A DNA stretch of 64,000 bases from Strix aluco (Eukaryota > Chordata > Aves > Strigiformes > Strigidae). The stretch covers positions 15,268,948-15,332,947 of the forward strand of contig NC_133948.1 of NCBI RefSeq assembly GCF_031877795.1. The letters run 5' to 3'. The notes under the pieces were generated by a model that worked only from the letters and a program-made list of their open reading frames with translations, was not told the origin of the DNA and did no database searches. Shown here one piece after another: positions 1 through 64,000 of this stretch (positions are counted from its first letter, which is position 1; every line of letters begins with the position of its first letter). The position numbers and the translations under genes were made by a program.

Positions 1-2729
1 ATGGTGAAGTGCCTGCAAATGGAATTGATGGCTCTTTCAAGAATAAGCTAACTGCACTGGGTGTCTGACTTGCTGCATGCATCAGCCTGAAAAACATAAT
101 GAAAATGGAAGGTTATCAGTGGGAAATAATGGGGAATGAAGGCAGATAATTTTATAGAATTTTACTGGGAGAAGAATAATGGGCAGGAAGGAGATTGAAA
201 ACTGAAGAGGATCAGAGGACAGATTTTTATGACCGGAAAAGAAAGTTAAAAAGATTGATAGGAAGTTTGCCCTGAAGAAAAATGGGCAGATTCTAAGGAA
301 ATAGATGGTGAGCTGCAAGTAGACTGTCAAGAGAAAAAAGAGTGGTTGTTGAGCAGAGGGCAAATTGAAAGGTCATAGAACAAAGAGCGACTTTGAAAGA
401 AGAAAATTAAAAACAATGCAGGAGTAGAAGAATACTTAGTATGTCATTAGAGTGCAGGCAGGAGGAACCAGAACCAGACTGCTAGGAGGAGGGAGCAAGG
501 TGAAGAACTGCTTAAATGAAGATGGACATGGGAAAAATTGCAATAAAAGCGGGCTTGAAAAAAAAAAAGAATATTAACAGAAAAAGCTGCATTTGACTAA
601 AAAAGCAAGTCTTCTAGAGTCTTAACTCTTTTAACTGGGGAAAGGTACCTTACTTTCCATGTTGGTGTCACCTGAGTCAGTGGTAGATTTAAATAATTCA
701 TTGGGTGTATGTGAGGCTGTCCAGTTGGGAAGAAAGAATGGAAGATTCTCCAGTCAGGTCCATTCCAGTCCCTTAATTTATTAGACAAAACTATCACAAC
801 AACTTACCTTGCAGGCTAGAGTCAAGTAGGAGAAGGCACGGAAGAAATTGGCAGTTAAAATAAAAACATTAACTTATAGCAACAGTACATCTGATCTTGT
901 CTGTAATGCATTTAAATATCTGTTACGTTGGTATCTAAATACTCTCTGCAGTCAGGTTGAGCTTAAGGATGGCAAATAAAGAGGGGGCTTATCTTGCAGG
1001 AGGGAATCCTCATTTCATGTGCCCCTTCATGTTGCTAAGTTAGGTAATTTATATCAGACTATCGCAGATCTTAAAACAGTAATAATACTGAAAACATGGA
1101 CCAAAATTCAAGTTCCAGCTTTATTTGAATATTCAAACTACTGGGCTGTCAAGTCTCCTTGTGCATGAATTTTCTGTTCTTTAATGGAACAAAGAATAAC
1201 TTACCTGTACCAGCCTTGCTGATCATGGGAGATGAGAGTTAGTACTTTCTCCAGCTAAGGAGAGTCCAGCACTGTTCTTGGTTGTGGTCTGGCAGGGGCA
1301 AGGATAAAGTTTGAGTATTAAGACAATACCTGCCTGTTGTATTTTGGGGATTGTGAGCTCTGGGCAATGCTTTCGCATTCAGAAAAGGACTCTGGACTTT
1401 TGAGTTGGCAGGGAAACACGAGGTGTAGCTGGGAGCTGTGTGCCTGCCTTCCCAGGAGACACGGGAGTGTTGATCACTCCCCTGGGCGCAGCATTTACCA
1501 CTAGCTTTCACTAGGCATCTTCATGCTCAAAGTAAGTTTTCTTGGGGTTCATATTTCTGAGACGCCTCTTGCCCTTGCCTGCTGTTTTTAGTTCCCTTTC
1601 CTTTTATCATGCCACTGAAATCAGGTACTTTTTAAGCTTTGTGGTGCCTGAGTAGAAGCTATCTTGATTCCTCAGCCCAGATCCTTGATTGGAGGTGACC
1701 TTCAAGGACTTGCCCAGAGTCATATGGAAAGGCACTGGCAGAGCAGGGTCTTACAGCCACATCTTGTAAGCCCCAAGGCAGAACTTAAACTGCTGGATCA
1801 TACTCCTCTGATGGCAAAAGAAGGTAACAGAGCATTTGAATGTTTCTCTGATAGCCTTTGTATTGAAGGATCTCAATGGCAGAGGTTTTGTTGCCTTGTG
1901 TAATATTCAGTATAATCTAATAAACAATTCAAACAGTTTTACACTTTATGTTTATTACAGTAGCTAAAACTCTGTGTTTGGAATTTAGACATTTATGATG
2001 AGGTAGTTAAATATTAACTTTTATTCATTTAAGCTAATGACACAGATTTGCCTGTCTCAGGTAAAGGTCCAAAAATATGAATGAAAACTAATATTTTCAT
2101 CTTGTGGTTTCTTCTTATCTTTAAAGGTGCTTACGTGTCCAAGCTTGTGCTAGTTACATGTGCCATAAAACATAAGTGCGTGTAACTACACCTTTCAAAA
2201 TGAATGATTCAGCATTATTACTCTAAATATGGCTGCTTGGATCGTGAGTGTTGGTTTTTCCCTGAAGAGGAAATAGGGGATATTTCCATACAACAAGCAC
2301 TTAGACTGCAGCAGTCTGTTAAGGGGGATCTTGCTTAGTGGTTCATTTTTGACACCAACAGCTAAAATGATATTCCCAAGATCCCTAAATTTTGGACCTA
2401 CGAGAGAGAAAAATGCTTCCATGAGAGGGGAGCTTGTGCATTTCTGCTGCTTTTGCTGCCTTCACATTTGTCACTAGTGCTGCAGTCTTCTCGGCTGTTT
2501 TCATGTGATCCCTTAAGGTTTTTGGGCTATACAGTAGTGGAGCTGAAACTACTTGATACGTGGTGCTGTACTTCAGAGCTGTTGAAGGAGCTATACTTAC
2601 TTTTTCTTTGTTTTTATCTCCGTCTTTTCACATTCCATGTAGTCCTATAATAAACCCTTGTGAGATATGCAAAGAAATTACGGTGTTAGTACTGTCTGAA
2701 ATGAAATTATATAATCTTTTTAATTGCAG
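1..2729 (+). other. MTMR3: MTMR3 intron (partial)
   Basis: AT-rich intronic sequence with no coding homology. Positions about 100-570 are strikingly purine-rich on the + strand (many GAAAA, GGAAG and GAGGA runs). The short open frames here are low-complexity and have no supported product. Confidence 0.7.
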
Positions 2730-2812
2730 GTTCCATTGCAGCTTATAGAAAGTGTTGAGTGCCGTGATATATTTCAACTTCATTTGACTTGCAAAGACTG
2801 CAAGGTTATAAG
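2730..2812 (+). CDS. MTMR3: MTMR3 exon, PH-GRAM domain part 1
   Basis: This exon encodes VPLQLIESVECRDIFQLHLT and onward to CKVIR, a PH-GRAM strand region. The acceptor follows TTTTTAATTGCAG and the donor is GTATGA. It starts in phase 0 and ends two bases into a codon. The peptide start corresponds to about residue 71 of the human protein, so upstream coding exons lie left of the window. Confidence 0.95.
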
Positions 2813-5800
2813 GTATGAATAGGCTGAATGTTGAATGGGGGGTAACTTTGCTTTCCATATGCTGTGGACAGCTGTAACGTTTTAAGGAAATGGTTTTTCT
2901 TCCTTAGTGGACTTGCTTTCCCTCAAAGATTTTCTTTTGTCTGATTTCATGTGTGATAGCTGGGCATTTTTGTAAAGAGGATGGGAGCAAGAGGGTCTGC
3001 ATTCTCGCTTGCTGTGATACAGTGTAGCAGCAAACCTTGGCCTCAGCCTAAGTGGCTAATCTTGATCTTATTCTGAAATTAATTTTATTCTCACTGAGTT
3101 TTCCCTGCCTTACAATCAGTTATAATGTATTGCTTTAATTAGTTACAAGATGCAGAACTAGATAAAACCACTGAAACGCATACTTCTTGGAAGAGTGTTT
3201 AATCAAGATTTGGGGTTTGGAGGGTTAAGGTTCATCTGCACAAGATGGGTTTGTGCAGTTCAGTGTGAAACCTTCAGTCTGGGGTAGCATCAGCCACCCT
3301 GCATTTTTAAGAGCTATGAGGGTACACTTGCTGTCCTTAAGACATAGTAGCCTTTTGGAAAAGAAGGGTAAAGCCGGGTCTGCAACCCACTCTATAACCC
3401 AGTGAAGTAGAGAGCGTCATGTAGAAGGGAGCACTTATTTATGTCTGTCCTTCAGCAGACTTCAGAGTCTGCCCCAGGAGTCTCTGAGCTGCTGAGCCTG
3501 AGCTACAGCTATTTCCTACTTTTCTGCTGCAGAAATGAATTTTGATCTATAAACTTTAATTAACAAGAAAGGAACATTTCTTTTTGATTAAATGTTTGCT
3601 GGCAGTACCTTTTGTATAATGAAATGAGCCCCAGTCATATCTAAGCACTCAGAATGTTTAACAGGCCAGCTGCTTCCTGAAATGCTGTATTTTGATGAGG
3701 ACTGATTTTACTTTAGAGGTAATATTTAGTTTAATTTGAATTAAATATTTAACTTCCTCTTAACTTGTAGCTCTTGACATTTAAAAAAGTCACCCTTCCT
3801 CTCTACATTAATTTGTTATTTGTCTTCAATTGTAGAATGAATACAAATTATTTGTATTTATGCCCTTCTTTATGAATTGCCCTTCAGAATTGCATCTCTG
3901 AGAATCAGTACTTGGTGACACTGGCAGCTGGAAGATCATGAAGTGTGGGGTTGAGATACTGGATTTAGAACATGTTCATGTTCTTTTTCATGAACAAGGT
4001 AGTTCATGAAATGTGTGTTTTGAATAATAGGGCCCAAGTGAAGATAGTGCTTGTTATTTGCAACACTAACTTTAAAAGAATTTAGAAAGAAAATGGGATC
4101 TTGTCTGACTCTGGATATTTAATAGAGAATTATCTCATCTAAGCTGGTAGTCTCGGCTTGCTTTATAGTCAGTGATGGGAAATAAAGACCTCCAGGCTGC
4201 AGTTCCTCACAGCTATTTAGACACGTTTCGTGAGTCGAACATGTCTTTTTCCTTCCACTGACTGACTTGAAGATATTTGCAGGTAAGGGTAATAAATCCT
4301 GCCCTTAGAGAATACAGATGCTGTCATTAACTATGAATGCAGTAGAACACAGACCGGGCTGAATGTAAATACTTGGTGAATATTTTATAATGATAAAATC
4401 TTGAAGAAATCTGTCAGAGCAAAATAAATCACCGATCTTTCTTCCATCCTTTTATCCTAAAGGGTCCAGGAATCCTCTTTGAAAAGACAAGCTAATGTAA
4501 CTTTAATACACTGCTCTGAAGATTAGTTTCTCCTGTGCAAGGAATGTTCTCACTAGCTGTTGTTGTTAGTCTGTAATGTTAGGCAAAGCTCACTTTCAAA
4601 AACATTGTGCTTCCCACCAAGGCCAGAAGGAGAATCTTAACATGTGAGATAGGGGAATAATGTAAGATTTCAGATACTGGAGTTTGTCCTCATTATTCTC
4701 AAATGAAGTATATTAATCAAATAGATATTTCTCCTGTGTCTGATGAAAAATGTGTTCTTGTTTACGGGAATACGATGCATAGATTATAATGTATGTGATG
4801 GTTTTGTGAGTTTCCATGTGAGACCACCAGTCAGCAAGTCCCTGGAACACATTCCTGTATTTGATTGTGTGAAACTTGCAGACCAAACTCGGTGATGCTG
4901 TCCTTGGTTTTTATAATGAATGTATGCATAAATGGCTTCATCATTCATGACTAGTAGGGCACGCTGCTGGTTTATTCACAGTCACAGAACATTGCTTCCG
5001 AAGTGTGTATTTCTTTACTAATATCCAAAGGTTTCATTTTTACTATCCATTAGAACGTACATGGAAGCACAACTAAGTTATCACTAAGATGTTCTCACTT
5101 TTTGCTTCCACAGATGTTTTCATAGCCTGTCAGATCTTATAGTCTGGCATCTTTTACTGAAAGTTAATCAGTAAATGTTTGTTTCTGGGACAGGTGTCAG
5201 TTTTCTACTTTTGAGCAGTGTCAAGATTGGCTTAAGCGACTGAACAATGCCATCCGCCCTCCTTCGAAGATAGAAGACCTTTTCTCATTTGCCTATCACG
5301 CTTGGTGTATGGAGGTATATGCTAGTGAAAAGGAACAGCACGGGGATTTGTGTCGGCCAGGTACGTGCAGACACTTCGGGGATCATCACAAATGCATTGA
5401 CTGGTAACTGCTGAAATCCAGAACTTAGAAAAAAAAGTTACAAACAAATTCAGTCTGTGCTGTTGTAAACTGAACCTGGAATATTCCAGTATGGAAATAT
5501 TTTTTGTACATAAGTTCTTGCACTTCTTCACTAGCTGGTGAATATACCTTATGTGGTAATTTACACCTTCACTTACAGCAAAGTGTCCTTTAATGTCTTG
5601 CATGTCTGCCGCACTGAGTTTTGTTCTGGCTGAACCAAGGAGCTACTTTGGGGTCAATATGCAAAGCAGTACCTGAACATCCTGAGGAAATTACTGTGGT
5701 GGATTTAGTTTAATCAGTCATGTATGATACTAATAATGATTTGTTCACTGTGGCAGCAACTTTCAATCTAAAACGTTTCGTAATGATTGTGCCCACGTTT

Positions 5801-8800
5801 CTGTAATTGCCTAGAGCAGTGGTCTTCAACATGGATGTTGAAGAGCAGGAGGTGAAGGAGAAGGAAGTCCCTGAGCTGCTCCTGAGGTTCATTCACAGCT
5901 GCAAGACAACGACCTATTTTAGTGAAATACCACCCTTGCTGGAAAGTTTTAGAAGCCCACAAGTAAATGAAAGCCAAAAATTGGGATGCTGGTGTTTATA
6001 GCACTTGTTTGAATATAAGGACATCTGAGTTCCAGGCCCTCTCCACTCACATTTCACTCATGACTCACCTTGCTGGGAAAAGTGTCCCAGTTACGAGGTT
6101 GAGGAATGTTAGTGTGATTCTGTCCTTATTACTGAAGCTGGTCTGGGGCTGACCAAAGACTATAATCTCTTTGGTGCCTCAGGAGGAGCAGTCAACAGGT
6201 AGTGTGCAAGTAGGAGGAGGTGCTCTGTGTTTCTGGTTCCTGTTGCTGTACTTATGTTAGTAGTTACTGAAAAAAGGCAAACAAATCCTCAGAGCAGAAT
6301 GTGAAACCCAGGTCTTTTCCCTCCTATTTAAATTCAGGAGCTGGAAGGTAGCAGACATGTAGGTGGATTGCGAAGTCTCCTTCTAGTCCTTTTCCTCACT
6401 GAAACAGATGAGCTTCACCCTAACACGAGGTTAGGATGAGAAGCAGCATTTAACTTTTAATTAACTTCTAGCAATCAATTTTTTTCCTTGTAGGTGTGCC
6501 TATCAACTTTTTTTTAACGTAGTAACTTTTTCTTCCCTGTAGCTTGCTTTTTTCTGGTGGTAGGCATTCTCCTTTTAAGAGTTGAATTCTAGTTGAAATA
6601 AATCTATGGGAATGTAATTATGTAATTGAAGAAGTGAGTCCGAAGACATAATTTATTTTTTTACATCCAAGGAGCCCAATATTTGGTCGATACAGACCAA
6701 AATACTAAATTGCTTCAAAATCTACCTAAGTATCAACTTCTAGGGAAAAACTGTAAATTGTTATCAGCATATTTAATGGGAGATATGAACTGAGGCTCAC
6801 AAGATCAGCTTTTATAGTCAGAAGGCACAAGTCCACAGAATGTATGGCTTGCTTTTTCTCTGCTTTTCAGAGTTGATAGGGATGCTTCGAAAATATTTTC
6901 CATCTTGGCTCAAAACGCCTCTTAAAATATCAGTGTTTCATGAGGAACAGACAAAATGTTAGCAAGGCTAGGGTTTAATTTCTCAGAGGAAAATGTATGA
7001 TTTCATGACATGCACAGTAGCTAAAAAATTAAGAGGGAGAAATCAAACAGAATATTTCATTTTCATATAGTTCTATGTGTTTTTCTTAAAACCCACTAGC
7101 AGTCTGCAGCATTGATGACTGGGAATAGTTCCAGTATTCTCATTTGCTATCCAGAAAAATCCTTAAGCATGTATCAGAGTTTTAATGGCCATTCCTCAAA
7201 GCACCTGATAATGAACCCCATCCTCACATGCTGCAAGAGCATGCTGCTGTTCCAATAAAAGGATTTTTTTTTAAAAAATAAAAAGTCACTGCTAAGGAAG
7301 AACATGACAGCGGTTGTTGTCTGGCTGGAATGTATTGTCCCAGTTTCACCTCTGCACTTGACAAAGGATCAAAGGGCTCCTCACAGAGCTGCCATCTCTC
7401 CAGCTTTTGTAAAACAGGGACTCGAGCAGCTGATCTATTTGAGTAGGTGGCTAGGAGATAATAAATTCAAGCTCATGCAGAGTTCATGGGAGAAGCGGGA
7501 AATTGTTGGCAAGCTCCAGTCTAATTGATCTGGTGATAGGGAAGGTAGAGCAGAACTACAGTGCCTGTGTAATACTGAGACTAGCCTTCTGCAGAAAATG
7601 CATGAGACAGGAGGCAGAACTATTTCTTTTTTATGGTACTGTTGTACCAGTGGCATAATGTAAGGGGAAGAAGTGATGAAGGTCACTCAGGTCCGTAGAT
7701 TTTACCGCCATGTGCCTTCAAGAATGAATGTTCTCCATTTGCACACAGTGTCATTCTCACATTTTACCTTTCAAAAAGAGTAAGAAAAATAATCTCATTA
7801 TGCAGATCTCTTGCACATTGTCCATGTTGTAAAGCATGTCTGGATTTGCAAAGTACCATTTTCGGTGTATGATCTGACCGGTAGGAATGAATAACATTAC
7901 AGCTTTTCTTTCACAGTTAATTTAAGTCCTGTAGTTAGGCTGCTATCTTTATTCTTAATTTACCTATTTCTCTATATTTATGTCTCATTGTTCTGTAATA
8001 TCACATAAAAAATTGTTTTAGACATGTACATTTACATCTTTGACATAAATATGTATCTACATATGTCTTGGGTATTGAAAAACTTTAGGAGTTTTCTGTA
8101 ATATATAATGGAAAGATGTAATATTTAAAGCATTAATTTTTCAACAGGTTTTTTTTCCCCTGTTGGGTGATGCTCTGCCTCGTGATTTAATGATACAGTA
8201 ATTTAAAGAGACAAGTAATGGACAGACTTTCAGAATCTTTTTATCTCGTGGTGCTCACATGCTTATTAAATTTATCACATTTTGCAGCTCTGAACCTGGA
8301 AATTTTGTACGTTATTCTCTGCTACATGTTGATTGAGTACCTTCTAATTCTCTAGACTTTCTGTCTATCAGAATAAATATTCTTTATTGCCGTTGTATAT
8401 TTTTCAGTTGTATTTTGATACTTTTAAAAAAGCATTTAGGAAATAAATGGAGCTCATTCCAGTTCCTTTAATATATTAATCCAGGAATTTGTGAGGATCT
8501 TGTGACTGATATTCGTGCCAAACAATCATTTATGCATCTATCTTCATATCTCCACATGACTCGTGGAGGAATAATGTCCAATTTACAGATGGAAAACTGA
8601 GATGAAGGTTAAATTACAGGGCTTTCCTACAGTCATACAGGAAACCTGTGGCTGAAATTGCATACTAAATGGAGATCACCCAAGTTCCAGACCACATTCC
8701 ATATATTACCCCTTCCAAGTATTGGTCAGTCCAGAGCTTCACCTTGTCTTTGATACAAAATTCTTCTGAACTTCAGAAAAGAGAAATTACTAGCGTTTTC

Positions 8801-11800
8801 CCACTAAGACTGCTGATGGATCTAAATTGCTTTTGCTGATGTACTTGGTTCCGGTCTGCAGCGTTATTCTTTCTTATACGAATTTACAGAAGCTGGTCAT
8901 TTCAGAAAAAAAGTCCTTGATGGACTTTGACATTTCTGGAGACTTGACCACAGTACAAGCTGTGGTTCTCCCGATATGGATTTTCAGAATAGGATTCTGA
9001 AATGTAGATTGTGTTTTTGGACTATTCTTTTTTTTTTTTTCCCCAGTTTTTAATGAGTGCAGTGATGTTTTTCTCTAACTATTTTGAAAGGTAAGACTCT
9101 TACTACTGATTTTGCATTTATTTTCTCTCTCTGCTTTTGATACCCAGGAGAACATGTAACTTCAAGATTTAAAAATGAAGTGGAGCGGATGGGTTTTGAT
9201 ATGAACAATGCCTGGAGGATTTCCAACATCAATGAGAAGTACAAGTAAGTTATGTGGGCTGCTGATTCACAGCCAAATGACATCTCAAAACACCAATTTT
9301 GTTGTAGCAGATTACTGGAACTTTTTCCAAGTTCTACAGTCCCTAATAAGGGACAATTAGAATTATGATTTTTTTTGTTGTTTTATAGAAAAAAATGTGC
9401 CGTAAAGTTTAATATATTAGCTGTTACAATTTTTGTGGGCTTAGAAATACCAGATTTTGATGTGCTTGCTGGAGGGCTTCTTAGAGAATAAGCATTCTAA
9501 TGGAAGAAATGAAAGCCTTAAGTGAGCAAAGAGTGGGGTTTGGCTGAACTTTTAAAAACCGTTTTTTTTATTGTGTCTTAATTCTTATGACAAAGACTTG
9601 TATTAAAAAAAAAAAAAGTTGGTTTGGAAGAGTTAAGCTTGTAGATCCTGAAAATAAGAGAAAACACCTCCTGTGGTCCTGAAAGCATAGACAGATGTCC
9701 TCTTCTCTAGCTGCTGGAGTGGAGGAAGGTGTTCCTCCATTCACGGTTGCTAGGACAGAGTGGACTGGCTGATCCCTAATCCAGTTCAGAGCAAAACCAG
9801 CAGTAACACTTTGTGATGAAACATGTTTCATTGCTCTTTCTTTGCAGGATAATGACTTGCAGATGGTGGTTGGTGTCACTGCAAGAAGAATAGCTGTCTC
9901 GGTCTTTAAAAATCTAGGGGGAAAAAATAGCTATCCCTTACATATTTAATACTGAAGAAAAAGGAAAAAAAACCTTACATGTCATATGGAAGCAGAATAA
10001 CACAAACAACTCCTTTCCTTCTTGTGGCCAGCACTTGAGGAAAGAGCATTTTTTCAGGATGATTGATACATTTTTCTGAATGGAAGAGTCTTAGACACGT
10101 GTTCATGTCTGTCCTTGTGCAATAAATGCATCTCTTTAAGGGGATGGACTGGGGATGAAGTAGTTTATGATTCAGCAATGTATTGCAGTCACTACTGACT
10201 GCTTGCCCTGTTCTCATTGGCAGTCATGGCTTTATTAGTTAAGTAGTGGAGTAGGAGATGCATCTAGTAGAAGAAAGTTCCAGTTAGCCAGTCAGATATG
10301 ATCCACTGCACTCAGATTCCTGCCTTCAGCAAGGGTTGATTAGCCAATGGACTTTTTCCACACTTACACAAGATTTATGTCCTGTATCCTGTAGCCAGGG
10401 TGGCTCTGCTTCTGTATTTTAGCATGGAGAGGTGTGGAATTTCTTTTCTGAGGTCCAGTTTATTTCAGCAGCTGGAGTTAAAAACCACCTACATGCGAAT
10501 TTCCTGAGAAAACACCAGGTTGAATCTTCTAATTCTGAAATGCATGTATGCACCTTGATGTTCACAGTGCTTTTGTATACTCGAAGGAGGAGTTTATTAA
10601 CATACAGTGAAACAGGAATTAACAAAATGGCAGTTTGCTGAGATGAACAGCTGTCAGGTTGCTTGTACTGCTTATTTGTGTGTATTGTCTGGGAAGCGTG
10701 TAACTGCTCTGTATCACTTACATTTAACCCTTTGCACTGCTTTTCTCACAGGCTCTGTGGTAGTTACCCCCAGGAAATCATAGTTCCTGCCTGGATCACG
10801 GATAAAGAGCTAGAGAGCGTGGCAAGCTTTCGGTCCTGGAAGCGCATCCCTGCTGTTGTGTACAGGTGAGGCTCTTGTAGGTGGAACAGCTTTCAGCAGG
10901 CTGTAAATGAAGTGTTCTAGCAAATAAAAGCTGAAGTAAGTTGTGACTGGGAAGCTTGGCTTGTAATGAAAGGTGTTCTGGGCCCCAGATGTCCCCTCAC
11001 TGAACCTGACAGACTTCAGCAAAAGTGTTAAAGGTATTTGAAAAGAATATTTTTATAATATATTCAAAGTAAAGAGCAGCCTGGCTTGCATCTTGCTGTG
11101 TTTTTCCATGTATAACATGATGTGGAGGGATGCTGTGTGAAGGCCCAGGACCTGCTAGGGTAGAGTTGGAGAACTAGGCTGGGAAGAGGCAACAAAACAG
11201 TCTCCTCCGTGCTGTCCGGTGGAGTGGTACCCAAGCTGATCCACCCTGGGACCCTGGCTGGGGTGAGGTCCTGCTGTTCCACTCCAGAAGGATCCCAGAA
11301 GTGGTGTGGAGAACAGGACCTTGGAACAAAACACAAACCACCCTAAGGGTTTAGATATTGAACAAGGATGACAGGGAACCCCTCTCATGAGAAAACATTC
11401 AGACCTGCATTTAACTGACAGCAAAGTATGACCTGTTAGGCCTGATAGCTTGGGGTCTTTGTATTTGCTACTTTTGTATGTGTTGTTTTATACCTATTCA
11501 AAACTCCAAGAATGTGTGAGACAGCAGCACATGTTGGCCCTTGTCAAGCCATAAGTGAGGTAAGGCAGACTGACTACACATTCACATTCTGAGTGGGAAT
11601 AATGCTTTGTCTCTTGTAATTCCAAACACATACTGTAGGAGCACTCAGCATTCGCATCTCTTGCAAGTCATTCCTAGGGTAGTCACCTCCGTTAAGATTG
11701 ATTTTATTTTTTTTAATATGAAAATGAAAAAATGTAAGATGAAGACATCAAAACAGCAGAGGAAATGATAAATGGCATCTCTGGCTAGGTGCTCCTTGAT

Positions 11801-14800
11801 TTTTCTCTAATTGTCATCTGGCTAACATTCAGACTGCAGTATAAACAAGGACAAATACCAAAATTATTTAAGGGAGATAAAAACTCAAATTAGAAAAGAA
11901 TGTACATGCTAGCTCTCTAGATATTTTAGATAGTTTTAATCAGTCCATCTCTTCCTTAGATTGAGTCCAGCAATTCTTCATAACAAAATTGCTTTTCTGA
12001 GAGACTGGTTTTGGCAGTTCTTTACTAAGAAATATATTTCAGTGTCTGTTTGTGTTGGTTTTTTTTTCCCAAATATTCTGGAACCTGTCATTTAATACCT
12101 TGGCCATTTTCCTGGTGTAGTTATCCTCCCATAAATGTTTAAAATCTCTTCAAAAAATCAGATGACAAAGGGATTAAAAAGATAATGAATACTTGATAAT
12201 TCCATTAAGGCTGCCTAGCCACCCATTACTTCTAAACAGACAGAAAGGAAAGCTGTTCTCTGAGTGGCAAGCTAAATTTAGAGAGCAGCAAATCTGACAA
12301 ATTCGTACGGCCTGGGTCAGAGGAGCAAGTGTACAAGAGTTAAGAGTGGGCCACAAAACATTATTTACCTAGCTTAAGAGTTCTTGTTCTATGAAGGGAG
12401 AACAAATTAGCTGGTGGCAGCAGACCATTATCTTTAAATCCTCCTATCTTTTCTCCTTTTTATTCCAAATAATAAAGGGGTTAGCACAGTCTTTTTCTGA
12501 ATGTTAAGGAATTGCTCCATCCTCTGTTCAGCTCTGTGAGGGGGGAAAAGTGCTTTCCAGCATATGCTAATTTTTTAAGACTTAAGGTATTTTATTATTA
12601 TGGTCGTACATAAAAATGTGTATTTTATATATGTATAAAAGAGGGTGTAATTTATATGCGGTTTTGTGTTCAACTTTGAACACTGCATTTCAAGCCATTT
12701 TGTGCCTTGTATGCAGTTGTCACATAATTGGGGGACACCTCACCTGCAAGCACGCTTAACACAGGGAAGCATCCCTCCTCCTTTCATGGCTGTACAGGAG
12801 AAGCAAATCACTCCCTCTGCGTTCTTGGGTACAGCTTGCCTTCTGGGGACGTTATGGGGGAGTGATTTAAGTGTTCAAAAGACCTCATAGACCGAAATTG
12901 TTTAATCCCTGGCATTCAGTTCTCTGCGGTTCTCATGAGACTATGTATGTTAAATTACCACATAGTTTTTCATTTGTAATCTTAAAATCAGGGGGAGAAA
13001 CATTCTTCTCTCTTTTGATTTCTCTTTTTCCTTATCTTGACATTTAGTAATAGATTTTTCAAGACATCCAGTTCATCATTCTGTACTCTAATAGAACTCA
13101 CATCAGCTAGTGGTTGATGATCCGTGTGATTGGAAATCCACGTATAGTTTTCTCTCAGTATATGTTGCCATAAACCAGCTTTTTTTCTTATTTTTGGATA
13201 AGTAAGGGACAAAAGCTCATTCAGCATTTCTTACCTGTTGAAGGTGATTTTGGGACTGCTAGTTTCATTATTGATCACATTTTAAAAATCTGCTCTTTTT
13301 GCTTTACCTCAGGGGAAAAAAATGTGATAATGATTTTTTTAAAATTTGTCCAATAACTTGTCTCAGATACTGAACACTGGGACAGAGAGAGATGAGAGAC
13401 ACAGAAACTTGGCAACAAAAAACTCATTGTCTGTTGTTGTAAAGCATTCAAGAGCTATGACAGTATGAGCGGGCTGAATTCAGAGGCAAGCCTCAAAAAT
13501 ACTCAAGTTGAGATTGGACTGTCAGGAACATTGCTTCTATTTTATGATAAGATTTCTAGAAAAATCTCACACTCAGCTTCTGTGGTTTTTCTCTGTGATT
13601 ACAATTTTTAAAAATCTAGGCATATATTTATGTAGATAATTTTTAAAAAAAAAAGTCTAGGCACATATTTACATAGATAAATCTGTCTTGTAACATGGTT
13701 TTTTGTAGCTTATCTGTTTTGGTCCCAGAATATCAGTGTTAGGGAGAAGCCTTTTTGGATTTTGTGGCCAGACGATAGAGAGGACTTCATACATTATATA
13801 AACAGCCTCTTAAACTCATGAGAACCTACTTGCAAAATATCTGTGTTGAAGGCGTCTTTTTGTCTTGCCCACTGCTGAAGGTTGGTTACCCGCACAGGCA
13901 GCATTTCTGCCAGCACAGGAAGCAAAGGTAAACAGAAAATTGCCACGTACCGTGCTTGCTAAATTATCTTTGTGAATTGCAGCAATGATTTTTTTCAGTT
14001 GCAAGTGCTAGTAGTTAAGTCGTGCTGGGGAGGGAGCTATTCAAACCTTCATTAGTCCTCCCTGTCTTTGCAGTTACAAGGACTTGGTGGATTTATTGTT
14101 GTACTCAAAAGGTTGCTTGAACACAAGGAAGATTAAGCATGTGCAGAGGTGTACCGTACATCACAGAGTTACACAGTGCTTTATAAAGGGCTTTAGAGTT
14201 ATCTAATGGTGATTTACTATTTTGTTTCTGCAGGGAGGCTGCATGTTGCTTTGTCTCTAGAGGGTTAGGAAATTTTCAGTGGTGGGTTTGCTTAAATTTT
14301 TTTTTAATCTTTTTTTGGTTGCTGAGATCTGAGTGACACCATCTTATCCCCAGCTCTATCTCTAGGGACCTCAGAATCACACTTGAACTATTTGCTATTT
14401 TTCGTTCCCATGACCAGTTGGAATGAGTATGATTCCTCAGACCTCCAACATTACCGTAAATAGAATTGTTTGCTGATTTCTGCTGGTACATCTGAACATT
14501 GCATATTTGCGGAGGCTTAGGAGTGTTAGGGCTTCATAGATATCAATGAACTCAACTTTTGGCCTAATGATTCTTTATTATTTGAGGTATAAATGGGAGC
14601 CAGGAACCTGGAGGTGAAAATATAACTGTTTATGAAGCTATGAAAATGATTCTGCTGGCAGGTAGTAATGAAATCTGGGAGAACATACGGAAAAATAAAT
14701 GAGCTTATCCAAGTGTTCAAAATAGATTTCTTATGTGTATAATGATGTTCTATTTTCTTTTGTTATTTGTGCAAGCATAGCAGGGAACTAGGTGGCCTTT

Positions 14801-17800
14801 CAGTGATTGGCACGTATTTTTTTCTGAACTAATTTGATATCAACAGAGCTGTTTCTGGAAGGCTATTCATTTCAGCAGAAATACATTTTCCTTTGCATGC
14901 AGTCGGCTGGCACCTGGTGTAAGTGCCGTGGCATTCGGATTGTGTTTCCTTTGGTTCAGTTAATGCAGTGTGTCAGTTGCTTCCTCTTGGTGAAGGAATT
15001 TTATATGAACCAGTTACAAAAGAGCTATGAAAAATACTTAAAATACCATATCACAACCTATTTTATAATTCCAAGTTTTGCAACGGGGAGCCTTAACCCG
15101 ATGTAAGTGTTGCTTTTGAATGAGTAGCACGAGGCAGCCGCTGCCGCCTACTGCTGTGCCCTGCAGTGACACTGCAGAGGTGGTGCTGCTCAGCACCTGA
15201 CGGGGCCTTGACAGCTCTGACAACAAATTATAAACCAGCTTGTCACACCTCCATAAACATTTGTTACAGTGGTAAGAGCAAAAAAAGTTAAGATTTATAG
15301 GTTTGGGCGGGCTTTCTTCCTGTTCAGGGCTGTCCAAGTTGAATTCTTAATTTGCTTAAAGATTCAGCTGACCCTCACCATTCTGTGTCTTATTAGAGAG
15401 AATTAAACAACTCTTGGTTGAAATGAAGCTGGGATGGCCAGTTTGTTTGCAGGAAGACTCTGAAATCCTTTGTTGCATCATAACATATAGGAACTGTAAT
15501 TGGTGTGTGCCTTCTTTATAAATACAGGGTTCTGGTGGGTCTCCTGAGCAAGGGCAGCATCGCCTAGAACCGCCTTTGCATAAAGGGATGTGTATCTGAT
15601 GGAGAACAGCACTGTGTGGATAAGTGGTAGGGTATTTCAGACGTGACATGAGGCAGGGAGTAAACTTTTCTGGGTGTCCCATTCCTCAGCATTGTTGACT
15701 TGCCATGTGGCCTGAGAGAAGTTGTGTCTCTCCTCTGCTTCGGCCACTCCACCTGCAGCTCCTCTTACTGACAGCTGGGCTTCTGCTTACTTACCTGCTG
15801 ATGGCTGACCTCCTGCCGTGGCTGAGGTCCTCTAAATTCAGGGTACTGCTAGTGAAGGTCAAGGAGAGCATTGCTGATTCCAGATGTATACACTTCAGTG
15901 AATGAGGAATTACATTTCTGTTGGCAGCAGTGGGATGTACCAGCATGGAGGCAGTAAGTGAAATTACAATGATAATATGTTTCAGTACTCTTTCTTTATA
16001 GTAGATTATAGGGGAGAGTTTTAAAATCTTTTTTAGAGTATACTTGCAATGGTTGGATATGCTTTAATTATTTCAAACCAGTTCTTTATGTGTAGTACAA
16101 GAAGCTAGCTGAAATTTAAGAAAATGACTACTAATTCTTCAGACATTTAAAAAAGAAAATCTGATTGATTTTTTTTTTTTTTTAATGTCACTCCCCAGAA
16201 GATGGCTACGGTCAAGTTAGGTCATTCTTCAGTTATCTCCTTGACATATTTTTTTATTGATAGACTCATCTCTCTACTCCATTTGCCAGTCCTCTGAAGT
16301 TTTATCAGTATATAGAGTGCTTGCAATTTATATCATGTTTTAGAAGAAAAAAACTCTGTTAATAAACAATATATCCTTTTTTAGTGCTACTTAGCTGTCT
16401 GTAGCAAAATTTACTTGCTTGTGGACTTTGTTATTTACGCCTGGCACCCCACTGGTGCTTACATCTAAGAGCTGCTGTTGCTCTTCATCAGCTCCTTGGT
16501 GCTCTTCTGCTAGATGCGATCCGTGTTCGAGAGGCAGCAGGTGAAACACCACCCAGGGAGGTTCTGGAAGAGGGATGGAGAAGACCCCCACGTAGAGCTG
16601 AAAAGGGGATGCTAGAGCTACTCCTTTCCAACAGATGCTAATACCAAACTTCAGAATGAGTAGAACTGCAGATGTTTAGCATCCTTTTTGCTAGTGAAAC
16701 AACACCTGCAATACACGGGCTTCTAGATACGGTTCTGCAGTGTTCAAGGGTCGCCTCCTGTGATTTCTAGGTGATGCCTAGAAATAGATACCATCGATGT
16801 ACAAGAGTAAGGGTTTGGGTTACCATTAGACGTCATCGGACAAAAGGTGTGCCCCATTCTGCCAGTATTTCCTACCAAAATCGTAACATTCTTCAGATTT
16901 AATTAGTGGTATGTTTTGATTTTAAAAATCTCATCAAAAAATTAATCTGTGGTTTTACTCCTGTCTTCTAGCTTTAAGGTTAGCATGAGTTAAATTGAAC
17001 TTTCCTATTTACACTGGTATTACAGCAGTAGACCTGACTAGCCAGCAGGTGTTGAATACCTCTTTAATGCCTCATCTGCTGTTCCAGAATGTTCCCCAGC
17101 TTTCACTGGCCAACAGGCAACAATATTGAGCAAGAAAATGCATTGTTTTCTCTTACTGACCTCAGCTTTGACTTCTACCTTTCAGTGACTGTGGGTCACA
17201 GTCAGCATTTTGAAGGGAAGCATGTGGAATACATTGCCACTGAACCACAGGTTGAAGATAACTGCTTAAAGGTAGAGAGATCCCCAATGGGAATTAAACT
17301 ACTGGAGTGCACCATTTAATTTTTCATGCCCTCTGTGTTTTTCATCCCGATTCTTCAAGTCATGCACCGTTGTTCTTTTTATTCTTTTCTTTTTCAGGCA
17401 CCAGAGCAATGGAGCAGTTATTTCCCGCTGTGGACAGCCTGAGGTCAGTTGGTGGGGCTGGAGGAATGCAGATGATGAACACCTTGTCCAGTCTGTCGCC
17501 AAAGCCTGTGCCTCAGATTCAAGGTCCAACAGTAACAAATTAATGAATGGAAATTGTTCCAGAGATTTCTCCAATGGAGGAGACCTCTCTGACGTGGAAT
17601 TTGGTAAGTTTGTCACTGTTCTTTTTCTGTAAAGGGCAGAGCTTTATATAAAAGCTCTTATATGTACTGTAAGAGATCCAATCCTTCGTATTTAATCAGG
17701 CATTCTCCAATTTTTGTATGTGCAATGCGTATGCATTGTGGGGCCTGAATGAATCATTGGTGCAATCAGTGTCAGAAATATCCTTTTTAGTTACTCATCA

Positions 17801-20800
17801 GTTTCATATCCTCTTCCCCAGACTCCTCAATCTCTAATGCTTCAGGAGCAGAGAGTTTGGCAATACAGCCTCAGAAGCTTTTGATCTTAGACGCACGATC
17901 TTACGCAGCAGCTGTGGCAAATAGAGCCAAAGGAGGAGGCTGTGAGTGCCCAGGTAAGCAATGTTTCTTCTTAGTTTTCTATTAATCAAAAGGATTTGCT
18001 CAAATATAATTATACTGGTATACTTCAGTACTGCATATTTAACAGACTGCGTGGATGCAACTACTATTCATCTATATGAAAGTTCTGGATCACTACAGCT
18101 ATCACACAGCCCTTCAAAAGGACAGGTTTAGCTGTTAATTAAGTCTGTTTCTCAGAGCATAAAACCAGCTGGTAACAGTGTTCAGTAAATGCTGAACTGT
18201 GTGGAATATGCTGATTAGCTTTCCCCTGCTGAGTCAAATATATAAACTAGAGTGAGACAAAGGTGTCCAGTGTGCTAAATGTCAAAAAAACTCCTGAACA
18301 AACTTGTAAAAATTCACTAACTGTAGAGGACAATAATATTCTAGAATGGTTCTGCACAGTACAACTTTTCAGCAATTTTTCTACAGCTGAAACATTTTTC
18401 AGCATTTGTATCATAACCCGAAGCATCTGAAATCCTGATTCATCTTGTATTTGTAATACACTTGCAATTATCGCTTTCTGTGTTCTTTGGCATTTGTAAA
18501 TTGTTGGTATTATAAACAAGATGTTATTTTATGGTCACTATTGGATATGAATGCAGCCTGTTAAAATTCCATGGGTGGAGAGTCTAGAAAAAATACCAGA
18601 CAGAAAAACTACAGATAAGATAACAAGACCATATATTCTTGTTCTGGTCTTTGCTGCAGTAGCTGCACTTTGGTATCTAGCCACCAGTAAGAAAAGATGA
18701 ATTTTCCATTTAACACTTCAAAACTACTAAATAACTCATCATCAGAGAGTAAAATTTCAAAACAGAAAAGCTGAGTATACAGGAAGTTTAATTTTCTTCC
18801 TATATATTGGTTCTTGAATTCTTTGTAGAAAATTTCCGAGCAGCTTGTCACCTTCAATAAATTTGACCTGCATTTAAGTGCTTCCTTTTTGCTGATAAGT
18901 TTTCTTCAGATATTGCCAAGTTTGCATCATTCTCTCTATAAAAATATCTAATTTATGTTGTGCTTTATATATAACATAATTCAGTAAAAAGACAAAAAAA
19001 TGTTTGAATTGTCTGATATTGCCAGTCACTTCTGACTGGAGGTGCATAGTCCAATCACTGACAGGATCTTCTGGTTTGGGCCAGAATTTGTTGGGCTGAT
19101 AAACAGTTAAGAAATCAAATAATGTAAAACATGCTCTTTAAGAGGCTGCTGCATTTTCTTGTGCAAGCGCTCCATATCCCCTATTTTGAATCTTGATTAA
19201 TTTTTTTTCCTCTTGTGGAAAAGGTCATTTGTCATTTTTGTACAGACAGAAGCATCAGGACGGAGGAAAACTAAATCTAGCAAAGACTATCGATTTTATT
19301 ATTTTTCTGCATCTTCTTAGGTGCTGCCTCTGAGTAGCAGACCCGGTCTGTACAGAGGCTGCCTGCCCAGTAGAGCAGAGTTGCTTGAGTACATCCCATA
19401 GCAACGTCTGAAGGCAGGCTCAGCAATTCTATTGTCTGTTTTCCTGAGCTTTGAGTGTTTCTCACACGTGTGGTGCTTGTTCCTCATAATAGAAAAACTC
19501 AGAATGAAGCAACCTTTCAGCCTTTTTGAGTGGTTAGGAAAAGGAGTGTATAACTTATATACATTAGTTTACCACATTTAAGAACATCAATAATTACCAG
19601 TTAAGTATTGTTTATGCTTCGCAGTCTCTTGTAATGTTTCTCAGCCTTTTAAAAAACATTCTATAACCTCAAGCACAGCAGTATCACTATTCCCATAAGT
19701 TTGTACTCTCCTTTTTGTAATGTGAAGTGAAACACTGAAAATAAATACACAAACTCTTTGCTAACTCTTTCCTGTTTTGCTGTGCTGTGTTGTAATGTCT
19801 GGAATACCTACCGAACTCCAAGTACTAGTTTCTCCTTACAGAATATTCGTAAACAGATTATTTCATCTGTCCACAGCAACAGTGGCTTGGTTTTATGAAA
19901 AAGCTTCTTTTAGAAATTAAACTTAGCTTAGTTTTTAGTTTCTTCCCTCTTTCTTGATATTTCCCTACAGAATATTATCCCAACTGTGAAGTAGTGTTCA
20001 TGGGGATGGCAAACATTCATTCTATCCGGAAGAGCTTTCAGTCACTGCGTTTGCTCTGCACACAAATGCCAGATCCAGGAAAGTAAGTGGATGTTTGGTG
20101 GTTTTTGCCTTTGTTTACGTGTTTCTGCAACTGCATTCTTTTGCTGCTGATTTGTAAACTGAAATTCAGTCTTTTTTCCCTTGGTGACTTTCCTGTGTAA
20201 TAACACTAAGCTGTATTTTTTTAATTTCCATTGAATTTGAGCTAAAAGAAGCCATTAGTTTATTATCATTGAAGTAAACCTAGAAAATGAGATCTGAGAT
20301 TATACCGTAGCCTTGAGTATTATTGATACAAGAATGTTACTACTTTCAGGTGGGTTTCTAAGTGCTAGCACTTAAGCTTACCTGCCATTCCCAGTTCTTT
20401 AATCTTTACAGCTTGGCTCTCCAGAAAATTCTAATGGTGTTCCATGTACTTCACTCATTTATAGTGTCATTTCAGGAGATGTATTTCATAGCCCTGCAAT
20501 GCTATGGGATGACTAGCCTCTAATGGCCCACCATCTCGGGAGCTTCTGAGGTTGGGTCTTCACTAGGACACTGTAGTTGCACCAGTTCTTTTTCCCCTAC
20601 CACTTCCCTGGTTTGAATTTGCTGCTAAGAGTCTTTCATGGTTTCAGAGTAGATCCAGAATGGCCACCCTTGCTAAACTGGATATGTGTATCTTCAGAGG
20701 GTAGAGATTCTTAAGATACCTTCAGCGCACCTCGTAAAGCCTGGGAATAGTTGAGATACGGGGGATTTCGAAGGCACCTCAGGCTCCACCCTTATACTGA

Positions 20801-23800
20801 AGCGCAGAGTTGTCAGGGGCGTATGGCAGAGTCCCAAGACAGCCAGTGGTGCTGGTTCTGCTGTGTGATCTGAATCCTCAGCTCAGAGGAAGGGAGACAG
20901 CAGAAGCTCCTGAAAGTAATGATTTCCCAGTAGCGCTTACACTGTCCGTTGCTAGTGACATGTTATGCTCTTGTCTGGGAAAATGTTATTTAAGCTGCTT
21001 GCAAGTCTTACGCAGCAAAGCACATACCAGAGACTGGCTGTTCCTGAGGTGGACTGCGTGGCTTTGTTTCTTACAAATCTGGGAAAGTGTTAACGAGACG
21101 TAATGAAAAAATAATCAAGAATGCCATTCACAGCTTATTAAAATAGGAGCTTTGACTTGATAAATTCAAAGATCCAAACCTGAAAGCATTTTAAAAGAGC
21201 AAAAACTGTCTTCCTTTGTTTTCCTCTAGTTGGTTATCAGCTCTGGAAAGTACCAAATGGCTGCAGCACTTATCTGTGCTTCTAAAATCTGCGCTACTCG
21301 TAGTTCACGCCGTGGACCGAGACCAGCGACCAGTCTTGGTTCACTGCTCAGACGGCTGGGACCGAACCCCCCAGATAGTGGCGCTGGCCAAACTGCTGCT
21401 AGATCCATATTACAGGACCACAGAGGTTTGTAAACCATCTGGTAGTGCATGAGGTAGTTCCTGGGCTTGGGTCCTTTTCTGAGGAAGTTTGTCTGTAAAT
21501 TATTTCAGTTTTTTCCACTAGAGAGGGCACTAAAGCTAGGAGTTTACAAACAGTAGTCTGCAGATACAGTTACATATAGGTGTAAATATAGTCTGTAATT
21601 CAAGAGCAGATTATATTTTCCCCCTTTGCTGTAACTGCACAGTCATGGTCTATGCTTCCACATATTTAGTTTAGGAATACGTAGTACAAAGTGCTACATA
21701 TTGCAGTTTCCATTACACCATTGCAGTTTCTCAGCCAACTATTGAAACAAAGCCTTTCTCTTTTCTAGATTTCCCAACTGCATGTTTTTCCAGTTTCACA
21801 TTTTCGTTGTCCTCTGTCACTTAGTTATATTTCTCCTGGTTTTTCAGCCCAATTTTTTTCCCCCCATCACTTTTCAGCGTTGTGTGATATGTGATGGCTG
21901 GATTCCATCTGCCAGCCCACATGCAAGATGCCTTTGTTGTCTCGAACAGAAGCATATGTCTGAACACTGTGCTATAAACTGCTGCTTAAAGCCTTGGATG
22001 CGTGAGGACCATAAGTTTAAACTGTAGCCAGCAATGTCTTTTGGATGAAATTGTGGAGATCTCTCAGATCCTTTTTTCACATGTATTCTAGAAGTTGGCA
22101 TCCATCAGGTCAAAATATATTGCTCTGCCCTTGGCACCGAACCTCCTCCTGGTCCGCTCTGAGAGTGCTGTCATTGCTGGTCAAAGTGCAGAGTTCTTCT
22201 GTACATGCCCTTTGCCCCCCTTCTTATCGCCACTGCATCAGAGGAAACCATAAACTGTGGCTGTTTGTACAAAGACCAGAAATGTTTAGGAAAATGAGTC
22301 TTCAGCATTGTCACATTTCAGGCTTTTCAACTATCAGCTATTATTTTTGCTCTAATTACAGCCATTGACTTATTAAGCATGGTCTACAATTTTTCTTTCT
22401 GCTAAGAATCAAAACCTTCCTAACCTGTGATGGGGTTTAGGTCCTGTAAGATGAGGTGTCGCATTCAGGTGCTCAGCTAGATACTGTTTTAAAATGTTCT
22501 TTGCCCTTTTCGTTTGCATGAGAAATCATGCAGGTCAACCCTTAATCAGTCTTGGTGGCTGTGCTGCATCTGGTGTACACACAGGCAAGCGTTCTCTCTG
22601 AGCATGGGTGTCCCGTTGTGGATGAATTGTTTTCTTTTATGACAGACAGACCTGCCCATCATTTTCAAGGGAGAGCTTTAAAATTTCCTCTCCTGTCCAA
22701 ATGTTGGTTACCATGGTCCAGATGGTTTTGATCAAGATGAAGTTCCTCCTCTCCCCTGTCTGGCCAAGATAGGTCTCATGTCAGGATCTTTCCTGCCAAT
22801 CACTGAGGACTTAACCTGCCTTATTCCCTTTCCTGTTCACGTAGGTTTGGGAATTCATATCTGTCCTGATTTCATTGTGCAGCATTTCAGAACACAGAGG
22901 CATTAGGTAAAGCAGTAAAGATAAGTAATGAGGCCAGTGCTGAAGGGAAATAGGAGTGAGTGAGGACACAGTAATAAGGTGATTCCCATGAGTCTCAGAC
23001 CGTCTTAGAAAATTGAACTCAAGAGAAATAGGAACTTTTCATTTGTACTTTCATTTCTGCAGGGTTTCCAGGTGCTAGTGGAGACGGAGTGGCTGGATTT
23101 TGGCCACAAGTTTGCAGATCGCTGTGGCCATGGTGAGAATTCGGATGACCTAAATGAGCGCTGCCCCGTGTTTTTACAGTGGCTGGACTGCGTCCATCAG
23201 CTCCAGAGGCAGTTCCCTTGCTCTTTCGAGTTTAACGAAGCATTCCTTGTGAGTTGTGGCTTGAGAGATTGCTGTTTTATAGACTGCTTCTAAACCAGTA
23301 CCCAGTACTAACATACTAGAGAGCTCCAAGGGGTTTTTGATTTTCCCATCTGTGATATGCTACAGCCTGATAACGGTAACAGGAAAACTGCCCAGATAGA
23401 GAAGACAAAAGTACTTGTATGCTTCATGGGACCCGAGTTCTGTTCACTCTTAACACAGAAGCAGGACTGTCAAGGACTTCTTTTAGACTTTTAAAGAAAC
23501 AAATAAATGATACAAATTTAATAGTCTCACCTAAGAGGTGCTGAAATAACTCTGGTATAATACATCTACATAGCATGAAAAAAATCATAATTACTGACAA
23601 TATAAACTTCCCACTACTTTGATCTTGTTTTGACTTGTAGACTCCTCTAAAAACAACCTGCCCCTTACCTTTCCATTCATTTTTGCTGTTTCTTTGCTGA
23701 AAAAGTTTGGGATATTCGAGCGGTGGTTTATTTTCTTTTGAAGTGAACAGCGCTCCTATTAGGAATTTGCCTAGGATGGTCAAAATCCGTTCTCAAGGCC

Positions 23801-26800
23801 AGAAAGCAGGTCTCTGAGAAAGTGGCAGTCACTGGACTGCGGGACTGGTAATCTGAAGAATAAAAGTTTTTATGAAGTGTCTGATCCACTAAGAGATTTA
23901 AAGCGCATTCCTGTGATTGTGGTTGACTTGAATTACCACTTGCCAGCTCAGCCATGTAACCGAGTATATGTACAGCCCTAGCTTAGCTCAGTTGTGAAAT
24001 GAGATACATAAGGTTATAACTGGCTTCACAGCACACTGCTAATCTACCGGAGCTGTGTGTGAACATACTCTTAGTATTCTGGCCTTCTTAGAGTAAACCT
24101 CTTAATTTATTAGAGTATTGAAGTACTTGTCTTCATTTAAACGTCTGAATAATCCTGTGGAAGTCATTTACATGCTTAAAGTTAAGTTCGTATTAAGCTG
24201 TTTTGTCAGACTGGGGCCACAGCATGGAGTGAATAATGATCAGAATTTCTGTGCTGCAGTAATGTTTTGTAACAGAGGTATCATGATTCTCTTCGCCTAT
24301 CCTACAGGGCTGTGAGTTTGAATCAGCAAGACTTCTGTACTTGGTTATGAACAAATATTTTGTCTTTATATTTTTTTTCCTGAATTTTTTTAGTTACGAT
24401 TTTAAAAGATTCTGCTATGCTTGAATTCTTTTGAAATTAGTTTGTAAGGAGGTATGCAAAAAATGCTGGGTGCATTTGATGTTCAGGGGGTGTTCAGGGA
24501 GCGGGCGTACTGCCCTGCAGAGGAAGGATTTGTTGCTTCTTAAGCCTGAATGTTGATTCTCACATTAAGCTGATGTCTTCTGCCATGTGACAATATTTCT
24601 GTTGGTCTGTGCAGGTCAAATTGGTGCAGCACACCTACTCTTGCCTCTTTGGTACATTCCTGTGCAACAATGCGAAAGAGAGAGGAGAAAAACACACTCA
24701 GGAACGGACCTGTTCTGTCTGGTCTTTGCTGCGGGCAGCAAACAAAGCCTTCAAAAACCTGCTCTACTCCTCCCAGTCCGAATCTGTATGTATCCTCCAT
24801 TCCCCCCCACCCGGGGAGAGTCCCTTTAGGGGCTCCCAGGTACAATGTTCTCAAAAGTGTGTACCTTAAGAAAATACCCAAGCTTGCAGCAGTGGGACAT
24901 CATAATGGCTTAACTGTCACTGTGAATACAGCGCAGAGAGAGGCATTTCCAGAAAAGTGTGCCCAGCTCTCCTCATCGATGTTTACCTTCGAACAGTGTG
25001 TTCAGTCTGAGGTTTCAAGTCGTGCATTAAGTTTGGTGATATTTGAGGAATGTCAAATGCAACCTCAGAAATTTCTCTATGCTGGAAATGTGTTTTCTGT
25101 AACTAAATGTTTTGCTTTATTTTTTTGTAACAGAAAACATTTCAGTGTTTGACAAGTGGACCTTTCTAGAGAACTAAGCTATGTCAGAGGAGCGTCATAA
25201 AATTGATACAAACCTAGGCACTGTGTCTATCTTCATCTTAAATCTAAACAGAAAAAGTAACACAGATTATTTAGTATATCTCTGTTTCTCTTAATACTTT
25301 CCCATTTTCAGTTTGGCTCTTCTGTAGTAATAGCTCACTGAAGCTTCTGGGAAGGGACTTACAGTTACCTTTTGTATATTTGATAAAAGGGCACGTAAGG
25401 GATTTAGGGATGCAGTGTGGTGGGCATGTGAACAAACAGGCAATCATCGAATGTCATCATGGTTAGGACAGCAAAGACTTTTATAAATATTTAAACTCTT
25501 TTTGTTTATAGAAGTATCAGATACCGTAAGGTACCTGTAAGGACTGTGCAATGGTTTTGCATATGATAGACATGAAAGCCATTTGTTCTTTAGAGTAAAA
25601 TTAAAACCTGGCTTAGTAGGAAAGAGTTTATGCCTACGTTCGTTACAAAAAGACTAATTTTATATTCACATCAGCCCTCTGTGGCTGTCTGTCTCCCCTG
25701 GACGCTGGATGTGCAGCCTGTGCTCAGACTGTGTGCAGATCCCATTTGTCATTGCGACAGGCAACGTCAGAGAGAGCCCTTCAAGACTTTTCAGCCTGAC
25801 ATTGTCATCCTCAGAGTGGATGTGATAGCTGAAAGCATGAGATATTGCAGATAAATACGGCTTGTGAGGACTTCTAAAGCTATGGACACTTCTAAATTTC
25901 CTGAGAATAGCAGCAGGTTTGCCCAGGAGGAGCTTAGAGAGCGCTCGTGAAGCGGGCAGTGCCAACAGGTTCTGTCCTTGGGCTGCCCCTCTGTGCTGTA
26001 TTCCGCAGTATAGATGTGGTCTAGGTGACTTGACCTCAGTTCTCAGTAAATACTACACTGTAGTCTACTGAGCTAATTAGGATAATTTGTCTGTACGTGG
26101 GAGTTTCGGTAACTTCCTGTCTTGTATTCCTCTTTTTGTGCTTTTACTTCAGTGTTTAAAAGGTGCCTTTGTGATGTAGCCACATTTGTTATAAAACCAG
26201 TCGTTAAAGAGCAGCATCCATCAAAGCAAGCCACCCCCCAGCCCTCCCTCTGCTCAGCGGCGAGGAAACCTGTTTCTCTGCCATTGCCTGCTTTTCCACA
26301 AGAAACTTGCCTGGGAAGACAGTAGAATTGATAGAATGAACCAAAGTGTTTTTAAACTGAAACAGAAAGCATATTCCACGGTCAAGGAATCCCTTTTAAG
26401 AGCAAGCTGCCTTTTCAGCAAAGTATTTCTGCATGTACTTAATTTTTAACATATGAGTGCTTCCATTAAAGACAGGGTTAGCTTTGATGAATTGGAGCCT
26501 GTAGGAGGAGGTTATTAGTTCAGCTCTCATATGGCATGGTATAATACAAAGTACAAGGAGATCTCTGCACTAACAATGGGCCACTGAATTCTTCAGCAGT
26601 TTAAATTGCTCAGAAGCATTATTAAGGTGTAGATTCACACAGAGCACATTGCAGTAATTCATTCATGAGAAGCTGAAAGCCGGCATTGTTATGCCTCAGC
26701 CTCTGTCTCTGAAAGAAAAGATAATTACATATCCAAGTGTAGCTGATTAAAAATGCCATAGCTGCTCACTGGCCTTCAGAGTTATCCAGAGATCTAGCAA

Positions 26801-29800
26801 AGCCTCCCAGCTGCAAACCTGAATTTTAATAAACCCAGGCTACCACAATCAGATTTGAACACCTCTCTGCATTCTGGGAGTGAGCAGTTTACCGTTACTG
26901 AACGTTGTGTGTTCTCCCCTCTCAGGTGCTGTATCCAGTGTGCCATGTGCGTAATTTAATGCTCTGGAGTGCTGTTTACCTGCCATGCTCTTCCCCCTCT
27001 ACACCCGCTGATGACACCTGTGCCCCATACCCTGTTCCAGGCTCTAGCCCTGAAGATCAGCCTCTGGGCAGGTGAGCCTAGAGCCCAGAAATCCCATCCT
27101 GTAAAGTAAGATCAACAGAGAATATTGTGGGATATAAAGAGGAGAATACTGTTGGTGGGAGGGAAGGCTTGTTTGTGGGACTGTTTGACTGACCTGCCCA
27201 AAAGCAGTCTCTCATTATTTCAGTTCTGAAAGCTGTTACATTTCAGAGGTGATAGTGTAACAGAGAGAAGAGTAGCAAGCTCTGGGTATTGCATAGCCTT
27301 GTAGGATTCCTTATATCCTTGTGGGGTATGAGCTTTCATCTCGTTGTCTTGAATTTGAGGGTTTTTTTGGTGTTGCATAACTATTCCTTTGCTTTTTTGT
27401 ACAATGATTCTGAGCACATGGTAATTAGGAGGTGTGACCAGACTGTAAACATTTGTGCTTTGTGGTAAAGGGATTATTCTGGGAATGTTTGAAGTCTGAT
27501 TGAACATATTTTCCTGATGGCAAACAAAGTACTGGAGCAGCTCTGCACTACAGATGGTCAAAATGTGCTCCCAGATAAGACTTCACAGAAGTCCATTAGT
27601 TAGCAGACTGTTACTGTCTTAATTGGGGGAAGAAGTTTTTAAACCATAGTAACTAATTCTTTTAAAAAAAAAAAAAAAAAAATCCCCTGACTTGGGATTC
27701 TGAATATTTGTACCTTTACAGGTTACCAAAGACAAGATCATTTGACAATCTGACAACAGCCTGTGACAGCAGCGTGCCTACAACCAATCGACGTAGCAGC
27801 GACCCCAGCCTCAATGAAAAGTGGCAAGAGCACCGTCGGTCTCTGGAGCTGAGCAACCTCGGTAACCCGGGGGATGATCCCTTTGATGGAGACAGCCTGG
27901 GTAAACAAGGCAGGGCTCCAGTCGGAGCAGAACTCTCTGTTGCAGCTGGTGTGGCAGAGGGACAGATGGAGAACATTTTGCAAGAGGCCACTAAAGATGA
28001 TGTTGGTCTGGAGGAGCACTTAAGGGGTAGCCTAGAGACAGCAGGCAAAGGGGATGAGATTGCCCTGGATAAGAAGAGAACTGAAAACCTACATGGGTAT
28101 GTCAGCGACCTCTCTGAGAAAGCTGAGGCGGATAAAGGTATTGCAGTGAACAATCCAGCATCCAATCCACATCCAGTTTCACAAGGTGCTTCTGAGCTTA
28201 AAGGACTCCAGGATGAGCATACTGATCTCAGTAACACCATCCAGAAGTTACCTCAGGCGAAAGGACTACAGACTGCTCCTTTGGAGGGCTTTGTAAATAG
28301 GGATGTGCAAAAGAATACGGAGGAAGAAGGTGTTAGCAAACTTGAAGGAGAAGCAGAGAGCCTGTACAATACAGCACAGGCCGGCCTTCCGTTACCTCTT
28401 ACAATCCCGCACGAGGCAAGAACATCCAACATTGAAAGTTCTACAGAAACCTTAACGGAGAATGAAGCGAAGCAAGAGCTCATTCCGAAGGGTCCCTGCC
28501 ATAGACCTCACCTGATCAGCAGCAGTGCTGACGAACTTTCTCGAACTGTTGAAAATAGGCCAGAGGGGGAGAGCGTGCTAGAACTTCAAAAACTGGGAAC
28601 AAAACTACACAGGACTTCTGGTAGCAGCAACACACACATCCCGATGCCTTCCCCTTGTGCCTTGCCTTTAGCTGAATGTAAAGATGAGATTGTGTGTAAC
28701 GGAGAACTGGAGCCTGAGAACAAGATGACAGAGAAGCCCGCGGGGTTTAGTATCCCCCAGAAATACCATGCGACAAACGGACACTGTGTGAACGGAGAGG
28801 ACGGTCGGACCAAAGCCTCTCTGAGTCGGCAGGTCTCCACAGCTAGCTGTAGTTCTGCGCAGTTTCACTTGAGGAACTTGCACCAAAAATGGATGTTTAG
28901 TCATCTTGGTAAGCAGCAGGCAGCCAGCAGCCCAGACCAACCTGCCAGAAGTCACCTGGACGACGATGGGATGCCTGTCTACACTGATGTTATCCAGCAG
29001 CGCCTGCGCCAGATAGAAACTGGCCATCAGCAAGAAGTGGAGACCTTGAAGAAGCAAGTGCAAGAGTTGAAGAGCCGGTTGGAGAGCCAGTTCCTGAATA
29101 GCTCCTTACACCTCAATGGTGATTATGGAGATGAAGTGGTAAGTGAAATGGTAATTGGGCCACTGCTGGAAACAGTGGGCTAGTTAGGCACGTTCTGGAT
29201 CTTACCAGATTCTCAGCTCTTGGTTCATTGGTCAGGTAGTGATTTTTTTGGCCATATAGGCTTTTGTGAAACTTCCAAGGTCATTCTGAAGAGGTCGAAC
29301 GACCGAATGAGTACGTGGCAAGTGGCAATTAATGATGACTAATATTTTCACTGTATTTCAGTTTGACCGTAAATGTACCAGAGGTTTATTTCAAGATGGG
29401 TGTTTCACAGTGTACTCGCACGTACCTGGACATACTTAAAACACCTTTGTTTGCCGTATTAAAAACCCCCACGTTTGTTTTACTGTTGTTTTCATATACA
29501 GGCAAAGATATTTTTCTAAGGATGTGAATGTGTCATTTATTGGGACAGTAGCATAGGACAGATCTCTTGGTGCTTTGCATGCTCGGGGTAAGAAAGATGC
29601 AGCAGTGGCTGCTCTGTTCACTCAAAACCTTGAAGATCAAGCTGTCCCCTTTTCAGATGGCTGGCCTGCTCAAGGCTCATTCACTGGAATAAATTAAGAG
29701 CTTTTGTGTGACAGCCTTATGTCAATGAGGGTTTTTTCCTCAATAAATTAAGAATTTTAAGGGAGCTTTTAAACTGTGCTTTTACTTGAAAGTGTTTAAA

Positions 29801-32800
29801 GTCATAAAAGTAGAGACTTAAGTTTGAGGTGTGATTCAAATATGGTACGCTAATTTCTGTAGTGATTAAATGATCTATGTAGTCCAGGTTGCAAAAGAAA
29901 TTTTAAAATCGGAAATTAAGTGTAATTCCAAGTTCAAGATCTCAGTAGCTAGCAAGTTTTCTATATGTCTCTGTATGTCTTGGGTGGATTTTTAAGTTGC
30001 TTCTCCCCTACCTGTTTTTTTCCTAATTTCTCCTCCTCTTTTGACTAATAAATAATAATAAAAAGTCAAAAGAAATACAGTCACTGGCCTTACACTGTTG
30101 CTTGAATGTAACACTGAAGCAGAGAACAAACAGGAGTCCTGTTCTGTAGAGGCCTTTGAGCGGTTCTGCAGGTTGCTGCAAAGATTAAGGCCCAGTATTA
30201 TTAGCTAAGTAAAATAAATGAAGAGGGGAGAGCTCCTTAGGGAAGCAGGCAGGCACAGGAGGAGGAGGAAAGGGGCGTGAAGGGGAAGGTGAGGAGACCT
30301 GGGATGTCTGAAACAGAGTTTGTGTCTTCCTGTGGGTTTGAGTGCTGAGCAGAGCATTGCCCTGTAATTCCTGCTGTTGACAGTAACACCCATCAGAAAT
30401 CTTCTTTTCCTACGTACACATTGTAATGTGTTTTATATGCCTGCAAAATTAAAAAAAAAATTATAGGAGGTTTCCAACTTTTGTTTGTTTAATTTAATAT
30501 TGTTTAGAAGTGGCAGAGGTGCTGGATAGTCCCAGGTACATTTGATGTGGGGAATCCTCAGAGCCTTCTTGGCTATTCACATTGGAGACACCAGCACTAA
30601 GTGCTCCTTTTGGGCATCCATTTCAGCTCGGCGTCATTTCAATTGGCTGTGGCTTCTGTCACTGGCAAAAGCTTGGATTCCTTGGAGAAATTTGGTGCTT
30701 TGGCTTAATTTATTATACTCCCATTTTTAAAGGGCCTTCACAAACTGCAGCGTAGGGCTGGATGTGAGAGCACGCTGTCCTCTAGAAAAATTAACCATTT
30801 CTAAGAATTTAATCTCTACCTTCTGTTTGTGCCTCAGCTTGGGAGTAACAGGTTTTCTTCTGGAGCTCCAGAGATGTCCATTCCTCAGGCACAAAAAGAC
30901 ATTAAATTCAGATTTCTTGATGTTTTTAATGTATTTTAAGGGCTGGCTGAGTTTTAAGCCAGTTGAAATAGAACTCTACCTGGATAGACTATATTAAGGA
31001 AGCATTATTTCCAAACAACGTATATGCGGAATATATATGGCTCAAATTCTGAGTTTCCCACGTGTGATTTGGCTTGTATTTTTGCCGAAAAAAGGATACG
31101 TGTATTACTAATATTAGTTTTGAAAGTGAAACGACCTTGGAAAGGAAATGCGACCGTGAAATTGGAGCCACAGATAGCAGCTTTTTTTTGGTTAATTGCC
31201 CAAAGTATTGCCAGAACTTTGTGCTAACACCGCAGAAAACAGATTTTTAAATCCATTCTACCTCACATCATCCTGTCGTCAGAGGGCCAAAAATTGACCT
31301 GTTAGGGTTTTTTTTTTTTAGCTGGTGGGGCTTTTTATTTTTTTGCAGTTCATCGGTGCACAAACCACTTCAACGAGTGGCATTTATAGTCCCATTCAGA
31401 AAGGTCCTCTGGCCTTTGCTGCCACGTGTGCACTGTGGGTAGGTGACTGGTTATGACATTTGCCCTTCCAGTGCAAACATAGCGTGCTCTTTCTTATCAG
31501 GAAACTCCACTCCTCCCCACGACTGTCCAGTTTTTATTTGTATGGAAGTAGGAATATGGGAAGGTTCTGTTCAGCTGTGTTTGTTTGCCAACAGACTTCT
31601 ATACCCGACTCGGAAAGCAATCTGGATCAGAACTGCTTGTCTCGCTGCAGCACAGAGATTTTCTCTGAAGCCAGCTGGGAACAGGTGGATAAACAGGACA
31701 CAGAGGTACAGACTAAATCCCTGTAAATCGCTTATTCTTCCGGTAGGATGGGATATTCATAATTCAAATTATCCTACAGCCTTTGGTCATGTGCCACTTC
31801 TTGTGAACTATCTTCCTTGCGTTTCACTTGTGTCTCATACTTTAAATATCAGTACCTGTGCCTATGAGCCCTCTGCTGTCTGTGTATGAACTCTCTGAGA
31901 AGCCGTGGAAGGGATGGTTAGCTGAAGGAGCCTTAGGTGGACACGTGCTTGGTGAAGAGTCTTGGCCTGGATACTTTCAAAGCACAGGAAAAAGACCAGG
32001 GAATTGGACTTCATGACTTAATTTCTGTTTGTCTAAGGGGAATTTAGTGTATCTGTTCTCAAAGGGAAGGTTTCTGTCGTCTGTCTTCAATTGTTGCAAA
32101 CACTGAATTGGTGCTCTTAAAATAGAAGCAGCACTTCCCTCGTGGTGCTTTGCTTTGAATTTGTGAACGCAAACGAGATGGGTTTGTTTCTAATTAATTG
32201 CCCTCTCCTTGATAAATTTGGCTTTTCTTTCTCCCAGGTGACACGATGGCTTCCAGACCACCTGGCTGCGCACTGCTATGGCTGTGACAGTGCGTTCTGG
32301 CTTGCCAGCAGGAAGCACCACTGCAGGTAACCTGTGCGTCGGCAGAGGACGGGAGGGAGGGAGGCATGGCCACGGCTTGAATTGTTCCCTCTCCTCTTAA
32401 ACCAGGAAAGGGTTTTCTTTTGACACGTGGTTCCTTTCCCAAGGATGGATGTCAGACCGAGTGTTTCAGAGTCGAGCTGTGCAGCTCCTGGAGGAACCGA
32501 GCGCTTTGGGAGGACAGAACAGTTTCTCCTGTTCGGTTCCAGTTCATGCAGTGTATATATTTAAAAAGCCACATTTGGTATCTGTTCCACCTCAGCCTAA
32601 ACAGATCCCACCTTTTTTCCTCAAACTCAATTTGGAGGCAGCTGCTTGTTTAGCTTTTTAAGAGGGTGTAAGTAATAAAAAAAAATACTGATTTGTCTTC
32701 TTTAGCGTTCAGTAATTCAATACTGCAAATACATGAATAGCATCTTCTTCCCATTACTGGTTGTAAATCTGCTCCTTTCCTTCTTTAACCATTTTTCCCT

Positions 32801-35800
32801 TTTCATTAAATTGCTCTTGTAAGAGAATGTGAAAAGGACACCTATGTGAAATACAAGTTTAAGTTTTCTGGATTTTTCTTTGCCAAACATACTGCCAGCA
32901 GAGGCTGCACCAGATAATGCAGACATCAGGGACTTAATGAAGAACAGGTGGCAGAGGCCTTTTGATTAGATCATACTCTAGTTAAAGATGGAGAATCTCA
33001 GATTTCTAAGTTCTGTTTCAAATAAATTCCTATTCCCAATTTCTAGACATGAGAAAACTATTACAAGAACCTTCATTTAAATAAATGAGTTACCACATTT
33101 TGATGCTTCATTGCTTTTTGAAGTTATAGAGAATTATAAACATCTTTCTTGGTTTACATCCATTGTATATTTTGCTCCATTTAGTCTTCTTGTAAAGATA
33201 AACAAACTCAGGGAAGAATAAATAGAAGTTGAATGGCTTTGATTTTTTGTTTTTCATGCCCATTGTGTTTGTGCAAATTTATACGTCTTAAGGCTTCAGA
33301 TGAAAAATAGAATTACTAAGCATACAGTTGTACACATCTGAAGGGTTTTCTAAGAGTTAAAGAGGTGTTTTCCTTTGTCCTCCTCCTAGGAGGTAGGTAC
33401 CTGCTGTGAAGTGTACCCACTCAGCACTGTCGCCCTGCCTCCCTAGGCTGACTGACACTTGGCATCTATGGTTTCCTAGGCCTGGGCTCTGGAGAACTCC
33501 TAGTGCATGGATGCGCACAGGGCACCCCCAAGACCATGAGAAGTTAAAATTGACTCAGGGTTTCCCTTGAGTGTCTTTGTTTCTTCAGCTTTCAAATGTC
33601 TAATATCTGGGTTGACCGGGCTGTCCACGTAGGCTCTGGTTGTTTATGGTAGAGACCACTAAGGAATGGCAACCAACAAGAAAACCAAGTGTTTCCGTAG
33701 CATACGGTTTCAAAAATCCCCGTGATCAGTGGCAGTCTGCTCAACATCTTCCCTGAGAGTGACAATGAGTTGAAACCCATACAGGCCTTGAGCAGGATAA
33801 AAACATCTGGCTTCCTTCGTTGCCCCTGTTTGCTGCTTTCGCTCGTTCCCCTCTGAGCTCTTTCTCCCCTCCTTGCAGGGACACTGAACGTGTTGATCAA
33901 GTCTGGTGAGCATTTACAACAGCCTCTGTCTGTTGTCTGTCTGCGTTTTCTTGGTAACTTCTCCAAACTAACTTGGTCTCTTCCCCCTCTTTGTTTTTCA
34001 CTTGCCTAGAAATCACTAGAAGTAAGTTGTGGGTGGCTAGCACAATCTGTTGGATGTTTAGATCCTGTATAAACAGGCCTCTCTTTTCACAGAAAGGCAT
34101 TTAGGACTTGGCTTTTGGGAGCTTAAACTGGGATGTGGATCACACTAACACCTCACCATCAGTAAATCGTGTGTTTGAGTAACTGAGAACGCTTCACTTC
34201 TAACTCAGATGAGACTGTCCTTCAAGTTTAGCCATTATACATTTATTTTTGATTCTTTCCCTTTTTTGCCTTATTTTTGGGAGAGGTCCACATGTTATCA
34301 AATGACTCCAATATTGCTGTGCAGTGTGTTGACAAAAAACCTACTGCTTATTTTAGGACTGAAAATACTGTGGCAGTAACAGGTAACGCAGAGCTGGTCG
34401 AGGGTTAGTATCACAAAAAATGGATAAACATCTGTGACTCAGTAAGAAGAGGAGGTGTCGGTAGCATGATTTTAATTCACCCTTCCTCAGAGGAGCAAGA
34501 TTGCTTTTCCAGTGTGTTTTTTAACATGTCTCTTTAATCTCAAGCGAAGCAGAGGACCACCAGGGTAGAAAGAATGAGTTGTTCAGAGCTTTTGAAAGCT
34601 CGGGGGAGAACAGTTACAGAACACTATTATCTATCACAGGATAAAACAACAAAAGAGTCCAAGCATATGGTAGGAAGCTGGTGAGCTACAACAAACAGAT
34701 ACTTGTTTTAATCAGTCTGGTTCTTTTTTGACCTCATCTGTCAACAGCAACCTTCTGCTGGATAATCGTTCTTTGTGGGTTGTCAGAACTGCTTTTCTGC
34801 AGGGTGTTTCTGTATAACACCTCATGGGACTGTTTTCGCTCCTGCTTGTTTTTCTGATAGTAATTTCTATCAGAAAACAGGGCCCTTAAGAAGACTTCAA
34901 AACCACTGCAGAAAGGCTCACCGTTGTGAGCCTCCTAGTGCTGGGGTTACAGCTTTGAGACCAGGAGCCGCTGTGTGGAGCTGAGAAAATTAGCCCATTG
35001 AAGTGAGAAATGGGATTTCTCTGCTGACTCTTTCCCCATCAGTGACCAGCATCTGGAAATCTTGTCTCTTGGCAATGAAGGATTAATCAAAGCTGCTGGG
35101 TGTAGGCAGAATTCTCTGTCAGTCTGTTGGCAGCAGCAAATCTTTTCTAGCACAAAATAATAATGGCACAAAATCCTGATGCCAAAGAGTTAATGAAAAG
35201 GGCATCAGGCATGAGGTAAACTTGCAGGATTCAGGTCCCTGGAGTGCTGTTCCAAACCCCTTGTAAGAACTGATGAGCTTGGAGGACAGGGCACACCAGC
35301 TAGCTAGAGCAGCAGCAGGTTTTGAGGGGGGCTGCAAGAAGGGAAGGTAATTATTTTCAAGATTTAAATTTTATCCCTGGCTCCTGTGAGGTGCATGCGC
35401 CAGCGTGCCTCCACCAGCTGACATCTGACAAGAATGCGTATGAGACTGCTCACCCTGCCGCAGCGTTGCTGTCGTTTCTGAGCATGAAATACCTGGCTGC
35501 CCGTCTCGTGGCTTTGCATGATCCTTGTTGACTCAGTTTACTTTTAAGTGTGGGCCTGCCGGGAACGCTGCAAAAGGGACCGCGCTGCTGGGGCAACGGG
35601 AGGATTGCATCAACCGAAACTGGGTTTTAATTTTTTTCAGCTGTCCCACGCTTAAACTTTCCAGCAGTGCGCTGGAAAGAAACAGAAGAAAATGTCTCTG
35701 TGCTGGTACTTACCAGCACCCACTTTTAGAAGAGTAAAGGAGCAGACTCCTGCCTCCTCCCAGGACTGCAGTATCCGATCTGTCTCTAACACAAAGTGGA

Positions 35801-36493
35801 TCAGTGGTGTGAGCAGGGGCCAGAACCCCGCATTCCCCACATCCTTGTGGGGGAAGGCCCCTCGATTGCTGCGTTTTAGCCCCCCTCTTAGCCCCGTGCC
35901 CCCAGGGCAGCAGTGACAGTGGCAGCATGCCCAAGCTCCTGCAGACCTGGGAGAGAGCTTACCCCTGTTCCATGGGGGGTCAGTTCCCTCCGGTTTGACA
36001 CGAGACAGTGTTGTACAGAAGAGTTGTCACTGCAGAGACGTTTAATGAGCTGCAGCTCTGTACTGTATCAAGAAGATCTGTGCTCCTTTCTGGTGCCCGT
36101 TCCCTAGAGCTCTGCTTCAGCTTTAGAAGTGAGTAGCCCAGGGTGCAGACACTGGAGGGTTGTCTTTGCACGCATCCTGGTACGTGGGGAGGAGCAGCTG
36201 CAGTCTCCAGGGCTGGCCCCGTCACAACACTCTGAATAATATAATTTTAGAGCGTGGATAACTTTGTCCAACTGCTTCTAATATTTTTTTTTTTCCATTT
36301 CTCCTCTATTCCCGATGCAAGGAATTGTGGAAACGTGTTCTGCTCCAGCTGCTGTAACCAGAAGGTGCCCGTTCCCAGTCAGCAGCTCTTTGAACCCAGC
36401 AGAGTCTGCAAATCGTGCTACAGCAGCTTGCACCCCAGCAGTTCCAGCCTTGATCTCGAACTGGATAAACCCATCACTGCCACATCAAATTAA
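2730..36493 (+). CDS. MTMR3: MTMR3, myotubularin-related phosphoinositide 3-phosphatase with FYVE finger (15 exons, N-terminus off the window)
   Basis: MTMR3 removes the 3-phosphate from PI3P and PI(3,5)P2 on endosomal and autophagic membranes, lowering PI3P and making PI5P; this is established for the family. Fifteen exons join in frame to give 1132 residues plus a stop. Domains in visible numbering: end of PH-GRAM at about 1-55, phosphatase about 85-510 with the loop HCSDGWDR at 342-349, acidic low-complexity linker about 540-940, coiled coil about 960-995, FYVE finger about 1047-1115. With about 70 missing N-terminal residues the catalytic cysteine (visible 343) falls at 413, the human MTMR3 position. 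The strings MEVYASEKEQHGDLCRPGEH, WLPDHLAAHCY and SSCCNQKVPVPSQQLFEP point to MTMR3 and not its paralogue MTMR4, whose FYVE finger differs (WVPDHMASHCYNC). All junctions are GT-AG and no disabling change is seen. The promoter is outside the window. Confidence 0.97.
2813..5193 (+). other. MTMR3: MTMR3 intron
   Basis: AT-rich intron. No exon, RNA gene or recognisable transposon seen. A small inverted repeat (GTTCATG ... CATGAAC) lies near 3970-4000. Confidence 0.7.
5194..5360 (+). CDS. MTMR3: MTMR3 exon, end of PH-GRAM domain
   Basis: It completes a split arginine codon and encodes CQFSTFEQCQDWLKRLNNAI followed by FSFAYHAWCMEVYASEKEQ. This closes the PH-GRAM fold. The last 20 residues are diagnostic for MTMR3 over MTMR4. 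The donor is GTACGT; it ends one base into a glycine codon. Confidence 0.96.
5361..9147 (+). other. MTMR3: MTMR3 intron
   Basis: AT-rich intron of about 3.8 kb without supported coding content. A perfect 9-base inverted repeat with a 2-base loop sits at 5824-5843. No repeat family could be named. Confidence 0.7.
9148..9244 (+). CDS. MTMR3: MTMR3 exon, linker into phosphatase domain
   Basis: The exon encodes GEHVTSRFKNEVERMGFDMN and then NAWRISNINEKY. This is the RMGFD-WRISxIN segment that opens the myotubularin phosphatase domain. The acceptor is TACCCAG and the donor GTAAGT, leaving two bases of a lysine codon. Confidence 0.96.
9245..10751 (+). other. MTMR3: MTMR3 intron
   Basis: Nothing beyond ordinary AT-rich intronic sequence and short A and T homopolymers is seen. 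Confidence 0.65.
10752..10865 (+). CDS. MTMR3: MTMR3 exon, phosphatase domain
   Basis: The exon encodes LCGSYPQEIIVPAWITDKEL and then ESVASFRSWKRIPAVVYR. The block SFRSWKRIPAVVYR is a signature of active myotubularins. The acceptor is TTTTCTCACAG and the donor GTGAGG. Confidence 0.97.
10866..17397 (+). other. MTMR3: MTMR3 intron, 6.5 kb
   Basis: The longest intron of the visible gene. It contains an AT-rich tandem duplication at 13604-13680. No cryptic exon with protein similarity was recognised. Confidence 0.7.
13604..13680. repeat. Imperfect tandem duplication, unit about 38 bp
   Basis: Two adjacent copies share the string TCTAGGCAYATATTTAYRTA followed by GATAA, each preceded by TTTTTAAAAA. 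They differ at a few transition sites and in the length of the A run. It is AT-rich and intronic, with no sign of coding. Confidence 0.8.
17398..17603 (+). CDS. MTMR3: MTMR3 exon, phosphatase domain with short variable loop
   Basis: The exon encodes HQSNGAVISRCGQPEVSWWG and WRNADDEHLVQSVAKACASD, then a serine/asparagine-rich loop. The core is strongly conserved in myotubularins. The acceptor is TTTTTCAG and the donor GTAAGT. It follows the largest intron of the visible gene (about 6.5 kb). Confidence 0.97.
17822..17953 (+). CDS. MTMR3: MTMR3 exon, phosphatase domain
   Basis: After a serine-rich start the exon encodes PQKLLILDARSYAAAVANRA followed by KGGGCECP. The LDARSY-A-ANRAKGGG block is universal in the family. 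The acceptor CTTCCCCAG lies only 218 bases past the previous donor, the shortest intron of the gene. Confidence 0.97.
17954..19970 (+). other. MTMR3: MTMR3 intron
   Basis: AT-rich intron. Short open frames in it show no recognisable protein family and are interrupted. Confidence 0.65.
19971..20082 (+). CDS. MTMR3: MTMR3 exon, phosphatase domain
   Basis: The exon encodes EYYPNCEVVFMGMANIHSIR and then KSFQSLRLLCTQMPDPGN. It carries the conserved NIHxIR-SF segment. The acceptor is TTTCCCTACAG and the donor GTAAGT. Confidence 0.97.
20083..21229 (+). other. MTMR3: MTMR3 intron
   Basis: Ordinary intronic sequence; nothing else seen. Confidence 0.65.
21230..21425 (+). CDS. MTMR3: MTMR3 exon with catalytic CX5R loop
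   Basis: The exon encodes the active-site loop HCSDGWDRTPQ. The catalytic cysteine codon is at 21345-21347 and the phosphate-binding arginine codon at 21363-21365. Both catalytic residues and the aspartate are intact, so an active enzyme is expected and not a pseudophosphatase. Upstream is WLSALESTKWLQHLSVLLKS. The exon ends in phase 0. Confidence 0.98.
21426..23062 (+). other. MTMR3: MTMR3 intron
   Basis: Ordinary intronic sequence with pyrimidine-rich patches around 21750-21880; no supported exon. Confidence 0.65.
23063..23248 (+). CDS. MTMR3: MTMR3 exon, phosphatase domain
   Basis: Exactly 62 codons in phase 0. It encodes GFQVLVETEWLDFGHKFADR and then CPVFLQWLDCVHQLQRQFPC, ending EFNEAFL. 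The donor overlaps the codons for the next residues (CTT|GTGAGT). Confidence 0.97.
23249..24614 (+). other. MTMR3: MTMR3 intron
   Basis: Ordinary intronic sequence; nothing else seen. Confidence 0.65.
24615..24785 (+). CDS. MTMR3: MTMR3 exon, end of phosphatase core
   Basis: Exactly 57 codons in phase 0, encoding VKLVQHTYSCLFGTFLCNNA and then a segment ending in SVWSLLRAANKAFKNLLYSS. The donor is GTATGT. Confidence 0.97.
24786..26925 (+). other. MTMR3: MTMR3 intron
   Basis: A 167-codon frame runs across the upstream exon boundary into this intron (24649-25152), but it is out of frame with the real exon and has no family match. Nothing else is seen. Confidence 0.65.
26926..27071 (+). CDS. 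MTMR3: MTMR3 exon, phosphatase C-terminal extension
   Basis: The exon encodes VLYPVCHVRNLMLWSAVYLP and then a proline/serine-rich stretch ending PGSSPEDQPLGR. The acceptor is TCCCCTCTCAG and the donor GTGAGC. Confidence 0.96.
27072..27721 (+). other. MTMR3: MTMR3 intron with 18-A run near its 3' end
   Basis: A run of about 18 adenines at 27664-27681 lies about 40 bases upstream of the acceptor of the large exon. The rest is ordinary intron. Confidence 0.75.
27722..29138 (+). CDS. MTMR3: MTMR3 large exon: disordered linker and coiled coil
   Basis: At 1417 bases this is by far the longest exon. It opens with RLPKTRSFDNLTTACD, includes NEKWQEHRRSLELSNL and AAGVAEGQMENILQEATK, and ends with a heptad-like coiled coil (QQRLRQIETGHQQEVETLKK and on, about 28993-29097). 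The middle is acidic, Ser/Glu-rich and probably disordered. The ends match human MTMR3 closely, whereas the centre (about 28060-28650) is much more diverged. The acceptor follows an 18-A run and a short pyrimidine tract; the donor is GTAAGT. Confidence 0.97.
29139..31594 (+). other. MTMR3: MTMR3 intron
   Basis: AT-rich intron of about 2.5 kb. A read-through of the large exon is open for 15 codons past the donor (stop at 29181-29183), which could yield a FYVE-less isoform only if the intron were retained. Confidence 0.65.
31595..31705 (+). CDS. MTMR3: MTMR3 exon between coiled coil and FYVE finger
   Basis: Exactly 37 codons in phase 0, encoding TSIPDSESNLDQNCLSRCST and then EIFSEASWEQVDKQDTE. 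This is near-identical to human MTMR3. The acceptor is TTTGCCAACAG and the donor GTACAG. Confidence 0.96.
31706..32237 (+). other. MTMR3: MTMR3 intron, 0.5 kb
   Basis: Short intron separating the acidic exon from the FYVE exons; nothing else seen. Confidence 0.65.
32238..32326 (+). CDS. MTMR3: MTMR3 exon, first half of FYVE finger
   Basis: The exon encodes VTRWLPDHLAAHCYGCDSAF and then WLASRKHHCR. This provides the WxxD motif, the first cysteine pair (CYGC) and the basic RKHHCR motif of the FYVE fold. The donor GTAACC splits an arginine codon. Confidence 0.97.
32327..36321 (+). other. MTMR3: MTMR3 last intron, 4 kb
   Basis: This intron splits the FYVE finger. Base composition moves from AT-rich to more GC-rich across its second half. 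No supported exon, although several short open frames occur after 35.3 kb as expected from the rise in GC. Confidence 0.65.
36322..36493 (+). CDS. MTMR3: MTMR3 terminal coding exon, second half of FYVE finger and stop
   Basis: The exon encodes NCGNVFCSSCCNQKVPVPSQ and ends with the RVCKSC motif and the tail ELDKPITATSN before a TAA stop. It completes the zinc ligands. The preceding intron is about 4 kb. The acceptor is CCCGATGCAAG, preceded by a run of about ten thymines. Confidence 0.97.
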
Positions 36494-36708
36494 AAGTTCC
36501 AGCCTCGAAGCAGCGGGGGAGCCGCCGTGCCGACTCTTCCCCGAGAGACAGGCGGATTCTCGGTGGGCTGCGAGGCTGGGAGGCTGCGGGAGCCGTGCAC
36601 TTTGGAGGTTGGGGCGTGGAACACTGCTCGGCGGGACAGGCCTCGAGGACGTACCGCTGGATTGTGGGATTCTCCTTTTCCAGCTGCTCCCCTTTCCTTT
36701 CTGTCCTA

Positions 36709-36772
36709 TCTGTGTGTATGTGTCTACGCGCGTGCGTGTGTGTGTGTATATATAATAATATATATATGTTTG
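36709..36772. repeat. (TG)n/(TA)n microsatellite in the MTMR3 3' UTR
   Basis: Alternating TGTGTG/TGCGTG dinucleotides pass into TATATATAATAATATATATA. Purine-pyrimidine alternation of this kind is typical of a length-variable microsatellite. Confidence 0.85.
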
Positions 36773-38605
36773 TTTGCTGGAAGATTGTGGAAGTGGGAAG
36801 GGACCTGGCGCCAGAACCAGGTTTCCCTTTTGTATTTAACTGTCCCACTGCTGAACTGTTGCAGACAGACAATTTTGTGGAGGAAAGAAGAGGGGAATCA
36901 GTCCAGCCAGTGTGCAAAGCGTGAATACCTGTAGCGTCAGTGCTAGTGCTTTCAATCACTCCTGTTACTTCCAAACAAGAAACTGCTGTTTGGGAACCTG
37001 TTGCTGCTAGAAGAAATGGGAATCTCTTTCCCAAGAGAGCACTCTCCCTCTCTGTTCTTAGAGTGGGCTTAGTTATCCTCGCTGCGTGAAGGGGGAACCA
37101 GTCGCGGATTTCCACGCTCGGCGGCTCTGGGCTTGCCCGCGCCGTCGGGGTGTGGTGTGGCCACCAGCCCTGCCGCTGCGGCTCCGAGTGGCCACACCTG
37201 GGCAGCGCTCGTTTGCCAGAGGCCAGGGGGGGCACTGAACAGGCTGCCGGGCTGAGATGGGTTTTACACTGGCGCCTCTCGGAAGTTCTCTAAATGCAAT
37301 TCATTATTTAAAACCCAGTGGGAAAGTAGAAGACCTTCAACTTCTATCCTTGCCCCGTCTGTAGGATGGTTTACTCGATGCGAAGCTACTTTTGGAGCAG
37401 TGCACTTGTCATGGTTCATGCAAACAGGCCGCCGTGCTGTGGTTCAGACTCGCACTTTAATGAGACTATCCAAACCAACGGAAGAGCAGCCGTGATAACG
37501 CGGGTGTTTTCGCTGGGCTCGGCCCATGAGGAGTGCACTGGTGCCTGTAATACTCATGGGATGTCTCCTCCTTTTTCAGTCTGTATTCAGTATACTCCAG
37601 ATAGGAAAAACCTGCCTGAGGATTTTACAAAGACCTGAAATACATCATGGATTCCTCTTCTTCCTTCTGTCCCAATCTGAGTCGCTTTTAAAGTCACCTC
37701 ATTAAAGTGTGAAGCTATTGAATATATGTTTTTAAATGAGCGTTAGGTACCCAACCCCTTTTCCTTTTGATAGAGCCTGCTTAGTGCAATTTGGCAAGGA
37801 AGAAATGTAGATCCTGCTTCGCAGTGTGTTACCTAGAGAAAGTTCCAACTTCTCTTGTGATATTCTCAAGAATCCTGCTGGAGTATTTGAGAGTTCTAGC
37901 TACAAAGGCTCAAAATCTAAGAGACCTTGGGAAAGGAGCGCTTCCCTTCCCTGGAATGTCAGCATCACATAATCCAAACCGAGAATCACACAGAGAAAAC
38001 CATCTCAGAATATTTGTTAGGTCTGATGGGGAAATGTCAAGGTATGTTATTTTTGACTTTGAACTTCCCACGCCCTTTGCAAGAATCATTACACTGCTGC
38101 GGCGTAAGCTGAAGATTCACAAGACAAAAATGAATGTCGAGGAGGCTGGTCTGGCATAGCAGCCTGCGCCCTAACGGGAAGGGGGTCTGGGGACGAAGCA
38201 TCTTGGGATCTCCCCGGTACGGGTTTTGAAACATTTTTTTTCAAACCATCAGGAGGGAAAAGCAAAGATAAAGACGGGTTCTCCAGTCGAGTTGTATCTA
38301 GAAGTATTTGTTCGTGAGCCAGTGCAGTGAGTATCTGGAATAGAGCTGTAGGCGTTGCCGTTCCGTGGGAGGCGGAGACGCCTGGAGCAGGAGGAGGGTA
38401 ACACACAGCTCCCGTCTCCGGCTCCCCGCGGAGGGGGTGAGTAGAGGTGTGACTTTAGGGGACATGGTGTAGTTCTGCACACTAACATTGTGTGGGTTTG
38501 TGGTGCAAATAGACAGTCAAAAAGAAGTCTAAGATTCTGCAGTTCCTAATGACAGGTGCCAAGAGGTTATGATACGGGTTTTTGGGGTCTGTGATGTACA
38601 GTGTG

Positions 38606-38826
38606 AATAAATGCTTGCAGCTCTTAGTCTTTTTTTGATCGATGAAGCACTTTTTTTATTAATATTATTTTTCTTTGTATGTAAAGGAGGAAGCAGTATC
38701 TCTCCATAGCTGTATATATAACCGTTCTCTCCTAAAGAGAGTAAAGTGCTCCTATATTTTTCATTTTTGTCAAAGCAAGAAGTAAATACTTTAGAATTGT
38801 TAAATATATAAATAAAAGTGAATAAA
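38606..38826 (+). terminator. MTMR3: MTMR3 proximal polyadenylation signals
   Basis: AATAAA occurs at 38606-38611, 38811-38816 and 38821-38826. The last two are followed by TTTAGACTTTTGCATG and a T-rich stretch at about 38867-38887, the usual layout of a cleavage site near 38840. Confidence 0.65.
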
Positions 38827-41800
38827 GTTTAGACTTTTGCATGGGAGCATTTGCTAACACACTTTCTAATTTTTTATTTTTCTTTCCTGTCCTTCGTAGG
38901 GGATATATTTGAGGTTCAGCAGAAACACCAAGGCCTTTGAAAAGGAGGCTGCAGCAGGCCTCCTCTTGCTTTCTTTTCCACTGTGTGGCTTTGCAAGGAA
39001 CAACAAACTGTTGCTCCTAAACTTAGAAGAAAAAATATTAAGCTTGGTTTTCCTGGTGCAAGAGTCCCAGGGAGGGGGAAAAGACACAAACCACGTGCAC
39101 CACCAGGTCCTGTCAGTACAATCAGCACGGGTTTCTGAGGCTGGAGAGCTGCCTGAGAGTCTCATCTTCCTCGGTACCTCGTTCTTCTTTTTCCCCTTAA
39201 CCGACCATCATATTTCAAAGCGTTGAGCCGATGATGTTAGCCCAGATGCAGGGACTTTGCCCTGCTTTCAGTGACGTTTGGAAAAGGGAGCTCGATGCCT
39301 CCCCTCCCGCGGCAGCGCGGGGAGGGGGCTCAGAGCTCGGTTCTCATTTGCACCCTTTCTGCCTTATTCTCAGTGCTGGGTGGTGGAGTCGTGGCTCTTT
39401 GGGAACAAACCAAACTCACTCAGGTTTAACGTCTTTCAATCTTTTCCCAGAAGGTGGAAAACTCAACTGCTGTTTGTCCTGCAAAAGTCTCCTGCACAAG
39501 GGTCCAATTATTCTCATTTTCCTAGGACTGCTTGCTCGTTTCAGCCGCTTGGCTGCGTGCGCTCCCATCACATAAGCTCATACGCCATCACTTATTTCTT
39601 TTCTTACATATTTGAAGTCGAGAGAGAGGATTTGCCCTGAATTCTCAGGGGGACTGAAGAGCTCCTTGAGCAACTGCGAGTTATTTTGGGACAGGCCTGT
39701 TCTAATCACAAGACGTTGTGCACAATTGCTTTATAATCTCATGGTATTTATTTAATCAAAATTGCAGATTCTGGGCAGAGCTGCGATCACAGCTGGTGGT
39801 AGTATTTACAGCTTCAAGAATAAAAAAGCAAAGCATATATAATGTTTTGCACTATTAAGAACATGCCAAGGAACAGCAGGTTTTCAATTATACACCAGAA
39901 TTTGATTTTATATAGCTCCTTTCATACTTGAGTTACTTCTAAGTGCTTTTTCAGTAACTCATTACTCTGTACCGCGGCGGCTGCAGACGTTATGTGCACA
40001 CCGGTACTCCCGGCCCCGGACACCACCCTGCTTGGATGTTCTCTGCTTCAGAAACACTGAGCAAAACCCCGCGGGTCTCCTCTGCCGCTGTCGGAGGGAG
40101 TTAGAGAACTTTTTAATTTCCACGTAGCGTGAAGCCATTATTGTGCAGAAGGGCTTCACGTCGGGGGCATCAGCGGCCTGGCAGCTCTGCACGGCCGACA
40201 CCGTGCAGGGGCTCATTGCCCGGTGATCAGTTCTTCCTAACGAACGTCCTTTCCTCTCTTTTGTTGTTACAGCTCTCAAACAGCACAAGAGCCTCAAAGG
40301 AGGCAGCGTTACTATCGCGATAGGCAGCTTTGCTGCTGTCCTACATGCTGCAGAACAATCTCCTTACGCAAAGGTGACGCTTATGGGGAGTCTTGCACAC
40401 AGTGTTAGTGGCTGAGGAACGAGACAATCTCTGAGCACCGACGGCCCCTCTGGTCCCCAGGTAGGACAGCAGCGAGCCCAGCTGCTCCTGGCCCGTGGCC
40501 GTGGCACAAGCGCTGCAGGGGTGGCACAGGAGTCGTTCAGCAGCAGCCGTCTTGCAGGCTGGGCAGCGGGGAGGTGATCACAGCTTAATTGTCCGGGTGA
40601 GGTTCGGTGGCGGCAGCAGGTAGGATGGAAAACCAAAGGCTCTGTGGTGGTGAAGGGGAAGACGGTGCCGGGAGCCACTCGGCTACCTGGGAAAGGGCCG
40701 GAGCCCACGCTGGGAGGGGCGTTGAGCTCTCAGGGTGATAGCCACGTGCAGGAAAGCTGAGCAGATTCAGAGCTCATTTAACAGGCGGTGCAGGTGTTTT
40801 TGTTAGTCTATAATTGTCCCCCTAATAGATCCTGAATTACTCAGCATGAGGTTTTGAGAAAACTGTCCAGAGTCGGTTAGAAGACGGCGTTTTCCTGGGC
40901 TGTGCTGAGTGAAGGCCGGGTCTCTGACCTTTGCTCAGGTGCAGGATCCAGATCAGGTTTTACACCATCCTTAGAGCTGCCCTCAGCTAGATTCCATCGC
41001 TGGGAACCAGCTCGTGAGCTCCATGGAATTACCTTTCTTGGTTAAAAAGCAAAAGCAGCGATTTAGGCTCATTTTGGAGTCGCGAGGAAGGTGGGTGATG
41101 CAGCCTCTGCTCATCAGACCAGTGCGGTCTGCGCTGCCAGGCACTGCCTTTGCTCCTGGGTTTTTTTTTCTGAGGGGCAGCACAGCACCCTCGCAGGAGG
41201 AGGCCGCCCAGAGCGGACCCAGGCAGCTGAAGTTTCTTTTGTAACAATTCAGCTCAGTTTTTGGTTAAAGAGGGAATCCACCAGCACTAGAGCAAGGATG
41301 CAGAAAGAGAAACGTAATCTTTTGATACAGCCACGTCTGTACAAACGTTTGTCTGTCTCGCTGTCCCTACGCCATACAGACAGGCCATCTCCTGGGCAGA
41401 GGAATAAGGAATTCCCATCCCTTCGTTTTACCCACACAACACAGGCAGCGGAGCTCGGATTGTTGCATTTCGGGATTTAAGATATTCTTCGGACTTTCAA
41501 ATTTTTTAAATGCTGCTAAAGTTTTATCTTACTATTTAACAAATATGTTTTTTAAACTGACTTCCCACAGTTATGTTATTAAATGATTTTTACCTTGCAG
41601 TGGCAACAGGTGATGCATTTGATTGTACATTTTTTTTGGTGGAATTTGTATTAAAATGACATCAGACGTCTTGATTAATTACTTCAAGAACATTAAATGT
41701 TTTAAAACATGCAAACCTATGAGAGCAGAGAGCTGTTTAGCAGCAGTATAAAGTGTTAGACCCTAGTGCTTATTTGTTTGTAACAGCATTTATTCTGCTG

Positions 41801-41827
41801 TAGCCTCAGAGTGAATATCTAGATCTT

Positions 41828-41833
41828 AATAAA
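41828..41833 (+). terminator. MTMR3: MTMR3 probable distal polyadenylation signal
   Basis: AATAAA within CTTAATAAATTTGTCATTTT, followed by T/G-rich sequence (CCCTTGTGTTTTCTGTTTCGG). Human MTMR3 mRNA is known to have a long 3' UTR, which fits use of this site. Not proven from sequence alone. Confidence 0.55.
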
Positions 41834-41855
41834 TTTGTCATTTTCCTACACAGTG

Positions 41856-43442
41856 ACAATTTTACAGTCCCTTGTGTTTTCTGTTTCGGTGGATCTGCAG
41901 GGCTCCCAGTTTGTGGGGCTTATCTTTAGGTAAATTATAGCTCATGTATTAGGAAAAAGTAACTCAGGCGTTCAAAAGAACATGGAAAAGACCTAGGAAA
42001 GAGGTGATCTGAACTCCCAGACGTGCAGCGAGCGTGGAAGGCACCGCTGCTTCCCAAAGCCCCGTGCTTTGGAGACGAGCACTTGGTGAGAACGTGGGAT
42101 CCCGATGGTTTATCAGCAGCTCCACAAACCATTCCAACAGGACGACTTCCCCTTCATGTTGCACTCGCCGTGTGCTGCCAGACCCTCCTGCCCTTCCCGT
42201 GTGCAGATCCGGCGATGGACTTCGCTGCTGTCACCGATTAGAGCCACGTGGTTGTTCTCTCACTTCCCCGTTTTTACACAGCACGACGGCTTCCTGTGCT
42301 TTGACACCTGGTAAGGCCTTGAAACCCAACAACTACAGGGACGTAGGAGATTTTCAAACCCAAATATTTACTTACATGCGCACCTAACAGAAGCAGAGTC
42401 TGGGGGCTTTGGCCTCAGGGAAATGCTGGACAAGTCTAAGCTCAGCAAACAGCTCCTTTCCTCGCTTCCCGCTGGTATCCTGGCTGCTGCGGCCCTTCGC
42501 AGCTCTATATTCCAACTGGTTTTGCTCTATTATTGTTTTTCTTCTATTATTAGAACTTATTAATTAAAAACTTTTAGTCATCAGGGCAATACCAAGCAGG
42601 TGGATTGATGGGCTGAGGGTGAAGAGAAGCCACAATATTTAGGTGTTTGCTTCGGTGGGGGATTACTGGATTTCAATCTAAAATTTACGTCAGAATTGAT
42701 GTCAGTGTGAATTGCAGCATCGTTAGGACACACACATAAGGAATGAATAAGCTTGCTGGAGGTCATAGAGAATAAAGCTTTCTTAAGAAAAATTAAGAAA
42801 ATGAATGCTTTTCTTTAATTTTAGTACCAACTTATACAGTTTTGATGTAGTTTGAGTGATGTAATTGAAATGACATTACAGAACAGCTTGGCACAGCAGC
42901 GTTGACGTTGACACTGACCGTTTATGGGGCTGCAAACAGCAACTCCCTGTGTCCCGTGTTCCAGAGGCAGCGGGTTGAGAACGTTTTTCTTGCCTGTCTC
43001 GGCTGACTGTGGAGCTGAGTGAGCAGCTTCAGCAGGGACATGGTGCGTGAAGGGAAAGCCTCTCCTCCAGCTTAATTTAAAGGAAAAAGCAAAGCTTGTT
43101 GGAGACAAGGTAGAAGGTAAAAGGAAAAAACCAAAAGCACGAGCTAGACTAAGCAGTGCCCCGTGCCTGCCTTGCTTAACGCTGGCCTTGGCTGGGAAAA
43201 CGGGAAGTTTGGGTTACAAAGCCCTTGTTTTACCCAGCGAGTTGCCCAGATCAGGCGCTGAGCTGGGGGTGTCCCAAGCCCAGCACAGCGGTGTGTGAAG
43301 GGACGTACCCCCCTCACAGCCACGCTGGGTGTAAGAGGCTGTCCTGGAAGAAACCCTCATCCCTGGCAGGTGCCAGGGTGGACGACCATGTGAGCATTGG
43401 AAAGCAAGAAGGTGAACGGGGAAAAACAGTGTTTTTTCTGTA
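41856..43442. other. Intergenic gap between convergent genes
   Basis: About 1.6 kb between the probable transcript ends. An extra AATAAA on the + strand at about 42773 could extend MTMR3 further. No coding sequence or named repeat is seen. Confidence 0.55.
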
Positions 43443-43448
43443 TTTAAT
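43443..43448 (-). terminator. Possible polyadenylation signal (ATTAAA) of the AidB-type gene
   Basis: The - strand reads ATTAAA about 380 bases past the stop codon. It is the nearest variant signal; no canonical AATAAA was found on this strand before about 41790. Weak evidence. Confidence 0.35.
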
Positions 43449-43829
43449 CAGCTTCAAATAATTTTCAGTTTGATTTCGGTAGCTTTTCTTTAAAAAGAAC
43501 ACCAGTTGGCACTTGAAGAGCTGCTGCTTCAAGTCATTATCTGCATTTGACCAGTTAGTCTTTGCCTAAAACACGGGCAGAGCACGTCAGCATTTCAGAC
43601 TGAATTTCACCGGCTGCATCTGCGCTTGCAGGTATCGGCGCAAAATCCGTGGATTTCAGCCCAGAGCGGGGGGTTACTCCGGAAAGGATTTGGTCTGGTC
43701 TGGCCCCTGGGGGCATGTCCCCACCATCCCTGTAATTGGCGGTTGGCTGAGGATTTCTGGATTTTTTGGGGATTTCAACCCACCTCTGGTTTCCCCAGGG
43801 GCTGGGACTTCCCGGTCGCCTCTGGCGAG

Positions 43830-43956
43830 TCAGAGCGGGGCGCGGCGGGCAGGGCTGCCCTCGTACGCCAGCGCGCTGTCCGTGAGCGCTGCCTCGGCCT
43901 CGTAGCTGCTGTTCTCTGACTCCGCAGCCACGGGACACAGCTCCTGGTTGCACCAC
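43830..43956 (-). CDS. AidB-type gene exon N, C-terminus and stop
   Basis: The exon encodes [20 protein letters not shown], then an acidic/serine stretch and SPARRAPL before TGA. The end is not a canonical peroxisomal PTS1 tripeptide. The acceptor is TTCTCTGTTCAG. Confidence 0.9.
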
Positions 43957-46900
43957 CTGAACAGAGAACACAAACCGTTCATCCGAGCCCCGGTAACGCA
44001 GACAGTGCTGGTTTCAACTTGAGGTCTTGCTTGGTTTGGGTCCCTCTCACCACTGCTAGAATTCAATTCCCCCTGGCAGGGAAAAGCCACGATGTTGACA
44101 GCAACCAACCCAGAGTCTGTTTGTCTCCATCAATCGTGACACGAGGTTTGGGTTTCGCCACGGCCGGGGGTCAGATCGCTCGGAGAGGCAGAGCACAGCC
44201 TGCTGCATTGCATGAGAAATCGCCTAAACCCATCAGGGCTCGAGGAGGTTCTGCTTACCTTCGAGCGGTGGCGATGTCGGTGGAGGAAGCATCAGGCCGT
44301 GCTGCGTGTTCGATTAAAAGAGCCCCTGTGGAAGAGCAGGAGACATCAGCATTCCCGGGCTCCAGCCAAAACAAGCGCTGGTGAGCGTGGGGGGTGCTGA
44401 CTCCTCCGCAGCACTCGCCAGGCTGAGCTGCCTCAGTTTGAAAGCAGGCGGGGGCTGAGCTTGGTTTAAAACTCCACCCTTTACCCAGAATCCGAGAAAC
44501 CAGACCATCCTAGGAACACCCAGCAGGCTACAGGCTTGGGGAGGAGTGGCTGGAGAGCTGCCAGTCAGAGAGGGACCTGGGGGTGTTGATTGACAGCTGG
44601 CTGAACAGGAGCCAGCAGTGTGCCCAGGTGGCCAAGAAGGCCAATGGCATCCTGGCTTGTATCAGCACTAGCGTGGCCAGCAGGGACAGGGAAGGGATCT
44701 GACCCCTGTACTCGGCACTGGTGAGGCCGCCCCTCGATGAGTGGGTTCAGTTTTGGGCCCCTCACTCCAAAAAGGCCATTGAATGACTCGAGCGTGTCCA
44801 GAGAAGGGCAACGGAGCTGGTGCAGGGTCTGGAGCACAGGTCTGATGGGGAGCGGCTGAGGGAACTGGGGGGGTTTAGTGTGGAGAAGAGGAGGCTGAGG
44901 GGAGACCTCATGGCCCTCTACAACTCCCTGAAAGGAGGGTGCAGAGAGGGGGGATGAGCCTCTTGAGCCAAGGAACCAGCGCCAGGCCAAGAGGGAATGG
45001 CCTCAAGCTGCGCCAGGGCAGGGTCAGACTGGCTCTTAGGAAGGATTTCTTTGCAGAAGGGGTTGTTGGGCGTTGGAATGGGCTGCCCAGGGCAGGGGGG
45101 GAGTCCCCATCCCTGGAGGGGTTGAAGAGTCGGGTTGACCCAGCGCTGAGGGATCTGGTGGAGTTGGGAACGGTCAGTGCTGGGTTAACGGTTGGACTAG
45201 ATGATCTTCAAGGTCCTTTCCAACCGACATGATTCTGTGATTCCTAGCCCTCTCCTGGCCTGAAATCCATCATTTTTGTCTTCCCCACTACCTGTGTAGA
45301 TCCTCGCCAGGGTGTAGGAGAAGTCTCTTGCTGCTAGCTCCATGGTTGCTGCCCCCTTGGAACCAGCTGCCTGCACGAACCGCACGAGGCTGCTGAGGGC
45401 GTCCCGCGTTTGCTTCACGGCGGGTTCCAGCTTCGCAGTGCTCGAAGCCAACTCCAGTTTTTTCTGCAAAGAAAACAATCGCAGGAAAAATGACAGCGTA
45501 TTTACCTTCTGCAAGGAAACGGGGCTGGTGAAATCCTGAGCACACCCAGCAACCGCTAACAAAAAGCTTAAATCAAGGTGTCTGTAACTGGCGCTGCCGT
45601 AGGGGGAGCGGCCAGAGCACGGCAGCAGGAAAGGGGACGTTGCCAAAAGGAAGCTCACAGCCTTGGAGCATTCCTGGGAGCCAGACCCAGCACGGGGCTG
45701 TTTCCTTGCTGGCTTTAGAGCCGCACACGGGGACCAGATCGCATCCCCAATTCTCTCCGATCACATACCTGTATCAGGTTCTAATTACACGCTATCTCCC
45801 CCATTTTTATATTTTCATTTCTGGGAAGATGCTGGGGCTGTGTCCAGGCAGGAAAATGCAGATTTAAAGAAGCTTTTCTCCTCAAGTTGTGCCAGTGGGA
45901 AAGGCCCAGGACCAGAGTGGCTCTTCTGATGGATGTCAGGCCTTTAACTGTGCCTAAAAGCACCACCCAAAAGCTCCCCTGGTTGAGCTAAGCTGCTGTT
46001 TCTCCAGTGTCCCAAATATCTTGTGAAAGCACAAGTGATGCTCTGCCGAGAGAATCTAAACCAGCTGCTCTTTTGACATGGCTGCCTTTAATCTGCATTT
46101 CCCATGTCGTTCCCTCTTAGGCAGGATCAAACGGGAACATTGGGCAACGGAGCTGGTGCAGGGTCTGGAGCACATGTCGTATGAGGAGCGGCTGAGGGAA
46201 CTGGGGGGGTTTAGTCTGGAGAAGAGGAGGCTGAGGGGAGACCTCATGGCCCTCTACAACTCCCTGAAAGGAGGGTGCAGAGAGGGGGGATGAGCCTCTT
46301 GAGCCAAGGAACCAGCGCCAGGACAAGAGGGAATGGCCTCAAGCTGCGCCAGGGCAGGGTCAGACTGGCTCTTAGGAAGGATTTCTTTGCAGAAGGGGCT
46401 GTTGGGCGTTGGAATGGGCTGCCCAGGGCAGGGGGGGAGTCCCCATCCCTGGAGGGGTTGAAGAGTCGGGTTGACCCAGCGCTGAGGGATCTGGTGGAGT
46501 TGGGAACGGTCAATGTTAGGTCAGTGGTTGGACTGGAGGATCTTCAAGGTCTTTTCCAACCTAGACGATTCTGTGATTCTCTGATTCTGGGAAGAGTGTG
46601 CCTTCTGCATAGAGCTGCCAGGCTGGGGGCACAGCTCGGTCCCCCCGAAGTCACACGTGTGGAGGCAGCTCTCACCCTCGCGGCCACCCCCGACCTCCAG
46701 GCCCTGCGTCCCCCCGCGGCGCTGGCAGCTGAGCTCTGCTGCCGCCGACCCCAGCCCTGCCTGCGCTGCCTGCGGTCGGGGCAGGCCCTGCCTTCCCTGG
46801 GGGCTCAGCCCGGGACCTCGGGTGCTGCACTAACAACGCTCACACCCGTCTCTGCAGCAGAACCCAAGGATTACCTTGGACAGAACCGCAAAAAGGAACC

Positions 46901-49900
46901 GTTGAATATTTAAGTGGTGGAGCAGGTGGTAGGAGGTGCTTTTCATTAATTAGCCTCATTTGCAGGTTATTTAGGAAGCTGAAGTCTGTAAGTATCTGCT
47001 GCGCAGGACAAATTTTTTATGTTTTTGAGGCTTTCAGTGCTTAAGTGCTCAAGCAGCTCCTCTTGGTAGTATGTGAAAATGCAGCTTATTTGCACAGTAG
47101 GACTCCAGACTGCACAAGCCGAACCCAGTTTTGTTTTCGGCAGTATGTCTGTGCCTGACAACCTTCTGCATAACCATTGCCCTGTATTTTCTGACTATTA
47201 ATACAAGAAAAACACAATCCTCAATGGATGCTATTCTGTGCTCTAGGCAAAGCAGTACATAAATACTGACAGCATATGCTGTACAAATACAAAAACACCA
47301 TCGTTAAAGCGGTTAGGTCTAGTGCCAAGATAAAGTCCAAAGAACCCTCCAAGCCCACAGAATGCTAATAAGAGGTTTTAAAAGTAGCTTGGAGCTTGTT
47401 GCTAACGAGGATCAAAGACCCCAAAGGCATAAACATATTCCCAGCAGCTTGGGTGGAAGCCAGATCACACAGGCCAAGCGCAGAGACAACATTCGCGCTT
47501 CTGTCAGCACCCTCGTGCTCGTGGCTGGGGTACGAACAGCTCCGTCCCACGCTGCCTTGCTTTTTAAGGTTTAAAGACCTTTTAGTATGGACCAGGAATA
47601 TAAAAGCATCATTTTAACCTTTGGGGGAAAAAAAAAAAAAGATATTGCATTCTCTTTGCTCTCCAGTAATTTACTTTTTTTTTTTTTTTCCAGATTACAC
47701 TCATTCTTTTTCTAACCAAAAGCACTGAATCTGCTGAGAGATCAAGCTGGTTTTTTCCACATCCTCCCCTGCATTTGAGAGCGAGAGGCTGTAGAGCTGC
47801 TTCAGGGACGATGCTTGAGGCAGAAGCAGCTCCTGTTTTCTCTCCTGCGTGTTGATCTGCTCCAGTTCCTGTAGCGTGTAACCGCAGGGGCACACGCACG
47901 CGGCATCGCTGTGCCAGCGGTACAGCCCTTTTCTGGCTGAAATCATTGGAGAGCAAAAGAGCTTTTAGAGCTCCAATATTTCTGATTCCTTCGGTTTTTA
48001 CTGAGGAATTTCAAGATGCCACTCATTCGTTTGCTCTCACTAGCTACCAAGAGTGCCAGAATGGTTTTTACTTAAAAGATTAATCATGAGTATTTAAAAG
48101 TACAGCAACGGGGAGAGTTTCCAAAACAGGGCTGGAAGCACAAGGCTCGTATTAATGCTTCAAGCAAATATGTAGTCTCACTTTAATAACCTACTTTTAT
48201 TTCCTGCTGTGTTAAAATTGTGGTTATGGTCTGAAAAGGACTTGAAAACACTATCACGTGTCTTAGATTGTATGTCTGATCTACAGCGAGAGTTTCAGCC
48301 CTGCGCAGTCATTCCTGATGCCCAGGACAGTGGATTCTGACCTCTGCAAGGTGCGTGCAGGACTGGCGCTCAGAAACACAACGTGCCCAGATTTAACCTA
48401 AAGCCACTAAAATGCAATAATCAAATAATTCCCTGGTGGTATTTTAGAGTCACTTTGCAGATTGTAATTGAATTCTAAAGTACACCCAATGCTCTGGCTC
48501 AAAATTCCAGCAGTAATTTTTTAGCCGTAACATGAAGTAACCACCCCCGTGCAGTTGCCACCCGAACAGCCAGCGGCTGAGCTGGAATCCAGGGCTGTCT
48601 CTCACACTTGCCACGTGTTCCCCTGAGACTTTGCACACTAATTACCTCTGGACAGGCTGTTTGTAACAAACTTGCCTGTGTATCAAGGACGCTAAAAATT
48701 CAGCTTCTCATAATCACATTGTGCAAGGATGAGGAAGTTCTCTGTATTTCCCTTTTCCTGAGGATAATTACAACATTGGGTTCCTGCTTCTAGATCACAG
48801 CAGCCCCAGCGTTGGGCATCCCACCATCTGCAGAGGCAACTGACACTGGATAAAAGCAAAAATAGGTTGCAGTGGGGTCAGGGGGGAGGTTACTCTGTTC
48901 TCTGTTCAGAGAACAAAGTGTTATGCTGTGCTAACAAAGTAGTCACTGGGCACAAATCCTGCAAACTGAGAACCTTGGTGGGCAAACATAAAATCAATTG
49001 TACTAGTTTTGTGTGCATCAATAAAAAGGAAATGTATCAGAGCAGTAAAAATCCCTTTATGAAGGGCTAAATGATTTCCTCACTAGATGGGAATGGGAAG
49101 GATGTTTCAAAACGAGCCAGACTCTCAGAGACTGAAGGAATTTAGACACCTGGAGCTCCAAAAGAGGTTATCACCTGCGAGTGAAACCCTGATGCTGGTG
49201 TAGAAACTCGGCACGTTCCTGCCTGATGCTGCAGAGGCACTCTGCAGAAATACCTCCCAGTCTGCCTTCCCAGCGCCCGGCTGCCGACGGCGTAAGGGAG
49301 AAGCTTTGTGATGTGTCCAGGTTGAATTTGCCGGGTGTGATCTATCACACCCGGAATCAGTGCCCCAGCGCTGCCCTCCCGGCTCAGCCTGGTCCAGGCA
49401 CTCGCTGTGCAAATGGAGGAGGCCCCAGTGTGACAGAAAGCAGCAAATGCAACGGCGCTTACTGGAATTTATTTTAAGGTCAGTGCTCGCTTGTTCGCCC
49501 TCCAGTCTCATCTACAGCATGATTTGTGGGAGTGCAAGAGCAATGATGGGCTTGTTAATTAATAAATCTCAATACTCGGTGTCACTGCTGTGCAGGTACC
49601 TGCTCTGAATCGCATCGCTGTGTTCTTTAATGCTTCTCTGATTATGCAGTTGCTGGGGGGGCCCTCTCAGCTACACCAGTGAGGAGCTCTGGGGACTGCA
49701 GCACGGCCCCTGTGTGGGGTGTTCCTTTAAATTACCCTAAGTGTAAGTAAGTCTCTGGAGGCCAGCTTCTTTCCCAGTTATTTTTAGAGCCTACCACTGG
49801 CTCCTTTCCTTCTCCACTCCATTACCTTCCGTGGCAGACTAAGCTGCTTTTTATCAACAGCTGGCCCAGCTGGCTTTTTAATTAGCAGGTGTGCTCAGTC

Positions 49901-52900
49901 CTGCTTATGAGCAGATTTGGGTTTCTTGTTTAGTAGTCAAATTGTTTCAGGTATTTTTCCTTTATCCAAAGTTGTCTGAGAGGATGGCAAGAAGACATGT
50001 CTGGAGGTCGGAGAGGTGCTCTGTACAGAATACAGCTGAGCTGGGGGGTTGTGATGTAACAGAAGCTGCCCAGTGGCAGCCACTGGTGAGAAGGAGTCAG
50101 GCTCTTGCTGGTGTGTTTTTGAAAGACCCATCCAGGTGCCAGTGCTGCAGGGAGTGCGGTGAGCCAGACCTCTCCCTCCTCGTGGCATCTGGATGAGACA
50201 GCTACACACAGTCGCATCCAGTACTCCAGGATTCCCTCACTGTATCTGGGCTAACGTAATCTGGATTGCTCTGCCTGGATTAATAATGTCACCTCTGAAA
50301 GAACACCCTCCGATAGGCTGGTCAGGCTGCTTCTGGTCTCCCTTTATGGGATGTATCAAGCCAGCTGATGCTCGTTTACCTTCAGGAAATTCTGAGCTGC
50401 TTTGACCTCTCCGTGACTGCCTGTCATCTAAGCACCTTTAACAGAGCAGCCTGTAGGTAAAGCCAGAGAAGGGCAAATCTAAAGAGGCAGCAATGGAATT
50501 CCTTTGGCTCTTTCCATCTTCTCAGTGGGAATAAAAATAGAAAGTCATAATGCAGTAGGAAGCCCTAGTGAAGGTTTAATATTCAGCAGTCTTGTGGTGT
50601 TTTTCCAGTTAAGAAACAAAACCACAAAATTATTTTGGATTCAGGAAGGTGACTCTTTCACGTTAAAAATACACTTCTATTGGTGCCTGTCATGAGGAAC
50701 TCTGACAATGCAAAACTCTTCACTGCTGAGATGAAAGTATCTGCATTTTTTGTAGCACACAAGGATCCCAAAATGAGCACTGTTTGCGTTCTGCTTTTGT
50801 AAGTGCTATTTAAAGAGCAGAATTATAAGACACCTTCTGAATACCTGTCTAAAGCTTTCAGTTGTTCATATTCCCTGCCAGTCCCAGCCAGGAGCACGAA
50901 CACCAAACCCGACTCTGCCAAGGTGGGAAAAATCAGGCTGACCTGTGCTTTTGGGGTGGGCTCACCTGCACTGTGGAGAAGAACACAGCCATCGCCTGTC
51001 CTTGACTCTTGGTGAGGGATCTCAGGACATCAAGTGACAGGATATTTGTTGTTCCCTCCCATATGGACAGCACCTGTGGGGTAGAAGAGACTGGGGAAGA
51101 GCATGAAGAGCCTTTTGGAGGGACTGCAATAAAGAAAGGGGAACGTGAGGGAACAAAGACATGGGGCAGAGCTAAGGGACATCAAGGAAATCTCCAGAGA
51201 TGACTTCCACAAGTGGAAAGGAGCAGTGGTGATGAGAGCATGGAGCCCAGCACCATTACTGAGCTAGGAAACAACCCCAGCACAGGAACGAATCACATCC
51301 CCTCCCTGGTGAGGAGGGGGCTCGGCAGGAAGGCAACTAGGAAAGAGCTGCCACGCCTGGAGTGAGTCTGGGGAGGACCGTGTTTTCTCTTGAGCGTGTT
51401 TTCAGCAAGCAGCCACAGAGTGCTGTGCCAGGGACAAGGTGACACACAGGAGCTGCTTCTGCTTCTCCTGCTGCCTTCTTACCAGAGTGTCACGGACTAT
51501 GACCGGCAAGCCTGTGTCCTCCATGTAGCCTTGTCCTCCAAAACTCTCCATTGCCTCAACAACAACAGCAGAAGCCTGCAAAATGCAGAGAGCTGACACG
51601 ATCCACATTGCACGAGGGGAAGGAGCAGCCAGAGACTTCCAACATCACACAGCGGTTCCTGCTGGGATGGGACGGATCCAGATCCCTGAGGCAGGTTGCT
51701 CATCATATGCAGGAGGAGGAGCCTGGGGAATGAAGGCTGAGTAACACTGAGAGAGGACCTGCAGGAGCAGTCAGACCTTGGGAGAAGATCCAGGGAGAGT
51801 CTGTCTCAGTACAGTCCTCTCTAGGTAAGGATAAAACTCTGGTTTGTTTGGTACATGGGAGTATGTGTCTCTAGTCCAGGAGAGTCTTTACCTTCTGCTT
51901 GCTTATGGTTTGTCAACTTCTGTGTATTTAAGCAATTAGAAGAGGGACAGACCCCTGAAGTCAAGGCTAAGCCACTAACACCTTCTCTTCTACGTATTCA
52001 TAACTAGGGGAATGATATTCCCTGTGGCTCAGTGCCTGACCTTGGTCTTGGGGCAGCCCGAGCAGCATTTCTCTGTGGCCCGTGGAGTACTTCACAGACA
52101 GTGCTGGCTCCATCTGTTCTGATCAGATGGCTGATCTGTGGCCTTGAGAGCAAAGGGACAAGTCTCCTACCCACAAAGTCCAGCCTCGGTGCAGAGCAAT
52201 AATCGCTGCAGGCCCTGCGGGTAGAGGTCACTGCCAGTACCCCCTGCTATCGCTGCCCTCCACGTTGGCCGTGTCCACCACTCCTCTTTCCAGCTCTGTG
52301 GTTGCTGATGTGCCACACAGCCCCACTCTGGGCTAATCAAACTGCCTGTTCCATACCTGCTTCCCAGTGTACAGTTTGGCGACTGGTGTCAGCAGTCTCA
52401 AGAGAAGCTGGTCTTGCTCACTCGCCATGTTGGCCTCTACAAGTCCAAGCAGACGAACGATCTCCATAATCAGAAGAAAGGCCCCTCGCGTCTGCACCTG
52501 CAAACAGAGGAGTGGGGAGCTTCACTGGCAAGGATCTTTGACTCAGGCTGGTTCCAGCCTGGTCTGCTGAAGTGCCGTGAGACTGTCTCAAAGGGATGTG
52601 CAATACTTGGACCCGGGCAAAATGCCACCCCTGCCTGTACAGACCCACAGCTTCAGAGACAAAGACCACTGACCAGCCAAGGCACAAAGCATGAAATATT
52701 AAAGGTAGTCTGGAGCTGCCGCTCTTGGACACTGCAATTTAGCATGAGGAAAGGGGCAATGCCATTTCATCAGGCCTCCTTGGAGCCTTATCAAAGCTCC
52801 TATCAGGCATCCAGGTCACAAATCCACAGCCTTTCCATGGGTAAGGGACACGAGACCACACATCTGATGGCCAACCTCTGAGCACCAGGATCTGCAAGGT

Positions 52901-55900
52901 CTTTGACAGATTTCTTGCTGAGCAACTTATTTCCCTGGCAAGTTGTGATTTGGAAAGCATTGGGATATGGAGCTCTGCAGCCCCTGTGCTGTGGGACCGT
53001 ATAGGATCTGGCCTTTCTTTCAGAGTTGGGGTTCTGGCCACAGGCTAAGAGACGCTGGAGCTTTAAGTTATGTTTGACAGATGTTCACCACTTTCCCTCT
53101 CCCCCACCTTGCAAGAGGATTTTTAAATACTGTTTTAAAAATTTGCATGAACCTACTGCAGCCCAAGGGCAAGCTCTGATGTTACACCACTTAAAAGAAG
53201 TAGTGCCCGGATGGGTGAGAGGAGAACTGTGTGTCACTGGTTTGAAGTTTTAGTAGGGGTGGGAAGCCACCCGTGTCCTGTGGATTTAGTGAGCTGCTAC
53301 AGCTCAGCGTTGTGGCAAAGCCGTGAGACATTCTGCCAGGAGCGAAGACCCACGTGTGAAATTCCTCCCAAAGCCCAGAGCCAGAGTGCCAGTTCACGCT
53401 GCTCTCTCCTCCATTGCCTGTTACTGCCTTAGATGACATTCACATCTAGAGGCTGTACTCAAGCTCAGCACCTTGTGGTGATGAGCACTGTGCAGGTACA
53501 CAGTGAAGACAAACTTCTCAGAAGCTGAAGTGCATGGTGACTACTCAGGAACTCTTCAAGCCTGCTGGGAACAGCCCATCTCCTGGTGCATGAACTACCA
53601 GGGAAGTTGGATGAGTCTCTGCCAGTCTTGGACAAAAGTCTGTTAACTGCAGTTTAGGAGACTGGTGTCATGCTGGGACTCTGATACTAACAACCAACTT
53701 CAGAGGTCATGGCATATCATAGCAGGTGTGTGCATGAACTCTGGCACTCCTCTCAGGACAGCTCCCAGGTAACTGTTGTTTAGGATAACCTAGCAGAGAA
53801 GCTAGGTCTATCGTCAGATCAAATCCCACTAGAATAAGGCAACTGCCCTGCAGCATATGTCTCACTGTAGCAGGAACAGCCTTCTCCATCTAACTGTTGC
53901 ACACAGGCTGGCTGTGCTCATTAGCAGCTGAGGATCTCTGCCCTCTTTCCTCCCCAACAGGTTCAACTGGGCTCCCAAAAGTCTCACCTCCATCCGGGCC
54001 ATTGTCTGCATGTGTAGGGGATGGTCCTTGAGGAGCTTCCCAAAGGCAACCCGCCTACGGGCATATTCCCTGCTCAGACTGATCATCCTAGAGAGAATAC
54101 AGCCAGGGAAAGAAGTCAGACCAGCAACCTCCCACTTCTGAGCTCTCCCTCCCAGCCACCCCCACTGGAAGAGCCCTGCTCAGCTGTACCACACCAGCCT
54201 AGGTCCCCCCTCCACAGGCCAACCCTCTCCAGCACTGCTGGCCTCCAGACCCGTGCCTGCAAAGGCATTAAATGTCAGCTGGCTGCAAAGCTGAGCATTG
54301 CAAAGTCCCCTTGACCCGATAAGCTCCTCCTTCAGCTCTGGGGGGATCCGTGCTGCCTTCACCTTCTCATGTAAGCTACTGCACCAATGGCATTGTGGAT
54401 CCGAGTTATGTTCAGCATGTTGGAGATGGAGGCCACGCCGTGACCCTCTGCAGAGATCTGAAAGCATCAAAGAACAAAGGCTGACGTGAGCCTTTCGCAC
54501 AGCCCTGAAGTGTACGCGTATCTAAGTGAAAGTTGTGTCAACAGACAGATATAGGCTGTCCACTCCGTCTCTGTCTGTCCTCAGGCATCACAAAGATCAT
54601 TTCAGCCAAGTCTGTGGCATGACCATGTCAGCACGATCAGTTCTGGTCCCTGTTGCTTGTTCCCACCTGCACGCTACACAGAACTGTCTCTCAGCTGGGT
54701 CAATGCAACTGGATTAGGGAAATGACCAGCCTAAAATTACTTTTCTTTTTTTCTTCCCTCCTGTCTTTTCCTGAGCTGTTCTCAGCTCTGTCCCACACAC
54801 AGCCCCACTGGTGAAGCGTTCTGCGAAGTGAACAGCCAGACACCGAGGAGGAAGAGAGGAACTTTTCCAGCTGGTATCACTGCCAAAACCCCCACGAGTG
54901 CCAGGCCAGCCCAGTCCCAAGCGGAAGGTGAAACCTTTGCGTACCAGCTCTGCTTTAGCTCCATCTAGCCACAGCTCTGCTGTTGCCATCTGCCGCGTGC
55001 CCAACTTGTCTTTCAGCCTTTGCACTTGGATGCCGTTCAGCTTCCCCTCCTCATCTCGAACCCTCAGGAAGAACAGGGACAGGCCGCTGGAACCCTGGGG
55101 CCATTGAAAGGCGTGCAAAGAGAATTTCATTACAATGAAACAAGGAAGAAAAAGAACGCCCCTGCTCCTTCCCCTGGTTCTACCATCAAACAGACCTGCT
55201 TTACTTCTCCTTCAGCATCCACTACCCTGGCCAGGGTTAACGCCACATCAGAATCAGCAGCTGATGTAAACCATTTAAAACCATAGAGACGGTATGTACC
55301 GTCTGGCTGCCTTCTGGCCACTGTCTCGGTGCCATTCGCTGCAAGAAAGGAGAAGATCATCTTGGCTTTACAGGAACTTCTGTATGCTGATTTTCAGTTT
55401 AAGCAAAAGCTCTTTCAAGTCACCTCTTGCTATCAAGATGGAGTATGGATTAGCTGCTAATCTCTTGCATTGACCCTGGATAAGAAATGCAGCCAGAGTT
55501 AAGCCCTAGAAAGGAAATATGCTCTGTTTAACTGTGAGCCTTTCCAGCAATTGCTCCAGACTAACAGCTGGTAATAGCAGTGCTTTGTAAGGAGCATGCA
55601 CCGCAGTGTGGAATCCAACACCTCCATTTCTTCAGGAGCTACCATGACCAAGAACAACAAAAGGTGCTACAGAATCCTGCAGTGATGCACATCTTTCACT
55701 CCACAGCTCACCCTTTCACTTCTTCCACCAGGAAACAAACTGCAGCTTCATCAGATGCAGGTGACTCCCCTTCCACCTTTCTGTCTCCACAGTGGAGTTC
55801 TGAGGTTTCCTGGCCCATCACGCTATTACTAACCAAGGAATAGAAGTTGAAGGCCAAGAATGCTTTCTGGGTCCCAGTTGGGATGGGTCTGACTGTCTTG

Positions 55901-58900
55901 CTCAAGGTTTAGAATATAGAGCTAGGCATCAGTGTGTTATCTGTGCAAGGAACACAGCTCTGTACCTGCCTGTGTGTACTGCGTGCATCAGTGGACAGAA
56001 GTTGGGACTTTTGTTGGCTAAAAAGCAGAGCTATGCAGAGGATTTGGATGATTCCCGTGAAAGTCTCCTACAGAATCACAGAATCATCTAGGTTGGAAGG
56101 GACCTTGAAGATCATCCAGTCCAACCATTAACCTAGCACTGACAGATCCCAACTCCACCAGATCCCTCAACGCTGGGTCAACCTGTCTCTTGAACACCTC
56201 CAGGGATGGGGACTCCCCCCCTGCCCTGGGCAGCCCATTCCAACACCTGACTACCCGTTCTGTAAAGAAATACTTCCTAATATCTAGTCTAATAAAAAAA
56301 CAGCTACCTGGCATTGTAAGTTCCCCACAGCCTTCATTTTCTCAGTTCTCACCAACACATGTAGCTGCTGCTGCTGCAGTTGCTTCCCACCTCAGAGCAC
56401 GTACCAACATCAGAGCCTCCCCTGCGCTCAGTCATCCACTGGCCAGAGGTCCAGAATTTCTTGGGGTCACGGGAGGTCAGGTGGTCAAAAGCGTTTTTCA
56501 GAGATCCAGGAATACCTAGTGACTATTTTGGGGGAGGGAAAGAAACTAAGATGATCATAACACAGCAGATGAAATTACACAGTTGCCTTAACTACCACTG
56601 GTGTGTCCCAGGCTTGGAACAGACGGTCCCCAAGCAGGCAAGGGGGCACTGCGTGTCCTGCACCACCGTGCATCCGCAGGGACTGTCGAGAGTTCCTGAA
56701 CCTGCCCAGCTCCTGCGTGGCTGCTGGAGCACCGTGCAGACAGAAGGTGCAGACTTGTGCTGCAAAGGAGAGCCCTGAGCATCCCTACACCCCTCGGATT
56801 TCTGCCCCGCTAGACATCTGGACAGAGAGCTTTCAAAACAGTACACGTGCCAGGGTATTGGCTTACGTTCATATTTCTTTTTATTGAATTATAATGGCTG
56901 GGGTAACTACTTAAGAACTAGCTTTTCTCTGCATCTTACATAGTGCACTACTGGCATAGTGCAAAGGGTGTCACTAAGATGCAGAGCCAAATCTTCAAAC
57001 TGGGGAAATTCTTGCTAGTTTGTTTAATTTACATCAGGTATGGATCTGGCCCAATACATTTAACTGCCACTCCACACAAGGAACAGCACAACAAACTATC
57101 TTGTAGTAAAAACATATGGGACAGCTTTCCAACTACCTGCAGCGCCACAGGTTTTATGTGCACCAAAGGCCTTATTGTACACGGTGTTGTAAGTGAACAT
57201 AAAAGCTAGCCTGGCACAAAGACTTTGTGACTAAAGGAGAAAGGCAGTGGGAGCCGGAGCTGAGTCACAGAGCAAGGAAGGCCGTGCCCAGAGCCAGATG
57301 GCAGATGAGCTCTCCTCCATCCTTGGCCAGTGCTCCAGCCCCTACCCAGCGCTGCCAGGACGTGGGCTGTGCCCTCAGAGACCAGCTGAGCTCATACCTC
57401 AATGACTTTGGCTGCCCCATCAGTCATGGCCAGTGGACAGCTGAAACCTCCAGATAAGCTTGAAAATAAGTACACTTTGACAGCCTGATGTAGACGGCTA
57501 GAAAAGAGAGTGAGTGAAAACAGACAGGTTATGCAGCAGTTCAACAGCAGGAGGGAACGAGGAAGAGAGGAACAAAATACAGCCAAACCAGGTGAGAATG
57601 AGACCACTCATTTCTGAGAGGGCAAAAAACTGTTTCAGTCAGGAAGAGAGAAGAGGAACAGCAGAGTTTCTCAGTCCCAGAGGGATTGTCAGTGCAAGGC
57701 TGGATGGAAGGCATTGCCTGCCAGCTGGTGCACATTAAATGCAGTTTTTAGAAATAAGAAATATGGGTCTATCTCCAGAGGCTGGATGCAATGAAACTGT
57801 AAGTAGAATCCCAGACCTTTAGCTGTGTTAATGCATGTAAAGCTGGAGCAGTGCAGGGAACTGCCAGGCCCCAGAATCAGGAAGGTGACATCAAAGAATA
57901 TTATGATCAACTGTAGGCCATTAGTCACGGCTTATCATTGCCGGAGTGGAACATTACAGTGGACAGACACTGCTGTTCAGTACAGCGGTAGGTGTGCTTT
58001 TGTCCATGCATCATCTGTTACCCATTATACAACAACAGTCCTACCCTGCTAAGAATAGCCAGCAAGGCACCAAGTCACTCCCATTGTCCCCCAGTTACCT
58101 CCAGTTGGAGTATCTTCTCTCATAGGCCTCGGCAATCAGCCCCTCTTCTGCTGCAATCTCCTTCATCCTCCTCCAGGCCGAGCAGGTGACGATGTGATCC
58201 ACCCGCCGCCCCCAGGCATCATACTGCCGAAACACAGGGGGGTTCAACTCGCATTCCCATCCTAGAGGTTTGATCGTGGTTAGCAGACGGTTTCCAAATC
58301 TCTCCAGATCCTGATTCACCTCCTCCAGTACCTGTGAAGCAACAAGAGCAGCCCTTCAGCACGCCCCTGGAAGGCAAGGCGCCTCGGTCCTCGTTGGAAA
58401 GGCAGAGGACTGACCGTATTGTCCTGCAGTGCTAGTGGTCTCTTGCCACTTGGCCCTTCCATGCGTTCTGTAATGCAAGCAGGACAGCTCGTCTCTTAGC
58501 CTCTGCTGGCACAGCTGTGCTCAGCTGTCACTTTTTTTTTTTTTTCCCAAAAAATCATTTTTTCAAGTTACTTTTGGCAGCATCTCTGGATTGTACGAAA
58601 GACAGGAGAGGTTTTGTATCAGGGCTGAGAATGACACAGATGCACATGAGCAGGAGGGCTGGACAAGACGATCTCCAGAGGTCCTTCCAACCTCAGTCGC
58701 TCTGTGATTTACTGCTGGAGAAGAATGCCAGGGGAAGAGCTGCCAAAAATGGAAAGCCTTCATCTGTATAGGAAAACTTCCACTGGGCTCAGTAGTTACC
58801 TGCCTATCAGGTTAGAAAAGGAGGGACAGAGCAATCATTTGAGCTCCAGCCTGGCACCCAGGGTGTCCAGATTCAAATTTCCACCCTGCATCCAGCTTCC

Positions 58901-61900
58901 TGAACGGCCCTGGGTAAGGATTCAATCTCGATTCAGCCAGGCTCGGCTGACTTGGACGGAGTAGTCTGTCCATGGTTGAAGGAGGAAAACCAGCACCCAC
59001 CGAGGAGTGATTCATTCCAACCCTCTTAGACACCTATTTCAAGGTGACAGGAACCGCCTTCTGCAAGTGCTCTTCACTGTCTGTGGCCAAAGCCTAGTGA
59101 AGTTGCCCTGACTTACATAACCTGACTTGTAGATAATTAAAATGAGGCCAGGTGGACTCAACCTCTAGCAGTGTTGGATCCTCATTACCATAAATACATC
59201 CAATACTGTATTGGGGGTCAGAGAGGCACCTGATCTAGATTTGCTTTCATCAGAGGAGTATTTTTTGCTGTTCTCTGCCCCTCAGGAGATGCTCGTTTCC
59301 TCCTCAATACAGCAATTGTGGAGGTGAGCACTGTACTTGCTGTACCCAAAATGGTGCAATTATAAAACACATTAATTTGCTGTTTATAACAAACACTGCT
59401 TTTTCCTTTCCCTGCCTCCCCCTGTATTGGCTTTTCATTAAGATTCTTTCATCCCTGTGCCGTTCAGCGTGTGTAATGGGGATCCAACACACACCTTCCA
59501 GTTCCTACTCTGGAAGTCTCCATCCTCAGACCAGCCAGTTTTCCTTCAGGTGAACAGTGAAATAGTGTTTAAAATCACAAAAGAAGGCAAAACCATTCAT
59601 GAGAGCCCCATCAACTGGTACAGGTCCCACTGCACTCCTGTTTGCTCTCAGGAGAGCTCAGCTGGGATGGATGTACGCCTCCAGTGCTTATCATATCTTG
59701 ACAACAATTTGAAGGTTGTTTTAGAGGCATAACCTAAGAATCCAAGGTTCATGGCCTTTGCTGATCCCTGAAGCACAAGAACCTTTGAGCTGTTTACCTG
59801 GTGGGTTTTTGTGGGCAGAAGAATGAGTCTACCAAATAGGTGTTCTGGTCAGCACACTACAGGGAACTCAAACTACAACAGTCCCTTTACCTCATCCACA
59901 GTTTCTAAAAAAATCCCTGACTGCCTAGCTGTGAGCTCATGCCCTGACCACACGCAGCCTTACAAACCACCGTGTTACCCAAGTGAATGTGTTTATTTTC
60001 ATGGCAAAAGAACAAAATCAGAGCTCTTACATTTGTGACTGCTGAATGCAGCCTGGGTGCACCAGAAAAACGTACACCAGGATATGGAGAGGGCACCTGT
60101 AAACCATCAGGGTCAGGGCTGAAGCTGCTACCTCACAGCATCTGCTGGGCGGGCTCATTCACCCTAATCTGTCCTTTGATGTCCCAGGGATTAATACATT
60201 GGAAATGTGCAAATTATTGCACATTAAGAGTGCAAACAGATGATCCTTTATATTAAAGGACATATTTTCAGGGGGATCAAAGACCAACAGATACCTCTCC
60301 ACAACAGTGCTCAGAAAAAGCAGGTGCTTTCCTCTGTGTTCTCCAGAAATCGGCTTCAAAGAAAGAAAGAAATCTTTTGCTCCGTTCCAGGAAAATGAGT
60401 CTGTCCACCGCTGAGCACAGGTGAATAGTACAACAGGAATCAACCTCCAGCGTGGTGTCTGCTCCAGTGGGACACACAAAGCTTCCTCCTGCTCTCCTGG
60501 AGAGGTGTTCGTAGGGAGAGCTAGCTCTCAGGCTGCAGCCAAGCGGGTGCTGCGTGAAGCAGCCAGCAGACTGGGCTCTCCTCTTCAGCGGCGAGGCAAC
60601 ACTGCCCCGCTGGGACCAAGCACAGAAACGTAAGGGAGATGCTGCTGATGCTCTGGTAGATTTTGCAGCTGCTTTGTCTCTTTGGGGAAGGAGTGGAGAG
60701 CAGCTCTCAGCTTTGGCAAAAGACATCACTGATCCTTTTAAGTCCTCAGGAGATCTGAACCTACTTCCAAAGGTGCAGATGAGGAGCAAGATTTTTATGC
60801 TTGCCCAAAGGCATCCACCCTTTCCCCCATCTTCTCTTCTGGCGAGAAGGCCACGCTGCTGCTTAGGGAGGCCTCATTCCCATCTTTCACAGAATCACAG
60901 AATCATTCAGGTTGGAAAAGCCCCTCGGGATCATCGAGTCCAACCCTCAGCCCGACTCTACAAAGTTCTCCCCTACCCCACATCCCCCCACAGCTCATCC
61001 AAACGACCCTTAAACACACCCAGGGATGGGGACTCCACCCCCTCCCTGGGCAGCCTATTCCACTCTCTGACCACTCTTTCTGGGAAAAGTTTTTTCCTCA
61101 TGTCCAGTCTGAACCTCCCCTGTTGCAGTTTAAAGCCGTTCCCTCTTGTTCTGTCACTAATCACCTGTGAGAAGAGACCAGCACCAACCTCTCCACAACG
61201 TCCTTTCAGGGAGCTGTAGAGAGTGATGAGGTCTCCCCTCCCCTTCTCCTCCTCACACTGAACAGTCCCAGCTCCTTCAATGGCTCCTCACAGGATTTAT
61301 TCTCCAGGCCCTTCCCCAGCTCGTTGCCCTCCTCTGCCCTCGCTCCAGCACCTCGAGATCTCTCTCGTATTGAGGTGCCCAAAACTGGACACAACCCTCC
61401 AGGTGTGGCCTCACCAGTGCAGAGCACAGGGGGACTATCCCCTCCCTCCTTCTGCTGGTCACACTATTTCTAATCCAAGCCAGGATGCCGTTGGCTTTCT
61501 TGGCCACCTGGGCACACTGCTGGCTCATGTTCAGCTGCTTGTCAGTTAGAACCCCCAGACCCTTCTCTTCCAGACAGCTCCAGCCACACCTCCCCAAGCC
61601 TGTTGCCATGCAGGGAGTTGTTGTGGCCCAAGTGCAGGACCTGACACTTGGCCTTGTTGAAGCTCATCCCGCTAACGTTGGCCACTGATCCAATCTATCC
61701 AAGTCTCTCTGTAGAGCCTCCCTGTCCTCATGCAGATCGACACTCCCGCTTACCTTGGTGTCATCTGCAAACTTACTGATGATACACTCTATGTCCTTAT
61801 CAAGATCATCAATAAAGATGCTGAACAGAAATGGTCCCAACACCGAGCCCTGAGGAACACCACTTGTGACCGGCCGCCAGCTGGATTGAGCTCCACTGAC

Positions 61901-64000
61901 CACCACTCTCTGGGTCCGTCCATCCAGCCAGTGCTTGACCCGGCAGACCGTTCGCTCACCCAGGCCATGGGCAGCCAGTTTTTCTATGAGAATTCTATGG
62001 GGAACTGGGTCGAATGCTTTTTGAAAATCCAGGTAGATAATATCCACAGCTTTTCCCTCATCCAATAGTCAGGTCATCTTGTCATAGAAGGAGATTAGGT
62101 TTGTCAGGCAGGTCCTGCCTTTCATAAACCCATGCTGACTAGGCCTGATCCCCTGGTTGTCCATTATATGACTTTTAATGGCACTAGAGATGACCTGCTC
62201 CATGACCTTTCCTGGCACCGAGGTCACACTGACAGCTCTATAGTTTCCTGGATCCTCCTTTCTGCCTCTCTTGTAGATGGGTGTCACATTTGCCACCCTC
62301 CAGTCCAATGGGACCTCCCCAGTTGGCCATGACTTCAGGTAAATCATGGAAAGCAGCTTGGGGAGCACATCTGCCAACTCAGCACCCTTGGGTGTAACCC
62401 ATCCGGTCCCACAGACTTGTGAGCATCCAAGTGGTGCAGCAGGTCTCTGACCACGTTCTCTTTAATTGTGCTGACCTCATTCTGCTTCCCCTCCCCATCT
62501 CCCAGCTCATGAGGCTGGGTGTCCAGGGAACAGCCAGTTCCACTGCTAAAGACTGAGGCAAAGTAGGCGTTGAGCACCTCAGCCTTTTCCTCATCCTTAG
62601 TTACCATGTTTCCCTCTGCATCCAGTAAAGGAGGGAGATTTTCCCTAATCCTCCTTTTGTTGTTAATGAATTTATAGAAACATTTTTTATTATCTTTAAC
62701 AGCTGTAGCCAGGTTGACCTCTAGCTGCGCTTTGGCTCTCCTAATGTTCTCCCTGCATAGCTTCACTACATCTTTATAGTCTTCATGAGAGACCTGCCCC
62801 CTCTTCCACAGGTCATAGGTTCTCCTTTTGTTCTTGAGATCCCTGTTTAGCCAGGCAGGTCTCCTTCCCCACCTGCTTGTTTTTTGGCACGCGGGAACAG
62901 CCTGCTCCTGTGCCTTCAAGACTTTTCTCTTGAAGTATGTCCAGTCTTCCTGGACTCCCATATCCTTCAAGGCAGCCTCCCAAGGGATTTTGTTAATCAA
63001 TCTTTCATGATGGCTGTGCCAAAAGCAAGCTCCCAGTGCTGCCACCACACTCTTGCAAGGCCTCACAGACCTGGAGAGCAAGCAGTGGCAGGAAGAGAAT
63101 CTCTGAACACCAGATTCTGCCCCTTTATTCACTAGGTGTCATTGCATTGCTTCTGCTGGAATAAATCACGGAGAGAGGTCACGCTCTGCTCCATGAGATA
63201 TGGTCCTTGAAAAGTGGGAAACAGTTGCAGTCCTTGGGGTGACAGCAGAGGACAGCCAGAGAGACGAGCTGCCTCCTCCCAGGGGTTCCTGTAGGACTGG
63301 ACCTCACAAAACGGAGACCCACAGCTCGGGGTCTTACCCCACCTCTCTGCACCCCTGCAACCTGTACAAAGCCTTCCGTGTCTGAAAAACAACCCAGAAA
63401 AGCCAACAACCTTTGCTAAGAACAAGCAAACCCCAACGGGCCTTTGCATCCTCTTGAGCACTCAGCTAAGAACAGCCTTGTTCCTTCTGAGAGGAACCTC
63501 CTTAAAAAGCCCCTCTTCCCTGGGGGCAGAGAAGCAGAAGAGCACAGCAGAGTTTGAAGCACCTTAGTTTTTTCCCTTTCTCTGAAATTTCTTTCTCTGG
63601 ATGACCAGACAACAAATGCCCGCACTGACAATCCCAAAACAACACTCTTGTTGCAACACCCAGACCAGTCACAGGAGATCACTAAGCCACTTCTATTTCT
63701 GTTTACATCCTGGTAATATTTTTCACCCCTGCACTGATTCAAAACTAACAGGTTTTAAAGAATGCTGATAAATTCCCCCCAGTTAAATGCTCGAAGAGAC
63801 AAAAAGGCTCAGAGAAATGTTCAATTCACAGTCTTAAACAGTGACCTAGCCAGAACCATAGTGAGTACACACAGAAACACAAACATGCACGCCAGACCTT
63901 GGGAGGAAGGTGTGTCTTCAAGTAACTCTGAAGCAACGCATCTTCCAAATACTGGTTCCCAGTCTCGGGCTGCTCTTGGAAGAGGGTCTCCGTTTCTCTC
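43830..64000 (-). CDS. AidB-type acyl-CoA dehydrogenase (14 exons, first exon cut by the window edge)
   Basis: A flavoprotein of the acyl-CoA dehydrogenase superfamily, closest to the bacterial AidB branch. The family transfers electrons from a fatty acyl-CoA alpha-beta bond to FAD; the substrate here is unknown. Fourteen exons join in frame to give 582 visible residues. Visible numbering: N-terminal [15 protein letters not shown] at about 12-26, RYDAxGRR-like QYDAWGRR about 62-69, [10 protein letters not shown] about 131-140, [10 protein letters not shown] 175-184 (FAD/substrate loop), WFTSAADSD 207-215, LKDKLGTR about 260, RRRVAFGK 324-331, [14 protein letters not shown] about 401-414, [15 protein letters not shown] about 429-443 with the probable catalytic glutamate at 431. 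E. coli AidB has the equivalent MTEKQGGSDV, LKDKLGNR, FVAEAMEVLGGIGYCE and SIWEGSGNI blocks. The basic C-terminal DNA-binding part of AidB is not evident: the tail is acidic then SPARRAPL. Not ACAD10 or ACAD11, whose motifs differ. Start codon, targeting signal and promoter are off the window. Confidence 0.9.
44259..44325 (-). CDS. AidB-type gene exon M
   Basis: A 67-base exon encoding [20 protein letters not shown] and then AR. It is flanked by the acceptor CTTCCACAG and donor GTAAGC, and joins exons L and N in frame. Confidence 0.9.
44513..45243 (+). mobile_element. CR1 LINE fragment, 3' end (about 730 bp)
   Basis: The + strand reads broken pieces of the CR1 ORF2 C-terminus ([20 protein letters not shown], then [20 protein letters not shown]) and ends with the CR1 3' terminal signature GATTCTGTGATTC. 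It is 5'-truncated, as is usual for CR1, and antisense to the host gene. In-frame stops make it non-autonomous. Confidence 0.95.
45292..45463 (-). CDS. AidB-type gene exon L
   Basis: The exon encodes [20 protein letters not shown] and ends with [14 protein letters not shown]. It continues the helix of exon K across a 5.5 kb intron. The ARDF-Y-LARIY pattern is typical of eukaryotic AidB-like proteins. The acceptor is TTCTTTGCAG and the donor GTAGTG. Confidence 0.93.
46141..46588 (+). mobile_element. CR1 LINE fragment, 3' end (about 450 bp)
   Basis: It begins at GGGCAACGGAGCTGGTGCAG and runs to GATTCTGTGATTCTCTGATT. It repeats the 3' half of the copy at 44.5-45.2 kb with only scattered differences, so both belong to the same subfamily. 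Confidence 0.95.
47701..47938 (-). other. Unassigned exon-like open frame inside intron K-L
   Basis: On the - strand a good acceptor (pyrimidine-rich tract ending GATTTCAG) is followed by an open frame that reads [20 protein letters not shown], then [20 protein letters not shown], and stops with TGA. It is cysteine-bearing, then charged and leucine-rich. I recognise no family. It could be an alternative last exon of the AidB-type gene, an exon of a nested gene, or chance. Confidence 0.35.
48896..48915. repeat. Perfect inverted repeat, 9-base arms
   Basis: TGTTCTCTG and CAGAGAACA are separated by TT. The ends read TGTTCT and AGAACA, steroid-receptor half-sites in everted order. Function is unsupported. 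Confidence 0.7.
49331..49354. repeat. Perfect inverted repeat, 11-base arms, 2-base loop
   Basis: CCGGGTGTGAT and ATCACACCCGG flank CT. It could extrude as a hairpin. It is intronic, with no flanking repeat signature. Confidence 0.8.
50966..51073 (-). CDS. AidB-type gene exon K, catalytic glutamate
   Basis: Exactly 36 codons in phase 0. The exon encodes [20 protein letters not shown] and then [16 protein letters not shown]. The glutamate of IWEGT (codon 51058-51056) aligns with the active-site base of the AidB/isovaleryl-CoA group and is retained. The donor is GTGAGC. Confidence 0.96.
51483..51575 (-). CDS. AidB-type gene exon J
   Basis: Exactly 31 codons in phase 0. The exon encodes [20 protein letters not shown] and then [11 protein letters not shown]. 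The FGGxGYxED motif is characteristic of the superfamily. The donor is GTAAGA. Confidence 0.96.
52357..52497 (-). CDS. AidB-type gene exon I
   Basis: Exactly 47 codons in phase 0. The exon encodes [20 protein letters not shown] and then [17 protein letters not shown]. AidB has ARLFTPAAKF at the same place. The acceptor is CTGTTTGCAG and the donor GTATGG. Confidence 0.94.
53988..54087 (-). CDS. AidB-type gene exon H
   Basis: The exon encodes [20 protein letters not shown] and then [14 protein letters not shown]-x-x-FG is the conserved FAD and dimer contact of the family. The acceptor is TTCTCTCTAG and the donor GTGAGA. Confidence 0.95.
54363..54457 (-). CDS. AidB-type gene exon G
   Basis: The exon encodes [20 protein letters not shown] and then [12 protein letters not shown]. 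The E-G-G-M-T-R pattern starts the C-terminal helical domain. The donor is GTGAAG. Confidence 0.93.
54945..55094 (-). CDS. AidB-type gene exon F
   Basis: Exactly 50 codons in phase 0. The exon encodes [20 protein letters not shown] and then [20 protein letters not shown]. The block LKDKLGTR corresponds to LKDKLGNR in E. coli AidB. The donor is GTACGC. Confidence 0.94.
55196..55338 (-). CDS. AidB-type gene exon E
   Basis: The exon encodes [20 protein letters not shown] and then [12 protein letters not shown]. The K-W-F-T-S strand contacts the flavin in this family. The acceptor is CTTTCTTGCAG and the donor GTCTGT. Confidence 0.95.
55339..56404 (-). other. Intron D-E of the AidB-type gene
   Basis: Ordinary sequence except for the CR1 3' end at 56071-56292. 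Confidence 0.75.
56071..56292 (-). mobile_element. CR1 LINE fragment, 3' end (about 220 bp)
   Basis: The + strand starts with CAGAATCACAGAATCATCTA, the reverse complement of the CR1 terminus, and reads into the CR1 ORF2 tail on the - strand ([20 protein letters not shown]). It lies in the same orientation as the host gene. Confidence 0.95.
56405..56522 (-). CDS. AidB-type gene exon D, flavin loop
   Basis: The exon encodes [20 protein letters not shown] followed by GGSDV. The MTE-GGSD motif is a hallmark of acyl-CoA dehydrogenases. The acceptor is CAAAATAG, and a second AG seven bases on could be an alternative but would break the frame. Confidence 0.93.
56523..58098 (-). other. Introns C-D and B-C of the AidB-type gene
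   Basis: Introns 56523-57397 and 57498-58098. No named repeat or extra exon is seen. Confidence 0.65.
57398..57497 (-). CDS. AidB-type gene exon C
   Basis: The exon encodes [20 protein letters not shown] and then [12 protein letters not shown]. In AidB the corresponding segment reads CPITMTFAA. The acceptor is CTTTTCTAG and the donor GTATGA; it ends in phase 0. Confidence 0.93.
58099..58331 (-). CDS. AidB-type gene exon B
   Basis: The exon encodes [20 protein letters not shown] and includes [20 protein letters not shown], then [15 protein letters not shown]. This matches the AidB block NPPELLRYDAQGRR. The acceptor is TTCACAG and the donor GTAACT. Confidence 0.92.
58650..58711 (+). mobile_element. 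Short degraded CR1 3' relic
   Basis: The string GGGCTGGACAAGACGATCTC, then CAGAGGTCCTTCCAACCTCA and CTCTGTGATT, is the CR1 3' tail (normally TTGGACTAGATGATCT...CCTTCCAACC...TTCTGTGATT) with many substitutions. An older insertion than the others. Confidence 0.8.
60888..63030 (-). mobile_element. CR1 LINE, 5'-truncated, with decayed ORF2 reverse transcriptase
   Basis: It begins on the + strand with CACAGAATCACAGAATCATT, the CR1 3' end in reverse. On the - strand it encodes the pre-RT region ([27 protein letters not shown]), the RT core ([23 protein letters not shown], and FADD codons at 61771-61760) and the C-terminal part. The endonuclease domain is missing. The left boundary is inferred from loss of CR1 similarity at about 63030. 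Confidence 0.93.
61664..63030 (-). pseudogene. CR1 ORF2 reverse-transcriptase remnant
   Basis: The frame is broken twice: a small indel near 62378 after the HPRV motif, and a TGA at 62069-62071 where the open frame would otherwise continue into [20 protein letters not shown]. The TGA fits a CpG-transition of an arginine codon. The catalytic FADD is present, but the protein could not be made intact. Confidence 0.88.
63898..64000 (-). CDS. AidB-type gene exon A (partial, N-terminal)
   Basis: Reading leftward from the window edge it encodes [20 protein letters not shown] and then [11 protein letters not shown]. The pattern F-E-P-x-GNQY-D-LL-YL is the usual start of eukaryotic AidB-like proteins. 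The donor is GTCTGG, phase 0. The true start lies beyond 64000. Confidence 0.8.

Follow-up and report, generated by a model that had tools for sequence, protein, structure and literature searches.

Two characterised proteins lie closest to the gene considered here. The first, C. elegans ACDH-11, was originally proposed to sequester medium-chain acyl-CoAs (PMC4741542), and a later worm paper named it a dedicated β-oxidation enzyme; in worms it clears cyclopropyl acyl-CoAs, and Fox 2024 described it as "not conserved in humans". The second, Bd2924 of Bdellovibrio bacteriovorus, has been crystallised with C10-CoA and FAD, and activity was not observed, possibly because of a hydrogen bond on the catalytic Glu (PMC6851490). 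Cyclopropyl lipids have in turn been reported to persist in rats.

The window, i.e., the whole stretch of 64,000 nucleotides of Strix aluco contig NC_133948.1 that was analysed, contains a minus-strand gene that is probably the orthologue of C. elegans acdh-11, within the ACDH-11/Bd2924 branch of the acyl-CoA dehydrogenase superfamily that neighbours AidB, and whose product most likely binds and oxidises, or holds, medium-chain acyl-CoAs. Its exons, together with two exons of the neighbouring gene, are as follows (positions are those of the window).

21195..21449, plus strand: open frame of a myotubularin phosphatase exon (MTMR3 by position), PF06602 98 bits
32121..32327, plus strand: open frame of a FYVE-domain exon, probably of the same gene, PF01363 29 bits
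63898..64000, minus strand: exon 1, in-window part (whole exon aa 1-100), placed by sequence and model, hmmsearch E 2.5e-12
58099..58331, minus strand: exon 2, aa 101-177
57398..57497, minus strand: exon 3, aa 178-211
56405..56522, minus strand: exon 4, aa 212-250, with the clade-specific Gln239
55196..55338, minus strand: exon 5, aa 251-298, weak donor GTCTGT
54945..55094, minus strand: exon 6, aa 299-348
54363..54457, minus strand: exon 7, aa 349-379
53988..54087, minus strand: exon 8, aa 380-413, RRRVAFGK
52357..52497, minus strand: exon 9, aa 414-460
51483..51575, minus strand: exon 10, aa 461-491, FGGQGYMED
50966..51073, minus strand: exon 11, aa 492-527, IWEGTTN with Glu497 at the catalytic position
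45292..45463, minus strand: exon 12, aa 528-584, within PF22217 (aa 517-638), hmmsearch E 4.7e-11
44259..44325, minus strand: exon 13, aa 585-606, fits in phase and splice sites, PF22217 over the joined tail, aligns to ACDH-11
43830..43956, minus strand: exon 14 and stop codon TGA, aa 607-648, fits in phase and splice sites, PF22217 up to aa 638

The joined model has 14 coding exons, 1947 nt and 648 aa, in one frame and without internal stop, with AG/GT at all borders, as already holds for the ten central exons taken alone. A preliminary description had placed an intact AidB-type gene of 14 exons within 43830..64000; the intact frame, the exon count, the borders, the 3' limit at 43830 and the quoted superfamily motifs, present in the minus-strand frames, all stand, with the correction that exon 1 (64197-63898) extends past the end of the window; its ATG, at 64197, lies 197 bases outside and was read from the flanking genome sequence. 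Exon 1 and exon 12, the first of three C-terminal exons, were located by hmmsearch with profiles built from prokaryotic orthologues, at the E values given above. Exons 13 and 14 score only E 3.5 and E 1 alone, and were accepted because their phase and splice sites fit and the tail, once joined, covers all 122 positions of PF22217. The donors of exons 1 (GTCTGG) and 5 (GTCTGT) are weak but begin with GT. Repeats are present within the introns, which range from 101 to 5566 bases.

The protein keeps 95 of the 98 near-invariant columns of the family, Glu497 and Gln239 among them, which makes a chance origin of the gene not plausible: the acyl-CoA dehydrogenase gene is real. Bacterial contamination is ruled out by the 14 exons, the size of the introns and the location on a 17 Mb contig. 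A protein search of the Strix aluco genome with exons 2-11, in which the best candidates were scored, revealed no second copy: exons of this locus account for 10 of its 11 matches; the remaining one (E 0.2) overlaps a different acyl-CoA dehydrogenase match from the PF00441 search. Four of the exon matches overran stops, as they extend beyond the exon borders. The PF00441 search of the same genome, with 12 matches at E 0.001, missed the short exons of the gene.

As for the neighbourhood, the myotubularin and FYVE open frames on the plus strand confirm the tail-to-tail arrangement with MTMR3 that had been described, the identity of the latter being given by position. On the other side, a HORMA-domain gene (HORMAD2 by position) stands head-to-head with the acyl-CoA dehydrogenase gene. 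In human, MTMR3 presumably lies next to HORMAD2, as the preliminary description had also noted; the HORMA-domain gene found here, on the far side of the acyl-CoA dehydrogenase gene, suggests that the MTMR3-HORMAD2 order would be common to human, with this gene in between.

Regarding the family, the full protein scores 569 bits against the PDB chain of C. elegans ACDH-11 and 440 against Bd2924, versus 204 against E. coli AidB. PF22217 (ACDH-11_C) matches aa 517-638 with 166.1 bits over its whole length, and was not reported at E 0.001 in E. coli AidB or in the ACAD11-like control. Two residues are telling in this respect: Glu497, at the catalytic position (WEGTTN), is Glu in all 80 prokaryotic orthologues, to which the Strix aluco protein is 41-52% identical, and Gln239 (GQWMTE) is Gln in the same 80 and in the worm, and Met in AidB. 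The term "AidB-type" holds loosely, and ACDH-11-type is, by these sequence comparisons, the more precise label.

Phylogenetic analysis used 41 of the 80 prokaryotic loci (39 were left out, and L104, L105, L113 and L115-L117 were also omitted), with a further reduction to 28 rows for some tests. In the 58-row tree the Strix aluco protein and ACDH-11, the single worm row, represented by its aligned part only, group at 99/99 support, and an ACDH-11-type group that leaves AidB outside is supported at 98/94. A true AidB orthologue, i.e., a flavoprotein that acts in DNA binding or in the alkylation response, would be consistent with the AidB_N domain (55.4 bits, versus 187 in E. coli AidB), with the AidB-like name given to a chicken gene, and with the AU test, which does not reject joining the protein to the two AidB rows (21.5 log units worse with 58 rows, p 0.104; with 28 rows, 0.6 log units better, p 0.498). 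This reading is nevertheless improbable, given an identity of 31% to AidB versus 56% to ACDH-11, the lack of a PF22217 match in E. coli AidB and the support for the group that excludes AidB.

It is less probable still, to the point of being very remote, that the gene is an ordinary β-oxidation paralogue, ACAD10/11- or IVD-like, wrongly labelled AidB-like. The superfamily domains are indeed in common, and fasting induces the chicken gene together with β-oxidation genes; but the vertebrate enzymes score far lower (ACAD9 63, VLCAD 57, MCAD about 48 and IVD 47 bits among the 60 PDB chains listed), and an ACAD11 clade is rejected (AU p 0.03, 28 rows, in trees that hold neither an ACAD10 nor an IVD row). 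DGPDEVH, present in solved ACAD11, is what we take to be the ACAD11 motif. The Strix aluco protein has AidB_N and IWEGTTN instead of the Acyl-CoA_dh_N seen at the N-terminus of the ACAD11-like control and of DGPDEVH, and membership in ACAD11 was discarded, in line with the earlier placement. IVD was discarded as well, as the score to the solved IVD chains is 47 bits versus 284 for a SCAD-type bacterial control, the tree being without an IVD row.

Because the nearest relatives are ACDH-11 and Bd2924 rather than AidB, a class of substrates can be proposed. The protein would be an FAD-type acyl-CoA dehydrogenase, with FAD binding and activity predicted from its relatives, acting on medium-chain acyl-CoAs of about C10-C12. 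Its first 45 residues contain five K/R and one D/E, a weak targeting signal, and its N-terminal addition may direct it to mitochondria. Most likely it oxidises or holds acyl-CoAs that ordinary enzymes handle poorly, e.g., the β-cyclopropyl chains of bacterial lipid origin; with these removed, nuclear receptors that sense fatty acids would not be activated by them, which is what has been reported in the worm. The likely function is to dehydrogenate or bind medium-chain acyl-CoAs, which may include the cyclopropyl ones, and assigning the worm substrate to the bird protein at 56% identity is an extrapolation.

Since no activity was observed in Bd2924, members of the clade may be binders of acyl-CoAs and not oxidising enzymes. 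Along this line, the protein could be a sequestering one without turnover, which holds medium-chain acyl-CoAs and damps PPAR/HNF4-type receptors, as in the model first proposed for worm ACDH-11 (PMC4741542); in Bd2924, the hydrogen bond to the catalytic Glu involves a position that is Gln in all the clade rows examined. We regard pure sequestration as rather unlikely, since the later worm paper assigns ACDH-11 to β-oxidation and the catalytic Glu, kept in all 80 prokaryotic orthologues, is not demanded by pure binding.

Information on vertebrate counterparts comes from published transcriptomes. Chicken LOC417013, named AidB-like in one paper and appearing by number in two more RNA-seq papers, is most likely the chicken copy of the Strix aluco gene, a correspondence drawn from its name and from the single copy found here rather than from sequence or chromosomal place; a chicken counterpart is already recorded in databases. 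In fasted chicken liver its expression rose from 29.3 to 62.0 (2.23-fold, p 0.0026), in a table that also lists CPT1A, ACOX1, ACAA1 and EHHADH (PMC12754495). It is lowered in embryo liver under formaldehyde, a response that says nothing about the proposed role. This clear expression, the frame intact through 14 exons and the conserved family columns make it highly unlikely that the gene is decaying or untranscribed, a reading to which the two weak splice donors and the intron repeats would lend themselves. No functional study of the chicken counterpart, and no paper assigning an ACDH-11-like role to a vertebrate gene, was found in the literature searches, and the words "acyl" and "dehydrogenase" are absent from the main text of a gene-loss paper (PMC1382263).

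The preliminary description had regarded the gene as kept in birds and missing in human. The human part agrees with the statement of Fox 2024 on ACDH-11, whereas the restriction to birds may not hold, as one trout transcript labelled ACDH-11 suggests that the gene may extend beyond them. A broader scenario, which we offer tentatively and with some doubt, is that an ACDH-11 enzyme devoted to bacterial cyclopropyl and similar β-blocked medium-chain acyl-CoAs was part of what vertebrates inherited, that birds kept the gene between MTMR3 and HORMAD2 in a fasting-induced liver fat-oxidation programme, and that it disappeared from the line leading to humans and rats. Such a loss, if true, would account for the persisting cyclopropyl lipids in mammals. 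Levels in meat do not help: cyclopropane fatty acids fell under the detection limit not only in chicken, turkey and goose but equally in pork, horse, lamb and rabbit, and eel and mullet contained them, so that species with and without the gene are not separated. A bird orthologue, if true, would make ACDH-11 an older animal gene and turn the rat observation into a testable question of gene loss; chicken, and possibly trout, would follow as vertebrate models for the disposal of cyclopropyl lipids, and the human list of acyl-CoA dehydrogenases would appear incomplete as a vertebrate list.

Compared with the known systems, the Strix aluco protein is most similar to C. elegans ACDH-11 (PDB 4y9j/4y9l), its sister in the tree, with which it shares the C-terminal domain, the catalytic Glu and GQWMTE at 56% identity over 411 aligned columns, and its start lies about 55 residues ahead of that of the worm chain in the crystal. 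Bd2924 (6sd8/6sda) belongs to the same clade, with 50% identity over 408 columns and the active-site Trp-Glu in common, and differs by its shorter C-terminal part (505 aa chain). E. coli AidB (3djl) has the AidB_N and core ACAD domains in common with the Strix aluco protein, but differs by its 31% identity, by the PF22217 domain, which was not found in it, and by the Met at the position of Gln239.

A tblastn search with E. coli AidB as the query flagged many of the central exons of the minus-strand bird gene, and the ten exons from 58331 to 50966 share one frame with AG/GT borders. For the ends of the gene, a scan of prokaryotic genomes returned at least 532 relatives, and the reading frames of the best 80 of these at least 532 loci were used to build N- and C-terminal profiles. 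With these profiles the first coding exon (E 2.5e-12) and exon 12 (E 4.7e-11) were located, while the profile scores of exons 13 and 14 are weak (E 3.5 and 1, respectively). Joined, the 14 coding exons make up 1947 nt and encode 648 aa; they are separated by introns of 101 to 5566 bases, and the model is bounded as follows:

43830, minus strand, stop codon
64197 (window-based, in the flank), minus strand, ATG

The 14-exon gene of the preliminary description is recovered as one model, except that its ATG falls outside the window; the motifs it quoted were found in minus-strand frames of the window. Among the best 80 of the at least 532 prokaryotic loci, 15 are titled as Legionella or Fluoribacter and two are archaeal assemblies.

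When the PDB was searched with the whole bird protein, the best match was ACDH-11, an acyl-CoA dehydrogenase of C. elegans (569 bits), followed by its relative Bd2924 of Bdellovibrio bacteriovorus (440 bits), 5ez3 (209 bits) and AidB (204 bits), with the other ten chains listed all at 97 bits or less. With the 427-residue core as the query, the vertebrate ACADs among the 60 chains listed of 77 reached at most 63 bits (ACAD9). In Pfam the protein has an AidB_N domain, ACAD domains of the middle and C-terminal types, and ACDH-11_C (PF22217; 166 bits over its entire length); this last domain was not found at E 0.001 in AidB or in an ACAD11-like control. The earlier AidB-type label fits loosely and ACDH-11-type fits better; orthology with ACDH-11 is well supported.

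A 58-row tree, which contained 41 of the 80 prokaryotic loci, picked for variety, no IVD or ACAD10 row, and outgroup branches flagged as long, grouped the bird protein with worm ACDH-11 (support 99/99) in an ACDH-11-type group that excludes AidB (98/94); the AidB and ACAD11 pairs each had 100/100. Forcing the bird protein together with AidB was not rejected by the AU test, being 0.6 log units better with 28 rows (p 0.498) and 21.5 log units worse with 58 rows (p 0.104). Grouping with the ACAD11 pair, one of the placements named in the preliminary description as fatal to its reading, was rejected in the 28-row set (p 0.03). Grouping with two Gemmatimonadota rows was also rejected in that set (p 0.008).

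The bird protein keeps 95 of the 98 columns that are near-invariant across the 80 prokaryotes, the worm protein and Bd2924. The Bd2924 report gives Glu429, which aligns with bird Glu497, as the catalytic glutamate, bonded to Asn171, and its authors suggest that this bond may account for the absent activity (PMC6851490). Position 171 of the Bd2924 chain 6sd8 reads Gln, as opposed to the Asn stated there; Gln also occurs in all 80 prokaryotes, the worm and the bird, and Met in AidB.

The surroundings were read from a searched genome of 1.41 Gb in 202 contigs, in which the window spans positions 15268948-15332947 of contig C18; the genome size, like the CR1-like repeats described below, is compatible with a bird. 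A myotubularin phosphatase domain was matched by the plus-strand open frame at 21195 and a FYVE domain by the one at 32121; with the HORMA-domain gene nearby, this fits MTMR3, a probable name given by position. The HORMA matches lie on the same contig and plus strand, starting at window-based 68590 and 77939, and by position mark HORMAD2. These matches and their strands give the order MTMR3 (+), the studied gene (-), HORMAD2 (+); in the human genome, MTMR3 presumably adjoins HORMAD2. A GC- and CpG-rich stretch at about 65.0-66.0 kb (window-based; CpG observed/expected up to 0.81), upstream of the ATG and between it and the HORMA-domain gene, is possibly a two-way promoter common to both genes.

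Exon 12 is flanked by two copies of a 300-base repeat (44806-45105 and 46142-46441; 98% identical, 1336 bases apart), which we take to be CR1-like, and recombination between them could remove the exon. Intron 1 contains, at about 60900-62200, what remains of a degraded non-LTR retrotransposon, which by eye resembles CR1.

In the open-licence literature searched, no vertebrate gene tied to ACDH-11 function was recognised. Fox et al. 2024 state that ACDH-11 is "not conserved in humans" (PMC10876521). Chicken LOC417013, most likely the counterpart of the studied gene by its name and because no second copy was found, is mentioned as one of the genes whose function in muscle development has rarely been reported (PMC8461557). 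A trout transcript, labelled ACDH-11 by the authors of the paper, differs 5.3-fold between groups (PMC3841051). Elsewhere, VLCAD or ACADM is given as the human counterpart (PMC4741542; PMC5358523), which agrees with there being no true human orthologue. In fasted chicken liver, LOC417013 rose from 29.3 to 62.0 (2.23-fold, p 0.0026; PMC12754495). From the orthology, the conserved active site and the co-induction of the chicken gene in fasting, we infer that the bird enzyme may act on cyclopropyl or other medium-chain acyl-CoAs. A mitochondrial site is possible, as suggested by an N-terminal extension of the bird protein that starts about 55 residues ahead of the worm ACDH-11 chain.
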